Source: Maribacter hydrothermalis (lineage in GTDB: Bacteria > Bacteroidota > Bacteroidia > Flavobacteriales > Flavobacteriaceae). From it: 64,000 nucleotides of DNA. The stretch lies in NCBI RefSeq assembly GCF_001913155.1, contig NZ_CP018760.1, positions 2,170,001-2,234,000 on the forward strand. The letters are read 5' to 3'. Position numbers and translations under genes: made by a program. The notes below the pieces were generated by a model. That model ran no database searches. It was not told the origin of the DNA and saw only the letters and a list, made by a program, of their open reading frames with translations. Each line of letters begins with the position of its first letter. Positions within the stretch are counted from its first letter, which is position 1. Shown piece after piece: positions 1 to 64,000 of this stretch.

Positions 1-1451
1 GCATTTTTCTTTTCATTATTTATAATGTATAGCTTAATAGAGTTTAATGAATTAAATAGAAAATGAGGATTCATTTGACTACGCAACATACTTTGTTCAA
101 GTGTTAGTAGTTTCTTTTCAGCATTCAATTGACTTTGTCTGTATAATATGTACAAAATGCCTATGAGTAGCACTAAGAAAACGCCAATGATGATTAATAT
201 AGTTTTGTTTTTTCTAAGTTTTAAACGGACAGATTCATTTTCTTCGGCTAGTCTCTTAAGTTGATTTGTTCTCATTTGAGACTCGTATCTTAATATCATG
301 TCGTTTACATAGCGCAAGTTTAGAGAGTTGGTAATACGATCCTCATACTTTTTAGATTCTTTAAAATAGCTCATACCTTTTTGGTAATCATCCTTTTTAA
401 TCCAAAGTTCGGATAAGAACTTATTTGCCTCTGCAATTTCAGCGTTAAGATTATATTTTTTAGCTAAGGATAAACCGTTTTCTAAATTGGTTTCTGCAGC
501 ACTATAATCCCCAAATCTGGTTAAGGCCCAACCAAGGTTAATTAAAATAGTAGTAACTATTTTTTGATCTCCTAATTTTTGAGCTTTTTTTAGGTTTGTT
601 TGTAACAGTAAAACAGCTTCATTTATTTTACCATTATGTACATAAACATGAGCAATACTATAATTACAAATAATTTTTCCTTTTTCGGAATTGATGATTT
701 CATTATAGACTAAAGATTTTCTAAAATTTTGAAGCGCAGGTTCTAGCATTCCTTGGGCTTCGTAACATTCGCCTAAATTTTGATGATTAATGGCTAGGCC
801 AAGTTTGTTATCCAATTCTTTTTCAAGAATCATGGAACGTTCAAATTTTTCTATAGCCAAATCGTATTGTTCAAGCATTTGATAAATATTACCAATACTA
901 TTTAACGAAACATTTATACTACGTTTTAGCCCTATACTTGGCTCAACTACTGTTTCCGCTAATTCTAATGCTTCTTGACTAAAATCTAGCGCAGATTTTA
1001 TGGCGTCAGTTCTTCTATATACAACGCTAATCATGTTTAGACTATAGACTCTGAATTCAAGACTGTTGGCCTCGAACGATATTGACAATGCTTCTTGAAA
1101 TAAGTCTAGGGCTTTTTGATATTCAGAAATATCACGATATATTCTACCTAATTGATTTAAAGCATAAGCTTGACCGCTTAAGTAATTCTTATCTTCTGAT
1201 TTTTGATTTACATAGCGTATTAAAGTACTGTCCTTTCTAAATGGTCGAAGAACTTTATCAATTTCCGCGTATGTTTTAGGGGCAGCTTGTATTAGACTAT
1301 CTGTTTTCTTTTCAAATTCTGGTGTTATTGATTGAGAATAACTTTGCGCCGAATGAAGTAATAAGTAAAGTATTAAAAACAATAGATTCAACTTGTTTTC
1401 AATAGCAACTTTTGTAGGAAAAATATTAAATATACTGTGGTTTTTATTCAT
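1..1451 (-). CDS. TPR-containing LytS-type sensor histidine kinase (3' end outside window)
   Basis: This gene is cut by the window start; about 483 residues are visible from an ATG at 1451. It opens with a hydrophobic leader (residues about 18-36) ending near SAQS. A long helical region of tetratricopeptide-like repeats follows (for example ALNQLGRIYRDISEYQKAL). A membrane segment rich in I, L and V (about residues 415-433) comes next, then a short coiled coil and the H-box MNPHFLFN, whose His lies near residue 463. That box is typical of the His_kinase family (PF06580) that pairs with LytTR regulators. The ATPase domain must lie outside the window. The gene sits 7 bases downstream of the response regulator, so the two very likely form one two-component operon. 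The stimulus cannot be told from the sequence. Confidence 0.9.
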   Translation of the reverse strand, partial: MNKNHSIFNIFPTKVAIENKLNLLFLILYLLLHSAQSYSQSITPEFEKKTDSLIQAAPKTYAEIDKVLRPFRKDSTLIRYVNQKSEDKNYLSGQAYALNQLGRIYRDISEYQKALDLFQEALSISFEANSLEFRVYSLNMISVVYRRTDAIKSALDFSQEALELAETVVEPSIGLKRSINVSLNSIGNIYQMLEQYDLAIEKFERSMILEKELDNKLGLAINHQNLGECYEAQGMLEPALQNFRKSLVYNEIINSEKGKIICNYSIAHVYVHNGKINEAVLLLQTNLKKAQKLGDQKIVTTILINLGWALTRFGDYSAAETNLENGLSLAKKYNLNAEIAEANKFLSELWIKKDDYQKGMSYFKESKKYEDRITNSLNLRYVNDMILRYESQMRTNQLKRLAEENESVRLKLRKNKTILIIIGVFLVLLIGILYILYRQSQLNAEKKLLTLEQSMLRSQMNPHFLFNSLNSIKLYIINNEKKN

Positions 1452-1458
1452 AAACGGA

Positions 1459-2193
1459 TTACAACAAATCTAAAAAATCTGATTTCTTTTGTCTAGAAAC
1501 AGGTATTTTATGGTTAGATTTTAGCACCACATAACCATCGGTTTTTAAAAATTCTTTAATTTTATATAAATTTATTATATACGAATTATGTATTCTGAAA
1601 AAAGAATCGGAAGGTAATAATTCATTCACTTCTTTAAGTTTTTTAGTGAGTACAATTTTTTGTCCGTCGGTCAAATATATCGTGCTATAATTACCATCAG
1701 ATTCTGCGTATAGTATTTCTTCACTTTCAAGAAATAACAATTTGCCGTCTGTATTAAGAGTTATTCTTTTATGAATGGCCCTAGAGTTAAAATTAAGAAG
1801 GGCTTTCTCTAATTTTTCTACCGAAAAATTTTTATTATTAAATTTCTTAATTTTAAGAATAGTATCTTCTAAATCATCTGTATCTATTGGTTTTAACAGA
1901 TAGTCCAACGCTTCATTTTTTATAGCTTTTAAGGCATATTGATTATATGCTGTAGTTATAATTACGGGAAAATTTTTATTTATTAGTTTTCCTATAAATT
2001 GGAACCCATCCATTGTTGGCATTTCAATATCTAAGAATAAACAGTCGGGAGAATTTTTTTCTAAGTAATCTAAAGCATCATTTGGATTGGTGAACGAGGC
2101 TATTACATTTATCTCGTCACTAAAATTTGTAAGCTCCCAAGTTAAACTTTGAATAGCTTTTATTTCGTCATCAACAATAACAGCTCGTAACAT
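1459..2193 (-). CDS. LytTR-family response regulator
   Basis: A 244-residue response regulator. Residues 1-120 form a receiver domain, with the acidic pair DDE near residue 9, the phospho-acceptor Asp55 in LFLDIEMP and the conserved Lys in LLKPID. Residues about 140-240 form a LytTR DNA-binding domain (FLESEEILYAESDGNY, then FFRIHNSYIIN and VPVSRQKK-like features). It lies directly upstream of the TPR histidine kinase in the same direction and is its probable cognate partner. LytTR regulators usually bind short direct repeats upstream of few target genes; the targets here are unknown. No clear Bacteroidota promoter was seen ahead of it. Confidence 0.93.
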   Translation of the reverse strand: MLRAVIVDDEIKAIQSLTWELTNFSDEINVIASFTNPNDALDYLEKNSPDCLFLDIEMPTMDGFQFIGKLINKNFPVIITTAYNQYALKAIKNEALDYLLKPIDTDDLEDTILKIKKFNNKNFSVEKLEKALLNFNSRAIHKRITLNTDGKLLFLESEEILYAESDGNYSTIYLTDGQKIVLTKKLKEVNELLPSDSFFRIHNSYIINLYKIKEFLKTDGYVVLKSNHKIPVSRQKKSDFLDLL

Positions 2194-2498
2194 AATAAAT
2201 GGTGTATCAATTTAGAAAGTTATGAAAAAATAGGTGCTTATATGTTTCTAATTTTCAGTTTTGTGTCAATGGAAGTAATTTTGGTATAATTGGTTCAATT
2301 ACAGGTAGTCATTTTTATTAATTCCAACTCAAAAAAAGAACGAAAAGGACTACAATCTATTGAAAGTAGGTAGTTTCCTGCTTTTTTAATTTCCGTTTAC
2401 ACAAAAAAAGGAACAGGTTATACAATAGTAACGTGCGCCTTTTTATCTTAATATACCTTTATCGAGGAAGTTATAATTGGTTTAAGTTCAAAAGGAAG
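2194..2498. other. 305-base gap without a convincing gene; one terminator-like hairpin
   Basis: I see no supported gene here. The one structure is a hairpin at 2363-2384 (AAAGTAGG, six-base loop, CCTGCTTT, one G-U pair) followed by a run of T to 2387. On the + strand it looks like a small intrinsic terminator. No + strand gene precedes it, so it could end a short RNA or be a chance hairpin in AT-rich DNA. Confidence 0.4.
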
Positions 2499-2639
2499 AT
2501 GAGAAAATGTAGCTTAATGTTTGTTTTGTTTGTAATATTTTTAGCGATTGCAGCTAATATTATGAAAGAAGATGAAAGTTCAGGCGAAATTTTAACGGTT
2601 GCCATTGACGTTCAAGAACCAAATAGGCAAAGACCTTGA
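2499..2639 (+). CDS. putative 46-residue membrane or secreted peptide
   Basis: A short reading frame starts at the ATG at 2499, preceded by the purine-rich AAAAGGAAG that could act as a ribosome binding site. The frame is also open upstream to a GTG at 2433, but the purine-rich tract favours the ATG. The peptide has a basic start (MRKCSL), one hydrophobic segment (MFVLFVIFLAIAANI) and a polar tail ending in RQRP. It could be a tiny inner-membrane protein. Its neighbours are a degenerate region and nothing else in the same direction. I recognise no family, and the assignment as a gene rests only on the start context and composition. Confidence 0.3.
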   Translation: MRKCSLMFVLFVIFLAIAANIMKEDESSGEILTVAIDVQEPNRQRP

Positions 2640-3624
2640 ATTTACTTCTGTGCTATTAATTTATAATAAGATTTAGTTAATTGGCACAGTTAACTTGAAA
2701 AGTGAAACTTGTAAATATTTAGTTTCAGGTAAGTTTAATTAGCGAATAGTTTGTAATACAACATTTATTGACACGTTAGAACAAGGTATTTTGGAAATAA
2801 AATAATATCCTAGCGGTGAAAACATGTATCCAAGGATAATAGTGAAATTATGAACATTGATTTAATTAGTACAAACCGTTAAGATTATAATGGGCTGGAA
2901 ATGAAAAGAGATTATAAAATAAAACTTTTAGATCGCTTATAAAATAAGTTTAATGGTGTTCATAGTTTGGTTGATGTAGGAGGTTCGGAAGAATTGTCTT
3001 TTTATACCAACGAAGGTAGTATTGAAATAGCTGAAAGTCTTTGCTAATTCCATTTTATGGAGTTTTTCGGTTTCATTTAAAAATGTAGGCGAAGAATCTT
3101 TACGAATTAAAGTTTTTTAATACAAACTAAATATTTAAAGCAAAAATTAAAGTACGGTTCTATATAAAATAGTGTATGTTATTTTATTTCTAATGTTTTG
3201 AGCGCCATTTACAGTAAGATTACGATTAGTCGTAATAATTGCAATCTAAGACAAGGTTTCGGGGGAACTACCTTTATTAGATTTGGTGGGCATTTTTCAA
3301 ATTAAGAGCATTAGAGGGGCCGTACAATTTTTGAATCTTCATTACATTTGACCGTACTTTTTTTAATTTAAAAATAAACCACCTAGTATGGTTTTATATA
3401 CTTTTTGGTTTATAAAATTATTATTGCATTCTTCAAAAAAGTTACATAAAAATGGTGTGCTGCTAAAGTTAATGAACATCACTTGCGACCTTAGATTTCA
3501 ACATTTTGTGTTAAAAACTTTGCGCTAGAAATACATAATAGCTCTTCATATATTGAATGCATTTTTGAATCTTTGTTAGTCCTTACAGGAAGGTATCATT
3601 CAACTTTTTTAAAATTATAATATT
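2640..3624. other. 985-base gene-poor region with broken coding-like fragments
   Basis: No intact gene is visible before nrdB. Two stretches look like decayed coding sequence: 2901-3120 (listed separately) and a stop-to-stop frame of about 33 codons ending with the TGA near 3350 (it contains GIFQIKSIRGAVQF). A 7-base inverted repeat, ATTACGA-ttag-TCGTAAT, lies at 3219-3236. The promoter of nrdB must lie near the right end, but no perfect TAnnTTTG box is present; AATCTTTG near 3569 is the closest. I saw no riboswitch fold or NrdR-box pair that I would defend. Confidence 0.5.
2901..3120 (+). pseudogene. decayed coding remnant with internal stop and frameshift
   Basis: From an ATG at 2901 the frame reads MKRDYKIKLLDRL, meets TAA at 2940, and continues in the same frame through a protein-like stretch (SLVDVGGSEELSFYTNEGS) to TAA at 3045. 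From just before that stop, a second frame reads on as FANSILWSFSVSFKNVGEES and ends at TAA 3118-3120. The two frames together look like one small protein broken by a nonsense change and a shift near 3030-3045. I do not recognise the family. Chance reading frames in AT-rich DNA remain a real alternative. Confidence 0.3.
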
Positions 3625-4611
3625 ATGTCCACAGCCTTAGAGCCAATTTTGGAAGCAAACGATGACCGCTTTGTTATTTTCCCAATTAAACATGATGATC
3701 TCTGGGAATGGTATAAAAAATGCGAGGCATGTTTTTGGACCGCTGAAGAAATTGACCTTCATGAAGATTTAACTGATTGGAATAATAAGTTAAACGATGA
3801 TGAGCGTTACTTTATAAAACATATACTGGCATTTTTTGCGGCTTCAGACGGTATTGTCAATGAAAATTTAGCAGAAAATTTTGTAAGCGAAGTACAGTAT
3901 GCCGAAGCAAAATTCTTCTATGGATTTCAAATTATGATGGAGAATATTCACTCTGAAACATATTCCCTATTAATTGACACTTATGTAAAAGATGAAAAAG
4001 AAAAAAATATACTTTTTAAAGCGTTAGAAAATTTTCCTGCAATTAAAAAGAAAGCCGATTGGGCGTTAAACTGGATTGAATCACCAAGTTTTGCAGAGCG
4101 CTTAATTGCTTTTGCGGCTGTGGAAGGTATTTTCTTCTCGGGTGCTTTCTGTTCTATTTTTTGGTTAAAGAAAAGAGGTTTAATGCCAGGATTAACATTT
4201 TCTAATGAACTAATATCAAGAGACGAAGGTATGCACTGTGATTATGCTGTTCATTTACATAACAAGCATTTAATGAATAAGGTGCCTAAAGAACGTATAA
4301 AAGAAATCTTAACCGATGCTTTAGAAATAGAACGTGAGTTTATTACTGAGTCTTTACCTGTAAGTTTAATTGGTATGAATTCAAAGCTAATGACCCAGTA
4401 TTTAGAGTTTGTAACTGATCGTCTTTTAGTTGAGCTGGAATGTGATCGTGTATATAACTCATCTAATCCTTTCGACTTTATGGATATGATTTCATTACAG
4501 GGTAAAACCAACTTCTTTGAAAAACGGGTTTCGGAATACCAAAAAGCAGGTGTTTTAAATGTAGACAAAGACGAAGATTCCCAAAAAATTAGTTTTGACG
4601 CTGATTTCTAA
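3625..4611 (+). CDS. nrdB: class Ia ribonucleoside-diphosphate reductase, beta subunit
   Basis: The 328-residue small subunit (R2) of aerobic ribonucleotide reductase. It holds the di-iron centre and tyrosyl radical used by NrdA to reduce ribonucleoside diphosphates to deoxyribonucleotides. Metal ligands can be read in order: Asp44 in EEID, Glu106 and His109 in [10 protein letters not shown], a Glu in EGIFFSGAF, and the Glu and His of RDEGMH. Tyr113, the radical site, is present, so this is the Tyr-radical type. The gene lies 120 bases upstream of nrdA, in the order nrdB-nrdA. Length is normal for the family. Confidence 0.97.
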
Positions 4612-4731
4612 ATAGAAAAAAATGGTCTTTCTTTTACACTAGAATATTTAGGACTTATGTTCTAAAGGTGATTTAGGAATTTAGTATATAAATATAGAAA
4701 AGGTAATTAATTTTAAAATAAGTGTAGCCAA

Positions 4732-7215
4732 ATGTATGTAGTTAAAAGAGATGGAAGAAAGGAGTTGATCATGTTTGACAAGATCACCGCTAGAGTACGA
4801 AAATTATGTTACGGTCTAAACGGACTTGTAGATCCATTAAAAGTAGCTATGCGCGTAATCGAAGGGCTTTATGACGGGGTTACAACTTCAGAATTAGACA
4901 ATCTTGCTGCGGAAATAGCGGCTACGATGACTACTACACACCCAGATTATGCCAAATTAGCTGCTCGTATTTCTGTTTCAAACCTGCATAAGAATACCAA
5001 AAAGTCATTTTCTGAAACAATGAATGATTTGTATACTTATGTAAATCCAAGAACAGGTAAAAAAGCACCTTTATTATCAGATGAAGTCCATAAGGTAATT
5101 TCTGAAAATTCAGAAAAATTAGATTCTACTATTATATATAACCGAGATTTTGGCTACGATTATTTCGGTTTTAAAACATTAGAACGCTCTTACCTTTTAA
5201 AATTGAACGGCAAAATTGCTGAAAGACCACAGCATATGTTAATGCGAGTATCTGTGGGTATTCATTTAGACGATTTAGATGCTGCAATTGAAACCTATGA
5301 ATTAATGTCTAAAAAGTATTTTACACATGCTACTCCGACATTATTCAACTCTGGCACACCTAAACCTCAAATGTCTTCTTGTTTTCTTTTAGCTATGAAA
5401 GATGACAGTATTGAAGGTATTTACGACACCTTAAAACAAACAGCTAAGATTTCTCAATCAGCAGGAGGTATAGGTTTATCTATTCATAATATTAGAGCTA
5501 CAGGTTCTTATATCGCGGGAACAAATGGTACCTCTAACGGCATTGTTCCAATGCTTCAGGTGTTTAATGATACAGCTCGTTATGTTGATCAAGGTGGTGG
5601 AAAGCGTAAAGGAAGTTTTGCTATTTATATGGAGCCTTGGCATGCTGATATTTTTGAGTTCCTAGATCTCAAGAAAAATCACGGTAAAGAGGAAATGCGC
5701 GCAAGAGATTTATTTTACGCCATGTGGATATCCGATTTGTTCATGAGAAGGGTAGAAGCAAATGAAGATTGGACACTTATGTGTCCCAATGAATGTCCAA
5801 ACTTATATAATAAACATAGTGAGGAATTCGAAAAGCTATATCTTACCTATGAAAAAGAAGGTAAAGGACGTAAAAAAGTTAAAGCTAGAGATTTGTGGGA
5901 GAAAATATTAGAATCTCAAATTGAAACTGGTACACCATACATGCTGTATAAGGATGCAGCAAACCGTAAGAGTAATCAGAAGAATCTAGGTACAATTCGT
6001 TCATCAAATTTATGTACCGAAATAATGGAATATACTTCGCCAGATGAGGTTGCTGTGTGTAATTTAGCCTCTATTGCATTACCTATGTTTATTAAGAACA
6101 ATGAATTTGATCATAAGGAATTGTTTAGGGTTACAAAACGCGTAACTAGAAATTTAAATAAGGTAATTGATAGAAATTATTATCCTGTTAAAGAAGCTGA
6201 AAATTCTAATATGCGCCACAGACCAATTGGTCTTGGCGTACAAGGTTTGGCAGATGCGTTTATAATGTTACGAATGCCATTTACCAGTGATGAGGCTAAA
6301 AAGTTGAATCAAGAGATTTTTGAAACATTATATTTTGCTGCTGTAACAGCTTCTATGGAAATGGCAAAGGAAGAAGGAGCCTATTCAACTTTTGAAGGTT
6401 CACCCATGTCTCAAGGAGAATTTCAACATAATATGTGGGGAATAAAGGATAATGAATTATCTGGAAGATGGGACTGGGATAAACTAAGAAAAGAAGTGCA
6501 AACTAATGGTGTTCTTAATTCTCTTTTAGTTGCACCAATGCCAACAGCTTCTACATCCCAGATTTTAGGAAATAACGAATGTTTTGAGCCTTATACCTCT
6601 AATATTTATACGCGACGTGTGCTTTCAGGTGAATTTATAGTCGTTAATAAACACCTTTTAGAAGATTTAGTTGGACTTGGAATGTGGAATGAAAATATGA
6701 AGCAAGAATTAATGCGTGCTAATGGTTCTATTCAACATATTGAAACTATCCCTCAAGATATAAGAGATTTATATAAGACAGTTTGGGAACTTAGCATGAA
6801 AGATATTATTGATATGTCTAGGCACAGAGGATATTTCATAGACCAAAGTCAGTCTTTGAATTTATTCATGGAAAACGCAAACTATTCTAAGTTGACATCT
6901 ATGCACTTTTATGCATGGAAAAGCGGTCTTAAAACAGGAATGTATTATTTACGTACCAAAGCTGCAGTAGATGCAATTAAGTTTACGTTAGATAATTCTA
7001 AGAAAAAGGAAATTCTGGCCGAGGAAACAGTTACAAAAGAAGTTATTACTGCCTCGACAGTTGAAAGTGTAAAAAGTAACGCAGAAATCGTTTCTAAGCC
7101 CTTGCCACAAGCTGAATTGGATATAAAACCAATGTCACCCCAAGAAATGAAAGAAATGATTGCTAGAGCCAAAGAAGGCCAAGCTGATGATGATTGCTTA
7201 ATGTGCGGTTCTTAA
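4732..7215 (+). CDS. nrdA: class Ia ribonucleoside-diphosphate reductase, alpha subunit
   Basis: The 827-residue catalytic subunit R1. The first 90 residues ([11 protein letters not shown] onward) look like an ATP-cone, the domain that senses ATP/dATP for overall activity control. The barrel contains the active-site cysteine in MSSCFLLAM, the NLCTEI loop with its Asn, Cys and Glu, and a second redox Cys in AVCNLAS. The C-terminus ends with CLMCGS, the swinging CxxC pair that passes electrons from thioredoxin or glutaredoxin. It partners with NrdB from the gene just upstream, and a strong terminator follows 15 bases after the stop codon, so nrdBA is a closed transcription unit. Confidence 0.98.
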
Positions 7216-7230
7216 AAAATTTATATAAAT

Positions 7231-7264
7231 AAAAAAGACCCCAATTAAAGGGGTCTTTTTTATT
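7231..7264 (+). terminator. intrinsic terminator of nrdBA
   Basis: AAAAAAGACCCC and GGGGTCTTTTTT form a 12-base perfect stem around an AATTAAA loop, followed by TATTT. The stem is flanked by A and T runs, so it could also stop transcription arriving from the opposite strand. Confidence 0.9.
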
Positions 7265-7298
7265 TACGGCTAAGCCGAGGTTAAGTTAAGGGGGGTTC

Positions 7299-7388
7299 TT
7301 ATTTGTCGTTGGTATAGTATGGCTTTAATGCAGTTGTAAACAACAATGCAGCCATATAAATAATTAAAATAGTAATATAGTTTTCCAT
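7299..7388 (-). CDS. putative 29-residue single-pass membrane peptide
   Basis: An ATG at 7388 opens a 29-codon frame (MENYITILIIYMAALLFTTA, then LKPYYTNDK) ending with TAA at 7299. It consists of a short acidic start, one hydrophobic segment of about 18 residues and a positively charged tail, the layout of a small inner-membrane protein. CTTAGG precedes the start closely and may serve as a weak ribosome binding site. It lies alone between the nrdA terminator and another short membrane ORF on the same strand. I recognise no family; support comes from composition and the intact frame. Confidence 0.4.
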   Translation of the reverse strand: MENYITILIIYMAALLFTTALKPYYTNDK

Positions 7389-7438
7389 AGCCTAAGTATT
7401 AGATTATAAGGTATATACGGATTAAAAGACGAATTGGA

Positions 7439-7639
7439 TCATGGAAACTTAATAGTATCATTAAAAATACTTTGATACATTAATTTTATTGCATTTTTTA
7501 TATTAATCCATTTATAGTTTAGTCGCTTTTGAAATAGTTCAATTGAATTTGACTTTATCGTTTTATAGAAATAAAAGGATAATTTGGATGCCAAAAATAA
7601 TGTGACATAGACGAGTAATAGCTGTAGGTATTGGGACAT
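7439..7639 (-). CDS. hypothetical 66-residue protein with one N-terminal membrane segment
   Basis: I take the ATG at 7639 as the start; the frame also opens at a TTG two codons earlier. The first 25 residues (MSQYLQLLLVYVTLFLASKL) form a membrane segment, followed by a basic, Lys-, Asn- and Ile-rich tail. No ribosome binding site stands out and I do not recognise a family. It lies downstream of the sugar oxidation operon and upstream of the 29-residue ORF on the same strand, separated from the former by two hairpins. It may be a genuine small membrane protein or a chance ORF in AT-rich DNA. Confidence 0.3.
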   Translation of the reverse strand: MSQYLQLLLVYVTLFLASKLSFYFYKTIKSNSIELFQKRLNYKWINIKNAIKLMYQSIFNDTIKFP

Positions 7640-7654
7640 ATACAAAAGAACGAA

Positions 7655-7676
7655 TAAGTAAGTAAATTCTTACTTA
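7655..7676. repeat. 8-base inverted repeat (hairpin)
   Basis: TAAGTAAG at 7655-7662 and CTTACTTA at 7669-7676 form a perfect inverted repeat around TAAATT. It lies just upstream of the small ORF at 7439-7639 and has no T-run, so it could be an operator or a weak transcript hairpin. Confidence 0.45.
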
Positions 7677-7686
7677 GTAATTGTGT

Positions 7687-7721
7687 ATTTCATCGAAAAG
7701 CGATTGACTATTCGATGAAAT
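7687..7721. repeat. 11-base perfect inverted repeat downstream of the isomerase-like gene
   Basis: ATTTCATCGAA (7687-7697) and TTCGATGAAAT (7711-7721) form a perfect 11-base stem with a 13-base loop, 50 bases after the stop of the 7772-8695 gene. There is no T-run, so it may stabilise the 3' end of the transcript rather than terminate it. A 5-base repeat, TGCAT/ATGCA, follows immediately. Confidence 0.55.
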
Positions 7722-7771
7722 GCATTTTGTATGCATAATTCATGTTTTTGATATTTATACTACATTGCTAT

Positions 7772-8695
7772 TTAAATAAAATCATCTACTTTCTGATAGG
7801 CATTTATTACCGCACGTTCCCCTTCTTTTCCTTCCCGAGAGTTACCATGTTCCATACCCAGTATTCCATTAAATCCTTTATTATGAATCCATTTAAATAC
7901 ATTGCGGTAATTTATTTCTCCCGTAGTTGGTTCATTTCTTCCAGGATTATCTCCTATTTGTATGTAGGCTATCTCATCCCATGAGGATTCCATATTGGGG
8001 ATTATGTTTCCTTCCTGTATTTGTTGATGATATATATCGAATAGAATTTTACAAGACGGTGAATTAACTGCTTTACAAATTTCAAATGCCTGTGGCGAGT
8101 CGGTCAAGAATAAGCCTGGATGGTTTCTAAAATTTAAAGGTTCTAAAACCATAACAATTCCGTGTGGTTCTAATAATGCCGATGCTTGTTTAAGAGTTTC
8201 AACAACGTTAGCTGTTTGGTACCCTACTCTTAATTTTAGATCTGCATGGCCCGGTACAACTGTCATCCACTTAGCATTAACTCGTTTAGCCACATCAATG
8301 GAATCTTTAATGTAGTTTAAAAATTCGTTGCGTTTGTCTTCATCGCCCGAAGCCAAGTTTGGAGCAGTCCAATATATTTCGTGGGCAACGAAAACACCCA
8401 TTTCTAAACCACGTTTATACATGGTTGCTGCCATTTTCTTCTGTATTTCTATAGGCCGTTTACGCATTTCATTATCTTCAAATGCTGTGAAACCTTCGTC
8501 AGCCATAAAATTTAGTTGGTCAATAGGGTTGTCACCTGCATGATGTTTAAACATGCCCAAATGTGGTGCATACTTTAAATTGTAATTATAGGCATTCTTG
8601 TTATTGGAGAAGGTGTTGGCGTAACTTAATGAGCTTCCTATCGAAATTGCGCCTGTGGTTAGCGCAGATTTTTGAATAAAACTTCTTCTTTTCAT
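7772..8695 (-). CDS. Tat-exported TIM-barrel sugar isomerase (hydroxypyruvate isomerase-like)
   Basis: I choose the ATG at 8695, giving 307 residues, because it places a twin-arginine signal at the N-terminus (MKRRSFIQKSALTTGAISIG). The frame extends 14 codons further upstream without any feature. The rest is an AP-endonuclease-2-type TIM barrel (PF01261). It shows hydroxypyruvate isomerase-like features: EPLNFRNHPG with a metal-binding Glu, ILFDIYHQQ with Asp and His, and a late Glu-His pair in GMEHGNS. It is the third gene of a minus-strand operon after the GMC dehydrogenase and its small subunit. A periplasmic location beside a sugar dehydrogenase suggests it acts on an oxidised sugar. The exact substrate cannot be read from sequence. 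Confidence 0.85.
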   Translation of the reverse strand: MKRRSFIQKSALTTGAISIGSSLSYANTFSNNKNAYNYNLKYAPHLGMFKHHAGDNPIDQLNFMADEGFTAFEDNEMRKRPIEIQKKMAATMYKRGLEMGVFVAHEIYWTAPNLASGDEDKRNEFLNYIKDSIDVAKRVNAKWMTVVPGHADLKLRVGYQTANVVETLKQASALLEPHGIVMVLEPLNFRNHPGLFLTDSPQAFEICKAVNSPSCKILFDIYHQQIQEGNIIPNMESSWDEIAYIQIGDNPGRNEPTTGEINYRNVFKWIHNKGFNGILGMEHGNSREGKEGERAVINAYQKVDDFI

Positions 8696-8776
8696 GAGTA
8701 GTGTCTTTAAATGAAAATAGCCAGGAGCGATTAACAAATCATGCTCATGGCTATTGAATATTAAGATGATAATTGA

Positions 8777-9424
8777 TTATAAGGACCATGCCTTACCACC
8801 TGTAAGCTCCTGCATATCTCCACATGGAACATACTCCCCAGGAACTGGTAAATAAGCTAAAACCTCTTCACCAACGTATTCAGAAGCCTTATAGCCCCAA
8901 ATGGTCATTCCTCTTAAGTTATTGGCGAAAGCGAATCTGGTTGTATCATCGTCTAAAGTTGAGGTTTGTCCTTCAGCTATAGCTTCTGTATAACTATTTA
9001 TAGTTTCGAACATTTCGGCTTGTTGATCCTTTGTATACTTTAAGGAAGTCGCTAAAACAGGTTCTAAATCTTCTACAGTTAAGTCGTTCGCATTTTCTTT
9101 GCCAGAATCAGCTAAGGCTTTATCTATAAACCTGCCCATAGACATTTTAAAGAAGTCTTGTTGCTCTTTCTCCATAACGTCTTTAGCAAACTTGTCAATA
9201 AAAATATCAACCTGTACTTCTGAAGCAGAAGGAGTATCTGTTTTTGGTAAAATAATATCTACCAACTTAGAAAGTACTACACCTTCATTTTGAGCCAAAA
9301 ATTCTGGAGTCCAAGTTAAGGCTGGTTCACTCTTACAACTTTGAACAATTGATAACAAGGTTGGTGTGGCCACCATATATCCAAGTGACATTCCCATATT
9401 TTTTAATACACGTCTTCTATCCAT
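8777..9424 (-). CDS. gluconate 2-dehydrogenase subunit 3 family protein (dehydrogenase small subunit)
   Basis: This 215-residue protein starts MDRRRVLKNMGMSLG, a twin-arginine type signal, with a cysteine in SIVQSCKSE that could be a lipidation site. The remainder fits the gluconate 2-dehydrogenase subunit 3 family (PF13618), with the typical LVDIILPKTDTPSA and a late WGYKASEYVGE. In known FAD-dependent sugar dehydrogenases this subunit binds the GMC subunit and carries it through the Tat pathway. Its start overlaps the stop of the GMC gene by one base (TAATG), so the two are translationally coupled and probably form one complex. Confidence 0.9.
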   Translation of the reverse strand: MDRRRVLKNMGMSLGYMVATPTLLSIVQSCKSEPALTWTPEFLAQNEGVVLSKLVDIILPKTDTPSASEVQVDIFIDKFAKDVMEKEQQDFFKMSMGRFIDKALADSGKENANDLTVEDLEPVLATSLKYTKDQQAEMFETINSYTEAIAEGQTSTLDDDTTRFAFANNLRGMTIWGYKASEYVGEEVLAYLPVPGEYVPCGDMQELTGGKAWSL

Positions 9425-11133
9425 TATATGTTTCCTTTTTTAAGTTCTTTAACTGCATGGTCAGCAGCTCTGGCCGTAAAGGCCATATAAGTTAATGATG
9501 GGTTAACGCAACTAGCAGAAGTCATAAACGACCCGTCAGTTACATATACATTTGGCACATCATGTAACTGGTTATTTCCGTTTAAAACAGATGTTTTTCT
9601 GTCTCTCCCCATGCGGGCGGTTCCCATCTCATGGATTCCTAAACCTAATGCACTTTCATTATCATAGCCTTTAACCTCTTTAAGTCCGGCTTTTTCTAAC
9701 ATTTCAACAGCTGAATCTAAAATGTCTTTGCGCATTTTAAGTTCGTTTTCTTGAAGCTCGGCATCAAAAGTAACTGTAGGTAATCCCCAGTCATCTAATT
9801 TATCGTAATCTAATGTAAATCTGTTGTTTTCATAGGGTAGTACTTCTCCAAAGCCCATCATACCAAAAGTCCATCCACCTGGTTTAAGTACTGCTTCTTT
9901 TAAGTCTTTACCATGAGATAATTCGGCAATGGATTCTTCCCAGTTACCTCTAGATGCTCCACCTTGATATCCAAATCCTCTCTTATAATCTCTATCAGAA
10001 TCTCCTCCTAAGTTTCTAAATCTAGGAATGTAGATTCCACTTGGTTTTCTCCCCTTGTAATATTTATCTTCAAATCCATCGAACTTTCCCGAAGCTCCTA
10101 CTTGAAGTTGATGGTCCATAATGTTACGGCCCAATTGATCAGACTCATTACCCATACCATTAGGGAAACTTTCAGATTTTGACTGCATTAAAATAGAGGT
10201 GGATGCAATTGCAGAAGCACATAAGAAAATAACTTTTGCCTTAAACTCGAAAGTTTCTTTGGTATTAGCATCTATTACTTTTACACCTGTTGCTTTCTTT
10301 GTTTTGGGGTCATAGATCACCTCATGAACAATAGAATCTGGTCTAAGTGTCATATTTCCTGTAGCTTCAGCTGCTGGTAATGTTGAAGATAAACTACTAA
10401 AGTACGCTCCAAAAGGACACCCTCTAATACATCTGTTTCTAAATTGACATTTACTTCTTCCGTCAAATTGCTTGGTTCCTGTAATATGTGCTGTTCTACC
10501 AGCAGTTACTACACGGCCATTAAAATTTTCTGCAACTTTATCGCGGAATTCTTGTTCAACACAATTTAGGTCCATCATTGGTAAAAATTTACCATCAGGT
10601 AATTGTTCAAGTCCTAAATTTTCGCCACTAACACCAATATATTCCTCAACCTTATCGTACCAAGGTGCAATATCTTTATAGCGTACAGGCCAATCAACGG
10701 CAATTCCTTCTTTTTTATTTGCCTCAAAATCAATATCACTTAGACGATAACTCTGACGACCCCATTGTAACGAACGACCACCTAAGTGATACCCTCGCAT
10801 CCAATCGAATCTTTTTGTTTCGTTATATGGGTGCTTCAAATCATTTACAAACCACATGTTACTGGCTTGATTTGTAGTATAACCAGTCCTGTTTTGCTTA
10901 GGTTGTTGTTCAATTATTTCTTTAGTAGGTTCACCTGCATTTGGAAAATCCCACGGGTCCATATTTGCCGTTTCATAATCATCTATGTGCTTTACCATTC
11001 TGCCGCGTTCTAAAACTAGCGTTTTTAAACCCGCCTCACATAATTCTTTTGCGGCCCAACCACCACTAATTCCTGTTCCTACAACAATAGCATCATAGGA
11101 CTCTTGCTCTTCATTGTAATAAAATTTGCTCAT
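9424..11133 (-). CDS. GMC-family FAD-dependent sugar dehydrogenase, large subunit (putative glucoside 3-dehydrogenase)
   Basis: A 569-residue GMC oxidoreductase. An ADP-binding fold opens the protein (AIVVGTGISGGWAAKEL), with a Cys cluster in CQFRNRCIRGCPFGA. The C-terminal substrate half holds a candidate catalytic His in GLGIHEMGTARMG and an Asn in SASCVNPSLT. It has no signal peptide of its own, as expected for a subunit exported with a Tat-signal partner, encoded next. GMC plus subunit-3 pairs include gluconate 2-dehydrogenase and the glucoside or lactose 3-dehydrogenases. The nearby DUF1080 genes make C3 oxidation of glycosides the better guess. It is 54-60% alike by eye to the second GMC protein of the window, which is an estimate only. 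Confidence 0.88.
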   Translation of the reverse strand: MSKFYYNEEQESYDAIVVGTGISGGWAAKELCEAGLKTLVLERGRMVKHIDDYETANMDPWDFPNAGEPTKEIIEQQPKQNRTGYTTNQASNMWFVNDLKHPYNETKRFDWMRGYHLGGRSLQWGRQSYRLSDIDFEANKKEGIAVDWPVRYKDIAPWYDKVEEYIGVSGENLGLEQLPDGKFLPMMDLNCVEQEFRDKVAENFNGRVVTAGRTAHITGTKQFDGRSKCQFRNRCIRGCPFGAYFSSLSSTLPAAEATGNMTLRPDSIVHEVIYDPKTKKATGVKVIDANTKETFEFKAKVIFLCASAIASTSILMQSKSESFPNGMGNESDQLGRNIMDHQLQVGASGKFDGFEDKYYKGRKPSGIYIPRFRNLGGDSDRDYKRGFGYQGGASRGNWEESIAELSHGKDLKEAVLKPGGWTFGMMGFGEVLPYENNRFTLDYDKLDDWGLPTVTFDAELQENELKMRKDILDSAVEMLEKAGLKEVKGYDNESALGLGIHEMGTARMGRDRKTSVLNGNNQLHDVPNVYVTDGSFMTSASCVNPSLTYMAFTARAADHAVKELKKGNI

Positions 11134-11305
11134 AAAAGTTGTTTATGCTCTAAATTTATTAAATATAAAATTAATTCTATACATTTATTCTTCATTCTTC
11201 TTGCGTATTTCACTGTTATTGGCAAGTAAAATGAATAAAAAGCTAAGGTAAAGGTTAAAAACTAGTCATTTACCTATAATTTAAACAAACAACAAACAAC
11301 CAAAA

Positions 11306-12298
11306 ATGAAAAGTAAAAAATTAATTAGAATCGCTTTTATTGTAGGAATTGGAATTTCGTTATTAGGAACGTACGCTTGTAAAGAAAATAAAAAAGAAAA
11401 AGTAGAAGAAATTGAAATTGTTGAAGATGAAACTAATACAGCGCCATTTTTTGAACTTTCACTAGCACAATGGTCAATGCATAAAATGATAAATGACGAA
11501 GGAGTAGATCCATATTCTTTTGCTGAAAAAGCAAAGAATTGGGGTTTTACTGGACTTGAATATGTAAGTCAATTATATAATCCTGAATTGTCTGATGCAA
11601 ATTACTCTGAAGAGGCAATGGCAAATTTCGTCGAAAAATCCAATGCAGAGGCTAAAAAATATGGGATGAAAAATGTTTTGATCATGATCGATGGTCAAGG
11701 TAATTTAGCTGTTAACGACGAAGCGGAAAGAAACGAGACTGTTGAAAAGCATAAAAAATGGGTAGATGCTGCTGCTGCAATGGGATGCCATGCCATTAGA
11801 GTGAACCTTAATGGTAGCAATGTGCCAGAAGAATGGATCAAAAACTCTGTAGACGGATTAACAAAATTAGCTACCTACGCGAAAACTAAAAATATAAATA
11901 TTTTGGTAGAAAACCATGGTGGCTTGTCTTCTAACGGGGAACTTCATGCACAGGTAATGAAGAATGTAAATATGGATAACTGTGGCAGTTTACCAGATTT
12001 TGGAAATTTCTGTATGGAACGTAAACCGAATAGTTGGGATTGTCTAAAGGAGTATGATAAGTATAAAGGTGTTAAAGAGTTAATGCCTTATGCAAAAGCA
12101 GTAAGCGCAAAATCTAATAATTTTGATGCTGATGGCTATGATACCGGTATAGATTATGTGCAAATGCTAAAAATAGTAAAAGACGCAGGTTATACAGGAT
12201 TTATTGGTGTGGAATATGAAGGTTCTGAAATAAGTGAAGAAGCTGGGATTATTGCTACCAGAGATTTATTATTAAAGGCGGCAAACGAAATAGAGTAA
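11306..12298 (+). CDS. lipoprotein TIM-barrel sugar isomerase/epimerase
   Basis: A 330-residue protein with a lipoprotein signal: hydrophobic stretch IAFIVGIGISLLGTYAC with the lipobox Cys at about residue 25, then an acidic linker. The mature part is a xylose isomerase-like TIM barrel (PF01261), with the Glu of ILVENHGGLSS and the Asp of LPDFGNFCM as likely metal ligands. A late GVEYEGS supplies another Glu. It is divergent from the GMC operon across 172 bases and leads the + strand unit with a DinB gene and an MFS permease. The lipid anchor places it in the periplasm or on an outer-membrane face, a setting shared with the DUF1080 lipoproteins further on. Substrate unknown; a keto sugar is likely from context. 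Confidence 0.85.
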   Translation: MKSKKLIRIAFIVGIGISLLGTYACKENKKEKVEEIEIVEDETNTAPFFELSLAQWSMHKMINDEGVDPYSFAEKAKNWGFTGLEYVSQLYNPELSDANYSEEAMANFVEKSNAEAKKYGMKNVLIMIDGQGNLAVNDEAERNETVEKHKKWVDAAAAMGCHAIRVNLNGSNVPEEWIKNSVDGLTKLATYAKTKNINILVENHGGLSSNGELHAQVMKNVNMDNCGSLPDFGNFCMERKPNSWDCLKEYDKYKGVKELMPYAKAVSAKSNNFDADGYDTGIDYVQMLKIVKDAGYTGFIGVEYEGSEISEEAGIIATRDLLLKAANEIE

Positions 12299-12315
12299 TC
12301 CCGAGGGTATGATTT

Positions 12316-12759
12316 ATGGAAGCTTTTTTTAATAAAATTTTCGACTATAATTTTCACTGTAACAAGAAACTAATTGAACAATGTTTAGCGCTTGAGGCTG
12401 TTGCGCCAAATACCAAACGGGTATTCAGCCACATCTTAAACGCACATCATATATGGAACGCTAGAATTTTAAATAAACCTAGTGAATTTGAAATTTGGCA
12501 AGAGCATGAGGTAAAGGACTGGGAAGAGATTCATTACGAAAATCAGCGTAGTTCATTTGACATAGTTTCTAGTGCCGAAAATTTTGATAAGCGTATTGAC
12601 TATGAAAATATCGAGGGGCGTTTGTTTACGAATACCTTGCAAGATATTTTGTTTCATATCATAAATCATTCTACCAATCACCGAGGCCAAATTGCTGTAG
12701 ATTTTAGAATTAGCGGAGAAGATCCAATCGGTTTTGATTATGTTTATTATAAAAGATAG
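12316..12759 (+). CDS. DinB-family protein
   Basis: This 147-residue protein has the four-helix layout and metal-binding histidines of the DinB/YfiT-like superfamily: HAHHIWNARIL in the middle and HSTNHRGQ near the end. Members include metal-dependent thiol transferases and hydrolases, and many are uncharacterised. It lies 17 bases after the isomerase lipoprotein gene, and its TAG stop is followed directly by the ATG of the MFS gene, so it is embedded in the sugar operon and coupled to the permease. It could be a metal-dependent enzyme acting on an intermediate, or an unrelated passenger. Confidence 0.85.
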   Translation: MEAFFNKIFDYNFHCNKKLIEQCLALEAVAPNTKRVFSHILNAHHIWNARILNKPSEFEIWQEHEVKDWEEIHYENQRSSFDIVSSAENFDKRIDYENIEGRLFTNTLQDILFHIINHSTNHRGQIAVDFRISGEDPIGFDYVYYKR

Positions 12760-13989
12760 ATGAAAAATAAAGTTAGAGTACAGTTATGCTTTATGATGTT
12801 TTTGGAATTTTTTATTTGGGGTGCATGGTTTGTCACCTTAGGTACATTTTTAGGAAACAATTTAAAAGCGACTGACGGGGAAATAGCATTGGCATTTTCA
12901 ACACAATCATGGGGAGCTATAATTGCTCCCTTTGTCATTGGTATCATTGCGGACAGATATTTTAATGCAGAAAGAATTTTGGGAGTTTTACACCTTGTTG
13001 GTGCTACTCTCATGTATTTCATGTACCAGAGTACTGAATTCGACATGTTCTATATCTTAGTTTTAGGGTACATGATTTTATACATGCCAACTCTTGCATT
13101 GGTAAATTCAGTTTCCTTTAATCAAATGAAAAATCCCGCAAAAGAATTTTCAATGGTTAGGGTCTTTGGAACCGTAGGATGGATTATTGCAGGACTCTCC
13201 ATTAGCTATATTTTTAGTTGGGACCAAGGAGAGAATATTGGCCAAGGTCTACTTAGAAATACTTTTTTAATGACAGCTATTGCCTCTTTTATTTTGGGGG
13301 TATTTAGTTTTACCTTACCTAAAACACCACCAAAAGCTGCTAGTTCGGAAAAACTTGGTATAAAGGAAATTTTAGGGCTGGATTCCTTGAGCTTATTCAA
13401 GGATAAGAATTTTTTAATTTTCTTTATATCATCAGTTCTAATTTGCATTCCGTTGGCATTCTATTATCAAAATGCGAATCCGTTTCTTGTTGAAATAGGC
13501 ATGGATAATCCTACAGGTAAAATGACATTAGGTCAAATTTCGGAAATTGCGTTTATGTTGCTACTACCCTATTTCTTTACCAAATTCGGATTTAAGAAAA
13601 CTATACTTGTTGCTATGGCGGCGTGGGTGGCACGTTATTTATTATTTGCATTTGGTGATGTTAATGAGCTTGGCTTTATGCTGATTATCGGTATTGCGTT
13701 ACATGGTATATGTTATGATTTTTTCTTTGTTTCTGGTCAAATTTATACGGATAGTAAAGCAGGTGATAAATTTAAAAGCTCTGCGCAAGGTCTTATAACT
13801 TTAGCTACTTATGGGGTGGGTATGTTAATAGGGTTTTGGATAGCAGGAAAAATATCAACCGCTTACCTGTTAGCAGATGGTAAACATGTTTGGGAAACCA
13901 TTTGGATGTATCCTGCTGGTTTTGCGTTAGCTGTGTTTATTTTATTCGCTATTTTTTTTAAAACAGAGAAAATAGAATATCAGTCTTAG
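12760..13989 (+). CDS. MFS permease of the nucleoside:H+ symporter type (probable sugar importer)
   Basis: A 409-residue integral membrane protein with about 12 membrane segments. The N-terminus (FFIWGAWFVTLGTFL) and the loop GIIADRYF resemble the nucleoside H+ symporter family of the major facilitator superfamily (PF03825, NupG/XapB-like). In Bacteroidota, members of this group often sit beside sugar isomerases and Gfo/Idh/MocA oxidoreductases rather than nucleoside genes. The start codon follows the stop of the DinB gene with no gap. In this island it would bring the periplasmic product, perhaps a 3-keto sugar, into the cytoplasm. The substrate is inferred from context only. Confidence 0.87.
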   Translation: MKNKVRVQLCFMMFLEFFIWGAWFVTLGTFLGNNLKATDGEIALAFSTQSWGAIIAPFVIGIIADRYFNAERILGVLHLVGATLMYFMYQSTEFDMFYILVLGYMILYMPTLALVNSVSFNQMKNPAKEFSMVRVFGTVGWIIAGLSISYIFSWDQGENIGQGLLRNTFLMTAIASFILGVFSFTLPKTPPKAASSEKLGIKEILGLDSLSLFKDKNFLIFFISSVLICIPLAFYYQNANPFLVEIGMDNPTGKMTLGQISEIAFMLLLPYFFTKFGFKKTILVAMAAWVARYLLFAFGDVNELGFMLIIGIALHGICYDFFFVSGQIYTDSKAGDKFKSSAQGLITLATYGVGMLIGFWIAGKISTAYLLADGKHVWETIWMYPAGFALAVFILFAIFFKTEKIEYQS

Positions 13990-14094
13990 ATAAATTCTTT
14001 AATTTAAACGCCTGAAAATTGCTGCTCATAAAATGTTATTTCTGGTTTTTAATGAATAAATGAGCTAATTTTTTTTAGATAGTAATAGAAACAC

Positions 14095-14110
14095 AAATCC
14101 TTAAGGATTT
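14095..14110. promoter_or_regulatory. 16-base perfect palindrome upstream of the Gfo/Idh gene
   Basis: AAATCCTTAAGGATTT is a perfect palindrome without a loop, 36 bases ahead of the start codon at 14147. A loopless palindrome suits a dimeric repressor site better than a terminator, although an A-run follows. No second copy was noticed in the window. Confidence 0.4.
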
Positions 14111-14146
14111 TAAAAAAAAATATTTTCAATTTAAACAACAACAAAA

Positions 14147-15286
14147 ATGCCAAAGAAAATACGATTAGGAATATTAGGAGGTGGAGGAGATTCATTAATA
14201 GGAGTGTTGCACAGAGTAGCATCATTTATTAACGACAACTATCAAATAACAGGGGCTGTTTTTAATCCTGATTTTGATGCAAGTATGGAATTCGCCAAAG
14301 AAATAGATGTGCCTTTAAATAGAATTTATAAGGATTTTGATACTTTAATTGAAGAAGAATTAAAGTTGCCAAAAGATGAGCGTATTCAAGTTTGCTCTAT
14401 ACTTACGCCTAACTTCTTGCACTACCCAATGGCAAAAAAATTATTGGATAACGGTTTCCACGTTATTTGCGAAAAACCAATGACAACGTCATTGGCCGAA
14501 GCTAAAGATTTACAGAAATCTCATGAAAAAGCGGGTACTGTTTTCGCTTTAACGCATACCTATACCGGTTACCCAATGGTGCGCCAAATGCGTGAAATGA
14601 TTAAAGCGGGTGCGTTAGGTAAAATTCATAAAGTAGATGCAGTATATTACCAAGGGTGGATTAATACTATTATCCATGATAAAGAAAAGCGGTCTTCGGT
14701 TTGGAGATTAGACCCAGAGAAAGCAGGTATAAGCTCTTGTATGGGCGATATAGGTGTTCACGCATTTAACCTTGTAGAATATACTACAGGTCTTAAAATA
14801 AATGAGCTTCTTTGTGACTTCAATTACCTTTACGAGGATAATAAAATGGACGTTGATGGTACCGTACTTATACGTATGGGAGATCATGTAAAAGGTGTTA
14901 TTAGAGGTAGTCAAGTTGCTACCGGTGAAGAAAACGGACTTGCTATTTCAATATATGGGGAAAAAGGAGCTTTTCGATGGGAGCAGGAACGCCCTAACTT
15001 TTTATATAAATTAAGTGATACAGAACCAACACAAATATATAAACCTGGCCATGCCTATAATTCTGAACTATCTTTAGATGGCACCAAATTACCTGCTGGT
15101 CACCCCGAGGGAATTTTTGATTCAATGGCGAACATCTATAAAGGTGTTGCAAGAGCTATTAGAGGTGAAGAATATAATGATGGCGAATTCCCTACTATGA
15201 AAGACGGTGTTCGTGGCATGAATTTTATTGAAGCAACGGTAGATTCACATAAAAGTGGAAATAATTGGGTAGCATTAGAAAACTAA
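14147..15286 (+). CDS. Gfo/Idh/MocA-family NAD(P)-dependent oxidoreductase
   Basis: A 379-residue cytoplasmic dehydrogenase. The N-terminal Rossmann fold has GILGGGGDSL and the family motif CEKPMTT (around residue 110); the catalytic region has GDIGVHAFNL with an Asp and His. These are hallmarks of the Gfo/Idh/MocA family (PF01408), which oxidises or reduces sugars and cyclitols with NAD(P). No signal peptide is present. The gene has its own 157-base upstream region with a perfect palindrome and is followed by a strong terminator. In the island it could reduce an imported 3-keto sugar to the normal sugar, which is inference. Confidence 0.92.
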   Translation: MPKKIRLGILGGGGDSLIGVLHRVASFINDNYQITGAVFNPDFDASMEFAKEIDVPLNRIYKDFDTLIEEELKLPKDERIQVCSILTPNFLHYPMAKKLLDNGFHVICEKPMTTSLAEAKDLQKSHEKAGTVFALTHTYTGYPMVRQMREMIKAGALGKIHKVDAVYYQGWINTIIHDKEKRSSVWRLDPEKAGISSCMGDIGVHAFNLVEYTTGLKINELLCDFNYLYEDNKMDVDGTVLIRMGDHVKGVIRGSQVATGEENGLAISIYGEKGAFRWEQERPNFLYKLSDTEPTQIYKPGHAYNSELSLDGTKLPAGHPEGIFDSMANIYKGVARAIRGEEYNDGEFPTMKDGVRGMNFIEATVDSHKSGNNWVALEN

Positions 15287-15305
15287 AAAGTATGTAGATA
15301 GTATA

Positions 15306-15337
15306 AAAAAGAGCCGCAATTTGCGGCTCTTTTTGTT
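15306..15337. terminator. bidirectional intrinsic terminator
   Basis: AAAAAGAGCCGCAA and TTGCGGCTCTTTTT form a strong GC-rich stem with a one-base centre. A and T runs on both sides allow termination from both strands, as expected between the convergent Gfo/Idh and ASCH genes. Confidence 0.88.
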
Positions 15338-15356
15338 TTATTAAGTAGGATGATTT

Positions 15357-15818
15357 TTAAGAGTTTACTTTTTCTATGGTTTGGCACACAACGATCATAC
15401 TTTCTCTAGGTTGTCTATTGAACTTTTGCAATTCTTTAGTGAAAAAATCCCAATAATACTTTTTCCAGCTATTCAAAGTTTTATCACCATTTCCTTCTAA
15501 TTGGGCATAAGTTTCATCAATACTAAAATAGGGTTTTAGTGAAACGGCCTTTGTGGAAACAATGCATTGTGCCTCGCCACTCCAATCTGTAACCACAATA
15601 TAATCCCCAATTTTAGGTAAAGGCTCATTGCGGTTTTGCAATCCTAGTAATGAATATGAGATTGCTTTTTTAGTTCCATTTTTAATTAGTTTGGCAATTT
15701 CATTGGCATCTTGTTCATTGTCGCCAAAATGCATGGTTTTTGGTGCCTCATGAAAGACATCCTCAAGGTGATTTTTTAAATAATTCCCCCACATATTTCT
15801 GGCCGAAGCATTTTCCAT
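15357..15818 (-). CDS. ASCH domain protein
   Basis: A 153-residue protein with a recognisable ASCH domain (PF04266). LIKNGTKKAISYSL is the start of the beta-barrel, PKIGDYIVVTDWSG gives the central strand, and IVSTKAVSLKPYFSI follows. The C-terminus carries MIVVCQTIEKV. ASCH domains are PUA-like folds thought to bind RNA; some members hydrolyse acylated cytidines. It is a single gene between the convergent Gfo/Idh gene and the second GMC gene, 64 bases from the latter on the same strand, and has no evident link to sugar metabolism. Confidence 0.88.
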   Translation of the reverse strand: MENASARNMWGNYLKNHLEDVFHEAPKTMHFGDNEQDANEIAKLIKNGTKKAISYSLLGLQNRNEPLPKIGDYIVVTDWSGEAQCIVSTKAVSLKPYFSIDETYAQLEGNGDKTLNSWKKYYWDFFTKELQKFNRQPRESMIVVCQTIEKVNS

Positions 15819-15882
15819 AAGCTTTAATTTTCTTTAATCTATAGGACTTAATAAACGTTATACTTTGTAATTAATTTTAAAA

Positions 15883-17586
15883 TCAAGAAAATTTACCTGC
15901 TTTTAATTGCTCGGCTGCATGATTTGCTGCTCTTGCTGTAAACGCCATATAGGTTAATGATGGGTTTACACAGCTAGATGATGACATAAATGCACCATCC
16001 GTAACATATACATTTGGAACTAAATGTACTTGATTGTTTTTATTTACTATAGAAGTCTTTGCGTTGTGACCCATTCTTGCGCCGCCCATTTCATGAATTC
16101 CTAATCCAGGTCCGCTAGACTCTTCATATGATGATACATCTTTAAAACCAGCAGCTTCAAACATGGTTACAATTTCTTTTTTAATATCCTCGCGCATTTT
16201 ATATTCGTTTTCTTTGAATTCCACATCAAAAGCTAATTGTGGTAGTCCCCATTTGTCTTTTTCTGTTGGGCTTAGGGTAACTCTGTTATCGTCATAAGGT
16301 AAAAATTCCCCAAATCCGGTTACTCCTATGGTCCATCGACCTGGTTTTAACACTGAATCCTTTAAATCTTTACCATAGCCTAGTTCCCCAATCTCTTTTG
16401 ACCAATCTCCCCTACTTGCTGTTCCTTGATATCCAAATCCGCGTAAATAACCTTCCCGTTTTGTCTTCTCGTTAAGGTTTACGAAACGAGGTATGTAAAA
16501 TCCGTTGGCTCGTCTTCCTTTATAATATTTATCTAGATAACCTTCAACCTTAGCTGTAGCACCAAGTTTATAATGATGGTCCATAATACCTCTCCCTAGA
16601 GCATCGGAATCATTTCCTAAACCATTAGGGAAACGCTCAGATTTAGATTGTAACAAAATACCTACAGAGGCCATTGCCGAAGCGCATAGAAATATGATTT
16701 TTGCTTTGAATTCAATTTTTTCATTCGTCTCCGCATCAATAACTCGTACACCTGTAGCCTTTTTAGTAGCGTCGTCATACATGATTTCATGAACTATGGA
16801 ATTAGGTCTTAATGTCATATTACCGGTACGTTCTGCTGCAGGCAATGTAGATGAGTTACTGCTGAAATAGCCTCCAAAAGGACACCCTCGCCAGCAACGA
16901 TCTCTGTTTTGGCATGTGCCACGACCTTCAAAAGATGCATTTGGGTCGGTAATATGGGCAGTTCTACCTATCGTTATCAATCTACCATCATCAAACTTAG
17001 CTGCAGTTGTTTTTTTAAAATCTTCTTCAACACAGTTTAATTTCATGGCAGGCTGAAATTTTCCATCGGGCAATACATCTAATCCTAAGGCTTCACCGCT
17101 AACTCCAATATATTCTTCAACCTTATCATACCAAGGAGCAATATCTTTGTACCGTACCGGCCAGTCTACACCAATAGCTTCTTTTTTGTTTGCTTCAAAA
17201 TCAATATCGCTCCAACGATAGCTTTGACGTCCCCAAGTGAGCGACCGCCCGCCAACTTGGTACCCCCTAATCCAGTCGAAACGCTTGGTTTCTACGTAAG
17301 GGTGTTCTAGGTCATTTACGAAAAAATGTTTAACATCCTCACGTGGTGCCCAATTTACACGATGTTGCACATGATATTTTTTTTTATCCTCCTTCGATAA
17401 TTCTCCCTTAAGCGGGTAATCCCAAGGGTCATCGTTCATGGTAGGGTAGTCCTCTATATGTTTTACCATCGGGCCACGTTCCAAAACAAGGGTTTTTAAA
17501 CCCTTCTCAGTTAATTCCTTAGCAGCCCAGCCACCACTTATTCCTGTTCCGACTACAATTGCATCGAATATTTCGTTCTGATTCAT
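15883..17586 (-). CDS. second GMC-family FAD-dependent sugar dehydrogenase large subunit
   Basis: A 567-residue paralogue of the protein at 9424-11133. It has the same FAD-binding opening (AIVVGTGISGGWAAKEL), a matching Cys cluster (CQNRDRCWRGCPFGG), a candidate catalytic His in GIHEMGGARMG and an Asn in SSSCVNPSLT. It carries no signal peptide, and no subunit-3 gene lies beside it, so it may share the small subunit encoded at 8777-9424 or remain in the cytoplasm. It is divergent from the isomerase-DUF1080 unit across 158 bases that hold a 21-base near-palindrome. The likely role is C3 oxidation of a second glycoside class. Confidence 0.86.
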   Translation of the reverse strand: MNQNEIFDAIVVGTGISGGWAAKELTEKGLKTLVLERGPMVKHIEDYPTMNDDPWDYPLKGELSKEDKKKYHVQHRVNWAPREDVKHFFVNDLEHPYVETKRFDWIRGYQVGGRSLTWGRQSYRWSDIDFEANKKEAIGVDWPVRYKDIAPWYDKVEEYIGVSGEALGLDVLPDGKFQPAMKLNCVEEDFKKTTAAKFDDGRLITIGRTAHITDPNASFEGRGTCQNRDRCWRGCPFGGYFSSNSSTLPAAERTGNMTLRPNSIVHEIMYDDATKKATGVRVIDAETNEKIEFKAKIIFLCASAMASVGILLQSKSERFPNGLGNDSDALGRGIMDHHYKLGATAKVEGYLDKYYKGRRANGFYIPRFVNLNEKTKREGYLRGFGYQGTASRGDWSKEIGELGYGKDLKDSVLKPGRWTIGVTGFGEFLPYDDNRVTLSPTEKDKWGLPQLAFDVEFKENEYKMREDIKKEIVTMFEAAGFKDVSSYEESSGPGLGIHEMGGARMGHNAKTSIVNKNNQVHLVPNVYVTDGAFMSSSSCVNPSLTYMAFTARAANHAAEQLKAGKFS

Positions 17587-17685
17587 ACTTGAATTTTTAT
17601 CTTTTTCTAATGGTATTGCCTATATTTATAGCAAATCTCCATAGTATTGTGAGTTACTCAAAATAATTCTTAAATATAACATTAT

Positions 17686-17706
17686 TTGACGCATTTAATG
17701 TGTCAA
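17686..17706. promoter_or_regulatory. 21-base near-palindrome in divergent intergenic region
   Basis: TTGACGCAT-TTA-ATGTGTCAA is an inverted repeat with a single mismatch over 9-base arms, 39 bases ahead of the isomerase start and 100 bases from the GMC start. It has the size and symmetry of a LacI- or GntR-type operator and could control both directions. Confidence 0.5.
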
Positions 17707-17744
17707 TTACAACAACTAATTCAAACAACAGATAGTATAATTAT

Positions 17745-18797
17745 ATGAAAACAATCAAAGGACCAGCCGTATTTTTGGCACAGTTTGTAGACAGTAAAGC
17801 ACCATTTAATTCCTTGGACGGAATGTGTAAGTGGGCAGCTGATTTAGGTTATAAAGGAATTCAAATACCAACTTGGGAATCTTTTTTAATAGATTTAGAT
17901 AAGGCTGCAGAAAGTCAAACCTATTGCGATGAGCTAAAGGCTAAAGTAAACTCTTATGGTTTAGAAATAACAGAACTTTCAACACATCTACAAGGGCAAC
18001 TTGTAGCGGTACACCCCGCATATGATTTAATGTTCGATTCATTTGCTCCAAAAAATGTACATGGTAAACCAAAAGAAAGAACCCAATGGGCGGTAGAAAC
18101 AGTAAAAAAAGCGGCAACCGCGAGTAGAAGATTAGGTTTAAAAGTACATGCTACTTTTTCTGGCTCTTTGTTATGGCATACTATGCATCCTTGGCCGCAA
18201 AGACCAGCTGGTTTAGTGGAAATGGGCTTTGAAGAATTAGCAAAAAGATGGACGCCAATTTTAAATCATTTTGATAAAGAAGGAGTGGATGTTTGTTATG
18301 AAATACACCCTGGCGAAGATTTACATGATGGGGATACTTTTGAGCGTTTTCTTGAAGCTACGGGCAATCATAAACGAGTTAATATTTTATATGATCCAAG
18401 CCACTTTGTATTACAGCAGTTAGATTATATCACGTATATTGATCACTACCATGAATTTATTAAGTCATTTCACGTGAAAGATTCTGAATTTAATCCTACA
18501 GGTAAAAAAGGGGCTTTTGGTGGTTATAATGATTGGGGTAATAGAGCAGGTAGATACCGTTCATTAGGTGACGGACAAATAGATTTTAAAACCATATTTT
18601 CTAAATTAACACAATACGGATGTGATGTTTGGGCAGTAATGGAGTGGGAATGCTGTATTAAGAGTCCAGAGCAAGGTGCGCGTGAAGGTGCCAAGTTTAT
18701 ATCGGACCATATTATTGAAGCTACAGAGAAAACTTTTGATGATTTTGCAGGTGCAGAGATAGATAAAGAAATGTTGAAGAAAATGTTGGGACTTTAA
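17745..18797 (+). CDS. cytoplasmic sugar phosphate isomerase/epimerase-like TIM barrel
   Basis: This 350-residue AP-endonuclease-2-type TIM barrel (PF01261) has no signal peptide. Metal-ligand candidates are the Glu in VCYEIHPGED, the Asp and His in ILYDPSHFVL, the HVKDSEF segment and the late Glu in VMEWECC. It is the first gene of a unit with two DUF1080 lipoproteins (gaps of 10 and 11 bases). Such proteins commonly act on free or phosphorylated keto sugars, or on inosose-like compounds. With the Gfo/Idh protein and MFS permease it forms the probable cytoplasmic arm of the pathway. Confidence 0.88.
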   Translation: MKTIKGPAVFLAQFVDSKAPFNSLDGMCKWAADLGYKGIQIPTWESFLIDLDKAAESQTYCDELKAKVNSYGLEITELSTHLQGQLVAVHPAYDLMFDSFAPKNVHGKPKERTQWAVETVKKAATASRRLGLKVHATFSGSLLWHTMHPWPQRPAGLVEMGFEELAKRWTPILNHFDKEGVDVCYEIHPGEDLHDGDTFERFLEATGNHKRVNILYDPSHFVLQQLDYITYIDHYHEFIKSFHVKDSEFNPTGKKGAFGGYNDWGNRAGRYRSLGDGQIDFKTIFSKLTQYGCDVWAVMEWECCIKSPEQGAREGAKFISDHIIEATEKTFDDFAGAEIDKEMLKKMLGL

Positions 18798-18807
18798 AAA
18801 CAAGAAA

Positions 18808-19551
18808 ATGAAGAAATATATATTTAGTGCAGTATGTTTGGTAGCTTTCGTTGCATGTAAGCAAGAGAAAAAAGAAGCAACTGAAACTGCGATTGTTGAA
18901 GAAGTTGCCGTTGTTGATAATGAGTGGGAGGTGTTGTTCGACGGTACAACGTTAGACCAATGGAAGGAGTTCAAAACCGACGGTATAAGTGATGCTTGGA
19001 AAATAGACGGCGATGCTTTGGTATTTACTCCTCCTGCAGAAGGTGAAGAGAAAAAAAACCATGATTTGGTTACCAAAAAAGCGTATAATGATTTTGTGCT
19101 GTCCTTAGATTGGAAAATTTCCGAAGGTGGTAACAGTGGGGTATTCTGGGGTGTAAGTGAAGATGAAAAATTTGGAACGGGATATCAAACTGGACCAGAA
19201 ATTCAAATATTGGATAATGATAAGCATCCAGATGCGAAAGCGGGTACAACGCATCAAGCTGGTGCATTATATGATATGGTTTCACCTACAAAAGACGTCA
19301 CTAAGCCTATAGGTGAATGGAATACAATGGTTCTTACCGTTGATCATAAAGAGCATAAAGGTAATGTTACCTTGAACGGAGTGGAAATGGCGTCATTTCC
19401 TGTAGCAAACGAAGAATGGGATGCTATGGTTGCAGAATCTAAATTTGCAGGTTGGGACGGATTTGGAAAATACACTACAGGTAAAATTGGTTTACAAGAT
19501 CACGGAAATGTGGTTTCATTTAGAAATATTAAGATCAAACAACTAAAATAA
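18808..19551 (+). CDS. DUF1080 lipoprotein, putative 3-keto-glycoside hydrolase
   Basis: A 247-residue lipoprotein (signal MKKYIFSAVCLVAFVAC, lipobox Cys at residue 17) with one DUF1080 domain, now named 3-keto-disaccharide hydrolase (PF06439). Diagnostic strands are VLFDGTTLDQWK near residue 47, SLDWKISEGGNSGVFWG, and the end motif GLQDHGNVVSFRNIKIK. The concanavalin-like fold is usually secreted. In other bacteria DUF1080 proteins have been linked to cleaving glycosides already oxidised at C3. It sits between the cytoplasmic isomerase and a second DUF1080 gene. Anchoring in the periplasm fits a role after the GMC dehydrogenase. Confidence 0.9.
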   Translation: MKKYIFSAVCLVAFVACKQEKKEATETAIVEEVAVVDNEWEVLFDGTTLDQWKEFKTDGISDAWKIDGDALVFTPPAEGEEKKNHDLVTKKAYNDFVLSLDWKISEGGNSGVFWGVSEDEKFGTGYQTGPEIQILDNDKHPDAKAGTTHQAGALYDMVSPTKDVTKPIGEWNTMVLTVDHKEHKGNVTLNGVEMASFPVANEEWDAMVAESKFAGWDGFGKYTTGKIGLQDHGNVVSFRNIKIKQLK

Positions 19552-19562
19552 CATTATTACAT

Positions 19563-20387
19563 ATGAAAAATAGATACTCATTACTACTGTTAACTGCTTC
19601 TTTTGGGGTAATATCTTGTCAAGAAAAAGTAATGGTAAATGCTGATAGCAGCATGGAAGCTGTAAAAGATAGTGTAATCGTTCACGAAGAATACATGGGT
19701 GAAGAACCAACTACGCCCGAAGGAACTGAATTCTACGAACCTAAAGTTGCTGTGGTAAAACCAGGGGCAGCTAATTCCGCACCAAGTGATGCAATTATTC
19801 TTTTTGATGGTACTAGTCTAGATAATTGGGTTAGTTCAAATGACAGCACAGCAGCTAAATGGCACTTGAACAAAGATGGGAGTATGACGGTAAATGATAA
19901 AACAGGCAATATACAGACTAAACAGAATTTTAGTGATATACAGTTGCATATAGAGTGGAAATCGCCATTGCCAGTACAGAGAGATAATCAAAATAGGGGT
20001 AATAGCGGAGTTTTTTTAAACGGCATTTATGAGGTACAAGTGTTGGACCAAAACGATAATCCAACCTATGTAAACGGACAAGTTGGTTCTATATACAAAC
20101 AACATGTGCCATTAGCAATGGCTTCAGTACCTACTGGTGAGTGGAACACCTATGATATTATTTATCATGCTCCAGAATTTAACGTGGATGGTGGTAAAAT
20201 AAAATCTGGCGATATAACCGTTATCCATAACGGAGTTTTAGTTCAAGATCATGTGGAGCTTAAGGGCACTACCCCTTACATAGGCTGGCCAAAAAACCCT
20301 CCGCACGGTAAAGGACCTTTATTATTACAGGATCATGGTGATGATAGTCGTGTAAGTTTTAGAAATATCTGGGTTAGAGAATTATAA
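19563..20387 (+). CDS. second DUF1080 lipoprotein, putative 3-keto-glycoside hydrolase
   Basis: A 274-residue lipoprotein (GVISCQEK, lipobox Cys near residue 19), with a linker of about 65 residues before the DUF1080 domain (ILFDGTSLDNWV). The strand IEWKSPLPVQRDNQNRGNSG carries an insertion compared with the upstream paralogue, and the protein ends GLLLQDHGD-like (KGPLLLQDHGD) then VSFRNIWVREL. It follows its paralogue by 11 bases and is closed by a terminator at 20406-20449. Two tandem hydrolases of different loop structure suggest different glycosidic linkages as substrates, which is inference. Confidence 0.9.
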   Translation: MKNRYSLLLLTASFGVISCQEKVMVNADSSMEAVKDSVIVHEEYMGEEPTTPEGTEFYEPKVAVVKPGAANSAPSDAIILFDGTSLDNWVSSNDSTAAKWHLNKDGSMTVNDKTGNIQTKQNFSDIQLHIEWKSPLPVQRDNQNRGNSGVFLNGIYEVQVLDQNDNPTYVNGQVGSIYKQHVPLAMASVPTGEWNTYDIIYHAPEFNVDGGKIKSGDITVIHNGVLVQDHVELKGTTPYIGWPKNPPHGKGPLLLQDHGDDSRVSFRNIWVREL

Positions 20388-20405
20388 AATTTTAGAACAT
20401 TTATT

Positions 20406-20449
20406 AAAGGAGTAAATCAGGGATAATTTTCTGACTACTCCTTTTTTTT
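20406..20449 (+). terminator. intrinsic terminator of the isomerase-DUF1080 unit
   Basis: AAAGGAGTA pairs with TACTCCTTT, with an inner TCAG/CTGA stem, and a run of eight T follows. It ends the sugar island on the + strand before yicC. Confidence 0.8.
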
Positions 20450-20491
20450 ATAAGGTGATGATACCATTTACTTTAAATTTGTCAATTACCT

Positions 20492-20499
20492 TACCTTTG
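20492..20499 (+). promoter_or_regulatory. Bacteroidota -7 promoter box of yicC-gmk-nadD
   Basis: TACCTTTG is a perfect TAnnTTTG box, 20 bases ahead of the yicC start codon. No clear TTTG at the -33 position was seen at the right distance. Confidence 0.6.
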
Positions 20500-20519
20500 T
20501 CAAAATCAAAAATGTATTT

Positions 20520-21377
20520 ATGATTCAATCGATGACCGGTTTCGGAAAACATGTAGTTCAATTACCAAATAAAAAAATTACTGTAGAGATAAAATCCCTG
20601 AATAGTAAAAGCATCGATTTAAATGCCAGAATGCCATCGAGCTACAGAGAAAAGGAATTAGAATTAAGAAAATTAGTAGTCAATTCTCTTCAACGTGGTA
20701 AGGTAGATTTTAGCCTTTATATTGAATTAACTGGAGATGAAACAACCTCACAAGTAAATGAAGTTGCCGTAAAGCAATATATGGTTCAATTACAGCAAAT
20801 AGCTTCAGGAGATGACTTAAGGCTTTTAGAAATGGCATTACGTTTTCCTGATGCGATGAAAACGGCAAAGGAGGACATTGATGAAGACGAATACGAAGCA
20901 ATAAAAGAAGCTTTAAAAGAAGCTTTGGTCGAAATAAATAAATTTAGATCTGAAGAGGGTAGTGTATTAGAACAAGATTTTTTAGATAGAATATCTTCAT
21001 TAAAACAATTGCTAGAGAAGGTAATTGAAATAGACCCCGAACGTCAAGGTACAATTAGAGAGCGTTTAGAAAAGGCCGTTCAAGATTTAAAAGCAGAGGT
21101 AGATGCGAATAGGTTTGAACAAGAGCTTATTTACTATTTAGAAAAATATGATATTACGGAAGAGAAAGTCCGCTTAGCAAATCATTTGGATTATTTCAGT
21201 AAAACATTAAAATCTAATGATAGCAACGGTAAAAAACTTGGCTTTATTTCTCAAGAAATTGGTCGTGAAATAAATACTATCGGATCAAAAGCAAATTATG
21301 CGCCAATGCAACAAATAGTGGTGCAAATGAAAGATGAGCTTGAAAAAATTAAAGAACAAATGTTAAACGTACTATAG
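20520..21377 (+). CDS. yicC: YicC/YloC-family endoribonuclease
   Basis: A 285-residue protein with both family ends intact: the N-terminal MIQSMTGFGK and the C-terminal region DYFSKTLKSNDSNGKKLGFI with REINTIGSKAN, followed by EKIKEQMLNVL (PF03755 and PF08340). YicC proteins are conserved bacterial endoribonucleases tied to stationary-phase survival. The stop codon is followed without a gap by the gmk start, the common yicC-gmk arrangement. It heads a three-gene unit yicC-gmk-nadD with a promoter box just upstream. Confidence 0.94.
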   Translation: MIQSMTGFGKHVVQLPNKKITVEIKSLNSKSIDLNARMPSSYREKELELRKLVVNSLQRGKVDFSLYIELTGDETTSQVNEVAVKQYMVQLQQIASGDDLRLLEMALRFPDAMKTAKEDIDEDEYEAIKEALKEALVEINKFRSEEGSVLEQDFLDRISSLKQLLEKVIEIDPERQGTIRERLEKAVQDLKAEVDANRFEQELIYYLEKYDITEEKVRLANHLDYFSKTLKSNDSNGKKLGFISQEIGREINTIGSKANYAPMQQIVVQMKDELEKIKEQMLNVL

Positions 21378-21959
21378 ATGAAAGGTGGTAAGCTTATAAT
21401 TTTTTCTGCACCATCAGGAAGTGGAAAAACAACAATTGTACGACATCTCTTAAATCAACCTGAACTAAATTTAGCATTTTCTGTTTCAGCTACTTCAAGG
21501 CCAAGGAGAGGAAAAGAAAAGAATAAAGAGCATTATTATTTTATGTCGGTTTCCGAGTTTAAAAATCATATCAAGAATGATGATTTTTTAGAATGGGAAG
21601 AAGTATACAGAGATAATTTTTATGGTACTTTAAAAAGTGAGGTTGAACGACTTTGGGCAGAAGGTAAAAATGTAATTTTTGATATTGATGTTGTTGGCGG
21701 ACTTCGTATTAAAAAGAAATTTCCTGAACAGACCTTAGCAGTTTTTGTTAAACCTCCTAGTGTAGATGAATTAAAGATTAGACTTAAAAAACGAAGTACT
21801 GAAAGTGATGACAAAATAAATATGCGTATTGCAAAGGCTTCGGTAGAATTGGCAACTGCTCCACAGTTTGATCGTATTATTAAAAATTATGATTTGGAAG
21901 TAGCCTTAAAGGAAGCTGTAGATTTGGTTGCTACTTTTGTGGCTGAGGATAAAGAATAA
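21378..21959 (+). CDS. gmk: guanylate kinase
   Basis: A 193-residue cytoplasmic kinase that turns GMP and ATP into GDP and ADP. The P-loop SAPSGSGKTT lies at residues 9-18, and the GMP-binding region shows SATSRPRRGKEKNKEHYYF. DIDVVGGLRIKK and the late NMRIAKASVELA complete the family pattern. Length is normal. It abuts yicC directly and precedes nadD by 6 bases, so the three are probably co-transcribed. Confidence 0.97.
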   Translation: MKGGKLIIFSAPSGSGKTTIVRHLLNQPELNLAFSVSATSRPRRGKEKNKEHYYFMSVSEFKNHIKNDDFLEWEEVYRDNFYGTLKSEVERLWAEGKNVIFDIDVVGGLRIKKKFPEQTLAVFVKPPSVDELKIRLKKRSTESDDKINMRIAKASVELATAPQFDRIIKNYDLEVALKEAVDLVATFVAEDKE

Positions 21960-21965
21960 AGGGTT

Positions 21966-22550
21966 ATGAAAAAAGTAGGACTTTATTTCGGAACCTTCAA
22001 CCCTATACATATTGGTCATTTGGTCATTGCTAACCATATGGTGGAGTTTTCTGAGCTAGATGAGGTTTGGTTTGTCGTAACTCCTCAAAGTCCTTTTAAA
22101 GTCAAAAAATCACTTTTGGACAATCATCATAGATATGAAATGGTTTACCAAGCCACTAAGGATTATTCAAAATTAAAACCTAGTAAAATTGAATTTGATC
22201 TGCCACAACCAAACTATACGGTAAATACACTTGTTCATTTAAATGAAAAGTACCCTAAGGGATATAGCTTTTCATTGATTATGGGCGAGGATAATTTAAA
22301 AGGTCTTCATAAATGGAAAAATTATATAGCCATTTTAGAAAATTATACTATTTACGTTTACCCAAGAATATCCGAGGGAGCTATTGAACATCAATTTAAC
22401 AACCATAAAAAGATACATCGTGTAGATGCTCCAATAATGGAAATTTCTTCCACTTTTATTCGAAAGGAACACAAAAATGGCAAGAACGTTAAACCCTTAT
22501 TGCCTCCTGAGGTATGGGTGTATATTGATGAAATGAATTTTTACAGATAG
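21966..22550 (+). CDS. nadD: nicotinate-nucleotide adenylyltransferase
   Basis: A 194-residue nucleotidyltransferase of NAD synthesis that joins nicotinate mononucleotide and ATP to give deamido-NAD. The (H/T)xGH-type site is visible as GTFNPIHIGHL (residues 9-19), the middle has SLIMGEDNLKGLHKW, and the C-terminal ISSTFIRK motif is present. Length fits NadD rather than CoaD. It is the last gene of the yicC-gmk-nadD unit, followed by a convergent gene. Confidence 0.95.
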   Translation: MKKVGLYFGTFNPIHIGHLVIANHMVEFSELDEVWFVVTPQSPFKVKKSLLDNHHRYEMVYQATKDYSKLKPSKIEFDLPQPNYTVNTLVHLNEKYPKGYSFSLIMGEDNLKGLHKWKNYIAILENYTIYVYPRISEGAIEHQFNNHKKIHRVDAPIMEISSTFIRKEHKNGKNVKPLLPPEVWVYIDEMNFYR

Positions 22551-22615
22551 TCAGTGACCTTACTACAAATTAATTACCTTACAGGAACAAAGTTTGTTGG
22601 GATAATGTTTTTGGT

Positions 22616-23293
22616 CTATGCAAAGGCTAGGGATAATTGTCCGTCTTGGATGTCATCTAAAACCCATTGGCCTTCCGTATATTCCAATATCCAAATTTTA
22701 TCTTCATCATCAAACTTATTACTGCCTTGTACAATTTTATTGGTATCCCTATTTATCATGTAATCCATTATATTGGCTGTAATCAAAAAGGCAATTCTTG
22801 ATCCTTCTAAATTTTCATTTTCTGAAATTTCTAGGTAGAGTGGTTTAACAGATTTAATTCCATCAACTTTACACACGTTTTTAAGGTTGTTTTTTTTCCA
22901 TTCATTTAAATGAACCAATTGTTGATTTTGCCAGTACCAATGGCTAATATAACTTGATGCCTCTTTTAAATCTTGGTTGTTCCATGCAATGTATACTCGG
23001 GTGAATATATTGCGTACATTTTTATCTAAATTTAACCAAGAGAAATCTTTATTTCTTTGGCCTAATTGTAATAATTGCTTCTTACATTTTTTAACAGCAA
23101 AGAATTCCCTGAAATAAACATAAAGCGTTAATGGAAGTAGTATAATGGCTAATGTGCTCATTAAAATTTTACCCCACCAAGTCTTAAAAATTGCTTTCAC
23201 TACTGTTCCGCCAGGACCTGCATACATTGGGTCAATGTCAAAAAAGACTAAGGTTACTATAAGCACCAATAGTATAAAATGGCTCTTTCTCAT
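22616..23293 (-). CDS. Tim44-like domain membrane protein
   Basis: A 225-residue protein with an N-terminal hydrophobic segment (HFILLVLIVTLVFF), a second membrane segment (ILMSTLAIILLPLTLYVYF), and a soluble domain. The soluble domain has the Tim44-like pattern: RVYIAWNNQDLKEASSYIS, then VKPLYLEISENENLEGS and a C-terminal WILEYTEGQWVLDDI. Tim44-like domains (PF04280) are NTF2-like folds found in bacterial inner-membrane proteins of poorly known function. It lies alone, convergent with nadD and 65 bases upstream in sequence order of the DUF6503-like gene on the same strand. Confidence 0.8.
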   Translation of the reverse strand: MRKSHFILLVLIVTLVFFDIDPMYAGPGGTVVKAIFKTWWGKILMSTLAIILLPLTLYVYFREFFAVKKCKKQLLQLGQRNKDFSWLNLDKNVRNIFTRVYIAWNNQDLKEASSYISHWYWQNQQLVHLNEWKKNNLKNVCKVDGIKSVKPLYLEISENENLEGSRIAFLITANIMDYMINRDTNKIVQGSNKFDDEDKIWILEYTEGQWVLDDIQDGQLSLAFA

Positions 23294-23358
23294 AACTAGA
23301 TGTGATTAGGGTACTTTAATTAACTTTAAAAAAATGGTTTTAGTGTGTAAATAGCATT

Positions 23359-24081
23359 TTAAAGAGAACTAGCTTTCTGTAGAATATCCGTTGCCAAATA
23401 TTTATCTGCCTTGTTATAATACCATTTGCGAACCTTGGGTATTTTAATGCCATTTACGGTAATCATATCAGATAGTAAAATATACTCGCCGTCGTTTTTG
23501 CTTTGATCATGAAAAAACTGATATACTTCCATAGCGTAGGTCTTTGGGTCAAAGTAAAAATACCAAGTATCTTTACCCACTTCTTTTTCGTAACCAGCTT
23601 TAAGTACTAAATACTCTTTTCCTTTGAAAGTCTTTTTTTGAACTCTAGCATCTACAATGGTTCCAGGGTCTTTTAGTTTCATAGGAAGACCATATAAATA
23701 GGTGTAATAGTTCTTCATCATTTTTGCTCTATCGCAAGAAATTCTTAAGCTGTCTTTTATATTGGGTGGTATTGTAGTACTACCGTTATATTTTAAGGTA
23801 CAATCTTCTTTGTTTAATTCTGATTCTATTGTGTAATTGTCTTTTGTAACCGTAGATTTAAAGTAACTAGCAGGCAAATTAAGTTCAATAAGTGTGCTTC
23901 GTTTAGCATTTTTAGAATCTTCCATTTCTATTAGCATTTCACCATTAAATGATTTCCAATTGCCTTCTGGATCATGAAACGCTATAGATTTTTCTAGAAG
24001 TTGTTCACCGCTTAATTCTTGTCCAAAAGAAGAAATAGTTACTACTAGGGTTATTAATGAAAAAAAGTACCTCATCATCAT
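23359..24081 (-). CDS. secreted DUF6503-like protein
   Basis: A 240-residue protein with a cleavable signal peptide (RYFFSLITLVVTISSFGQ). The mature part is rich in beta strands, with conserved-looking motifs FNGEMLIEME, YYTYLYGLPMKLKDPG and WYFYFDPKTYAMEVYQF. This matches the flavobacterial DUF6503 family as I remember it, a LolA-like barrel of unknown role. It would be periplasmic. It follows the phosphate transporter gene by 49 bases on the same strand and may be co-transcribed. Confidence 0.72.
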   Translation of the reverse strand: MMMRYFFSLITLVVTISSFGQELSGEQLLEKSIAFHDPEGNWKSFNGEMLIEMEDSKNAKRSTLIELNLPASYFKSTVTKDNYTIESELNKEDCTLKYNGSTTIPPNIKDSLRISCDRAKMMKNYYTYLYGLPMKLKDPGTIVDARVQKKTFKGKEYLVLKAGYEKEVGKDTWYFYFDPKTYAMEVYQFFHDQSKNDGEYILLSDMITVNGIKIPKVRKWYYNKADKYLATDILQKASSL

Positions 24082-24130
24082 TTTTGTTTGATGACAAGGT
24101 ACTTATAATTTAAGATTTTAAAAACTCTAC

Positions 24131-26431
24131 CTACTTTTTTGGTTGATCTATTGTGGCAGGTTTAATTGAACCATCGTGTTCATTATGATATTGCTGCAAT
24201 AAGTTCATTGTAGACGTTATTAAGTCTTTTGTTTCTAGAAGCAATGAAAAGTAGAGCGTGGTGTTTTTAGGACTAGATTCTTCTGTTCGCGTTCTTGCTA
24301 TCTGTGTTTGTATTTTATCGGAAACCATAGCAAATAAATCTTCTTTCTGATTTAAAACTAAACCTATTTCTTCAAAGGATTGATTAGCAAATGCAGTTTG
24401 TGTCTGATTTAAAATTTCCTCTAACTTTAAATCAATTTGCTTTAACTCCTTTATTTGATTGTATTTTAATTTTTTATGATTGTTGTTAACGTGCTTATGG
24501 CTAACTTTTCCAATATATTCTAAAGACTGAGCAATATCTGTTAAATAGCCAAGTGCATTGATATAGAAGTTACTTGCGCCAACACTATTCTCATCAAGAT
24601 TTTTAATGAAGTAAAAGATATGGTCACGTAAATCATCAATTTCATTAGATAGTTTCTCGCCTTGTTTTTTATTTTTCTTAAGTAGACTAACATCTTGTTT
24701 AGCAAGTCCGTTAATGGAATTGGTGTAAATTTTATTTGTTCTTTTTAGAACATTTGAAATGTTTTTGGCGCTCTCTATAATTACACCCTGTATAGAACTA
24801 CTTTCAGCTCTGTTTAGTGAATCTTCGGCACGTAATTCTTTTGCCTTTTTATTATGCGAAATATAATTTCTTGCTAAAAGTAATATTGCTAGTAATAATA
24901 AAACTGCAATGGCCGCGCCTTTTCCAAAACTTATTAAGGCTAAAATGGCTCCTGCTGCTATAAAAGCAATTATTGCTGTACCGAACCACCCGCCAATTAC
25001 ATTAAGTACTCCTGCAACTCTATATACCGCACTCTCGGCACCCCAAGCTCTATCCGCAAGAGATGTACCCATTGCAACCATAAAAGTTACATACGTAGTT
25101 GACAATGGCAATTTATAAGATGTGGCAATAGAAATTAATATACCGGCAACCATAAGGTTTACCGCTGCACGGACCATATCAAATGCAGGTAATTCGTGAA
25201 CTTTGTTCTTAGACAAAGTAATTACAGGTTTCTTAAATTGATTGTCTATTTTTTCTTGAAGAGCGGTAGGTATTAGGCTTGTCAGAAATTCAGAAAGTGT
25301 AATTGTAAATCGTACTAAACTCCTTGATAAAAAGTTTGGTTGAAATCGTTCTTTTGTAGCTTCCTGACTAGATAGATCCAAGGAAGTTTTTACCACACTT
25401 TTAGCTTTGCTAGAAAACCATAATGTAAGCACCATTACCATTCCCGCAATGAATAACATCAATGTAGGAGTAGGCACTTTCTGTGCCAGTATACCCATAC
25501 TAAATTCTGAAGCGGCAACACCAGAGGCCATCCATGCTTCATAAGACTGCCATGCGGCAATAGGTACTCCAATAAAATTAACTAAGTCGTTACCGGCAAA
25601 AGCTAAGGCCAAAGCAAATGTACCTACACCAATAATTAATTTATAAATATTTACCTTGGCAAATTTCATTAAGATAAACGAAACACTAGACCAGATTAAA
25701 AAGTTGAAAAGAACAAGATAAATTACTTGGGTTTCTAAGAATTCTTTTATGGTAATGTTACCAATTATTGCATAGCTTTCACTAGCAAAAGAAGTTCCAC
25801 CGATACCTTTCATTAAAATAAAGTAAGTAATGGAAGACAAGGCAAACCCACCAAATAAAGCACCTACCCATGTTGATTTTTTCTCAAAGTTATAAGATAA
25901 GAGTAGTCTAGAAGCCCATTGAACCAAAGCACCTACGGAGAATGCTACCACTACAGAAAGCAATATTCCAAAAATAATTTGAATAGCCTTGTCGTTATTA
26001 ATATAATTAATGACATCTGAAAAACTTCCATTATCCGCTCCAATTTTAATTAAAGACATAGCAACGGCCGCACCTAATAGTTCAAAAACTATCGATACAG
26101 TTGTCGATGTAGGCATGCCAAGTGTATTAAAAAAATCTAGTAACAAAATATCCGTTATCATTACAGCCATGAAAATGAACATGATTTCGTCGAAATAAAA
26201 TTCACCTGGATTAAAGATTCCTTTTCGAGCAACTTCCATCATACCACTAGAAAAAAGTGCTCCGGCAGCAATACCGAAACTGGCCACAATCATTATAGTT
26301 CTAAATGAAATAGCTTTTGAACCTATTGCTGAATTCAAAAAATTCACGGCATCGTTACTTACCCCAACAACAAGATCCGCTATAGCTAAGATTGCTAGTG
26401 CTATAAGCATTAAAAAATAAATATTGTCCAT
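24131..26431 (-). CDS. Pit-family inorganic phosphate transporter with C-terminal PhoU-like domain
   Basis: A 766-residue inner-membrane protein. Two PHO4 half-repeats are recognisable: VVGVSNDAVNFLNSAIGSKA near residue 22 and AFAGNDLVNFIGVPIAA in the middle. SLADRAWG and GTAIIAF-rich segments follow. After the last membrane segment (AVLLLLAILLLARNYI) comes a soluble helical region of about 230 residues that resembles the PhoU/DUF47 fold. Pit carriers import phosphate with H+ or Na+; PhoU-like partners normally come as a separate gene, so the fusion is of some note. A phosphate-type porin lies 75 bases upstream on the same strand. Confidence 0.9.
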   Translation of the reverse strand: MDNIYFLMLIALAILAIADLVVGVSNDAVNFLNSAIGSKAISFRTIMIVASFGIAAGALFSSGMMEVARKGIFNPGEFYFDEIMFIFMAVMITDILLLDFFNTLGMPTSTTVSIVFELLGAAVAMSLIKIGADNGSFSDVINYINNDKAIQIIFGILLSVVVAFSVGALVQWASRLLLSYNFEKKSTWVGALFGGFALSSITYFILMKGIGGTSFASESYAIIGNITIKEFLETQVIYLVLFNFLIWSSVSFILMKFAKVNIYKLIIGVGTFALALAFAGNDLVNFIGVPIAAWQSYEAWMASGVAASEFSMGILAQKVPTPTLMLFIAGMVMVLTLWFSSKAKSVVKTSLDLSSQEATKERFQPNFLSRSLVRFTITLSEFLTSLIPTALQEKIDNQFKKPVITLSKNKVHELPAFDMVRAAVNLMVAGILISIATSYKLPLSTTYVTFMVAMGTSLADRAWGAESAVYRVAGVLNVIGGWFGTAIIAFIAAGAILALISFGKGAAIAVLLLLAILLLARNYISHNKKAKELRAEDSLNRAESSSIQGVIIESAKNISNVLKRTNKIYTNSINGLAKQDVSLLKKNKKQGEKLSNEIDDLRDHIFYFIKNLDENSVGASNFYINALGYLTDIAQSLEYIGKVSHKHVNNNHKKLKYNQIKELKQIDLKLEEILNQTQTAFANQSFEEIGLVLNQKEDLFAMVSDKIQTQIARTRTEESSPKNTTLYFSLLLETKDLITSTMNLLQQYHNEHDGSIKPATIDQPKK

Positions 26432-26505
26432 AATATTAGTACGCTAAGAATTTACAAATATCATTATCGCTTTTTGCTATAATGTTACTTTAAGGTTATT
26501 ATTTG

Positions 26506-27708
26506 TTAAAAATGAATGTCTAATTGTAATCTATACATTAAAGCATCGTTGCCGGTTTCTTCTGAAAGATAACTTAGATCGGTTTGTACTTTTAAACTAT
26601 GTCCTACTATATATTTAGAAAGCCCAAAAGTGTATTGAGATTGTGGGTTGATTCCTGTAATTTCTCTATCCAATTTAATAGTTGTAAATCGGCCAGATAT
26701 TTCCCAGTCGTTTTTGAATAAATACCCAGTTTGCAGGTTTAGCCCATTACCCACTTGTACTTCGTCTCCTGTAAGTGTTCCGTCCAAATTTTTTGCTAAC
26801 GGGTCTTTGGCCGATCTGTGAGCATATTCTCCCATAAATGAAAATCCATTATATTTAAACATCGCATCTACATAAAGGGTACTAATGTCTGTTTCATAAA
26901 ATCCATAATCAGTAAACATATATGATCCCTGGTTACTTCTAGTCTTTACGGCATTTTTGTTTATGTCATACGTAGCTGCTAGCATTAATTTTGGTGTTTG
27001 TTCTCTTTTTTGGTCACTCCCTTTATAGTCGCCTTTACTTTCAAAGGTTCCAAAAGGTAGTAATTCTAAACGTGATGTGTATTGATGGCCACCTAAATTT
27101 CCTGTAGTTATATTTCTTCCCTCTCCTTGAGAGAGTGCAAAAATCTCCCTTATTAAAAACTTATCCGAAACATAGTGATGGTGTCTTAGTTGAAACCCCA
27201 TATCCCTATCAATATTAAATCTGCTATTTAATAAAGAACGGTCTACTTGCATTAAGTTAGCCGAGGAAATTACACGTTCTATATTTCCTGGTAATTTAGT
27301 TTGGCCAAACCATAGAACAAAATTTTTATGAAAATTCCATTTTACAACTGCATCATATATATATCGTGGTGAGTTGCTTGTAAACTGTGAACCGCCCGAT
27401 AGATCTCGGTTCGAGAGTCCAAGTTCTAATTTGTATTCTAATTTAGGGGAATAAGCATATCCGTCAAATTTAAGCCGTGCCCTTCTAATTAGAAAATTTT
27501 GTTCCGGATTTACTATGTTTCCATCAATTACGCCCCAATTGCTTGTGGCTAAAATTTGCATTCGGGTACCTACTTTCATGGTCCAAGAGCTGTCTTGACC
27601 TACAAGATTAAATAGGCCTTTGCCAAACGGGGGCGAGTTGGTTTCTTGACTAAGAACGCCAAATGAAATTAAAAAAAACGCCCATAGCAAATTGAAATTG
27701 ATTCTCAT
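26506..27708 (-). CDS. outer-membrane porin of the phosphate-selective OprO/OprP type
   Basis: I choose the ATG at 27708 (400 residues); a TTG lies one codon upstream. A signal peptide (FNLLWAFFLISFGVLSQ) is followed by a beta-barrel rich in alternating strands. It shows the family motifs NFLIRRARLKFDGYAYSP and FGQTKLPGNIERVIS, and ends with the aromatic strand YRLQLDIHF. These fit the phosphate-selective porin O/P family (PF07396). It lies upstream of the Pit transporter on the same strand, so the pair would carry phosphate across both membranes. No Pho box was recognised. Confidence 0.88.
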   Translation of the reverse strand: MRINFNLLWAFFLISFGVLSQETNSPPFGKGLFNLVGQDSSWTMKVGTRMQILATSNWGVIDGNIVNPEQNFLIRRARLKFDGYAYSPKLEYKLELGLSNRDLSGGSQFTSNSPRYIYDAVVKWNFHKNFVLWFGQTKLPGNIERVISSANLMQVDRSLLNSRFNIDRDMGFQLRHHHYVSDKFLIREIFALSQGEGRNITTGNLGGHQYTSRLELLPFGTFESKGDYKGSDQKREQTPKLMLAATYDINKNAVKTRSNQGSYMFTDYGFYETDISTLYVDAMFKYNGFSFMGEYAHRSAKDPLAKNLDGTLTGDEVQVGNGLNLQTGYLFKNDWEISGRFTTIKLDREITGINPQSQYTFGLSKYIVGHSLKVQTDLSYLSEETGNDALMYRLQLDIHF

Positions 27709-28037
27709 CAAGTATTAGTTTTTGTCGGTTGCAAATGTCTTGAATGTATGTTAAGGTAATGTTTTCTTAATATTAACTCTTTAAGAATTATTTTTTCCAT
27801 TTATTGTCAATAAAATAGACTTTAGTTACCTGGGCAAAAAAGAGAATATAAAAAAGCTACCTTGTTTAAGGTAGCTTTAAGATTTCAAAAAACTAGTCGA
27901 CAAAAACTAATAGTAAAAGAAATCAAGTTTTCAAAAAAGACATTTACGAAGTTTAATATTAGTAGCCATCTTAGTGTAAGGCTATCATTATGTAATCTTT
28001 AATTTTTAATCAATTATTGTTTGTACAATTTGCTGGT
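27709..28037. other. 329-base gap with a terminator; no gene
   Basis: No reading frame worth calling was seen. The stretch holds the intrinsic terminator at 27845-27878 for the gene on its right, and the upstream region of the porin gene on its left. The 160 bases between the terminator and the 28038 stop codon would be a long 3' untranslated tail. Confidence 0.6.
27845..27878 (-). terminator. intrinsic terminator of the 28038-28382 gene
   Basis: AAAGCTACCTT and AAGGTAGCTTT form an 11-base perfect stem around GTTT (27853-27878). On the minus strand the stem is followed by a T-run. Confidence 0.85.
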
Positions 28038-28382
28038 TTATTTAGAAACTGTTAAACTTGAAAGGTTTAAAGTTTTAGCTTTAAGAATTGCTTGTATTTT
28101 AGTTGTTTTACCTACGACAACAATTATTGGTAATTCAATAGTTTCATAACCTAAAAACTGTACAACTAAGTTATATTCACCAGGACTAAGGTTGTCAAAC
28201 TCGAAATTTCCTCTAAAATTGGTGCGTGTAATTTTATCGGTATTTTCTATAGAAACAGTTGCCATTAGCATTGGCTCATTTAATAGTTCTCCATCTAAGA
28301 TGTTTCCTTGTACAGCGCTTTTATCTTGTCCAAAAGTAACTGAACATATTAGAAAAGTAAAAAAGTAAAAGAGGTGTTTCAT
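28038..28382 (-). CDS. orphan carboxypeptidase-regulatory-like domain protein, secreted
   Basis: A 114-residue protein made of a signal peptide (LFYFFTFLICSVTFGQ) and one carboxypeptidase D regulatory-like domain (PF13715): VQGNILDGELLNEPML, then NFRGNFEFDNLSPGEYNLVV and a closing strand. This domain normally forms the N-terminus of TonB-dependent receptors. Here it stands alone and ends in LSSLTVSK, close to where a plug domain would begin. It may be a free-standing surface protein, common in flavobacteria, or the leftover of a receptor. It has its own terminator. Confidence 0.8.
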   Translation of the reverse strand: MKHLFYFFTFLICSVTFGQDKSAVQGNILDGELLNEPMLMATVSIENTDKITRTNFRGNFEFDNLSPGEYNLVVQFLGYETIELPIIVVVGKTTKIQAILKAKTLNLSSLTVSK

Positions 28383-28561
28383 GTAAGCCTTAAATTTGTT
28401 TTACAAACTAACAGTATTGAAGTTAAGTTAAGGTTAGGGATAAATTATTAAAGTATATTCTAATGGTTAAGATATCGTTTAGCTAAATACTTAATGTGAT
28501 TTTGGATATCTTAATTGAAGTTTCAAAAATGTATCTTGCAGGCCATTAAAAATGTACGAAC

Positions 28562-29905
28562 ATGAATTGGGAGGAACTATTGTCGCTTAGAAGACAAGGA
28601 GATAAAAATAAACGATTGCGAAATGAGCAAGATGAGACTCGCTTAGGGTTTGATGTTGATTATGATCGTATTATTTTTTCTTCAGCCTTTAGAAGCCTCC
28701 AAGATAAAACCCAGGTAATTCCATTATCTAAAACAGATTTTATCCATACTCGATTAACCCACAGTCTTGAGGTGTCGGTCGTGGGTAGAAGTTTAGGTAG
28801 ATTGGCCGGTAAAAAGATTATTGAGAAACATCCTTATTTGAGTGAAGTTCATGGGTATAAATTCAATGACTTTGGAGCCATCGTTGCTGCTGCGGCCTTA
28901 GCTCATGATATAGGAAATCCGCCTTTTGGACACAGTGGCGAAAAGGCAATTGGCGAATATTTCAAAACAGGTAAAGGACTTACATATAAAAAGGAGCTTT
29001 CAAAGGCCGAATACCAGGATATTATAGATTTTGAAGGTAATGCCAACGGGTTTAGGTTAATGACGCAAGATAGGGCAGGGGTTTTAGGAGGATTACGCCT
29101 TAGTTATGCAACTTTGGGAGCATTCATGAAATATCCTAAAGAGTCACTACCCAAGAATCCAACAAAACATATATGTGATAAAAAGTTTGGCTTTTTTCAA
29201 AGCGAGAAGAATAATTTTAAAAATATAGCAAACGATTTAGGACTGCCTATTAGAAGTAACGACAATACAATTTCTTATGGAAGACATCCACTAACTTTTT
29301 TGGTAGAAGCTGCCGATGATATTTGTTATACTATTATTGATTTTGAAGACGGTATTAATTTAGGACTTATTTCTGAAGATTATGCTTTGGAATATCTAAT
29401 TAAATTGGTGAAGGACACTATAAATACCAAGAAGTATAATTCATTGGAATATATGGAAGATAGGTTGAGTTATTTAAGAGCCTTGGCAATAAATACTTTA
29501 ATACAAGATGCCGTTTCTATTTTCATTGAGAACGAAGAAAGTATTTTAAATGGAACTTTTGAAACAGCCTTAATGGACAAAAGTGGATTTAAGGCTCAAA
29601 TTGAGGATATCATTAGTTTAAGTGTTCAGAAAATTTATCAATCTCAAGAAGTAGTAGAAAAAGAAATTGCGGGCTATACTATTATTTCGGATATTTTAGA
29701 TGTATACATTAATGCATTAATTGGTAAAATAGATAATGATACATCAAATTACCATAATCTTATACTAAGAACCTTACCTAAGTTTTATCAACAAACAGAT
29801 AAATCACTTTACCATATTTTACTTAATACCTGTTGTTATGTTGCCAGTCTATCGGATAGCGCTGCAGTTCATATTCATAACAAAATTAAAGGAAAGCAAC
29901 TTTAA
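28562..29905 (+). CDS. dgt: deoxyguanosinetriphosphate triphosphohydrolase
   Basis: A 447-residue HD-superfamily enzyme that splits dNTPs, classically dGTP, into nucleoside and triphosphate. The metal site reads in order: His in FIHTRLTHSLEVS, the HD pair in LAHDIGNPPFGHSGE, and a late Asp in AADDICYTIIDFEDG. The R-x5-DE-type start DKNKRLRNEQDETR is typical. It overlaps the convergent DUF3078 gene by 4 bases at its 3' end. It balances dNTP pools and has a natural link in function to the nrdBA genes elsewhere in the window. Confidence 0.95.
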   Translation: MNWEELLSLRRQGDKNKRLRNEQDETRLGFDVDYDRIIFSSAFRSLQDKTQVIPLSKTDFIHTRLTHSLEVSVVGRSLGRLAGKKIIEKHPYLSEVHGYKFNDFGAIVAAAALAHDIGNPPFGHSGEKAIGEYFKTGKGLTYKKELSKAEYQDIIDFEGNANGFRLMTQDRAGVLGGLRLSYATLGAFMKYPKESLPKNPTKHICDKKFGFFQSEKNNFKNIANDLGLPIRSNDNTISYGRHPLTFLVEAADDICYTIIDFEDGINLGLISEDYALEYLIKLVKDTINTKKYNSLEYMEDRLSYLRALAINTLIQDAVSIFIENEESILNGTFETALMDKSGFKAQIEDIISLSVQKIYQSQEVVEKEIAGYTIISDILDVYINALIGKIDNDTSNYHNLILRTLPKFYQQTDKSLYHILLNTCCYVASLSDSAAVHIHNKIKGKQL

Positions 29906-31029
29906 AAATTATAGAGTACCCCAACAGCCAATACTTGCTTAAACTGAATTTTAGGTGTACCTGGGTCTGTGATCGTGCCGCCGTCATTTTTTACAACATC
30001 GAAAAGTATGTCGTCATCATATATCATTTGTGTGCCTAAACTGGTGCTAATAAACTTATTCACCTTCATGTTTAGATTTAGCTCCCAATCAACATCAATG
30101 TTACCAAAGCTTTTTAGATAGTCGGTATATAGATTGAGCCTACTTTTCATTTCAATATTTTCAGCAATAGCGTAATTGAAATTATTGGTGATAAGTATAC
30201 CAATTTCTAAAAGATGATTTTCACCTGGAGTAATGACATTTCCATCACCATCTAACTCTGCTTCTGCGACGCCAAAAGCTCCACGATCTGCCAAATCTTG
30301 ATCTAAAACAAAAGTTGATTTTTGTGTAAGTGGTGATAAATACAAATTAAATTTATCATTTTTTGAAATAAATGAGGTACCAGCACCAAATAGAAGATAT
30401 CCTGGAGCCATAAATCTAGAAATAGGTGTATCCCTATCTGGATATTTATAACCGTTAGAAAATTGAGTGTTAAAATTTAATTGAACCGAATAGAACCATC
30501 TACTGGTGTTGTCTTTTTTAAAACCTAAGTTGGAACTTAAACGAATAACATCCTCTGTTTTTCTGAGTTTTCTACCATCTTGGGCATTTAGTCCATAGCG
30601 CAATTCTAAGTTATTTTCCCATTGAAAATTACTGAATTTGTATTTTCTGGCAAATTTTAAAAATCCTAGACCACTTACGGCATTATCACCACCCGCATTC
30701 CAATTCACAAACGCTACTTCACTTATATTAATACCAAAACTATTTTCAGTTTCCCAAAATGAAGGCACCCTAAAGCGTTGAAAACCTTTTTCCAAGGTTT
30801 TCGTTTTATTAAAATCTATATTGGGTACTTGAAGGTTTACGTCTTTTCTTGGGGAATATATTTTATCTAAAGTTCTGCGAATTACAATGGTATCAATTGC
30901 GACGCTGTCTACAATTACACTATCCACAAGTATAGGTGCTGGTATCGTATCTTGCGCATAAGACCAAAGTGTTACAAAAAAAAGTAACGGACATATAAAC
31001 GAAATGGATTTTGAAGCTAATCTATTCAT
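29902..31029 (-). CDS. DUF3078 secreted protein
   Basis: A 375-residue protein with a signal peptide (ISFICPLLFFVTLWSYAQ) and a proline-, Val- and Asp-rich linker. A beta-rich domain then matches flavobacterial DUF3078: FGINISEVAFVNWNAGGDNA, LELRYGLNAQDGRKLRKTED, and a C-terminal strand VLAVGVLYNF that looks like an outer-membrane barrel end. Function is unknown; a small outer-membrane barrel is likely. Its ATG overlaps the dxs stop by 4 bases (ATGA), so it is translationally coupled to dxs. Confidence 0.85.
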   Translation of the reverse strand: MNRLASKSISFICPLLFFVTLWSYAQDTIPAPILVDSVIVDSVAIDTIVIRRTLDKIYSPRKDVNLQVPNIDFNKTKTLEKGFQRFRVPSFWETENSFGINISEVAFVNWNAGGDNAVSGLGFLKFARKYKFSNFQWENNLELRYGLNAQDGRKLRKTEDVIRLSSNLGFKKDNTSRWFYSVQLNFNTQFSNGYKYPDRDTPISRFMAPGYLLFGAGTSFISKNDKFNLYLSPLTQKSTFVLDQDLADRGAFGVAEAELDGDGNVITPGENHLLEIGILITNNFNYAIAENIEMKSRLNLYTDYLKSFGNIDVDWELNLNMKVNKFISTSLGTQMIYDDDILFDVVKNDGGTITDPGTPKIQFKQVLAVGVLYNF

Positions 31030-32792
31030 AGAAATTGTTGTACATATTTTTTTACGGACATCTTATCTATTCCCGCCTCTTTATATAAATTCTCATAATC
31101 TCCATGAGAGATAAAAAAATCAGGAATCCCAAATATCTTAATTTTTTTATGGATTTCAATGTTATTTGCAAATTCTAATACCGCAGAACCAAATCCGCCA
31201 ATGGCAGAACCGTCTTCTAACGTAATTATATGGTCAAATTTTTGAATTATTTGGGTAAGTAAATCTACATCTAATGGTTTTATAAAAGGAAAATTGTAAT
31301 GAGCAATAGGAGCATTTTTATCAATTTCATTAATTATTTCAGAAGCTATATTGCCAATAGGACCAGTAGATAGTATGGCAATTTTATTACCTTTCTTTAA
31401 TTGAGTTGCCTTGCCAATAGTTATTCTTTTCATTGGTTGCTGCCAATTTATAATGCTACCTCTACCTCTGGGGTAACGAATGGCAATAGGATGTTCTAAC
31501 CCTAATTGTGCTGTAAACATTATATTTCTTAGCTCAATTTCATTTAAAGGTGAAAAAATAATTAGATTAGGAATACATCTTAAATACGAAATATCGAATA
31601 CCCCATGATGTGTTGGGCCATCTTCCCCAACCAAACCAGCACGATCCAGACAAAAAATAACTGGTAAGTTCTGTAAAGCAACATCATGTATTACTTGGTC
31701 ATAAGCTCTTTGTAAAAATGTAGAATAGATATTGCAGAAAACGATCAAACCATCAGCTGCCATACCCGCAGCCATAGTTACCGCATGTTGTTCTGCGATA
31801 CCAACATCAAAAGCTCTTTTTGGGAAGGCGGTCATCATAAATTTTAATGAACTACCAGTGGGCATGGCAGGTGTAATACCTACAATTTTTTCGTTTTTTA
31901 ATGCCAGTTCAACAAGTGTTTTTCCAAATACATCTTGAAACTTTGGAGCTTCGTTTATTTCTTTCTTTTTATGTATTTCGCCAGTTTGTTTATCAAATTT
32001 TCCCGGAGCATGATAAATTACTTGATTTTCTTCCGCTTTTTTTAAGCCTTTTCCTTTGGTAGTAATTACATGTAATAATTTAGGCCCTTCAATGTTCTTT
32101 AAACGTTCTAATTGCTTAACCAAAGCAGGTAAGTTATGACCGTCTATGGGACCGGAATAATAGAAATTTAGGCACTCGAAGATATTCTCTTCTTTTGCGG
32201 TACCTGTTTTTACATTGGTCAGGTATTTTTTTAATGCACCTACACTCGGGTCTATACCCATGGCATTATCATTTAATACCACCAATAAATTTGCATTGGT
32301 AACACCTGCATGGTTTAAACCTTCGATGGCCATACCGCTTGCAATAGAAGCGTCACCAATAACAGCTATATGTTGCCTTTTTAGATCTCCTTGTAGCTGG
32401 GCAGATAGTGCCATACCAAGAATAGCAGATATAGAAGTGGAACTATGTCCTGTACCGAAAGCATCAAATTCACTTTCTTTCATTTTTGGAAAACCACTAA
32501 TGCCCCCAAATTGCCTGTTGGTTTCAAAAATATCTTTTCTGCCGGTTACTATTTTATGCCCGTACGCTTGGTGACCTACATCCCAAATCAATTTATCTAT
32601 TGGGGTGTTAAATACATAATGCAGTGCAATAGTTAATTCAACAACACCTAGGCTGGCGCCTAAATGGCCTTCTTTTGTTGAAACAATGTCTATAATAAAT
32701 TCTCGAAGTTCCATAGCTAACCCCTCTAAATCTTTAAGGTTTAGAGATTTTAGATCTTGTGGCGAATTTATATGTTGTAGAATTGCTTTCAA
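31026..32792 (-). CDS. dxs: 1-deoxy-D-xylulose-5-phosphate synthase (TTG start)
   Basis: A 588-residue thiamine diphosphate enzyme that condenses pyruvate and glyceraldehyde 3-phosphate, the first step of the MEP isoprenoid pathway. The N-terminal LWDVGHQAYGHK holds the catalytic His region. GDASIASGMAIEGLN is the ThDP/Mg motif. DVGIAEQHAVTMAAGMA carries the catalytic Glu, and the C-terminal transketolase domain is complete. No ATG precedes the conserved INSPQDLKSL, so the TTG at 32792 must start translation. It supplies IPP/DMAPP to the polyprenyl synthase and carotenoid genes seen later in the window. It is divergent from tadA across 63 bases. Confidence 0.95.
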   Translation of the reverse strand: MKAILQHINSPQDLKSLNLKDLEGLAMELREFIIDIVSTKEGHLGASLGVVELTIALHYVFNTPIDKLIWDVGHQAYGHKIVTGRKDIFETNRQFGGISGFPKMKESEFDAFGTGHSSTSISAILGMALSAQLQGDLKRQHIAVIGDASIASGMAIEGLNHAGVTNANLLVVLNDNAMGIDPSVGALKKYLTNVKTGTAKEENIFECLNFYYSGPIDGHNLPALVKQLERLKNIEGPKLLHVITTKGKGLKKAEENQVIYHAPGKFDKQTGEIHKKKEINEAPKFQDVFGKTLVELALKNEKIVGITPAMPTGSSLKFMMTAFPKRAFDVGIAEQHAVTMAAGMAADGLIVFCNIYSTFLQRAYDQVIHDVALQNLPVIFCLDRAGLVGEDGPTHHGVFDISYLRCIPNLIIFSPLNEIELRNIMFTAQLGLEHPIAIRYPRGRGSIINWQQPMKRITIGKATQLKKGNKIAILSTGPIGNIASEIINEIDKNAPIAHYNFPFIKPLDVDLLTQIIQKFDHIITLEDGSAIGGFGSAVLEFANNIEIHKKIKIFGIPDFFISHGDYENLYKEAGIDKMSVKKYVQQFL

Positions 32793-32811
32793 ATTGTTTA
32801 GTAATGGAGCA

Positions 32812-32819
32812 CAAAAATA
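32812..32819 (-). promoter_or_regulatory. Bacteroidota -7 promoter box of dxs
   Basis: TATTTTTG on the minus strand is a perfect TAnnTTTG match, 19 bases before the TTG start of dxs. Confidence 0.55.
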
Positions 32820-32842
32820 CTTTTTTAAAAATGAAACTATCG

Positions 32843-32850
32843 TATTTTTG
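32843..32850 (+). promoter_or_regulatory. Bacteroidota -7 promoter box of tadA
   Basis: TATTTTTG matches TAnnTTTG exactly and ends only 5 bases before the ATG of tadA, so transcription may begin at or next to the start codon. Confidence 0.55.
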
Positions 32851-32855
32851 GGTCT

Positions 32856-33299
32856 ATGGTTTTACCCTACGACGATACTTATTTTATGAAAAAGGCGCTT
32901 TTAGAAGCACAATATGCTTTAGAAGCCGGGGAAGTTCCTGTTGGTGCTGTAATTGTGGTGCAAGATCGAATTATAGCTAGAGCGCATAATTTAACCGAAA
33001 AATTAAATGACGTTACTGCGCATGCAGAAATGCAAGCTATTACTTCTGCCGCTAATTTTTTGGGTGGAAAATATCTTAAAAATTGTACGTTATATGTAAC
33101 TCTAGAGCCCTGTCAAATGTGCGCGGGAGCTTTGTATTGGAGCCAAATAGGTAAAATTGTATATGGCGCTACAGATGATCAACGAGGTTGTGGTGTAATG
33201 GGAACTACGTTACATCCAAAAACTAAAATGATTGGAGGTATTCTTGAAGAGGAGGCTTCCAGTTTATTGCATCAATTTTTTGTAAAAAAAAGAATCTAA
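32856..33299 (+). CDS. tadA: tRNA-specific adenosine deaminase
   Basis: A 147-residue deaminase that converts A34 to inosine in tRNA-Arg(ACG). The zinc site is complete: TAHAEMQAI gives His and the proton-shuttle Glu, and LEPCQMCAGAL gives the two Cys. The start at 32856 keeps the conserved YDDTYFMKKAL segment, so the ATG 30 bases later is less likely. Length is normal. It is a single-gene unit divergent from dxs, with an unusually short leader. Confidence 0.93.
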   Translation: MVLPYDDTYFMKKALLEAQYALEAGEVPVGAVIVVQDRIIARAHNLTEKLNDVTAHAEMQAITSAANFLGGKYLKNCTLYVTLEPCQMCAGALYWSQIGKIVYGATDDQRGCGVMGTTLHPKTKMIGGILEEEASSLLHQFFVKKRI

Positions 33300-33368
33300 G
33301 AATTTAGTTTAAATATAAAATGTACTAAGAAGCTTGGTCATCTAATTTTTTAATATTGGAAAAAACTA

Positions 33369-33560
33369 TTATAAAACCTGTATTTGTCCAGCAACAGTTC
33401 CTTTTCTTCCTTCCTCTTCTTCATAGCTCACTTTATCACCTTCTTTAATTTGAGTGCCATGTAAAGCGGTAGCGTGAACAAAAATATCTTTTCCTGTTTC
33501 CTCATTGGTTATAAATCCGTAACCTTTAGATTCATTGTAAAATTTAACGGTACCAATCAT
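33369..33560 (-). CDS. cold-shock domain protein
   Basis: A 63-residue single OB-fold protein of the CspA family that binds single-stranded RNA and DNA. The N-terminal GTVKFYNESKGYGFI contains the RNP1-like motif, and DIFVHATAL is the RNP2-like motif. Many flavobacterial members begin and end exactly like this one. It stands alone on the minus strand, convergent with tadA. Cold or stress induction is usual for the family but no regulatory element was identified. Confidence 0.95.
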   Translation of the reverse strand: MIGTVKFYNESKGYGFITNEETGKDIFVHATALHGTQIKEGDKVSYEEEEGRKGTVAGQIQVL

Positions 33561-33636
33561 TGTAGTAAGATTTTATTATTAACACTCTAATTTAATATAA
33601 TTTTACTTTAATTGGTAGAAATTTGTTCTATAACTT

Positions 33637-33897
33637 CTATGGATTGTCTTGATTATCAGTGTTTCTGGGTTTTTTACCTTGCATTTTACGTACGTTGTCA
33701 TCTGTCAACATATAATCTTTTAACTTTTTTCCTTTACTTTCTTTAATGAGAAAAAGAGGCATCGCCAATAAAAACAAACCTAATGTGCCTGATCCTATAA
33801 ATTTATTGGCAGTTTCTACTTGCCCTTCATCTAAAGTAAATCCATAAATTATTAATCCAATTGAAATAAGGGTAACTATAATTATTAAGTATTTCAT
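33637..33897 (-). CDS. hypothetical 86-residue membrane protein
   Basis: The protein has two hydrophobic segments (YLIIIVTLISIGLIIYGF and TLGLFLLAMPLFLI), followed by a basic, polar tail (KESKGKKLKDY to the end). The layout suggests a small inner-membrane protein with a cytoplasmic tail. It starts 12 bases after the ClC gene stop on the same strand and is probably translated from the same transcript. I recognise no named family with confidence. It may assist or simply accompany the channel. Confidence 0.75.
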   Translation of the reverse strand: MKYLIIIVTLISIGLIIYGFTLDEGQVETANKFIGSGTLGLFLLAMPLFLIKESKGKKLKDYMLTDDNVRKMQGKKPRNTDNQDNP

Positions 33898-33909
33898 ATA
33901 GGTGCTTTT

Positions 33910-35694
33910 TTACTTGGTAAATCGTATCAGTTCACGTCTATAGGCAGTTAGTAATTTAGATTTTGAAACAAAACCCATGTATTTTCCATCTTTTACTACA
34001 GGTAAATTCCAAGCGCTACTATCTTGAAATTTTTGCATTACCTTTTGCATACTATCCTGGCCATAATAAATATATTCGGGCGGTTTTTGCATAAAGGATG
34101 CTACTTTTATTGTTGAATATAAATTGGTATCGAACATAAATTCTCTAATATCATCTAATAAAATAATACCTAAAAATTGATGTTCAGCATCGACTACGGG
34201 AAAAATGTTACGTGTAGATTTTGCGACAGAATCATGCAACATTTCGCCCAAAGTCATTTCTGGATGAACTAGTTTAAAATTAGTCTCTATAACGGTATTT
34301 AACTCCATTAAAGTAAGTACTGCTTGATCTTTGTTATGTGTTATAAGATCTCCGCTCTCGGCCAATTCTCTTGTGTAAATAGTATAATCTACTGTGTTTT
34401 TTGTAATGATATAGGAGATAGATGCCGTAATCATTAAGGGCACAAAAAGCGCATACCCACCTGTAATTTCAGCAATAAGGAATATTGCAGTTAATGGCGC
34501 ATGCTGTACCCCGGCAATAAGACCTGCCATACCAATTAATGTAAAATTGCTTTCTGATACTGAAAAGCCTAATCCAGAGTTATTTATAACTTTTGCCACC
34601 ACATTACCCAATGCACTACCCATTACCATAGTAGGGATAAAAATACCACCTGCGCCACCTGCGGCAAGTGTTGTAGTCATGGCAACCGCTTTAAATATGG
34701 TGATGCCAAACAGTAGGGCTATTACCACCCAAATATTACCAATATAGGCATCAAGAGGTGTTTTGCCCAATGCTTGTATATGGTCTCCTTTCAATAAATT
34801 GTTTATAAAGGCAAACCCTTCTCCGTAAAGTGGCGGTATAAAGTACAACATTACTCCTATTGCCAATCCACCTACTAAAAGTTTGTATTTTGGACTCTTT
34901 AATGGTTTAAAAAGGTTGATAATACCAAAGTACATTTTTGTAAAATAGATTGACGCAACCGCCGTGCCTACGCCTAAAAAAACATAAAATAAGGTGTCTT
35001 TTACCTGAAATGGTTCTGTGATAGAAAAATTGAATAAAATTTCATTACCCATAAAAAAATAGGAGGTAAGTACACCACTTATTGATGCTAAAAGTAAAGG
35101 CAGCATCGATATCATGGTTAGATCAAGACTAAATACTTCTACAGCAAATATAATGGCAGCAATGGGCGATTGAAATATGGATGATATAGCACCTGCCGAT
35201 GCACATGCTATTAATAATGAACGGGTTTTAGAATTAATATGAAAAAGCCTTCCTAAATTAGAACTTAATGCTGCCCCTGTTGCTACTGCCGGACCAAGTA
35301 ACCCTACCGAACCTCCAAAGCCTACCGTTAGTGGAGCTATAATTAGTTGGGTATACATTTGTTTAGCATCAATATTTGCCTTGTTTTTTGATAAGGAAAA
35401 TAAAATGGAAGAAACGGCATGCTTTAATTTCTCTTTATGTACGTATTTTACATATAGATAGACTAATGTAAGGCCAATAATAGGGAGAATAAAATAGAGT
35501 TGATTGCTGGAAAATATGATTCCTTTTTCAAGAGATGCTTCAATAAAAAAAGTGATATTTTTAAGCGTAACAGATGCCAACCCAGCTAAAAGACCGACAA
35601 CTACACTAAGAATGTATATGAAAGTTTTTTGGGAAATATGTTTATATCGCCATTTATAAATACGTTTTAAAAGTTTGTTTCTTTGGATGGGCAT
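33910..35694 (-). CDS. ClC-family chloride channel/transporter with CBS pair, gating Glu replaced by Leu
   Basis: A 594-residue inner-membrane protein. The ClC core (about residues 20-430) has TVGFGGSVGLLGPAVATG, where most relatives have a Glu before the GP or SP pair, and AAGGAGGIFIPTMVMG, the GxFxP anion-binding motif. Two CBS domains follow (about 440-590), with IFPVVDAEHQFLGIILLDDI and LPVVKDGKYMGFVSKS. In E. coli ClC the Glu is the gate and proton relay. Its loss here suggests passive or altered anion transport. A small membrane protein gene follows after 12 bases. Confidence 0.9.
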   Translation of the reverse strand: MPIQRNKLLKRIYKWRYKHISQKTFIYILSVVVGLLAGLASVTLKNITFFIEASLEKGIIFSSNQLYFILPIIGLTLVYLYVKYVHKEKLKHAVSSILFSLSKNKANIDAKQMYTQLIIAPLTVGFGGSVGLLGPAVATGAALSSNLGRLFHINSKTRSLLIACASAGAISSIFQSPIAAIIFAVEVFSLDLTMISMLPLLLASISGVLTSYFFMGNEILFNFSITEPFQVKDTLFYVFLGVGTAVASIYFTKMYFGIINLFKPLKSPKYKLLVGGLAIGVMLYFIPPLYGEGFAFINNLLKGDHIQALGKTPLDAYIGNIWVVIALLFGITIFKAVAMTTTLAAGGAGGIFIPTMVMGSALGNVVAKVINNSGLGFSVSESNFTLIGMAGLIAGVQHAPLTAIFLIAEITGGYALFVPLMITASISYIITKNTVDYTIYTRELAESGDLITHNKDQAVLTLMELNTVIETNFKLVHPEMTLGEMLHDSVAKSTRNIFPVVDAEHQFLGIILLDDIREFMFDTNLYSTIKVASFMQKPPEYIYYGQDSMQKVMQKFQDSSAWNLPVVKDGKYMGFVSKSKLLTAYRRELIRFTK

Positions 35695-35729
35695 TTTTTA
35701 GCCAAATCATATATGGCGTTCAAAGGTAT

Positions 35730-35804
35730 TTAATTACTTGCTAAGATTTTGGTTTTAAGCGCTTCTAAATCTTCAAGATAAATTTGGCGTAGGGTTTCTG
35801 GTGC
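35730..35804 (-). pseudogene. 24-codon remnant of a gene's 3' end
   Basis: On the minus strand, just after the aspS terminator, a protein-like tail reads APETLRQIYLEDLEALKTKI and then LASN before a TAA stop. A TGA stop lies directly upstream in frame and no start codon is available. The amphipathic composition looks like a genuine C-terminus left behind by a deletion. I do not recognise the parent family; chance is possible. Confidence 0.35.
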
Positions 35805-35811
35805 TCAAACA

Positions 35812-35839
35812 AAAAATCCTGCCCAAAGACAGGATTTTT
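35812..35839 (-). terminator. intrinsic terminator of aspS
   Basis: AAAAATCCTG and CAGGATTTTT form a 10-base perfect stem around CCCAAAGA, and the minus strand continues with T. It lies 24 bases after the aspS stop. Confidence 0.85.
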
Positions 35840-35862
35840 AATTATAATTTTATCAAGATGGA

Positions 35863-37617
35863 CTATTCTTGAATATCTAGTTTCAAACTCAGTTCTTTCA
35901 ATTGTGCATTATCAATAGGTGCAGGTGCATCGATCATAACATCACGTCCACTATTATTTTTAGGAAAAGCAATGAAATCTCTAATGGTTTCTTGTCCGCC
36001 TAAAATAGCTACAAGTCTGTCCAAACCAAATGCTAATCCGCCGTGTGGTGGTGCTCCGTATTGGAAAGCATCCATTAGAAATCCGAATTGTGCTCTTGCT
36101 TCTTCAGGTGTGAAACCTAAATGCTTGAACATTGTTGCTTGCATATCTTTATCGTGAATACGAATAGATCCGCCGCCTATTTCATTTCCGTTCAATACAA
36201 GGTCATATGCATTTGCACGTACTGCCCCTGGATCAGTATCTAACATTGCTAACTGACCTGGTTTTGGTGATGTAAATGGGTGGTGCATTGCATGGTAATG
36301 ACCAGTTTCTTCATCAAGCTCCAATAATGGAAAATCTACTACCCATAACGGGGCAAATTCATTTGGATTTCTCAGTCCTAGTTTGGTTGCCATTTCCATT
36401 CTAAGCACACTTAATTGTGATCTTGTTTTATTGGCATCACCAGATAATACGCAAATTAAGTCACCTGGGTTAGCACCAGTTGCCTCTGCCCATTTAGCTA
36501 AATCGTCTTGGTCGTAGAATTTATCCACGGTAGATTTAAAACTACCATCTTCATTACATTTTACATACACCATACCATTTGCGCCAATTTGTGGGCGTTT
36601 TACCCAATTTACCAAGGCGTCCAATTCTTTTCTGGTATATTCTGCAGCACCAGGTACAGCAATACCAACTACTAGCTCGGCAGTGTTAAAAACGCCAAAA
36701 TCTTTATGCTGGGTAACTGCATTTAACTCGCCAAATTCCATTCCGAAACGAATATCTGGCTTATCGTTACCGTATTTTGCCATGGCATCATCATAGGTCA
36801 TTCTAGGGAACGAATCTATTTCAACACCGTTCACTTCTTTTAAAAGGTACTTCGTTAAGTTTTCAAATACATTAAGAATATCTTCTTGCTCAACAAAAGC
36901 CATTTCACAATCTATCTGTGTAAACTCTGGCTGCCTATCGGCACGTAGGTCCTCATCTCTAAAACACTTTACAATTTGAAAATATTTATCCATACCGCCA
37001 ACCATAAGCAACTGCTTAAAAGTTTGTGGTGATTGTGGCAATGCATAAAATTGCCCTTCGTTCATACGACTAGGCACAACGAAATCACGAGCACCTTCTG
37101 GTGTCGATTTTATTAAATAAGGAGTTTCTACTTCTATAAAGCCTTCGCCAGATAAAAATTTACGAACCTCCATTGCTACCTTACTTCTAAAAATAAGATT
37201 GTCCTTTACAGGGTTTCTACGGATGTCTAAATACCTATATTTCATACGGAGATCTTCACCACCGTCGGTTTCATTCTCTATAGTGAACGGTGGAGTTTTA
37301 GATTCGTTTAAAATGGTAAGTTCAGAAACTAAAACCTCAATATTCCCTGTTGGAATGTTTGCATTTTTCGAAGCTCTTTCAATAACCTCTCCTTTTACTT
37401 GAATAACAAACTCTCTACCCAAATTTCTTGCCTGCTCTAGTAGTTCAGCATTTGTACGGTCTTCATCAAGTACTAATTGTATAATGCCATAGCGATCTCT
37501 TAGATCTATCCATACTACGAAACCTTTATCTCTAGTTTTTGCTACCCAACCAGATAAGGTTACCTTTTGGCCAATGTGTAATTCTCTTAATTCCCCGCAG
37601 GAATGGCTTCTATACAT
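35863..37617 (-). CDS. aspS: aspartyl-tRNA synthetase
   Basis: A 584-residue class II synthetase that charges tRNA-Asp. The N-terminal OB fold ([20 protein letters not shown]) binds the anticodon. Class II motifs follow: the motif-2 stretch [18 protein letters not shown] and motif 3 in [14 protein letters not shown]. The large GAD insertion typical of bacterial AspRS lies in between, so length is normal for the bacterial type. It has its own promoter box just upstream and a terminator downstream, so it is a single-gene unit. Confidence 0.97.
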
Positions 37618-37639
37618 AACACGTTCTTTAATGAAAGCG

Positions 37640-37647
37640 CAAATTTA
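37640..37647 (-). promoter_or_regulatory. Bacteroidota -7 promoter box of aspS
   Basis: TAAATTTG on the minus strand matches TAnnTTTG exactly, 22 bases upstream of the aspS start codon. Confidence 0.55.
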
Positions 37648-37800
37648 AGAAGTCTATTCGATTATAGGTCTATATTAAATGTAGGTTTTATAGGATTATG
37701 GGTTTGGTGAGCAATTAAATGCAATAATAGTTAACTAATTAATAAACAAATATTTAAAACTCCAATGTTAATTTAATGTTATGTAAAAGTTATCTTAACA

Positions 37801-37830
37801 TTGATTAATTGAAAACTACATGTATATTTG
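37801..37830 (+). promoter_or_regulatory. Bacteroidota promoter of the MORN-repeat gene
   Basis: TTG at 37801-37803 and TATATTTG at 37823-37830 are separated by 19 bases, the expected -33/-7 layout. The start codon lies 45 bases downstream. Confidence 0.65.
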
Positions 37831-37875
37831 TATTGTTAGTGTTAAAAAAGAACATTATTTAAAAAAATATATATC

Positions 37876-38223
37876 ATGAAAAAAATACTTATTATAACCG
37901 TCATGGCTTTGTCTTTTGGAGCATATGCTCAAGTAGATCCTACTTTTGAAAAAGAAGGAGATAAAATAAAAGCTACCTATTTTCACGCTAATGGAGAAAA
38001 ATCTCAAGAAGGTTACTTTCTGAATGAAAAATTAGAAGGGCAGTGGAAAATGTTCAATGAAAAAGGAGATAAAATTGCCATCGGTAATTATGATAACGGT
38101 GTTAGAACTGGAAAGTGGATATTTTGGGAAGGTGATGTAAAAAGTGAAGTAAATTTTGACAATAATAGAATAGCTAGTGTTACTAAAGCAAATTCTAAAG
38201 ATCCTGTAGTAAGTAATAAATAA
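37876..38223 (+). CDS. secreted MORN-repeat protein (YwqK-like)
   Basis: A 115-residue protein with a signal peptide (ILIITVMALSFGAYAQ) and about three MORN/YwqK-like repeats: IKATYFHANGEKSQEGYF, LEGQWKMFNEKGDK and RTGKWIFWEGDVKSE. Such short repeat proteins are common in Bacteroidota and are often labelled YwqK-family antitoxin-like, though no toxin gene is present here. A periplasmic or surface role is likely. It has a good promoter and a strong terminator of its own. Confidence 0.82.
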   Translation: MKKILIITVMALSFGAYAQVDPTFEKEGDKIKATYFHANGEKSQEGYFLNEKLEGQWKMFNEKGDKIAIGNYDNGVRTGKWIFWEGDVKSEVNFDNNRIASVTKANSKDPVVSNK

Positions 38224-38238
38224 CTAAAAATTTCTATA

Positions 38239-38274
38239 AAAAAAGCCCCGTATCTATTAGTACGGGGCTTTTTT
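38239..38274. terminator. bidirectional intrinsic terminator
   Basis: AAAAAGCCCCGTA and TACGGGGCTTTTT form a 13-base stem with an eight-base loop, flanked by A and T runs. It lies between the convergent MORN gene and the RND operon and can serve both. Confidence 0.9.
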
Positions 38275-38292
38275 ATTTTAGTTACTGTTGCA

Positions 38293-41200
38293 TTAAGCAA
38301 CACTATTCAGTTGCGTGTTCTCTTCATTGTTCTGATTACTTTTACCCCTAAATCGTATTTTAATTCTATATACGATATTAAATAAAACTGGTACAATAAT
38401 TAGCGTAAGGAAGGTTGCAACTATTAATCCGAAAATTACTGTCCATGCCAATGGACCCCAGAAAACAACGTTGTCACCACCAATATAAATATGTGGATTA
38501 AATTCTGAGAATAGAGCAAAGAAATCAATGTTTAGTCCAATAGCTAAGGGAATTAAACCCAATACAGTAGTAATTGCTGTTAAAATAACTGGCCTTAATC
38601 TTGCTTTACCGCCAACGACCATAGAATCAGTTGCATCTTCTATAGTTAATAGGTCGCTATCGTCCATTCCTAATTTTATCTTTTTACGATCTACCAATAT
38701 TTGTGTATAATCCAGAAGTACTACTCCGTTATTTACTACAATACCCGCTAAAGAAATTATACCCATCATGGTCATCATAATTACGAAAGACCAACCTGTG
38801 ATCATTAATCCTCCAAATACGCCAATGAAGCTTAAGAAAATAGCTATCATTATAATCAATGGTTTAGAGATACCACCAAACTGGAAAATAAGAATTAGCA
38901 TAATTAACCCTAGACCAGAGAAAAATGCACCAACTAAAAATGCTTGTTGTTTTGCTTGTTCTTCAAGTTGGCCTGTATAATCAATTTTAACTGATGATGG
39001 CATCCCTTCAAAACTTTCCATTTCTTTTTGAATTTCAGCAACTATGGCACCTGCATCTGTAAAACCAGGTTTTAAACCCGAGTATACAGTTACAACTCTT
39101 TTACCATCTCTATGTTTAATGGCACTAAATCCTGAGGTGTTTTTTTCCCTTGCTACAGCAGAAATAGGAATTTCCTTTATTTGACCATTTGCAGGATCTC
39201 TAAAAATGATATTCTGGTTAAAAAGAGCACTCTTGTTGTAGCGCAAATCTTCGTTGAATCTTATGTTTATGTCATAATCTTCACCATCTTCCTTGTACAC
39301 ACCTGCTTTTTCTCCAAAAAGTGAACGTCTTAATTGATTGCCTACCTGGCCTACAGCCACACCCAATTCACCAGCTTTTTCACGATCTACAATTACCTGC
39401 ATTGCGGGTTTACCTTTGTTTACATCAATCTTTAATTCTTCTATACCAGCAATGTTCTTTGTATTGACGAAGTTTTTAATGTCTTCGGCAGTATTAATTA
39501 ACTCATCATAATCATTGCCTTCTAACTCAATGTTAATTGGGAAACCTGCTGGCGGACCATTTGCGTCTTTCTCAACGGAAATGGCTACACCTGGGTAAAT
39601 GCCTTGTAGTGCTTCTTGCACACGCGCCCTAATATCTTCTGTATTTAGTCCGTCTCTATATTTATATTCACTAAAATTGACCGTAATTTTTCCTTTATGC
39701 GGCATTTCGGCAGAAGAACCACCATCGGTAAGTGGGTTACCTGCTCCTTCACCTACAACAGAAACTGCAGATGTCATCATGAAATTTTTACCATCTTTTT
39801 GGTATTTAGGGTCATCCATAATGGCATACACCTGTTTTTCAACCTCTAATGTTATTTCATTTGTTTTTGTAATAGCTGTCCCTTCAGGATATTCTACATA
39901 CACATAAATTTCATTTGGCTTATTGTCAGGGAAGAATTCAATTTTGGTTCGACCGCTTCCAACGGACATACCGAATAGCATAAAAACACCGATTAACATA
40001 AAAAAGGTAATGCCAAAATACCAATATACATTACTACCTCTTAGTGCATGTTTTAAACGGACCTCATACCAGTTTTCAAAACTGGACATCGTTTTCTTTT
40101 GAAATTTTATTGCCGAACCTTTAATAATATATTTATAAGCCCAAAACATGATTGCCGTAAGTATTAAAACAGAACCTAAGCCACGCATTGCCCCACCAAA
40201 TAGCAGTATTAATATGCCTAAACCACCTAGAATTAAACTCATTCTAATTAGTTGTTTTAGCGTAAGTTCTTTTTCGTCGGTACTCATAAATTTAGAAACC
40301 AACATGGAGTTCATGAAAATTGCCACAAACAAAGATGAACCTAATACTACCGAAAGTGTAATTGGGAAATAGATCATAAATTGACCAAAAATTCCAGGCC
40401 ATAATCCTAAAGGTACGAACGCCGCTACCGTTGTAGCTGTAGAGATAATAATTGGATAAGCAATTTCACCAATACCTTTTTTGGCAGCATCTATACGAGA
40501 CATGCCTTCATCCATTAATCGGTATACGTTTTCAACTACTACAATACCATTATCTACTAACATACCTAGACCCATAATCATCCCAAAAAGAATCATAGTG
40601 TTGAGTGTATAGCCTAACCATGAGAGTATTACAAATGACATGAACATAGACATGGGTATGGCGAACCCAACAAATAAGGCATTTCTAAAACCTAAGAAAA
40701 ACATAAGAACCGTAACAACAAGGATAATTCCGAAAATAATATTGTTTACTAAATCATCTACTTGGTTTAACGTTCGCGTAGATGAATCATTAGCTATAGA
40801 AATATTTAAATCTGGCGGAAAATAGTCTGCTTTTTCCTTCTTTACCAATTCTTTTATTTTGTCTGCCGCAGAAATTGAATTTCTACCAGCTCTCTTTTTG
40901 ATATCTAGCATTACTACGTTATCTCCAAATTCACGAGCGTAAGTAGTTTTATCTTTTGCTTTAAAGTTTATAACTGCAATGTCTTTTAAATAGACCGCAC
41001 CGTTTTCCGATTTAACAACGAAATTGTTTAGTTCTTTTGGGTCTCCAATTTCACCTAAAATTCGTATGGTTCGTCTTTGGCCAATGGTTTTTAAATTTCC
41101 GGCAGACATTGTCATATTACCATTGCTAATTGCACTAATAACATCTTGAAAGCTAATTTTTGCAGCCATCATTTTGTAGATATCTACGCCAACTTCCACT

Positions 41201-41793
41201 TCTAATTCTTGTGCACCACGAATGTCTGCTTGCTTTATTTCAGGTAAGTCTTCTACTTCATCTTGCAGGTATTCTGCAAACTCCTTTAATTTCTCAACAG
41301 GATAATCTCCTGTAAAATTGATGTTCATAATTGGTACTTCTTCAGAGAAGTTAAGGTCAAATACATTAGGCTCTACCTTAGCACCGTTGAAAGTTGGCCA
41401 GTCTTCACTTGCCTTTTCGCTGTCAACCTCATCTTTTACTTTTTGTTTGGCTTGCTCTACCGTAATTTCTTCATCAAATTCAATGGTAATAATGGCATAA
41501 TCTTCTTGGGAAGTAGAAATAACTTCTACGACATTACTTATATTCTTAAGTCTATCTTCTAAGGGATCGGTAATTAGTTTTTCAATATCCTCTGCCGTGT
41601 TTCCAGGGTAAGGTGTGCTTACGTAGATTTTAGTTTCTATAATTTCAGGAAAATCTTCTCTAGGCATTGCCATATAGGCGTTAAAACCTAACCAAAGAAA
41701 TATACCGATCATTACATAAATAACCGATGGGTTATCAATGGCCCAAGACGATAGGCTGAATTCCTTATCAGCGTTTTTTTGTACTTTGCTCAT
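38293..41793 (-). CDS. RND efflux permease
   Basis: A 1166-residue inner-membrane pump of the AcrB/HAE class. The first membrane helix is near residue 25 and is followed by the porter domain (STPYPGNTAEDIEKLITDPL). The fourth-helix motif is GMLVDNGIVVVENVYRLMDEG; AcrB has two Asp there, here one is Asn. The tenth-helix equivalent is IVVNNGVVLLDY, with Asn in place of the usual Lys. The second porter half and last helices are complete. Together with the adaptor (6 bases upstream), the TolC-type channel and a TetR regulator it forms a tripartite exporter operon. The substrate is unknown. Confidence 0.92.
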   Translation of the reverse strand: MSKVQKNADKEFSLSSWAIDNPSVIYVMIGIFLWLGFNAYMAMPREDFPEIIETKIYVSTPYPGNTAEDIEKLITDPLEDRLKNISNVVEVISTSQEDYAIITIEFDEEITVEQAKQKVKDEVDSEKASEDWPTFNGAKVEPNVFDLNFSEEVPIMNINFTGDYPVEKLKEFAEYLQDEVEDLPEIKQADIRGAQELEVEVGVDIYKMMAAKISFQDVISAISNGNMTMSAGNLKTIGQRRTIRILGEIGDPKELNNFVVKSENGAVYLKDIAVINFKAKDKTTYAREFGDNVVMLDIKKRAGRNSISAADKIKELVKKEKADYFPPDLNISIANDSSTRTLNQVDDLVNNIIFGIILVVTVLMFFLGFRNALFVGFAIPMSMFMSFVILSWLGYTLNTMILFGMIMGLGMLVDNGIVVVENVYRLMDEGMSRIDAAKKGIGEIAYPIIISTATTVAAFVPLGLWPGIFGQFMIYFPITLSVVLGSSLFVAIFMNSMLVSKFMSTDEKELTLKQLIRMSLILGGLGILILLFGGAMRGLGSVLILTAIMFWAYKYIIKGSAIKFQKKTMSSFENWYEVRLKHALRGSNVYWYFGITFFMLIGVFMLFGMSVGSGRTKIEFFPDNKPNEIYVYVEYPEGTAITKTNEITLEVEKQVYAIMDDPKYQKDGKNFMMTSAVSVVGEGAGNPLTDGGSSAEMPHKGKITVNFSEYKYRDGLNTEDIRARVQEALQGIYPGVAISVEKDANGPPAGFPINIELEGNDYDELINTAEDIKNFVNTKNIAGIEELKIDVNKGKPAMQVIVDREKAGELGVAVGQVGNQLRRSLFGEKAGVYKEDGEDYDINIRFNEDLRYNKSALFNQNIIFRDPANGQIKEIPISAVAREKNTSGFSAIKHRDGKRVVTVYSGLKPGFTDAGAIVAEIQKEMESFEGMPSSVKIDYTGQLEEQAKQQAFLVGAFFSGLGLIMLILIFQFGGISKPLIIMIAIFLSFIGVFGGLMITGWSFVIMMTMMGIISLAGIVVNNGVVLLDYTQILVDRKKIKLGMDDSDLLTIEDATDSMVVGGKARLRPVILTAITTVLGLIPLAIGLNIDFFALFSEFNPHIYIGGDNVVFWGPLAWTVIFGLIVATFLTLIIVPVLFNIVYRIKIRFRGKSNQNNEENTQLNSVA

Positions 41794-41799
41794 CGATTT

Positions 41800-42963
41800 C
41801 TATTTTTTGATTTTTACTTTTTGACCGTCTTTTACACTTCTAGCACCTTCTTTAATAAGATGGTTGCCGTCAGCTAAACCAGTTAGCACTTCAATTTTTG
41901 CACCTTGTGTTTTACCCGTTGTAATAATCGTTCTTTTAACTAATGCCTCTCCTTCAGGATTTGGCTCTTCAGCTACAAAAACATATTGTTCACCTTCGGC
42001 ATTTTCAGATATTATACTGGTAGGTATAAGAATTGCATGTTCACTGGTATAATCGTTAATATTTACTTTAGCAGTAAGGTTAGGTTTTATTTTACCTTCT
42101 TTATTACTTACAGGAATCTCTATTTCAAAAGACCTATTTGATGGATTAATGAAATTACCTGTTTCCCTAACTTGTGCCATTACACTATCTCCCAAAACAG
42201 GAAAATAAATTAAAGCTTCTTTACCTTTAACAACACTTCCTAAGTATGTTTCTGGCACTTCTACTGCTATGTACATGTCAGATAAATTCACAATACGAAA
42301 TACTTCTGAACCTGGACCCGGAGCAACAACAGTTCCTTGATCCTTTATAACATTATCTATAATACCGGAGAAAGGTGCTCTAATAGACGATTTACCTAGT
42401 TGGCTTTGCGTTTGCGACACCATATTTTCTGCAGCTTCATAATTTGTTTTCGCTTGTAAGTACTGAATTTCGGAGCCTATGTTCTGATTCCATAAGCGTT
42501 CTTGACGCTCAAATGTTGTTTTTGCCAAAGCAGCTTGAGATTTTAATTGACTTAGTTGATTGGACATGCCACCATCGTCTATAGTGGCAAGTAGTTGCCC
42601 TTTAGCTACCTTGTCGCCTTCTTTCACATACACTTTTTGAAGCGTACCTGCCATTTCTGGGTATATTAAAACGTTTTGTTTGGTAGACACATCTCCCTGT
42701 AATTCTAAGTAATGGTTGAAAACTTCTTTATTTACAGTTAATGTGTTTACAAGGGGTAATTTTTCTTCATTACCTAATATGGATATCATAGAGTCTAGTG
42801 ACTTTATCTGCGCATCAATTACATTTTGTTGAGCTGTAACTTCGTTCTTTTTTGCTCTAATTTCTTCTAAGTTCCCTTTTTGTATAATTTCGCTTACGGA
42901 CTGATCTCCACCACATGAAAATAAGCTGATGGTTACAATTAATAAAACAAGTATTTTTTTCAT
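41800..42963 (-). CDS. RND efflux periplasmic adaptor (membrane fusion lipoprotein)
   Basis: A 387-residue membrane fusion protein. The signal ends in a lipobox (SLFSCGGDQ, Cys near residue 17). A coiled-coil hairpin precedes and follows the lipoyl-like half motifs (MAGTLQKVYVKEGDKVAKGQ and SSIRAPFSGIIDNVIKDQG), then a beta-barrel and membrane-proximal domain. It would link the RND permease to the TolC channel. The stop is 6 bases from the permease start. Confidence 0.93.
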   Translation of the reverse strand: MKKILVLLIVTISLFSCGGDQSVSEIIQKGNLEEIRAKKNEVTAQQNVIDAQIKSLDSMISILGNEEKLPLVNTLTVNKEVFNHYLELQGDVSTKQNVLIYPEMAGTLQKVYVKEGDKVAKGQLLATIDDGGMSNQLSQLKSQAALAKTTFERQERLWNQNIGSEIQYLQAKTNYEAAENMVSQTQSQLGKSSIRAPFSGIIDNVIKDQGTVVAPGPGSEVFRIVNLSDMYIAVEVPETYLGSVVKGKEALIYFPVLGDSVMAQVRETGNFINPSNRSFEIEIPVSNKEGKIKPNLTAKVNINDYTSEHAILIPTSIISENAEGEQYVFVAEEPNPEGEALVKRTIITTGKTQGAKIEVLTGLADGNHLIKEGARSVKDGQKVKIKK

Positions 42964-42988
42964 GAGTATATTTTTAATGATTGATTGT

Positions 42989-44329
42989 TTAGGCTTTTGT
43001 ATTTAAAATGATTTCCAATTCGGTTTTTTTATTGATGACTTCTACCATAGATTGTAAAAATTCTTGTTGTGTAGTATATAACTGTGTTTGTGCTTGTCTT
43101 AACTCAAAACTTGTTGCAAGTCCTTCTGTGTATTTAATTTGATTTTTGTTTTCAATACGTTCAGACAGTGTAAGGTTCTGTTTGGCAGTTTCGTAGTTTG
43201 CAATTGCTAACGTATAGTTGTTCTTGGCATTTTCTACCTGTAATCTTATTTGTTGTTCTGCTTCAGTTAATTGTGTTTTCGCCTTTTCTAAAGCAATTTT
43301 AGCACGCTGTGTACTTGCACTTCGTTTAAGCGAACTAAAGATGGGAATGTTTAAATCAAAGCCCATTATAGAGGAATCGAACCATTGTTGGTCGCCGTCA
43401 AAAAAGTCGAAATTGCTTGAATATGCGGAACTACCGTAGTTTACAAAAGCATTTAAAGTTGGTAATGCTCGACTTTTGGCTAGTTTCCACTCAAAGTAGC
43501 GTTGTTCATTTAAATTTTCAGCTAGTTTATAATCAACGTTATCATTAATGTTGAAGTCGGCACTAAGAATATTTAAATCCATTTTAGATACCGTTAAATC
43601 TTCTAGTCTTTCCTGTAATTGTGTAGGCGCATTTAAGTCTAAACCCATGCTAAGGTTTAACATTTGCAAGGTAATTTCTTTAAGCCTTATGGCATTAGCA
43701 AGCTGGTTTTCTATTGTTGATAATGTAATTTGTAGTTGATCTACACTTTCTTCTTCTCCTAATCCGTTTTCGAATAACTTAGCCGTTTCGTATACATTTT
43801 TCTCTAAAGTAGTCTTGTTTTTTTCTAAAATAGCAACGCTTTCTTCGGCCAAAAGAACATTGCCATAAGCTTCAACCACTTGTTTTCGCACATCTAAATC
43901 TGTTTTTTCCTTGTTATTTGCGCTATAACTTAGAAAAGCTTTCGTTGCCTGTACACCTACAATATACGATCCATCAAAAATTTGTTGGGTTAATGTGGCA
44001 GTTGCCGTGGCGGATTGAGGTTGCGAAAAAACAACCGGTATAAAGGTACCTGGTTCTCCGCCAGCCAATTCAGCAGGCAATAGAGAAACTGGTTGTTTTA
44101 ATTGATTTTGGTAGCTAATAGCTCCGTTTATTTGTGGTAGTCCACCTGCTATAGTTTCCCATTTTTGATTTTGTGCATCGCTAATATCTCTTTTTGCATT
44201 AATAACCGAATAGTTGTTTTCCAGTGCAAATTGGATGGCTTCTTGGAGGGTAAAAGAATAGGATTGCTCCTGTGAATATCCTAAGTTTATACTTAAAATA
44301 GTTATTAAAATTAGTAATTGAATTCGCAT
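42989..44329 (-). CDS. TolC-family outer-membrane efflux channel
   Basis: A 446-residue outer-membrane factor with a signal peptide (LLILITILSINLGYSQ) and two OEP repeats (PF02321): FTLQEAIQFALENNYSVI and the second at ADFNINDNVDYKLAENLNEQ. Long alpha-helical, Gln- and Ala-rich segments make up the trans-periplasmic barrel. It is the second gene of the operon, after the TetR regulator (the stop of tetR touches its start) and before the adaptor. Confidence 0.93.
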   Translation of the reverse strand: MRIQLLILITILSINLGYSQEQSYSFTLQEAIQFALENNYSVINAKRDISDAQNQKWETIAGGLPQINGAISYQNQLKQPVSLLPAELAGGEPGTFIPVVFSQPQSATATATLTQQIFDGSYIVGVQATKAFLSYSANNKEKTDLDVRKQVVEAYGNVLLAEESVAILEKNKTTLEKNVYETAKLFENGLGEEESVDQLQITLSTIENQLANAIRLKEITLQMLNLSMGLDLNAPTQLQERLEDLTVSKMDLNILSADFNINDNVDYKLAENLNEQRYFEWKLAKSRALPTLNAFVNYGSSAYSSNFDFFDGDQQWFDSSIMGFDLNIPIFSSLKRSASTQRAKIALEKAKTQLTEAEQQIRLQVENAKNNYTLAIANYETAKQNLTLSERIENKNQIKYTEGLATSFELRQAQTQLYTTQQEFLQSMVEVINKKTELEIILNTKA

Positions 44330-44935
44330 TTATTCTTGATTTGAATTGATGATGTTATTTAATATGGTCTTTCCTTTGGGTGTTACAATTCCTCTTAGGT
44401 GATATTCTAAAAACGCGTCCATTAATCTGGATATAGGAAAACGGTTTATGGGGAATATGCTCTGGTCTTTTATACTATTCATACCAGTGAAATATATTCG
44501 CGCAACAAATTCGGGTTCAATATTATTTCTAAACAACCCTTGTGCTAGTCCACGTTCTACATTCAATAGAATACAGTTATGCATTTTATCGAATTGCATG
44601 ATTTTGAGATTTTTATGGATTTTTGGGTAATATTTCATTAATTGATACTGCGGTGAACTTTTTTCGTCATTTAAATGAGACATCACATATTTTTTAATCT
44701 CATATAATTCTTCGATTGCGTTTTTCTCCATCGCTATAATTAAGTCTATACCATCACTTAAATCGCAGAATTTATTCATCACGCAATCTTCCACTAACGA
44801 AGTCTTGTTACTGTACTCGCTATAAATGGTTTTTTTAGACATACCAATTTCATTGGCTATATCGTCCATGGTAATACTCTTAAAACCACGTTCTAAGAAA
44901 AGCTGTGAAGCCGTATCCCTAATTTTTTCTTTCAT
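44330..44935 (-). CDS. TetR/AcrR-family repressor of the RND operon
   Basis: A 201-residue regulator. The N-terminal helix-turn-helix reads RDTASQLFLERGFKSITMDD, then IANEIGMSKKTIYSEYSNK, which is the TetR_N pattern (PF00440). The C-terminal part is a helical ligand domain. It is the first gene of the efflux operon, so it very likely represses its own promoter. A 33-base operator-like palindrome covers the region directly upstream of its -7 box. The inducer is unknown but should be related to the pump's substrate. Confidence 0.93.
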   Translation of the reverse strand: MKEKIRDTASQLFLERGFKSITMDDIANEIGMSKKTIYSEYSNKTSLVEDCVMNKFCDLSDGIDLIIAMEKNAIEELYEIKKYVMSHLNDEKSSPQYQLMKYYPKIHKNLKIMQFDKMHNCILLNVERGLAQGLFRNNIEPEFVARIYFTGMNSIKDQSIFPINRFPISRLMDAFLEYHLRGIVTPKGKTILNNIINSNQE

Positions 44936-44943
44936 AACGGCTG

Positions 44944-44951
44944 CAAATATA
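44944..44951 (-). promoter_or_regulatory. Bacteroidota -7 promoter box of the tetR-RND operon
   Basis: TATATTTG on the minus strand matches TAnnTTTG exactly, 8 bases from the tetR start codon. The leader would therefore be very short. Confidence 0.55.
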
Positions 44952-44958
44952 CATCAGG

Positions 44959-44991
44959 AAACTTTAGAAACTAAAAAAGTTTCCAAAGTTT
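44959..44991. promoter_or_regulatory. 33-base operator-like inverted repeat for TetR
   Basis: AAACTTTAGAAAC (44959-44971) and GTTTCCAAAGTTT (44979-44991) are inverted repeats with one mismatch in 13 bases, separated by TAAAAAA. The element lies directly upstream of the -7 box and would block the promoter when bound. Confidence 0.7.
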
Positions 44992-45020
44992 TACATTTAT
45001 TTAATATTAGGATGTTTAAT

Positions 45021-45434
45021 TCAACCATTGTTTGCAGACTCGTTTCTGGTTACATAATCTTTATATGCTTGCTCACCTTCATTTTTCCAGAACTCATCAT
45101 AATGCTTCCATTTCGTAAAATCATTTCTCATTGGGCTGCATGGATTAAATCTGGAATGTTTCTTTTGTTTCTTATTTTTTCTTTTACTGGATCCATCGCC
45201 ACCACCAAAACCAAAGATGATTTTAGATAATAGCAATATTCCCACAGCTTTCCAATAATCTAGCTCTGGTAGTCCAAATATATCGGGCATAAGCCAATTC
45301 CATAAGCGCATTACTATATAGCCTACCAAAAAAGCTATTGCTAAGCCCAATAGGATGTAAAAGAGAATTTTAAATGCCTTATACACATAAAATTGGGCGG
45401 TTTTTTCCATGTTTCTTTCCGTTTTAGATTTCAT
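45021..45434 (-). CDS. hypothetical membrane protein next to an ECF sigma factor
   Basis: A 137-residue protein with two hydrophobic segments (ILFYILLGLAIAFLVGYIVM and YWKAVGILLLSKIIFGFG), followed by a Lys-rich stretch and a polar, aromatic tail. It overlaps the end of the sigma-factor gene by 11 bases and is therefore translated with it. The position is that of an anti-sigma factor, but no zinc-binding ASD motif (HxxxCxxC) or FecR feature is visible. It may be a novel membrane partner of the sigma factor or a target gene. Confidence 0.8.
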   Translation of the reverse strand: MKSKTERNMEKTAQFYVYKAFKILFYILLGLAIAFLVGYIVMRLWNWLMPDIFGLPELDYWKAVGILLLSKIIFGFGGGDGSSKRKNKKQKKHSRFNPCSPMRNDFTKWKHYDEFWKNEGEQAYKDYVTRNESANNG

Positions 45435-45978
45435 AAGTATGTTTTTTAATGTGTTGTAGTTCTATGTTTTTAAATAATATGGATAATGCTCTATGTCGTC
45501 TAGACATTAAAGTGCCTTGTGGAATACCTGTTTCTTGGGCAATTTCTTTGTAGGTGTAATTCTCAAAATCTACCGCTATTATAATATCTCTGTAAACCGG
45601 TTTTAAAGTGGAAATTGCCACTTTTAGTTTTTCTTGTATTTGCTCGGGATACTCGTTTGATGTTTCATCATAAAATATGCTTGTGAATTCTGTCCAGAGT
45701 TGTTCTAATTGTTCTTGGTCTTCAACACGTTTTTTCTTGGTGCGTAATACATCTGTAATCTTATTTTTTACAGCACTATATACAAAAACTCCTATGTTAT
45801 TAATTGGTAAGGCATCTAGTGGTCTTGAAAAAATACGTAGGGCAACGTCTTGAATAATATCTTCGGCGTCACTTTCTGATGTTTGTTTAATCTTAGATTG
45901 AATATAGCGTTTTAGCGAGCCATATTCTTCTTCAAAGAAATTGTTTAGGTTGTTGTTATTTTTTTGGTTGGATGCCAC
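45424..45978 (-). CDS. ECF RNA polymerase sigma factor (GTG start)
   Basis: A 184-residue sigma-70 family protein. Region 2 is seen as EEYGSLKRYIQSKIKQ, then DAEDIIQDVALRIFSRP. Region 4 is AISTLKPVYRDIIIAVDFEN, then YTYKEIAQETGIPQGTLMSR. No ATG lies near the N-terminus, so the GTG at 45978 is the likely start. It is followed by, and overlaps, a small membrane protein gene. The signal and regulon are unknown. Confidence 0.9.
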   Translation of the reverse strand: MASNQKNNNNLNNFFEEEYGSLKRYIQSKIKQTSESDAEDIIQDVALRIFSRPLDALPINNIGVFVYSAVKNKITDVLRTKKKRVEDQEQLEQLWTEFTSIFYDETSNEYPEQIQEKLKVAISTLKPVYRDIIIAVDFENYTYKEIAQETGIPQGTLMSRRHRALSILFKNIELQHIKKHTYEI

Positions 45979-46100
45979 TCAAGAGTTTTTCAATTGGTCT
46001 TCACTTATAAAGACGAGGAATTTAAAAGCTATTGCATTTGTGGCGAAGATATTTTAAAATTAATTGCTTTTAATAAGTTAAGTACTATAAAATCAACAGT

Positions 46101-47792
46101 TTATATTTTCTTTTTTATTAGAAAATAGATAAGTACAATAAGAGTTAATATGCCTAGAATGTACCAGATTTTAGATATTTCTTTTTTAGGTTGATTGATT
46201 TCAATAATTTCTAACTGTTGATTGACTTTTACATTAGTAAGAAATTGAGTGTTTCCGCCTGTCCAGTTTACAATTACGGAATCAATAGCAGTATTATCTC
46301 CCAAACCAAAGTGTGCTATTACCGAATTTTGTGATAAGTGGCTGGATCCACCACCATCAATTTCTCTTATATTTTTTTTTCCGTTGGTAACTATAGTAAC
46401 ACGAGACCCAATCCCATTAGATTCTGATTTTACTCCTTTTAAAGCTACTTTTAACCAATTACCATTTGCAATATCATTTCTAAAAAGTCGCGTTGTTGAA
46501 ACTATTGGGTAATTTAAAATTGGCTTTTGGTTTACTACTAAAAGGTCCATATCGCCATCATTGTCCATGTCAAAAATTACAGAACCTCTACCAATCCCGT
46601 AATCATTAATGGCTAATTCTCTTCCCTTTTCAGTAAAGGTGTTGTCGTTACTTTCAAAATAGAAATTACCCATAGGTGTGCAATTCGGATTCAAATCTCC
46701 ATTACATACAAACAAATCTAAATCCTCATCATGGTCAAAATCAGCAAAATTAGCTCCCCAGCTTATGGCTAAATTGTAGGTTCCCAATTCTTTGGCTTTA
46801 TCAACAAATGGTTTCCTGTTGCCTTGGTTTTCCATAAGCATATTGAACTTTATGTTGGTAATATAATAATCCATCCATCCGTCACCGTTATAATCACCAA
46901 CTGCAGCGCCCATGGCGTTTATTTTTAGGCCCATTCCAGATTCTTTACTTGCATCTTCAAAATGGTCGTCAGGATATTCGTTTCGGTATAGAAAATTAGG
47001 AACGGCTTTATACCCAAAATCCTGATTTACCAATAAATCTTGGTCATGATCATTGTCATAATCTGTAAATACACCACCAAAACCAAATCCTTTATGTCCT
47101 AAACCATATTCGTCATATACGTTTTCAAAATTTTTACCTTCTTTATTTTCTAGTAAATAACTTTTAGCAGTTTGGTTGGCGCTAACAATAGTTGCATCTT
47201 TTATAATTCCTAGTTTGCCCGTAAACTCTTGAAAATAATTACCAACAAACAAATCGGGATAACCATCTGCATTAAAATCACCAAAACTTGGACCTGTACT
47301 GAATGAGTTTAAGTCCTCCAAACCGTATTCTTTTGTGACATCGTTGAAAGTGGCATCTCCATTATTTAAGAAGAGTAAATTTTTAGCTCGAGGTATTACG
47401 CTTTTACCGTCGGTAGTTGTAATGGTGGTGATGAATAAATCTCTATATCCATCTTTATTAATATCAGCACTTACGACACCTTGGGTAACATAATTATTAG
47501 TTATTTCTAGCCCAGAGCCTTTAAATATATCCTTAAAGGTGCCATTGCCATTGTTTAGGTACAGTTGATCAGATTTTATTCCCCCGGTTATATAAAGATC
47601 TTCGAAACCATCATTGTTAAAATCAAAAACTGTAACACCACCGCCAAATGTTCCTTCGTACACTTCATATTGGTGGTCAATACCAGCAGCTTCTGAGACA
47701 TCTGTAAAAGTTTTTTGCGCATGACTTATCCATCCATAGAAAAAAAGTAGTGTACTAAAAAATGGTATTAAAGACTTTGAGTTATTTTTCAT
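46101..47792 (-). CDS. CRTAC1-type FG-GAP/ASPIC-UnbV surface protein
   Basis: A 563-residue protein. A signal peptide (FFSTLLFFYGWISHAQ) is followed by several FG-GAP/VCBS blades of a beta-propeller with calcium-loop motifs (VFDFNNDGFEDLYI, DINKDGYRDLFI, DYNGDGWMDYYI). An ASPIC/UnbV domain follows near residue 440 (SNGIGSRVTIVTNGKKNIRE). The C-terminus has a membrane segment (IWYILGILTLIVLIYFLI) and a KKK end that would anchor it. It overlaps the haloperoxidase gene by 11 bases and is the last gene of the SusCD operon. Function unknown; carbohydrate or protein binding is possible. Confidence 0.87.
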   Translation of the reverse strand: MKNNSKSLIPFFSTLLFFYGWISHAQKTFTDVSEAAGIDHQYEVYEGTFGGGVTVFDFNNDGFEDLYITGGIKSDQLYLNNGNGTFKDIFKGSGLEITNNYVTQGVVSADINKDGYRDLFITTITTTDGKSVIPRAKNLLFLNNGDATFNDVTKEYGLEDLNSFSTGPSFGDFNADGYPDLFVGNYFQEFTGKLGIIKDATIVSANQTAKSYLLENKEGKNFENVYDEYGLGHKGFGFGGVFTDYDNDHDQDLLVNQDFGYKAVPNFLYRNEYPDDHFEDASKESGMGLKINAMGAAVGDYNGDGWMDYYITNIKFNMLMENQGNRKPFVDKAKELGTYNLAISWGANFADFDHDEDLDLFVCNGDLNPNCTPMGNFYFESNDNTFTEKGRELAINDYGIGRGSVIFDMDNDGDMDLLVVNQKPILNYPIVSTTRLFRNDIANGNWLKVALKGVKSESNGIGSRVTIVTNGKKNIREIDGGGSSHLSQNSVIAHFGLGDNTAIDSVIVNWTGGNTQFLTNVKVNQQLEIIEINQPKKEISKIWYILGILTLIVLIYFLIKKKI

Positions 47793-49143
47793 GAGTGTTT
47801 TTCCATTCTAAGGCATAAATATTCTTGGCTATTTCTACTCCTTTTTCTAACCCTACTTCATTATCTAATTGAGTATGTATTCCGCCATAAAATCTTGAAT
47901 CTGCCGTTTCTTGTGCTGCTTGCCAAAAGGTGTCAAAAGACCTAATTACAAAATCGGTTTCTTTTAATTCGTCACGTGCTCTGCCTTCATGGGCTCTATC
48001 TGTAAAAGTAAAATCTTTTCCGAAGTTATGCTCTAGTACAGTTGCTGCCGCTGCCGCTTGTATAGCATGCCCTGATGGAAATGACGGGAAAGGTGGATCA
48101 GGCCAAAATGATTCCCATTCCTCATCTATATATTTTGGTATAAAGGTATTTGGGCGTTCGGTGAAAAATTGATATTTCCATTTCCAACAATTAATAAATG
48201 CATCGGCAACAGCCATACCTACTTGCGCGTAGACCGCTGCGCATTCAATTAAATTTGAATCATGACCTTTTAACGCCAAAGTTGCAAAGTAATAAGAATG
48301 ACCAGGGGGAGTAAAACTTACATCTGGGTCGTCTCCCCACCATATAGCAGCCTCTTTTTCTAGTTGGGTAAGTTCTAGATCTTTTAAATATACATTTTCG
48401 AATTGCTTGTAATATGGAGAGCCAACAGTAGTGTCATAAGGTATCATAGTTGGGTCTTCAAGACCTTTGTTCGTTGAGGCAAAGGTTCTATTTTCTCCCC
48501 AATGTGGGTGTAATGGGTGGTGGCTAAAAGATTGGGCAAATAATGGAGGTTTCCAAGCGCCAGGTCGGTCTGGATGAACCATGGCTTTGTCGAAATTTTT
48601 CAAATATCCTCTATGACCGCCATCGGTTTTAGACCAGTTAAAAATGATATTTGCAACAGATTGTCCATATGCAACCGAACGGTCTATAGTCTCTTTATCT
48701 AAATTAACTTGATATAGATTAAAAATGGCCTGTTCAAGAGAATCTATTTTTTGAATGTTTTCTTCGGATGTTTGAACGTATATATTCTTTAAAATTTCTG
48801 ATTGCCCTGCATTTAATGCCAATACCCAGTTATATTCTTTTGAATCATCTACAATAGGAAGCATATCTAAACCTTTTAATTGCCCGTTCATTGATTTATA
48901 CTCAGAAAAACCGGGCACTATAGATTCATACATGGTGAGACCCATATACCCAAATGCCCTAGATGCAAAAGTGGGAGAGTTAGAGGGTGTGTATCTAGTA
49001 ATAAACAAGGTCATATTCGCCCATTCTAAAGCCACTTCTTTATCACTCATTTTTGGCTGCTCGGTTGTAGAACATGCTACAATAAGCAAGAGAAGTACTA
49101 TGGTAGAAATTTTTATAAGTGTTTTAATTAAGGAACTAGTCAT
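47782..49143 (-). CDS. vanadium-dependent haloperoxidase-like PAP2 protein, lipoprotein
   Basis: A 453-residue protein with a lipoprotein signal (IVLLLLIVACSTTEQ, Cys about residue 24). The C-terminal half carries the full vanadate-binding signature of vanadium haloperoxidases and PAP2 phosphatases: KYQFFTERP (K-x6-RP), FPSFPSGH, and DSRFYGGIHTQLD (SR-x5-H-x3-D). These bind vanadate or phosphate in the active site. Known members oxidise halides with H2O2, but many bacterial relatives may be phosphatases. It is the fourth gene of the SusC-SusD operon and overlaps the next gene. The substrate cannot be told from the sequence. Confidence 0.88.
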   Translation of the reverse strand: MTSSLIKTLIKISTIVLLLLIVACSTTEQPKMSDKEVALEWANMTLFITRYTPSNSPTFASRAFGYMGLTMYESIVPGFSEYKSMNGQLKGLDMLPIVDDSKEYNWVLALNAGQSEILKNIYVQTSEENIQKIDSLEQAIFNLYQVNLDKETIDRSVAYGQSVANIIFNWSKTDGGHRGYLKNFDKAMVHPDRPGAWKPPLFAQSFSHHPLHPHWGENRTFASTNKGLEDPTMIPYDTTVGSPYYKQFENVYLKDLELTQLEKEAAIWWGDDPDVSFTPPGHSYYFATLALKGHDSNLIECAAVYAQVGMAVADAFINCWKWKYQFFTERPNTFIPKYIDEEWESFWPDPPFPSFPSGHAIQAAAAATVLEHNFGKDFTFTDRAHEGRARDELKETDFVIRSFDTFWQAAQETADSRFYGGIHTQLDNEVGLEKGVEIAKNIYALEWKNTHEK

Positions 49144-49157
49144 CGTTAAGTTAAGAG

Positions 49158-52100
49158 CTATTTTAAAAGTTTATAGGTTTTAGTAGGTGCGCCGTAACTG
49201 GTTATAATAAGTTCATTATTTATCATTACTGCATTTGTATTGCTTCCTTTTATTGAGAGTCCAGATTTTGGCTGTGATACATGTCTAAAAGTACCATCCC
49301 CAACACCTAAAAGCACTGTGCCGTAATTGGCATCAAACTTTCCTATTCTTAGTTTATAAAAATCATTGTTGCCTAAAAGTAGCAAATCTACAATACCATC
49401 ATTGTTTAAATCTGAACTTAATATTTCTGAAATTGGGGAGTATTGGGCTTGAACAGGTAATGGTATGTTTTGATATTTACTACTTGCAGTGCTTATTAAA
49501 ACTGTTGTTTCTTGATGGGTTACTGTTAGTTTAGTAGCTTTCTGCAATTCGGCTTCACTGAAAATATCTTTTAAAGTTGCATTGGCATATTTCTCATAAC
49601 TAGTAAAACGCCTGCGCAGGCCTGAAAGTTGACCCAGTAACTCATCTCTTGTGAGGTATGGATAACTTTTGTCTTCTACATAAAAATTTAAAATAGGGTC
49701 TAAAGAGCCATTTTCATCAAAATCAGCATAATATAATTCAGCAGGGGCATCGGTACTTAGTTTAAATTGAGTATTGCTGCCAATATTACCTGCAACAATA
49801 TCTGGTTTACCGTCACTATTTAGGTCGGTTACATGAAGGCCCGTCCATAATCCAGATAATGGTTCTTCCAAAAACTGATTTGTTTTTTCTATTAATTTAC
49901 CATTTTTATTGAGGTAGATTAAAATAGGCATCCATTCTCCTACTACAATTAAATCTTCTTTTTTATCACCGTCCAAGTCTACCCATGTTGCGTCAGTGGT
50001 AATTCCTAAGTTTTTCAATTCTGGCTGAATAGCATTGGTCTTGTCCGTGAAATTACCTTTGCCATCATTTATTAGAATATAGCTGCTAGATGATTCAGGA
50101 AAACGACCGGGAGTAATGGATCCACCAACGAAAATATCTAAAAAGGTATCGTCGTTTACATCTGAAAAAGCAACTGAACCTGTGTTTGTTGGTATACTTG
50201 GTAGGGCAGATTCAGATTTAATAAAACTTCCTTTCCCATCACCTAAATACAATCGATCTTGTAATAAAGGGTCATTTTGGGCAAAGTTATGGTAGCCACC
50301 ACTGGCAACGTACATGTCTAAGTTACCATCATTATTTACATCAAAAAGTGCGATGTCTGAATCGTAGCTTTCTTTGTCTACATCAAAACTAGCATTGACT
50401 TTTTGAGTAAATTTCTTATTGTTGGTCTGTATAAATATGGATGTTACTTGCCCAATGCCACCACCAATGACAATATCTTCTAATCCGTCATTATTGATAT
50501 CTCCCTTAGCCATTGGAGGGCCGTCATGAGATAATTGTTTTAGTAAAAGAGATTGTCTTTTAAAGTCATTTATAGAAGAAGATTGGTGTTGATAGTTTAG
50601 GCCACTTTCTAACTTTGAAAACAAAACGTCCGGTTTGTTTTTTATAGAAGTTGAATATTTAGCATTTTCTTCCCCTAACACCAATAATTGATTTGCAGAA
50701 ACTTGTTTTAGGGTTTCTGTTTTACCAGAATTCCAGTTTACGACTAACGAATCTATTGTCGCGTTTTTAGCCAAACCAAAATGTAAAATTGTTGATACAG
50801 TAGATAAATAGCCTTGTGTAGGCATTTGCTCTAAAACCTGTATTTGTCCGTTGGTAAATACACTAACTTTTGAGCCTATGCCATGCGTGTTTCTACTATC
50901 TCCTTTAAGTTCAATGCTTAAGTAGTTGTAATCTTGGTTATTACTATCGTTTCTATAAATAAAAGCAGGTTTATTAATGTTGTTGACCACCAAGTCTAAA
51001 TCGCCGTCGTTATCTAAATCTGTATAAATAGCTCCATTGCTGTTTGCGGGTTGATTTGTGCCAGAACTATTGGTGGCGTCCGTAAAGTTAATACCGTCTT
51101 TATTGGTGTAAAAGAAGTTTGTCAAATTTGAAGCAGGCATTTTTTTTATCAATTCTAAAACATCTTGTCGTTGCAAACGCCCTTTAGTTTGAACAAAATT
51201 TTCCATGTAATTGATGAAATCTAAATTGGTATAATCTCTAAAATATCCATTTGTGATGTATAAATCTTTAAATCCGTCATTGTCAAAATCTGCAAATAGG
51301 GGAGCCCAGCTCCAATCGGTATTTGATATGCCAGCTATTTGCCCTATTTCGCTAAAAGTATCATCGCCATTATTCAATTGCATCATATTACGCATATACT
51401 GATGATGAAATCCGCTTCTTAAATTTAAATCGAATTTTTCATAATTATCAGGAGATAATAATAATTTCTGGCGTTTATTATCCTTAGGTAGCATGTCTAA
51501 AGTGAAAATATCCTGTAGTCCGTCATTATTAATATCAGCAACATTGTTCCCCATAGAAAAGTGACTTGTATGTCCCATTTGCGACCCTAGTTGGTCTGTA
51601 AATGTCCCGTTTTTGTTGTTGATATATAAATAATCTGGAATAGTATAGTCATTAGATACATAAAAATCTTGCCAGCCATCATTATTTATATCACTAATGC
51701 CTATACCAAGCCCGTAGGTCAGTGCAGAGCCGCTTAAGCCTGATTTTATGGTTACATCATTAAATACATTTTCTTTTTGTTCAAAAAGCCGTATGCCTTG
51801 TAAGGGGTCATCTTTTTTTAAAAATTCCTTGGTACTTACTTCATTTAAAACAGGGAGAGATTTAGGATTGTGATTTAATAAAAGCATATCCAAATCGCCA
51901 TCTCTATCATAATCAAAAAAATACCCTTGGTTGCTAAATGCAGCACTTGCTAGCCCATATTTTTCTGCTTGTTCTTTAAAAATAGGAACGTTATTTTCAT
52001 CGTTTCCTTGGTTTATAAATAGTTGGTTTTTACGTTTGGCATCGGGTAATGCTCCAGAGTAGCATAGATACAGATCTAACTTTCCATCACCGTTTACATC

Positions 52101-52499
52101 TGCCGAAGTTATACCTGTTTTCCAAGGACCTGATCTTCCTTCTACCTTAGCGAGTTGAGTAATGTCTTTAAATTTAAAATCGCCTTCGTTTAAATAAAAT
52201 TTATTTACACCCATGTTAGAGGTGAAATATAGGTCTTGTAAGCCGTCATTATTAAAATCACCAGTGGCAACACCACCGCCGTTGTATAGGTATTCATATA
52301 CTAATACATTGGCATTAAGACCTTCTTTTAAAGTATTTTGAAAACTAATATTAGTTTCAGTTTCACTTAATAGGGTAAAAAGAGGTGTATTTTCTATCGA
52401 AGATGTTGCGTTTTCTGCATTAAGATTTTTTGCCTTATTGTTACAACTTTGCATTAATAAGAATACGATAAATACAAAGGGAAATAGTTTTTTTCTCAT
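49158..52499 (-). CDS. large VCBS/FG-GAP repeat lipoprotein with ASPIC-UnbV domain
   Basis: I choose the ATG at 52499 (1113 residues). It gives a clean lipoprotein signal (MRKKLFPFVFIVFLLMQSC), whereas the further upstream ATG would translate a terminator hairpin. Many FG-GAP calcium-loop repeats follow (DFNNDGLQDLYF, DVNGDGKLDLYL, DINNDGWQDFYV). An ASPIC/UnbV domain lies near residue 530 (THGIGSKVSVFTNGQIQ), and a second propeller block follows to the C-terminus. The protein would sit on the outer membrane surface. It lies third in the SusC-SusD operon, after an intercistronic hairpin. It could capture or modify the ligand of the SusCD pair; no enzyme domain is recognised. Confidence 0.88.
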   Translation of the reverse strand: MRKKLFPFVFIVFLLMQSCNNKAKNLNAENATSSIENTPLFTLLSETETNISFQNTLKEGLNANVLVYEYLYNGGGVATGDFNNDGLQDLYFTSNMGVNKFYLNEGDFKFKDITQLAKVEGRSGPWKTGITSADVNGDGKLDLYLCYSGALPDAKRKNQLFINQGNDENNVPIFKEQAEKYGLASAAFSNQGYFFDYDRDGDLDMLLLNHNPKSLPVLNEVSTKEFLKKDDPLQGIRLFEQKENVFNDVTIKSGLSGSALTYGLGIGISDINNDGWQDFYVSNDYTIPDYLYINNKNGTFTDQLGSQMGHTSHFSMGNNVADINNDGLQDIFTLDMLPKDNKRQKLLLSPDNYEKFDLNLRSGFHHQYMRNMMQLNNGDDTFSEIGQIAGISNTDWSWAPLFADFDNDGFKDLYITNGYFRDYTNLDFINYMENFVQTKGRLQRQDVLELIKKMPASNLTNFFYTNKDGINFTDATNSSGTNQPANSNGAIYTDLDNDGDLDLVVNNINKPAFIYRNDSNNQDYNYLSIELKGDSRNTHGIGSKVSVFTNGQIQVLEQMPTQGYLSTVSTILHFGLAKNATIDSLVVNWNSGKTETLKQVSANQLLVLGEENAKYSTSIKNKPDVLFSKLESGLNYQHQSSSINDFKRQSLLLKQLSHDGPPMAKGDINNDGLEDIVIGGGIGQVTSIFIQTNNKKFTQKVNASFDVDKESYDSDIALFDVNNDGNLDMYVASGGYHNFAQNDPLLQDRLYLGDGKGSFIKSESALPSIPTNTGSVAFSDVNDDTFLDIFVGGSITPGRFPESSSSYILINDGKGNFTDKTNAIQPELKNLGITTDATWVDLDGDKKEDLIVVGEWMPILIYLNKNGKLIEKTNQFLEEPLSGLWTGLHVTDLNSDGKPDIVAGNIGSNTQFKLSTDAPAELYYADFDENGSLDPILNFYVEDKSYPYLTRDELLGQLSGLRRRFTSYEKYANATLKDIFSEAELQKATKLTVTHQETTVLISTASSKYQNIPLPVQAQYSPISEILSSDLNNDGIVDLLLLGNNDFYKLRIGKFDANYGTVLLGVGDGTFRHVSQPKSGLSIKGSNTNAVMINNELIITSYGAPTKTYKLLK

Positions 52500-52512
52500 T
52501 TGTTTAAAAGTA

Positions 52513-52543
52513 AAAAATCTATCCCAAAAAGGGATAGATTTTT
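52513..52543 (-). terminator. intercistronic hairpin/terminator between susD and the VCBS gene
   Basis: AAAAATCTATCCC and GGGATAGATTTTT form a 13-base perfect stem around AAAAA. On the minus strand a T-run follows, so it can stop part of the transcripts after susD. It lies 40 bases past the susD stop and ends 14 bases before the VCBS start. Confidence 0.8.
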
Positions 52544-52583
52544 CCATTAACTCAATTTAAAACTAACTCAAAAATAAATTTAT

Positions 52584-54461
52584 TTAATAACCGGGATTCT
52601 GAACTAATAGTTCATTACGGTTGATTTCATCTCTGCTTATTGGCATGTAGTACATTTTGTCGTCCCAAGTTCTTGTTTCGTTATCATTGTTATCAACTAC
52701 GGTGTATGTATAATCATAAACTGAAGTATCATGTTGATACGGAGATCTTGGGGTTGCACCTGCTTTTAAAGTTGCAGATACTTTCATCACTTTAATACCG
52801 CGACCTAAAGTTTGATCGGCAATCATCCATCTTCTGGCATCGTGGTATCTGTGCTCTTCATAAGCTAATTCAATTCTTCTTTCGTTTATATAGGTATTTA
52901 ACAAGTCTGCACCAGAAACAGTAATTGCAGGCATACCAGCTCTAAAACGAATTTTATTCAGCCAGTTCCTAGCTTCGCCTTCATCGCCAGTTGCAATAGA
53001 AGCTTCAACGTAATTAAGAACTATTTCGGTATATCTAATAAATGGCCAAGGAACTACTTGTGCACTCGATTGATTGTCAACCACAGCTGGATCTGCATCA
53101 ATAAATTTTCGAACATAATATCCTGTTCTACTACCATTCCAGTTTTCAATAGGCGAATCACGCATATCAACACCAGCTATAATACCGCCACTTCCATCAG
53201 CATAGGTTCCTGTTTGAATTTCATCAAAAGGATCAATAGCAGCAACGTCATCTGGTCTAGGTTTCCAACCCGAACCATCGTAAAGAATAGTCGCCGATAA
53301 TCTAGGGTCTCTATTTTCATAAGGAGCTGCGGCATGTTCGGGATTATTCCAGTCGAAATCAGAACCATCCATCATTTGATAATCATCTACCAATTGTTGA
53401 ATTGGAGTGTTGCCCGCCCAGTTATGATAACCGTTAGGGCCGTTATTTATACCTTGGTGAATTCCACCCAAAGGCCAATTACTTTCTACGGTAAATAATG
53501 GAGTATGTGTACGTTCAAATAATAATTCTGCTCTAGCAGCCGGATCACCTATAGCGCTTCCGCCACCCATAGAAATAGAAACATGGGTTTGTGTAGCTTC
53601 TTCGGCAGTTGCTGGTGCGGTTAAATCCAATTTATAACCCGTTGTTTCATCTAAAACAGCTTTCGCCGCAGCTTTCGCTGTATTCCAACGTGCAGCTCTG
53701 TCGCCAGATGTGTACGCAACTAAATCAAGATTGGAATAACTTCCTAAAACTGACGATTTAGCACTTGCCGTTGGACCGTCACGTAAGTCGCTTGCCGCAT
53801 AAATCAAAACTCTTGATTTAAGACCCATAGCGCTTAACTTAGATGCTCTACCGGCGGTAATGTCTTTTCCGTCTAACAAGGAAATTGCCTGATCTAAATC
53901 AGCAACAATAAAATCTACATTTTCTGCAAAGGTACTTCTTGCTACCGAATAGTCTTCGTCCAAGCCATAAGGCGTGTCAATTAACGGCGCACCTCCATAG
54001 TATCGCATTAATTGATGATAATAATATGCTCTTAAAAAATGAGCTTCACCAAGTAAGCGATCTTTTAAAGTTTGATCATCAAACGTTGCATTTGGTAATT
54101 CTTGTATGGCAATATTTGCCTTTCTAACTGCCAAATACAACTCATTCCATTGTGGTATTATATTTACGTTACCTGTCCCCGCTGGAGAAAGTGAGCCTTC
54201 GGTAATAACGTTAATACCTCTTCCAGAGTGCGTAAACATTGCTTCGTCTGTTAGAGACGCAAGCCCTTCTTCTTCAAACCCTCCATAGCCAAGGGATGAA
54301 TACACATTAAATACAAAAGCTTGTGACAATGCACCATCTGCCCAAGTGGCATCAGCCGATATGGAATCTAATGGTTGGGTTTCTAAAAAGTCTTCGTTAC
54401 ACGATATCGGTATTAAGGCTACCGTTAACAGACCTAAGAGTACTAATTTTCTTTTTTTCAT
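52584..54461 (-). CDS. SusD/RagB-family nutrient-binding outer-membrane lipoprotein
   Basis: A 625-residue lipoprotein with signal LLTVALIPISCNEDFLETQP, Cys near residue 21, the classic SusD start. The TPR-like helical core shows LLGEAHFLRAYYYHQLMRYYGG near residue 135, the SusD hallmark. The C-terminus has WPFIRYTEIVLNYVEASI and the RIELAYEEHRYHDARRW motif. It lies 10 bases downstream of the SusC gene and forms the lid of the TonB-dependent importer. The ligand is unknown; no glycan enzyme lies in the operon to suggest one. Confidence 0.95.
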   Translation of the reverse strand: MKKRKLVLLGLLTVALIPISCNEDFLETQPLDSISADATWADGALSQAFVFNVYSSLGYGGFEEEGLASLTDEAMFTHSGRGINVITEGSLSPAGTGNVNIIPQWNELYLAVRKANIAIQELPNATFDDQTLKDRLLGEAHFLRAYYYHQLMRYYGGAPLIDTPYGLDEDYSVARSTFAENVDFIVADLDQAISLLDGKDITAGRASKLSAMGLKSRVLIYAASDLRDGPTASAKSSVLGSYSNLDLVAYTSGDRAARWNTAKAAAKAVLDETTGYKLDLTAPATAEEATQTHVSISMGGGSAIGDPAARAELLFERTHTPLFTVESNWPLGGIHQGINNGPNGYHNWAGNTPIQQLVDDYQMMDGSDFDWNNPEHAAAPYENRDPRLSATILYDGSGWKPRPDDVAAIDPFDEIQTGTYADGSGGIIAGVDMRDSPIENWNGSRTGYYVRKFIDADPAVVDNQSSAQVVPWPFIRYTEIVLNYVEASIATGDEGEARNWLNKIRFRAGMPAITVSGADLLNTYINERRIELAYEEHRYHDARRWMIADQTLGRGIKVMKVSATLKAGATPRSPYQHDTSVYDYTYTVVDNNDNETRTWDDKMYYMPISRDEINRNELLVQNPGY

Positions 54462-54471
54462 GATTTTTTTT

Positions 54472-57400
54472 TTAAAATGTTAAACTAAAACCTGTATTAA
54501 TAATGGTCTGTTGTGGATAAAACTGGCCACTATTACTTGTTGATTCAGGATCATAAATGTCTTGTGCTGCCCAGGTCGCCAAATTAAGACCACTCATGTA
54601 TACCCTAAATGCAGATAATCCAAATTGGTCAATCATTGCTTTTGGGAAATTGTATGCTATTTGAACGTTTTTAAGCCGAATGTAATCTTTACTATATAAA
54701 TTATACGTGTTGTTACCGTATGAACCACCGCTGTAATAGGTGTCACCTCTACTCGCTAATCTTGGGTGTACACTACTTGGATTGTCTGGACTCCATCTAT
54801 TATCAAAGCTATATTTAAGATAATTTCCTATATCGCCCGATTCAGTTAAGATAGGTAACTTTGCTCCTGTTGCTCCTTGTAATAGCACCGATAAATCAAA
54901 ATTCTTATAGGAGGCGTTAAAGGTTGCGCCAAAGTTAAAGTTTGGCACAATACTATTATCCAATCGAACCTGGTCTAAATCATTAATAGCACCATCACCA
55001 TTAATGTCCTTAAATTTCATGTCTCCGGGTTCCAATTGTGGTTTTACCGCACTATAATCAAGTGTATTCGCATTTATTGCTGCCTCATCTTTGAATACTC
55101 CGTCAGATTCATAAACTAAGTATGATCCAATTGGTTTGCCTTCTTGCAATTGATAATCCGGTGCGCCAGGAATTTCATCTAAAAATACGACACTGTTTTG
55201 GGCATAACCACCATTGACACCAACATCCCATTTAAAACCATCAGCATCTCCACCATAGTAGTTAAGTGCAAATTCAAAGCCTTCGTTATCTACTTTACCA
55301 GCATTAACAGGAGGTAATAAATCTGAAATACCTGAAGAACCTGGAGTGGAACCTGTTTTTTGAATTAAAATTTGATCACGTCTGTTTAAAAAGTATTCTA
55401 AAGTAAAGCTCAGTTTTCCATTTAGGGTAATACCGTCAAGACCTACATTGAGGTTATTTGCTCGCTCCCATGTAAAACTAGGGTTCGCCAACAACGGCTC
55501 TGTAAGAGTAGTTTGTACTGCACCATCAATTGGATAACTACCAAAATCATAAATGGACAAATAGGCATATTCCTGTAATGCACCTTGAAAGAAAACTTGG
55601 TCATTACCCATTTGACCATAAGAGGCACGTAGTTTTAGGTAATCGATAGATTCAACATTGAACCAATCTTCTTTGTTGATATTCCATCCAACCAAGAATC
55701 CAGGGAAAAAACCAAAACGATCGTCACCTGGAAAAATATAAGACCCATCATATCTCCAAATAAACTCGGCTAAATACTTTTCCTTAAAATTATATTGTGC
55801 ACGACCATAATATCCTAAGCGGGTTCTATTATATCCAAAACCATCAGTTTCTTGGCCTATTTCACCACCTACACCTATTTGATCAACAGCAGATGATAAG
55901 TAGTTTCTTCTAAAGGCTGATAAAAATTCGCCCTGAAAATTTTCACGGGTAACACCGGCTAGTAAATTAATTGTGTGATCATCACCTATTGTTTTATCAT
56001 AATTTAGTAAACCTGTTAGGTTGGTGTTTAAAACGTTTAAGGATGCTTGAGTTAACCTTGGGTCAGTAAAGTTAGATCGGATTGCACCGCTTAAAACCGG
56101 ATTTCCGGTTGCAATATAATTGGCACGATCCAATGAATACAATGTCCAAGGTGTTTGCCATAATTTTCTGCGCTGTTGGCTTTGGTCAACACCAGCCAAC
56201 AGGGTTAAGGTTAAGCCTTCGACCCATGGGTTTTTAATATCAACGGAACCTGTAAATTGCAAATAATCCGTTGGTTGTTTATCATAACCCGTTGCATTGG
56301 TAGTTATAACTACAGGCTGTTGTCCATTTTCAATATCTGGCCCTGGTAAACCATTTGGCCAAACAGCTGGCTCGTTGGGTCTACCTCTCATTAACATCCT
56401 AAATATAGCACCAGCACTCTCTGTTGGGAAATTTCTATATTCTTTTCTATATCCCATCATTAATTTAGTAGAAATATAGTCGTTGACCTTTGCATCGGTA
56501 TTTAACCTAAAATTATACTGCTGATAGCGGTTGGCTGAATTTTTGTAAATAGCACCTTGATCTGAATACCCAAGTGATGCGTAGTACTTAAGATCTTCAC
56601 TTCCACCACTTACAGAAAGATTATGCCGTTGTTGTTCTGCCCAATCTTGAAAGGTAGCACCGAACCAATCCGTATCTGGATATAACCATGGATCCGCATT
56701 TGTTCTATGGTTATTTATTGTTTCGGGACTAAAAGCGGCGTTTACAGTTTCTGAGGTTCCAGGAATAGTATAACTGCCTGTGTTTTGAAATGCGGTATTT
56801 GCAGCGCCCCATTGACTTGCAGGAATATTACTGTTATAAATGGACAACTCGTTCATAATTGTCTGATACTCAACAGCACTTGCCATTTCAGGAACTCTTG
56901 TGGGTCTAGTAAGACCAAAATCAGCACTATATTTAATTTCCATTTTACCAGCATTGCCACTTTTTGTGGTTACAATAATGGCTCCGTTTGCAGCTCTAGC
57001 TCCATAAATAGCAGCGGAAGCATCTTTCAAAACTGAAATATTTGCGATATCATTTGAATTAATACGGCTAATGCCACCGTCCCTATCAGGAATACCGTCA
57101 ATTACAACTAGTGGTTGATTGTTACCCAATGTGTTGGTACCACGAATACTAATAGTAGATTGGTCATTGCCGGGCTCACCACTGGTTTGAATGATAACTA
57201 CACCTGGTAATCTACCAGCAAGGGAGTTAGATACACTAATAGCTGGTGAACTTTCAAGAACTGGACCTTGTACTGCTGTTACTGCACCTGTAACAGTCGC
57301 TTTCTTTTGAGTACCATAACCTACTACTACAACCTCTTCTAGATTAGCAACATCCTCTTCTAAAGATACGTTTATGGTGCTTTGATTGTTCACAGGAACA

Positions 57401-57693
57401 ACAGCGGATTTAAAACCAATGTAGCTGAATCGTAAACTGGTTTTGCCTTCATTTAAGGTAATTGAGAAATTTCCGTCAAAATCGGCCTGCACCCCTCTTG
57501 TGGGGTTATTGGCATCAATGACTGAAACCCCTGGTAATGGCATGTTATCTGCAGCAGATGTTACCGTACCTGTTACTTTTACTTCTTGTGCATAGATACT
57601 CGATAAGAGTACCCCACCAAAAAATAAAATCATCGTTAAGATTGCATGATTTCTAATCATGAACAACTTAGGAAAATTAATTTGATAATTCAT
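54472..57693 (-). CDS. SusC/RagA-family TonB-linked outer-membrane transporter
   Basis: A 1073-residue outer-membrane protein. The signal ends near SSIYAQ. An N-terminal carboxypeptidase-regulatory-like domain (VTGTVTSAADNMPLPGVSV) is followed by the TonB-box region (VVVGYGTQKKATVTGAV). The plug domain carries SISIRGTNTLGNNQPLVVID, and the barrel ends in an aromatic strand (TGFSLTF). No FecR-type N-terminal signalling domain is seen. It heads the operon susC-susD-VCBS-haloperoxidase-CRTAC1 and is divergent from the GntR-type regulator. Confidence 0.95.
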   Translation of the reverse strand: MNYQINFPKLFMIRNHAILTMILFFGGVLLSSIYAQEVKVTGTVTSAADNMPLPGVSVIDANNPTRGVQADFDGNFSITLNEGKTSLRFSYIGFKSAVVPVNNQSTINVSLEEDVANLEEVVVVGYGTQKKATVTGAVTAVQGPVLESSPAISVSNSLAGRLPGVVIIQTSGEPGNDQSTISIRGTNTLGNNQPLVVIDGIPDRDGGISRINSNDIANISVLKDASAAIYGARAANGAIIVTTKSGNAGKMEIKYSADFGLTRPTRVPEMASAVEYQTIMNELSIYNSNIPASQWGAANTAFQNTGSYTIPGTSETVNAAFSPETINNHRTNADPWLYPDTDWFGATFQDWAEQQRHNLSVSGGSEDLKYYASLGYSDQGAIYKNSANRYQQYNFRLNTDAKVNDYISTKLMMGYRKEYRNFPTESAGAIFRMLMRGRPNEPAVWPNGLPGPDIENGQQPVVITTNATGYDKQPTDYLQFTGSVDIKNPWVEGLTLTLLAGVDQSQQRRKLWQTPWTLYSLDRANYIATGNPVLSGAIRSNFTDPRLTQASLNVLNTNLTGLLNYDKTIGDDHTINLLAGVTRENFQGEFLSAFRRNYLSSAVDQIGVGGEIGQETDGFGYNRTRLGYYGRAQYNFKEKYLAEFIWRYDGSYIFPGDDRFGFFPGFLVGWNINKEDWFNVESIDYLKLRASYGQMGNDQVFFQGALQEYAYLSIYDFGSYPIDGAVQTTLTEPLLANPSFTWERANNLNVGLDGITLNGKLSFTLEYFLNRRDQILIQKTGSTPGSSGISDLLPPVNAGKVDNEGFEFALNYYGGDADGFKWDVGVNGGYAQNSVVFLDEIPGAPDYQLQEGKPIGSYLVYESDGVFKDEAAINANTLDYSAVKPQLEPGDMKFKDINGDGAINDLDQVRLDNSIVPNFNFGATFNASYKNFDLSVLLQGATGAKLPILTESGDIGNYLKYSFDNRWSPDNPSSVHPRLASRGDTYYSGGSYGNNTYNLYSKDYIRLKNVQIAYNFPKAMIDQFGLSAFRVYMSGLNLATWAAQDIYDPESTSNSGQFYPQQTIINTGFSLTF

Positions 57694-57791
57694 AAAATAG
57701 GTTCTTAATGGGTTGTTAGTTAGTTTTTGAGCACAGTATAATACATGTCTACTTAATTATTTAAGACTATGATACACTATGCTACTACTAG

Positions 57792-57799
57792 CAAATATA
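57792..57799 (-). promoter_or_regulatory. Bacteroidota -7 promoter box of the susC operon
   Basis: TATATTTG on the minus strand matches TAnnTTTG exactly and would give a leader of about 95 bases before susC. Confidence 0.5.
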
Positions 57800-57924
57800 T
57801 AATAAAATGTTAATTTAATAAATTTTGGCATATTAAATTTTGTATATCACAATAAAAACATCAGATAATGTTAATATGGTATTATGATTTTTTAGTGGTA
57901 ATTGAGTATTTATAGGGGTTAGAC

Positions 57925-57954
57925 TTTGATATACTTGATTAAATTGTATATTCG
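57925..57954 (+). promoter_or_regulatory. probable promoter of the GntR-type regulator
   Basis: TTTG (57925-57928) and TATATTCG (57947-57954, one mismatch to TAnnTTTG) are separated by 18 bases. This places the transcription start before the ATG at 57980 and argues against the TTG at 57926. Confidence 0.5.
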
Positions 57955-57979
57955 ACATATTGTAATAGTGTTTTATTTT

Positions 57980-58996
57980 ATGCCTGTCGTTAAAAAAGTA
58001 TTAAGCTTAAAACAGTACAATAGCCTTTCAAAGCACGAACAATTGGTGCAAGGGGTTATTGAATCAATAGAAGAGGGTAAATTGACTATTGGTGACCAAT
58101 TACCTTCCATTAATAATATGGTTGACGAAATTGGTTATGCTAGAAAAACCATTTTTAAAGCATATGAAGAACTTAAGAATAGAGGCTTAATTGAATCAAG
58201 ACAGTTAAAAGGTTATTTCATAATTAGTCAAGAAACTAATATTACAAAAAGAATGGCCTTGCTTTTATTTGCATTTCAAAGCTATCAAGAAGAATTTTAT
58301 AAGACATTTAGGAAAGAAATGGGAAAGCGATTTCAAATAGATGTGTTTTTTCACCATAATAACTTAACCATTTTTGAGACTATTCTTACCAATATAAACG
58401 GTAAGTATGGAATGTATATAATAGCACCCATTCAAGACCCAAGTGTTGTACCGATGCTTCAAAGTATTGAGCCTAAAAAATTATTATTGGTTGATAGGTA
58501 TTTAGATTTAGGAAAGCCATTTTCTTATATCGCTCAAGAATTTGAGAATGTAATTTATAATTCCTTGGTAAAGCTGCTTCCTGAAATTAGAAAATACAAT
58601 AAAATTATTTTATTCTTTAATGAAGAAAGTGACTATTCTCCAATTTCCATAAAACATGCGTACGAAAGATTTTTAAAGGAGTATGCAATTAATGGCACAG
58701 TTAAAAAAAATTATTCACTTGGTGCTGCCGATAAGGGAAATCTCTATTTTATATTAGGGGATACCATTTTATGGCAGGTTCTTAGAGATTGTGTTCGGAA
58801 AAAGTACAAAATTGGAGAGGATATTGGGATTCTTTCGCAGAATGATAATGTAGCAAAAGAGATTGTATTTGGGGGCATTACAACTATTTCAACAGATTTT
58901 ATCGAAATGGCCAAAATGGCAGCTGAACATTTAAAGAAGGAGAAAACAACGCAAGTTATTATGCCATCAAGGTTGATTAAACGTAATTCTCTATAA
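57980..58996 (+). CDS. GntR-type regulator with periplasmic-binding-protein-like sensor domain
   Basis: I take the ATG at 57980 (338 residues) because a promoter-like pair covers the upstream TTG. Residues about 10-90 form a GntR winged helix (LVQGVIESIEEGKLTIGDQL, then YARKTIFKAYEELKNRGLIE). The rest resembles a LacI-type sugar-binding domain (GMYIIAPIQDPSVVPMLQSI, then a late IGILSQNDNVAKEI). This AraR-like architecture normally senses a small sugar and represses a neighbouring uptake operon. It is divergent from the SusC gene, so it is the likely regulator of that locus. It supports a carbohydrate-type inducer, though none is known. Confidence 0.88.
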   Translation: MPVVKKVLSLKQYNSLSKHEQLVQGVIESIEEGKLTIGDQLPSINNMVDEIGYARKTIFKAYEELKNRGLIESRQLKGYFIISQETNITKRMALLLFAFQSYQEEFYKTFRKEMGKRFQIDVFFHHNNLTIFETILTNINGKYGMYIIAPIQDPSVVPMLQSIEPKKLLLVDRYLDLGKPFSYIAQEFENVIYNSLVKLLPEIRKYNKIILFFNEESDYSPISIKHAYERFLKEYAINGTVKKNYSLGAADKGNLYFILGDTILWQVLRDCVRKKYKIGEDIGILSQNDNVAKEIVFGGITTISTDFIEMAKMAAEHLKKEKTTQVIMPSRLIKRNSL

Positions 58997-59114
58997 ATCG
59001 TTTTAAACTTTTCTAATAGATTTCAAATTTTCCACCTAACCTTATGTCGATGCTAACTTTAGATTATTGGCTCATCAAAGGTTAATACGAGTTTAATGCA
59101 AACTTTATTTATTC

Positions 59115-59122
59115 TATTTTTG
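59115..59122 (+). promoter_or_regulatory. Bacteroidota -7 promoter box of the polyprenyl synthase gene
   Basis: TATTTTTG matches TAnnTTTG exactly, 15 bases ahead of the start codon at 59138. Confidence 0.5.
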
Positions 59123-59137
59123 AAGAAAATTGCATGA

Positions 59138-60112
59138 ATGCATTCAATAACTGAATATCGAGAGGAGTTTATTAAGTATTTAAACTCAAAACAAATTACA
59201 AAAGAACCAAGAAATCTCTATGAACCAATTACCTATATTCTTGGTTTAGGTGGTAAACGCTTAAGACCTGTTCTTGTTTTAATGACAGCAGAGATCTTTG
59301 ATGTAGATTTTAGTAAAGCATTAAATGCTGCTACCGCAATAGAAATATTTCATAACTTTTCTTTGGTGCATGATGATATTATGGATGACGCGCCTGTACG
59401 TAGAGGTAAAACTACCGTGCATGAAAAATGGGATATAAATACGGGTATTTTATCTGGGGATGCTATGCTAATAATGGCATATCAACTTTTTGAGAATTAT
59501 GAACCTACTGTATTTCGTGATTTGGCCAAACTTTTTAGTAAAACAGCATTAGAAGTTTGTGAAGGACAACAGTACGATGTGGATTTTGAAACTCGTGATG
59601 ATGTAATGCTGCCAGAGTATTTAAAAATGATTGAATGTAAAACAGCAGTGTTAGTCGCTGCAGCTTTAAAAATGGGGGCTATTGTTGCAGGAGCCTCCGA
59701 AGCTTCGCAAGATCAGATGTATGCATTTGGATTAAACCTAGGCATTGCTTTTCAGTTACAAGACGATTATTTAGATGTTTTCGGTGACCCTAAAACGTTC
59801 GGTAAGCAAGTTGGTGGAGATATTATCGAAAATAAAAAAACATATTTGTATTTAAAAGCAATGAATTCTGACTCTGTGGTAATAACTAAAGAGTTGGAAC
59901 ATTTATATTCAATACAGCCCAAAGAATCTGAAACCAAAGTAAACGCAGTTCGTTCTATTTTTATAAAAACAAAAGCAGATATTGCAACGCAAAATGCCAT
60001 TGAAGACTATACTACAAAAGCCTTTAATGTGCTTTTAGAAATGGATATTGAGCAAAGCAAGAAAGATTTGTTAAGGCAATTTGGTGAAAATTTAATGAAC
60101 AGAAAGGTTTAA
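59138..60112 (+). CDS. short-chain trans-polyprenyl diphosphate synthase (likely FPP/GGPP synthase)
   Basis: A 324-residue prenyl elongase that adds IPP units to allylic diphosphates. LGGKRLRPVLVLM binds IPP; the first Asp-rich motif is VHDDIMDDAPVRRG and the second is QLQDDYLDVFGD. The fifth residue before the first motif is Phe (NFSLVHDD), a bulky residue that usually limits the product to C15-C20. That fits supply of GGPP to the lycopene cyclase pathway next door. The 3' end overlaps the convergent cyclase gene by 4 bases. Long-chain quinone synthase activity is less likely but not excluded. Confidence 0.88.
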   Translation: MHSITEYREEFIKYLNSKQITKEPRNLYEPITYILGLGGKRLRPVLVLMTAEIFDVDFSKALNAATAIEIFHNFSLVHDDIMDDAPVRRGKTTVHEKWDINTGILSGDAMLIMAYQLFENYEPTVFRDLAKLFSKTALEVCEGQQYDVDFETRDDVMLPEYLKMIECKTAVLVAAALKMGAIVAGASEASQDQMYAFGLNLGIAFQLQDDYLDVFGDPKTFGKQVGGDIIENKKTYLYLKAMNSDSVVITKELEHLYSIQPKESETKVNAVRSIFIKTKADIATQNAIEDYTTKAFNVLLEMDIEQSKKDLLRQFGENLMNRKV

Positions 60113-61251
60113 AATATTCTTTTAAAAAGAGCCTTTATAAATGGAAGTTTTGGGCATGAATTTATATAAGTAATGTCTTCTTTAAGATTTGTTTCTTCAT
60201 CTAGAAATTTAAATACTTTTTGCGGTTTTAAGGATTTGAAAATTGATTCAAAAATTAGATGTCCATTGGCATTGTTTTTACTTAAAACATCGAGAAACAG
60301 CATATCATAAAACCTAAACTTATTTTTAAGTTTTAGCCTCTGTAATGGTTTTCCTTGTTTAATTAATTCTACTAGCTGCGGAATTTTTTTTGTAGTACTC
60401 ATTAGTGTGTATCCTGTGCTAGGTTTAGCCCATCCGCCAGCAGTGCCAATATATCTTATTCTATTGGTATGGTGTTCTCTAAAATCATATGCGGTCATGG
60501 GTATACTACCAGCTTCTTTTTCTATTATTTCATAAGAATTACATTTATACCTTTCTAATATGTATTCTTTAATTGCATGCTCATATTCCTCTTTGGGTAA
60601 TCTGTTTTTTGAGAATAAGGTATATTCTATTAAAGCAGTATCAGTACTATATGGCAGTACATACATAAAGCGTGTATTTTCTTTTTGTGGAATTGAAAAA
60701 TCCATATATGTTACCTCAGAAGCATTGAAGACAGGCCTATCTGTTTTTATTTCCCAACCCACAAAATGTTGTTGTAAAACCGGATATTTTTTTTGCCGGG
60801 TAGCCATCTTATAATCAAAAAGGCTAGAGAAGATATATGTTCCTGTAAATTGGTGATGTTGGGTTACTACAACGACTTCAGTGCTGGTTTCCTTAAGTTC
60901 AAGAACTTCATCATGTATAAAAGTAATGTTTGTATATTCCTTAAGATTACCTAAATAGTAATTGTAAAAATCAATTCCCTTTATCATTTTATAGGAGTAA
61001 GGAGCAATTGCATTTCTTTTCGAAAATTGAGCTCCTTCAAAATGAAGCATATCCCATTTTTTATATAGGATAGCATCGAATTTACCATTTCCTTTTTCCC
61101 AAAAACACCAAGTACGATCATTTGTGTTTTTAGCGTCTTTGTCAAGAATAAGAATCTTTTTATCTATAAAAAAAGTATCTTTTCCCATAGCATCTGCTAA
61201 TAATAGACCAGATGCGCCAGCGCCAATAATAATGTAATCGTACGTATTCAT
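60109..61251 (-). CDS. crtY: lycopene cyclase
   Basis: I choose the ATG at 61251 (380 residues) because a -7 box overlaps the only upstream alternative, a TTG. The N-terminal dinucleotide-binding motif YIIIGAGASGLLLADAM, the WCFWEKGNG segment, and the later GTAGGWAKPSTGY motif fit the CrtY-type lycopene beta-cyclase family (PF05834). It would turn lycopene into beta-carotene, the precursor of flavobacterial zeaxanthin-type pigments. It is convergent with, and overlaps, the GGPP synthase-like gene. crtZ, crtB and crtI are not in the window. Confidence 0.88.
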   Translation of the reverse strand: MNTYDYIIIGAGASGLLLADAMGKDTFFIDKKILILDKDAKNTNDRTWCFWEKGNGKFDAILYKKWDMLHFEGAQFSKRNAIAPYSYKMIKGIDFYNYYLGNLKEYTNITFIHDEVLELKETSTEVVVVTQHHQFTGTYIFSSLFDYKMATRQKKYPVLQQHFVGWEIKTDRPVFNASEVTYMDFSIPQKENTRFMYVLPYSTDTALIEYTLFSKNRLPKEEYEHAIKEYILERYKCNSYEIIEKEAGSIPMTAYDFREHHTNRIRYIGTAGGWAKPSTGYTLMSTTKKIPQLVELIKQGKPLQRLKLKNKFRFYDMLFLDVLSKNNANGHLIFESIFKSLKPQKVFKFLDEETNLKEDITYINSCPKLPFIKALFKRIF

Positions 61252-61293
61252 GATTTTTTGAAGGTATTTGTGAAGTAGATTTCCTTCTGTTAT

Positions 61294-61301
61294 CAAAAAT
61301 A
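61294..61301 (-). promoter_or_regulatory. Bacteroidota -7 promoter box of crtY
   Basis: TATTTTTG on the minus strand is an exact TAnnTTTG match, 42 bases upstream of the chosen ATG. It overlaps the alternative TTG start. Confidence 0.5.
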
Positions 61302-61325
61302 CGAAATTACGTTAGTTTATTTTCG

Positions 61326-63602
61326 TTAATTTAAGGTGTACCGTAAGCCTAAAAATGACTTAATGCCTTGGTTAGGTCCATATACATAAGATGGGTCGAA
61401 AGTAAGTGCGTTGGGGTTGTTTGGTGTTGCAACTGCATTGCCGTTGCTGTCAAAAGCTACTTCTTTGTCAAAAGGGTCATTTGCGCGGGCTATAATAAAA
61501 GGATTTCCATTGTTGGGTGTCCAGTTTAATAGGTTTTTGACACCCGCATATATTTCAAGATTCTTTATGGCATTATAAGAAAACTGAATATTTTGAATGC
61601 TCCAAGTTGGAGAAGAATCTCTTCTTGGGTCACTATCCCCTAGTGTAGGTAGTCGCATTGGCCCATAAAGATTTCCAGTGTAATCTATAGTTAGATTCCA
61701 AGGTCTAACGGAATATGTTAATCCCCAATTGGCGGAATAACTTTCTGTAAGTATTTGTCGTTTTGTTACGCCGTCTTCCGTATTGCTGACATCTTGTAAA
61801 GTGCCACCTATCATTAGTTTAAGACTATTAGGAAAAACAATATCCATATTGGCACTTACACCTTGCGAAATAGATTTTCCGTTTAAATTGTCATAAATAA
61901 TTTGATTCGGATTTGTATCGTAATCCGGTAGTATCACATTTTGAAAATTGGTGTAAAACATAGAGGCATCTAAGGTTACAAAAGTACCATTGTCGCCATA
62001 TATTTTTTTAAGGTAGTTTACGTTAATATTGAAAGAACGTTCTGGTTTCAATTCCTCGGTAATTATCACATCTCGTGAGCCTGTTAATGCAGCATGTTCT
62101 TCTGTAAATAAATTAACTACTCTAAAACCAGTACCTGCATTTAAGCGTAGAATATCATTGTCAGTAAATTTAAAACGGTACGCGCCTCTTGGTGTAAAAA
62201 TAGAACCATGTCTGCTGTCATAATCATAACGAGCGCCCATAAGTAGCGAGTGCTTTTTATTGAATGCTATTTCATCTTGTAAAAAAATACTAGGGATAAC
62301 GACTTCATCTGGTTTGTTCCCGTTACTATCTGCTGTGGCGGTGGTGTTGTCGTCGTAATAATTGTAACGCAATGCAGTGCCCGCTAATAGACTATGCTTG
62401 CCCAACGTTTTATCCCATGTTATTTGTGTAAAACCAATTCGTTGGTCAGCTAAGTAAGGAACATTACCATAAACCGAATTTTGACTATGGTCATTATAAG
62501 AGAAAGAAAGCATTAATTGTTCTTCCACAGGAAGCTGATATTTCCCTAAAACTTCCCATCTACGGGTGTAAATACTTTCGCCATAAACGTCATCCCCACC
62601 TCTAAATTCTGGTGTCCATTGTAATTCTCCTCCCCATCGGTCTTCATAGAAGTAGCGACCAGCAAGTGAAAATATACGAGCGTTTTTACGTGTAAAACTC
62701 CATTTTTGGAATACAGAAATACGGTCTTGTAAAGTAAGGTCGGTAAAATTATCTCGGTTATTATCTATGGGATTGTCGTATTTAAAGTAGTTAAGTCCTA
62801 ATAAAACGTTTGCTTTTTTGCCCATATTAAATTTGGTGCCTAAGTCTAGATTATACTCGCCCCAATCCGTAATAAAACTATCTCCTGAAAATTTAGGCGC
62901 AGTAAGGTTATTTTTGGTGATGATATTTATTAATCCGCCTACAGCTTCACTTCCATATAACGTAGAGGCCGGACCTTTTACAATTTCAATTTGTTCAATA
63001 AGAGAATTTGGTATACCAGATAAGCCATAAACGGTTCCCAAACCACTAACAATAGGCATACCGTCAATTAAAACTAAAGTATAGGGTCCTTCTAAACCGT
63101 TAATATGAATATCACCTGTGTTGCATACATTGCAATTTATTTGCGGGCGAACACCGTTTACATTCTGTAACGCTTCAAAAATACTTGCGGTAGGGTTTTT
63201 CTTGAAAAAGGTAGGTTTGTATACCTCTACTGGAACAGGACTTTCTAGTCTGCTTACAGGTTTCAGTGTTCCAGTAACTACCATCTCATCTAAAGATTCT
63301 GTAGCAGGTTTTAGGTCTATGTCTATAGTCTGATTTTGACCTTCCTTAATCGTAATTGTTCTATAATATTTTTCGAATCCTATGGTAGACGCAATAAGTG
63401 TGTATTTACCTGGTGAAAGGTTTTTTAACTCATACTGCCCAATCTCATTAGATGCAGTACCTATTTCGGTACCCTTTAAAAAAATATTTACGTAGGCTTC
63501 TGGTAGTCCATTCGATGAAATCGTGCCTGTAGTGGTCGAATTTTGAGCACTTATAATTCCAACACTAAAAATAGATAAGGCAAAAAATAATATTTTAAAC
63601 AT
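61326..63602 (-). CDS. TonB-dependent outer-membrane receptor (probable metal or metal-chelate uptake)
   Basis: A 758-residue receptor. The signal ends near ISAQ. An N-terminal carboxypeptidase-regulatory-like domain (GTISSNGLPEAYVNIF) is followed by a TonB-box-like DEMVVTGTLKPVSR. The plug domain holds CNVCNTGDIHINGLEG and IEIVKGPASTLYGSEAVGGL. The barrel ends in FLGLRYTLN. The CxxC in the plug could bind a metal or cluster. It is divergent from a DtxR/MntR-type regulator across 77 bases, which points to regulation by iron or manganese. The substrate itself is not readable. Confidence 0.9.
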   Translation of the reverse strand: MFKILFFALSIFSVGIISAQNSTTTGTISSNGLPEAYVNIFLKGTEIGTASNEIGQYELKNLSPGKYTLIASTIGFEKYYRTITIKEGQNQTIDIDLKPATESLDEMVVTGTLKPVSRLESPVPVEVYKPTFFKKNPTASIFEALQNVNGVRPQINCNVCNTGDIHINGLEGPYTLVLIDGMPIVSGLGTVYGLSGIPNSLIEQIEIVKGPASTLYGSEAVGGLINIITKNNLTAPKFSGDSFITDWGEYNLDLGTKFNMGKKANVLLGLNYFKYDNPIDNNRDNFTDLTLQDRISVFQKWSFTRKNARIFSLAGRYFYEDRWGGELQWTPEFRGGDDVYGESIYTRRWEVLGKYQLPVEEQLMLSFSYNDHSQNSVYGNVPYLADQRIGFTQITWDKTLGKHSLLAGTALRYNYYDDNTTATADSNGNKPDEVVIPSIFLQDEIAFNKKHSLLMGARYDYDSRHGSIFTPRGAYRFKFTDNDILRLNAGTGFRVVNLFTEEHAALTGSRDVIITEELKPERSFNINVNYLKKIYGDNGTFVTLDASMFYTNFQNVILPDYDTNPNQIIYDNLNGKSISQGVSANMDIVFPNSLKLMIGGTLQDVSNTEDGVTKRQILTESYSANWGLTYSVRPWNLTIDYTGNLYGPMRLPTLGDSDPRRDSSPTWSIQNIQFSYNAIKNLEIYAGVKNLLNWTPNNGNPFIIARANDPFDKEVAFDSNGNAVATPNNPNALTFDPSYVYGPNQGIKSFLGLRYTLN

Positions 63603-63619
63603 CTAAAATTATATTTAGA
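63602..63619. promoter_or_regulatory. 6-6-6 inverted repeat at the TonB receptor start
   Basis: TCTAAA and TTTAGA flank six bases and overlap the first codon of the receptor gene. It is a weak candidate site for the adjacent metal-dependent regulator. AT-rich sequence makes chance repeats common. Confidence 0.3.
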
Positions 63620-63627
63620 CAAAACTA
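63620..63627 (-). promoter_or_regulatory. Bacteroidota -7 promoter box of the TonB receptor gene
   Basis: TAGTTTTG on the minus strand matches TAnnTTTG exactly, 18 bases before the receptor start codon. It lies between the inverted repeat and the divergent regulator promoter. Confidence 0.45.
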
Positions 63628-63632
63628 AAAAA

Positions 63633-63661
63633 TTGTTTTTACGTATAAAAATGTATTTTTG
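63633..63661 (+). promoter_or_regulatory. Bacteroidota promoter of the DtxR/MntR-type gene
   Basis: TTG (63633-63635) and TATTTTTG (63654-63661) are separated by 18 bases, a full -33/-7 match. The start codon follows 18 bases later. Confidence 0.65.
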
Positions 63662-63679
63662 TGTTTATATTGATTTAGA

Positions 63680-64000
63680 ATGACTTTATCGGAAGAAGAT
63701 TATATTAAAGCTATTTATCATTTAAGCGAGTTTAATAGCAAACTTGTTGCTACAAATGCTATAGCGGAACAGATGAAAACCAAACCATCATCAGTTACCG
63801 ATATGGTAAAGAAACTGTCCGAGAAATCTTTGGTTCATTATAAAAAATATCAAGGTGTTTCACTCTCAGAAAAAGGAAGGTTAGTAGCCTTATCCATTAT
63901 TAGAAAACATAGGCTTTGGGAAGTTTTTTTGGTGGATAAATTAAATTTTTCTTGGGATGAGGTTCACGTGGTTGCTGAGCAGTTAGAGCATATAAAGAGC
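63680..64000 (+). CDS. DtxR/MntR-family metal-dependent transcriptional regulator (3' end outside window)
   Basis: The visible 107 residues start at the ATG at 63680. They cover the winged helix-turn-helix (SEEDYIKAIYHLSEFNSKLV, then MKTKPSSVTDMVKKLSEKSL) and the start of the dimerisation domain (ALSIIRKHRLWEVFLVDKLN). This is the typical opening of DtxR/MntR/IdeR proteins (PF01325), which repress metal uptake genes when loaded with Mn2+ or Fe2+. The gene is cut by the window edge. Its divergent neighbour is a TonB receptor, the probable target. Confidence 0.92.
   Translation, partial: MTLSEEDYIKAIYHLSEFNSKLVATNAIAEQMKTKPSSVTDMVKKLSEKSLVHYKKYQGVSLSEKGRLVALSIIRKHRLWEVFLVDKLNFSWDEVHVVAEQLEHIKS

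Follow-up and report, generated by a model that had tools for sequence, protein, structure and literature searches.

Marine flavobacteria are glycan degraders that are usually described via SusCD loci and glycoside hydrolases. The stretch of Maribacter hydrothermalis DNA analysed here (64,000 nucleotides, hereafter the window) carries at positions 7772-20387 a group of genes for dehydrogenases, barrel enzymes and DUF1080 lipoproteins, in which profile searches gave zero matches to a SusCD pair or a glycoside hydrolase, as the initial annotation had stated. This raises the question how, and in which compartment, such a gene set might act on glycosides. We regard it as probable that these genes specify a 3-keto-glycoside pathway which works without hydrolysis and is divided between two compartments. 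If this is true, Maribacter and its kin possess a conserved chromosomal, hydrolase-free glycoside route that is missed by searches for glycoside hydrolases.

Gene content and conservation of the locus

According to the ORF list of the window, open reading frames occupy the region throughout:

TIM_Tat, 7772..8695, minus strand: exported xylose-isomerase-like barrel of the hydroxypyruvate isomerase / ketose 3-epimerase group
Subunit 3, 8777..9424, minus strand: PF13618 (95.3 bits), Tat-like start MDRRRVLK, possible lipobox with Cys30
GMC1, 9424..11133, minus strand: catalytic subunit of an FAD dehydrogenase, both GMC domains (N and C) and a CX5CX3C motif, no signal peptide
TIM_lipo, 11306..12298, plus strand: exported lipoprotein-like barrel (PF01261), relative of 4ovx
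DinB-family protein, 12316..12759, plus strand: 59.7 bits (cut-off 23), in 69 of 80 kin loci
MFS permease, 12760..13989, plus strand: PF03825 (nucleoside H+ symporter), 388.8 bits
Gfo/Idh/MocA oxidoreductase, 14147..15286, plus strand: Pfam family match, no export signal
ASCH-domain protein, 15357..15818, minus strand: Pfam match, in 77 of 80 kin loci
GMC2, 15883..17586, minus strand: both GMC domains (N and C), shares 67% identity with GMC1, lacks a neighbouring subunit 3
HYD, 17745..18797, plus strand: PF01261, 2-hydroxy-3-keto-glucal hydratase homologue, no export signal
DUF1080a, 18808..19551, plus strand: PF06439 (160.8 bits), lipoprotein-like, relative of 4jqt, 3osd and 8rr2, QDHG at 230
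DUF1080b, 19563..20387, plus strand: PF06439 (142.8 bits), lipoprotein-like, of another subgroup (4qhz relative), QDHG at 256

Domains were called by a Pfam-A profile search, in which all listed matches exceed the curated cut-off. The two GMC proteins, Tat-type subunit 3, two DUF1080 proteins, three TIM barrels, MFS permease and Gfo/Idh enzyme named previously were all recovered at their positions, and the families suggested as a check (PF06439, PF13618 and GMC) matched above cut-off; the earlier gene list was not complete, since the DinB-like gene had been overlooked. The listed ORF of TIM_Tat begins with TTG at 8737, while ATG at 8695 yields the Tat-like start MKRRSF. Export-type starts are found on subunit 3, TIM_Tat, TIM_lipo, DUF1080a and DUF1080b, and none on HYD and the Gfo/Idh enzyme. 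Neither RNA families (at gathering threshold) nor tRNAs were detected in the window.

A scan found at least 587 HYD relatives, of which the 80 loci of the closest kin were kept, those clipped by contig ends included. HYD, on which these loci were chosen, shows at least 90% identity across all 80. Each other gene of the locus is present in 38 to 77 of them in largely kept order, TIM_Tat in only 38, and yicC follows the locus in 77. The ASCH gene had been regarded as the only break in the cluster; its retention in 77 kin loci indicates that it is no mere interruption. A recently acquired island, as the former label would suggest, is ruled out by the synteny in close kin and by composition, the GC content being 0.35-0.38 in the locus versus 0.29-0.34 in the left and 0.32-0.34 in the right flank. 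The wording "complete-looking" also proved too strong, because cytochrome c, a regulator and an outer-membrane porter or other uptake system were not found in the locus and only one subunit 3 is present for two GMC proteins.

Among 148 Bacteroidota genomes, a GMC1 relative occurs in 33/33 HYD-bearing genomes versus 16 of the 115 without HYD (Fisher p about 3e-21, uncorrected for relatedness). Together with the recurrence of the genes in kin loci, this co-occurrence argues that the clustering is not due to chance. The two genes lie within 15 kb of each other in 20 of these 33 genomes; their separation in the other 13 counts against the proposed pathway, as does the absence of HYD from 12 of the 30 genomes with TIM_lipo, all 30 of which contain GMC. 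Similar part lists exist in Sphingomonas, Xanthomonas and Hymenobacter, the permeases of the latter two being 54% and 55% identical, respectively. The Pseudoalteromonas cluster is less close: its GMC is just 31-33% identical, and tblastn found no counterpart there of the permease, subunit 3 or the second barrel, which counts against the proposed pathway.

A proposed route in two compartments

Three isomerase-like barrels had been listed initially. The barrel fold was found in all three (PF01261 at 7772-8737, 11306-12298 and 17745-18797, Pfam-A), but the label does not suit the third, which aligns over its full length with the solved hydratase 8ro4 (547 bits, 228/350 identical, 65%) and by this strong homology is a putative glucal hydratase. 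Its residues E186/H188, D217/H220, H243 and E300/E302 are invariant among 13 aligned sequences. Hence, the route would comprise oxidation, elimination, hydration and reduction instead of plain hydrolysis. The earlier proposal can be kept in outline: 3-keto-glycosides would be broken down by exported proteins for oxidation and cleavage, and a permease and a reductase would take part. Its hydrolytic step should be replaced by elimination and hydration.

In the proposed route, C3 of the glycoside would be oxidized in the periplasm by GMC1, the candidate glycoside 3-dehydrogenase, together with Tat-exported subunit 3, which would carry GMC1 across the membrane; GMC2 represents a second dehydrogenase that may share this subunit. 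GMC1 aligns full length with the large subunits of fructose and glucose dehydrogenases, and its Cys triad aligns with that of fructose dehydrogenase. The CX5CX3C motif is present in both GMC proteins and kept in 129/129 homologues of more than 40% identity taken from the fetched loci. Electrons would pass from FAD via a probable Fe-S centre to an acceptor encoded elsewhere. None of the twelve locus proteins matched a cytochrome c in profile searches, a gene that a LacABC-type cluster would have beside GMC and subunit 3; this absence counts against the proposed route. A small cytochrome c gene lies inside the cluster in 3 of 11 plasmid loci looked at. On the contig, the Hymenobacter cytochrome has its closest relatives at 359 kb and 121 kb, in the form of domains within large frames.

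The 3-keto-glycoside would then be cleaved by elimination through the DUF1080 lipoproteins and perhaps also the exported barrels. The two PF06439 proteins, both far above the cut-off, represent the family of 3-keto-glycoside lyases and hydrolases. The Q-x-H-G motif is not universal among homologues of more than 40% identity (70/77 and 54/72). Changing one His abolishes hydration in a Bacteroides lyase (PMC13273386), and the QDHG His may correspond to it. TIM_lipo is proposed as a 3-keto-glycoside lyase or epimerase. Its usual metal-ligand His is apparently replaced by Ser267, invariant in 42 sequences. Foldseek placed 4ovx first and chains of the Dgp/Dfg C-glycoside deglycosidase complex next; by Z score these chains (24.8-26.5) rank below 3wqo (26.6) and the isomerase Art22 (28.9) and only slightly higher than generic barrels (about 24.2). 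A DUF6379-type match, which would stand for the small beta subunit that goes with an alpha barrel of DgpC/CarB type, was absent among the locus proteins in profile searches.

The NupG-type MFS permease is the proposed importer of the released 3-keto-glycal or 3-keto-sugar. Since HYD and the Gfo/Idh enzyme carry no export signal, the last two steps probably occur in the cytoplasm, where HYD would convert 2-hydroxy-3-keto-glucal and water to 3-keto-glucose and the Gfo/Idh enzyme, judged from family and linkage, would reduce the latter to the hexose. A Gfo/Idh homologue directly adjoins the hydratase in several related loci (L091-L094, L096, L101). Whether a glycoside, a 3-keto-sugar or a glycal passes the inner membrane becomes open to direct test with this locus.

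Comparison with known pathways

Clusters with LacABC and DUF1080 as well as the four-step pathway have already been published (PMC9007349, PMC10628242), and the present locus is most likely a further example. In Caulobacter, LacABC and DUF1080 are important for lactose use, as are a transporter, a reductase and two epimerases, and periplasmic oxidation and cleavage were proposed there as here; this cluster and its Halomonas, Algoriphagus and Indibacter counterparts combine dehydrogenase, DUF1080, transporter, two epimerase-like proteins and reductase in a similar way (PMC9007349). The Maribacter locus differs by the missing cytochrome c and by two GMC proteins, two DUF1080 lipoproteins and three barrels. 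A lactose phenotype was seen for none of ten Pedobacter genes of the DUF1080 family (PMC9007349), which counts against the proposed route.

Oxidation, elimination, hydration and reduction were shown with Agrobacterium enzymes, the hydratase step being preliminary (PMC10628242). The GlycDH/AtOGE/AtHYD/Gfo set resembles our locus in a dehydrogenase with a Tat protein, a hydratase and a Gfo reductase, the hydratase likeness resting on the solved hydratase 8ro4. It differs in that DUF1080 lipoproteins occur in Maribacter and that AtOGE is not found among the PDB sequence matches or listed fold matches of TIM_lipo and TIM_Tat, which excludes nothing. The same four reactions were shown with Bacillus smithii enzymes (PMC7676230); the four levoglucosan enzymes LgdA-B1-B2-C are alike in this sequence of steps, but LgdA is NAD-dependent, in contrast to the GMC enzyme here. 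Bacteroides thetaiotaomicron BT2157/BT2158 also joins a periplasmic glycoside 3-dehydrogenase with DUF1080 cleavage (PMC9007349, PMC11300592). The Maribacter Gfo/Idh enzyme falls far below the BT_2158 family model NF058561 (37.1 bits, cut-off 750), and GMC is the proposed dehydrogenase instead. Within a literature search covering few subscription papers, we found no Maribacter publication mentioning DUF1080 and none joining at least four of GMC, Gfo/Idh/MocA, sugar phosphate isomerase, Bacteroidetes and DUF1080.

Alternative readings and an inverted sequence pair

It is rather unlikely that DUF1080 hydrolyses the 3-keto-glycoside fully in the periplasm, so that 3-keto-glucose is imported and just reduced while HYD mops up glycal from spontaneous elimination. 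The name of PF06439, 3-keto-disaccharide hydrolase, and the QDHG His in both proteins, which may match the hydration His, favour such a scheme. However, HYD conservation, albeit in HYD-selected loci, and the GMC co-occurrence in all 33 HYD-bearing genomes suit an obligatory step better than salvage. A point against the two-compartment route is that the Bacteroides lyase of this pathway hydrates the glycal too (PMC13273386), which would leave HYD partly redundant. A sugar oxidation at C1, C2 or C5 of the aldonate, ketogluconate or fructose dehydrogenase type, unconnected with glycoside cleavage, appears quite improbable. Fructose and glucose dehydrogenases are the nearest solved relatives of GMC1, none of its 46 PDB matches is named glycoside 3-dehydrogenase, which counts against our assignment, and the subunit 3 family takes its name from gluconate 2-dehydrogenase. 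Yet DUF1080, HYD and Gfo/Idh, for which we know of no role in such oxidations, repeatedly accompany GMC genes, among kin as well as in other phyla.

Still less probable is cyclitol or rhizopine catabolism, in which GMC and Gfo/Idh would oxidize inositol and an IolE-like barrel would dehydrate inosose. HYD matches IolE (62.4 bits, cut-off 290), Gfo/Idh matches IolG (46.8, cut-off 355) and the exported barrels match IolO (59.8 and 27, cut-off 300). None of these scores attains its cut-off, whereas HYD reaches 547 bits against the glucal hydratase; inositol catabolism was rejected on these scores. Moreover, no IolB, IolC or IolD match is listed (Pfam-A for all, NCBIfam for 10 of the 12 proteins). 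We give the least credit to mere chance neighbours with separate regulation. The mixed strands, the DinB and ASCH genes inside, the patchy TIM_Tat and one locus (L083) with HYD, Gfo/Idh and permease, in which GMC and DUF1080 are unmatched, speak for it, the last also counting against the two-compartment route; the genome co-occurrence and the similar part lists elsewhere speak against it.

The intergenic region between GMC2 and the hydratase gene contains a conserved inverted pair:

TATATTTA, 17621..17628, no strand: left half of the pair
TAAATATA, 17671..17678, no strand: right half, 50 bp from the left half (start to start)

A more detailed version of the two-compartment route is possible but doubtful. 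The periplasmic lipoprotein lyases would release 2-hydroxy-3-keto-glycal, the NupG-type permease would import the glycal, and hydration and reduction would be solely cytoplasmic; TIM_lipo, apparently without the metal-ligand His, would be an unstudied periplasmic lyase or epimerase, and the locus-specific inverted TATATTTA/TAAATATA element might switch all genes. A flavobacterial promoter form is TTG-N17-23-TAnnTTTG, and 0/79 upstream stretches (78 loci and the window) contained it. In the window, TTAAATATARR by itself shows no enrichment (2 occurrences versus 1.35 expected); only the spaced pair is notable.

Gene content and layout of the locus

The locus at 7772-20387 contains 12 genes on a host genome of 4.27 Mb that is assembled as a single contig. 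In order they are:

TIM_Tat, minus strand, exported TIM-barrel protein read from the ATG at 8695
8777-9424, minus strand, subunit 3 (PF13618)
9424-11133, minus strand, GMC dehydrogenase GMC1
TIM_lipo, plus strand, exported TIM-barrel protein
12316-12759, plus strand, DinB-family protein
12760-13989, plus strand, MFS permease
14147-15286, plus strand, Gfo/Idh protein
15357-15818, minus strand, ASCH protein
15883-17586, minus strand, GMC dehydrogenase GMC2
17745-18797, plus strand, TIM-barrel hydratase homologue HYD
18808-19551, plus strand, DUF1080a (PF06439)
19563-20387, plus strand, DUF1080b (PF06439)

Every family named in the initial annotation is present with Pfam-A scores exceeding the curated cut-offs, and Pfam-A added the DinB-family gene, which had been overlooked. 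Two divergent intergenic regions exist in the locus (11134-11305 and 17587-17744). The proposed catabolism of 3-keto-glycosides was upheld; the anatomy of the locus fits known systems of this kind, to which it adds a conserved flavobacterial version. The claim of completeness, the label "island" and the chemistry had to be corrected. Gene content, homology, conservation, linkage and motifs are direct observations; each enzymatic step, the direction of transport, the compartments and the substrate are assigned provisionally.

Enzymes of the putative route and their location

HYD aligned over its full length with PDB entry 8ro4, "2-hydroxy-3-keto-glucal hydratase" (547 bits, 228/350 identical), while its score against IolE was 62 bits and far under the cut-off. 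Its best named relatives among the matches listed are from Maribacter, with 98% identity to M. spongiicola. PMC10628242 describes an Agrobacterium route in which oxidation at C3 is followed by beta-elimination (AtOGE), a hydration step that the paper calls preliminary (AtHYD) and reduction by a Gfo enzyme, and PMC7676230 demonstrates four steps of the same kind for levoglucosan. The initial annotation had the cleaved sugar reduced or isomerised; the match to 8ro4 together with these routes suggests that it is hydrated and then reduced.

Two large subunits aligned with GMC1 along its whole length, that of fructose dehydrogenase at 137 bits (7w2j) and that of glucose dehydrogenase at 128 bits (6a2u). 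Its CX5CX3C motif at residue 229 coincides with the equivalent cysteines of fructose dehydrogenase, known as ligands of a 3Fe-4S cluster, and is kept in all 129 homologues above 40% identity in the fetched loci. The motif is likewise present in GMC2, which shares 67% identity with GMC1 but lacks an adjoining subunit 3; the genome encodes four GMC and three subunit-3 proteins in total. According to PMC9915066, FAD glucoside 3-dehydrogenase passes its electrons to a Rhizobium cytochrome c. Small cytochrome c genes lie within the Sphingomonas, Xanthomonas and Hymenobacter clusters, whereas the Maribacter locus lacks one, and the sequences closest to the Hymenobacter cytochrome in the Maribacter genome are domains of large, distant frames.

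Both DUF1080 proteins contain QDHG; DUF1080a groups with the structures 4jqt, 3osd and 8rr2, and DUF1080b with 4qhz (260 bits). In PMC9007349, the DUF1080 protein BT2157 is cited as a 3-ketotrehalose hydrolase, CCNA_01705 is proposed as the Caulobacter 3'-ketolactose hydrolase, and Pedobacter sp. GW460-11-11-14-LB5 is reported to have ten DUF1080 genes, none with a lactose phenotype. A 3-keto-O-glycoside lyase from Bacteroides thetaiotaomicron is hydration-deficient as its H275N variant (PMC13273386); this lyase is probably a DUF1080 protein, and its His275 may correspond to the His of QDHG. The whole genome holds 11 PF06439 domains, seven of them more than 15 kb from all four GMC genes and two in tandem in one frame (3151409-3152680).

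Export-type starts were sought by matching simple, loose patterns to the N-termini. Tat-like RR starts were found in TIM_Tat and subunit 3, the latter with a possible lipobox at Cys30, and lipoprotein-type hydrophobic starts with a lipobox Cys in TIM_lipo (Cys25), DUF1080a (Cys17) and DUF1080b (Cys19). TIM_lipo of this locus has no RR; the consensus of 42 aligned relatives starts with MKRR. The same patterns revealed no export-type start in the GMC proteins and neither a Tat-like nor a lipoprotein-type start in HYD and Gfo/Idh. Enzymes of this class are known to be exported by riding on a Tat subunit, and the GMC proteins would likewise be carried out with subunit 3.

Conservation and the inverted pair upstream of HYD

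The genome scan matched at least 590 stretches with at least 587 hydratase relatives, the best 80 of which, all close kin, were retained; a gene counted as present if tblastn aligned 50% or more of the query. Loci truncated at contig ends stayed in the tally, so the figures are lower bounds: HYD was found in all 80, ASCH in at least 77, DUF1080a 75, Gfo/Idh 74, TIM_lipo 70, DinB 69, DUF1080b 67, GMC1 65, MFS 65, subunit 3 61, GMC2 53 and TIM_Tat 38, and the genes yicC in at least 77, gmk 77 and nadD 76. One exception among the 80 (L083) has HYD, Gfo/Idh and the permease, with no tblastn match for GMC or DUF1080. The ASCH gene is also kept in relatives' loci that have no GMC2 match there.

Among 148 Bacteroidota genomes, counted regardless of kinship, HYD occurs in 33, TIM_lipo in 30 and GMC1 relatives in 49, five of which have only distant ones (33-37% identity). 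GMC is present in 33/33 genomes with HYD versus 16/115 without, and in 30/30 with TIM_lipo versus 19/118 without. HYD and GMC lie less than 15 kb apart in 20 of the 33 HYD genomes, and 18 of the 30 TIM_lipo genomes also have HYD.

The GMC2/HYD intergenic region (17587-17744) carries an inverted pair:

17621-17628, TATATTTA, left half
17671-17678, TAAATATA, right half

Of 79 stretches upstream of HYD, 70 contain both octamers; their closest pair is 42-51 bp apart from start to start in all 70 and 50 bp in 34. Column identity is 0.91-0.99 in the octamers versus 0.42-0.45 in the spacer blocks, and a nine-base version of the pair has a single occurrence genome-wide (reversed control, 0). The octamers could represent either an operator pair or two promoter elements placed back to back. 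No gene for a regulator was found within 7772-20387.

Related loci on plasmids and elsewhere in the genome

Of eleven plasmid loci, eight from Pseudomonadota and three from Bacteroidota, picked from match lists rather than sampled, eight showed a HYD match, eight a GMC and six both. The Xanthomonas and Hymenobacter loci share GMC (54-58%), subunit 3, the permease (54-55%), Gfo/Idh and HYD, and their DUF1080 proteins are 51-52% identical to DUF1080b. The Sphingomonas locus gave no sequence match to the permease, yet contains an annotated MFS protein. In Pseudoalteromonas GMC is 31-33% identical, and the resemblance of its permease, subunit 3 and second barrel lies in the annotation alone. TIM_lipo had no match in these four plasmid loci.

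In the Maribacter genome, a further GMC with 54% identity to GMC1 is encoded with a subunit 3 at 3160589-3168962 (1590-9963 of stretch L002), next to SDR, ROK, SIS, FAD oxidoreductase, phosphotriesterase-like and Gfo/Idh genes; the annotated gene set of a Haliscomenobacter plasmid (L098) resembles it. At 356856-362261 (10857-16262 of stretch L121), a second homologue of TIM_lipo, whose start is Tat-like, adjoins a ThuA protein and lies also beside a 1162-aa ThuA-GSDH-PKD-cytochrome c-CBM6 protein. SusC-like and SusD genes occur with FG-GAP/UnbV_ASPIC proteins downstream of the locus, at a distance of about 32 kb (window 46101-57693).
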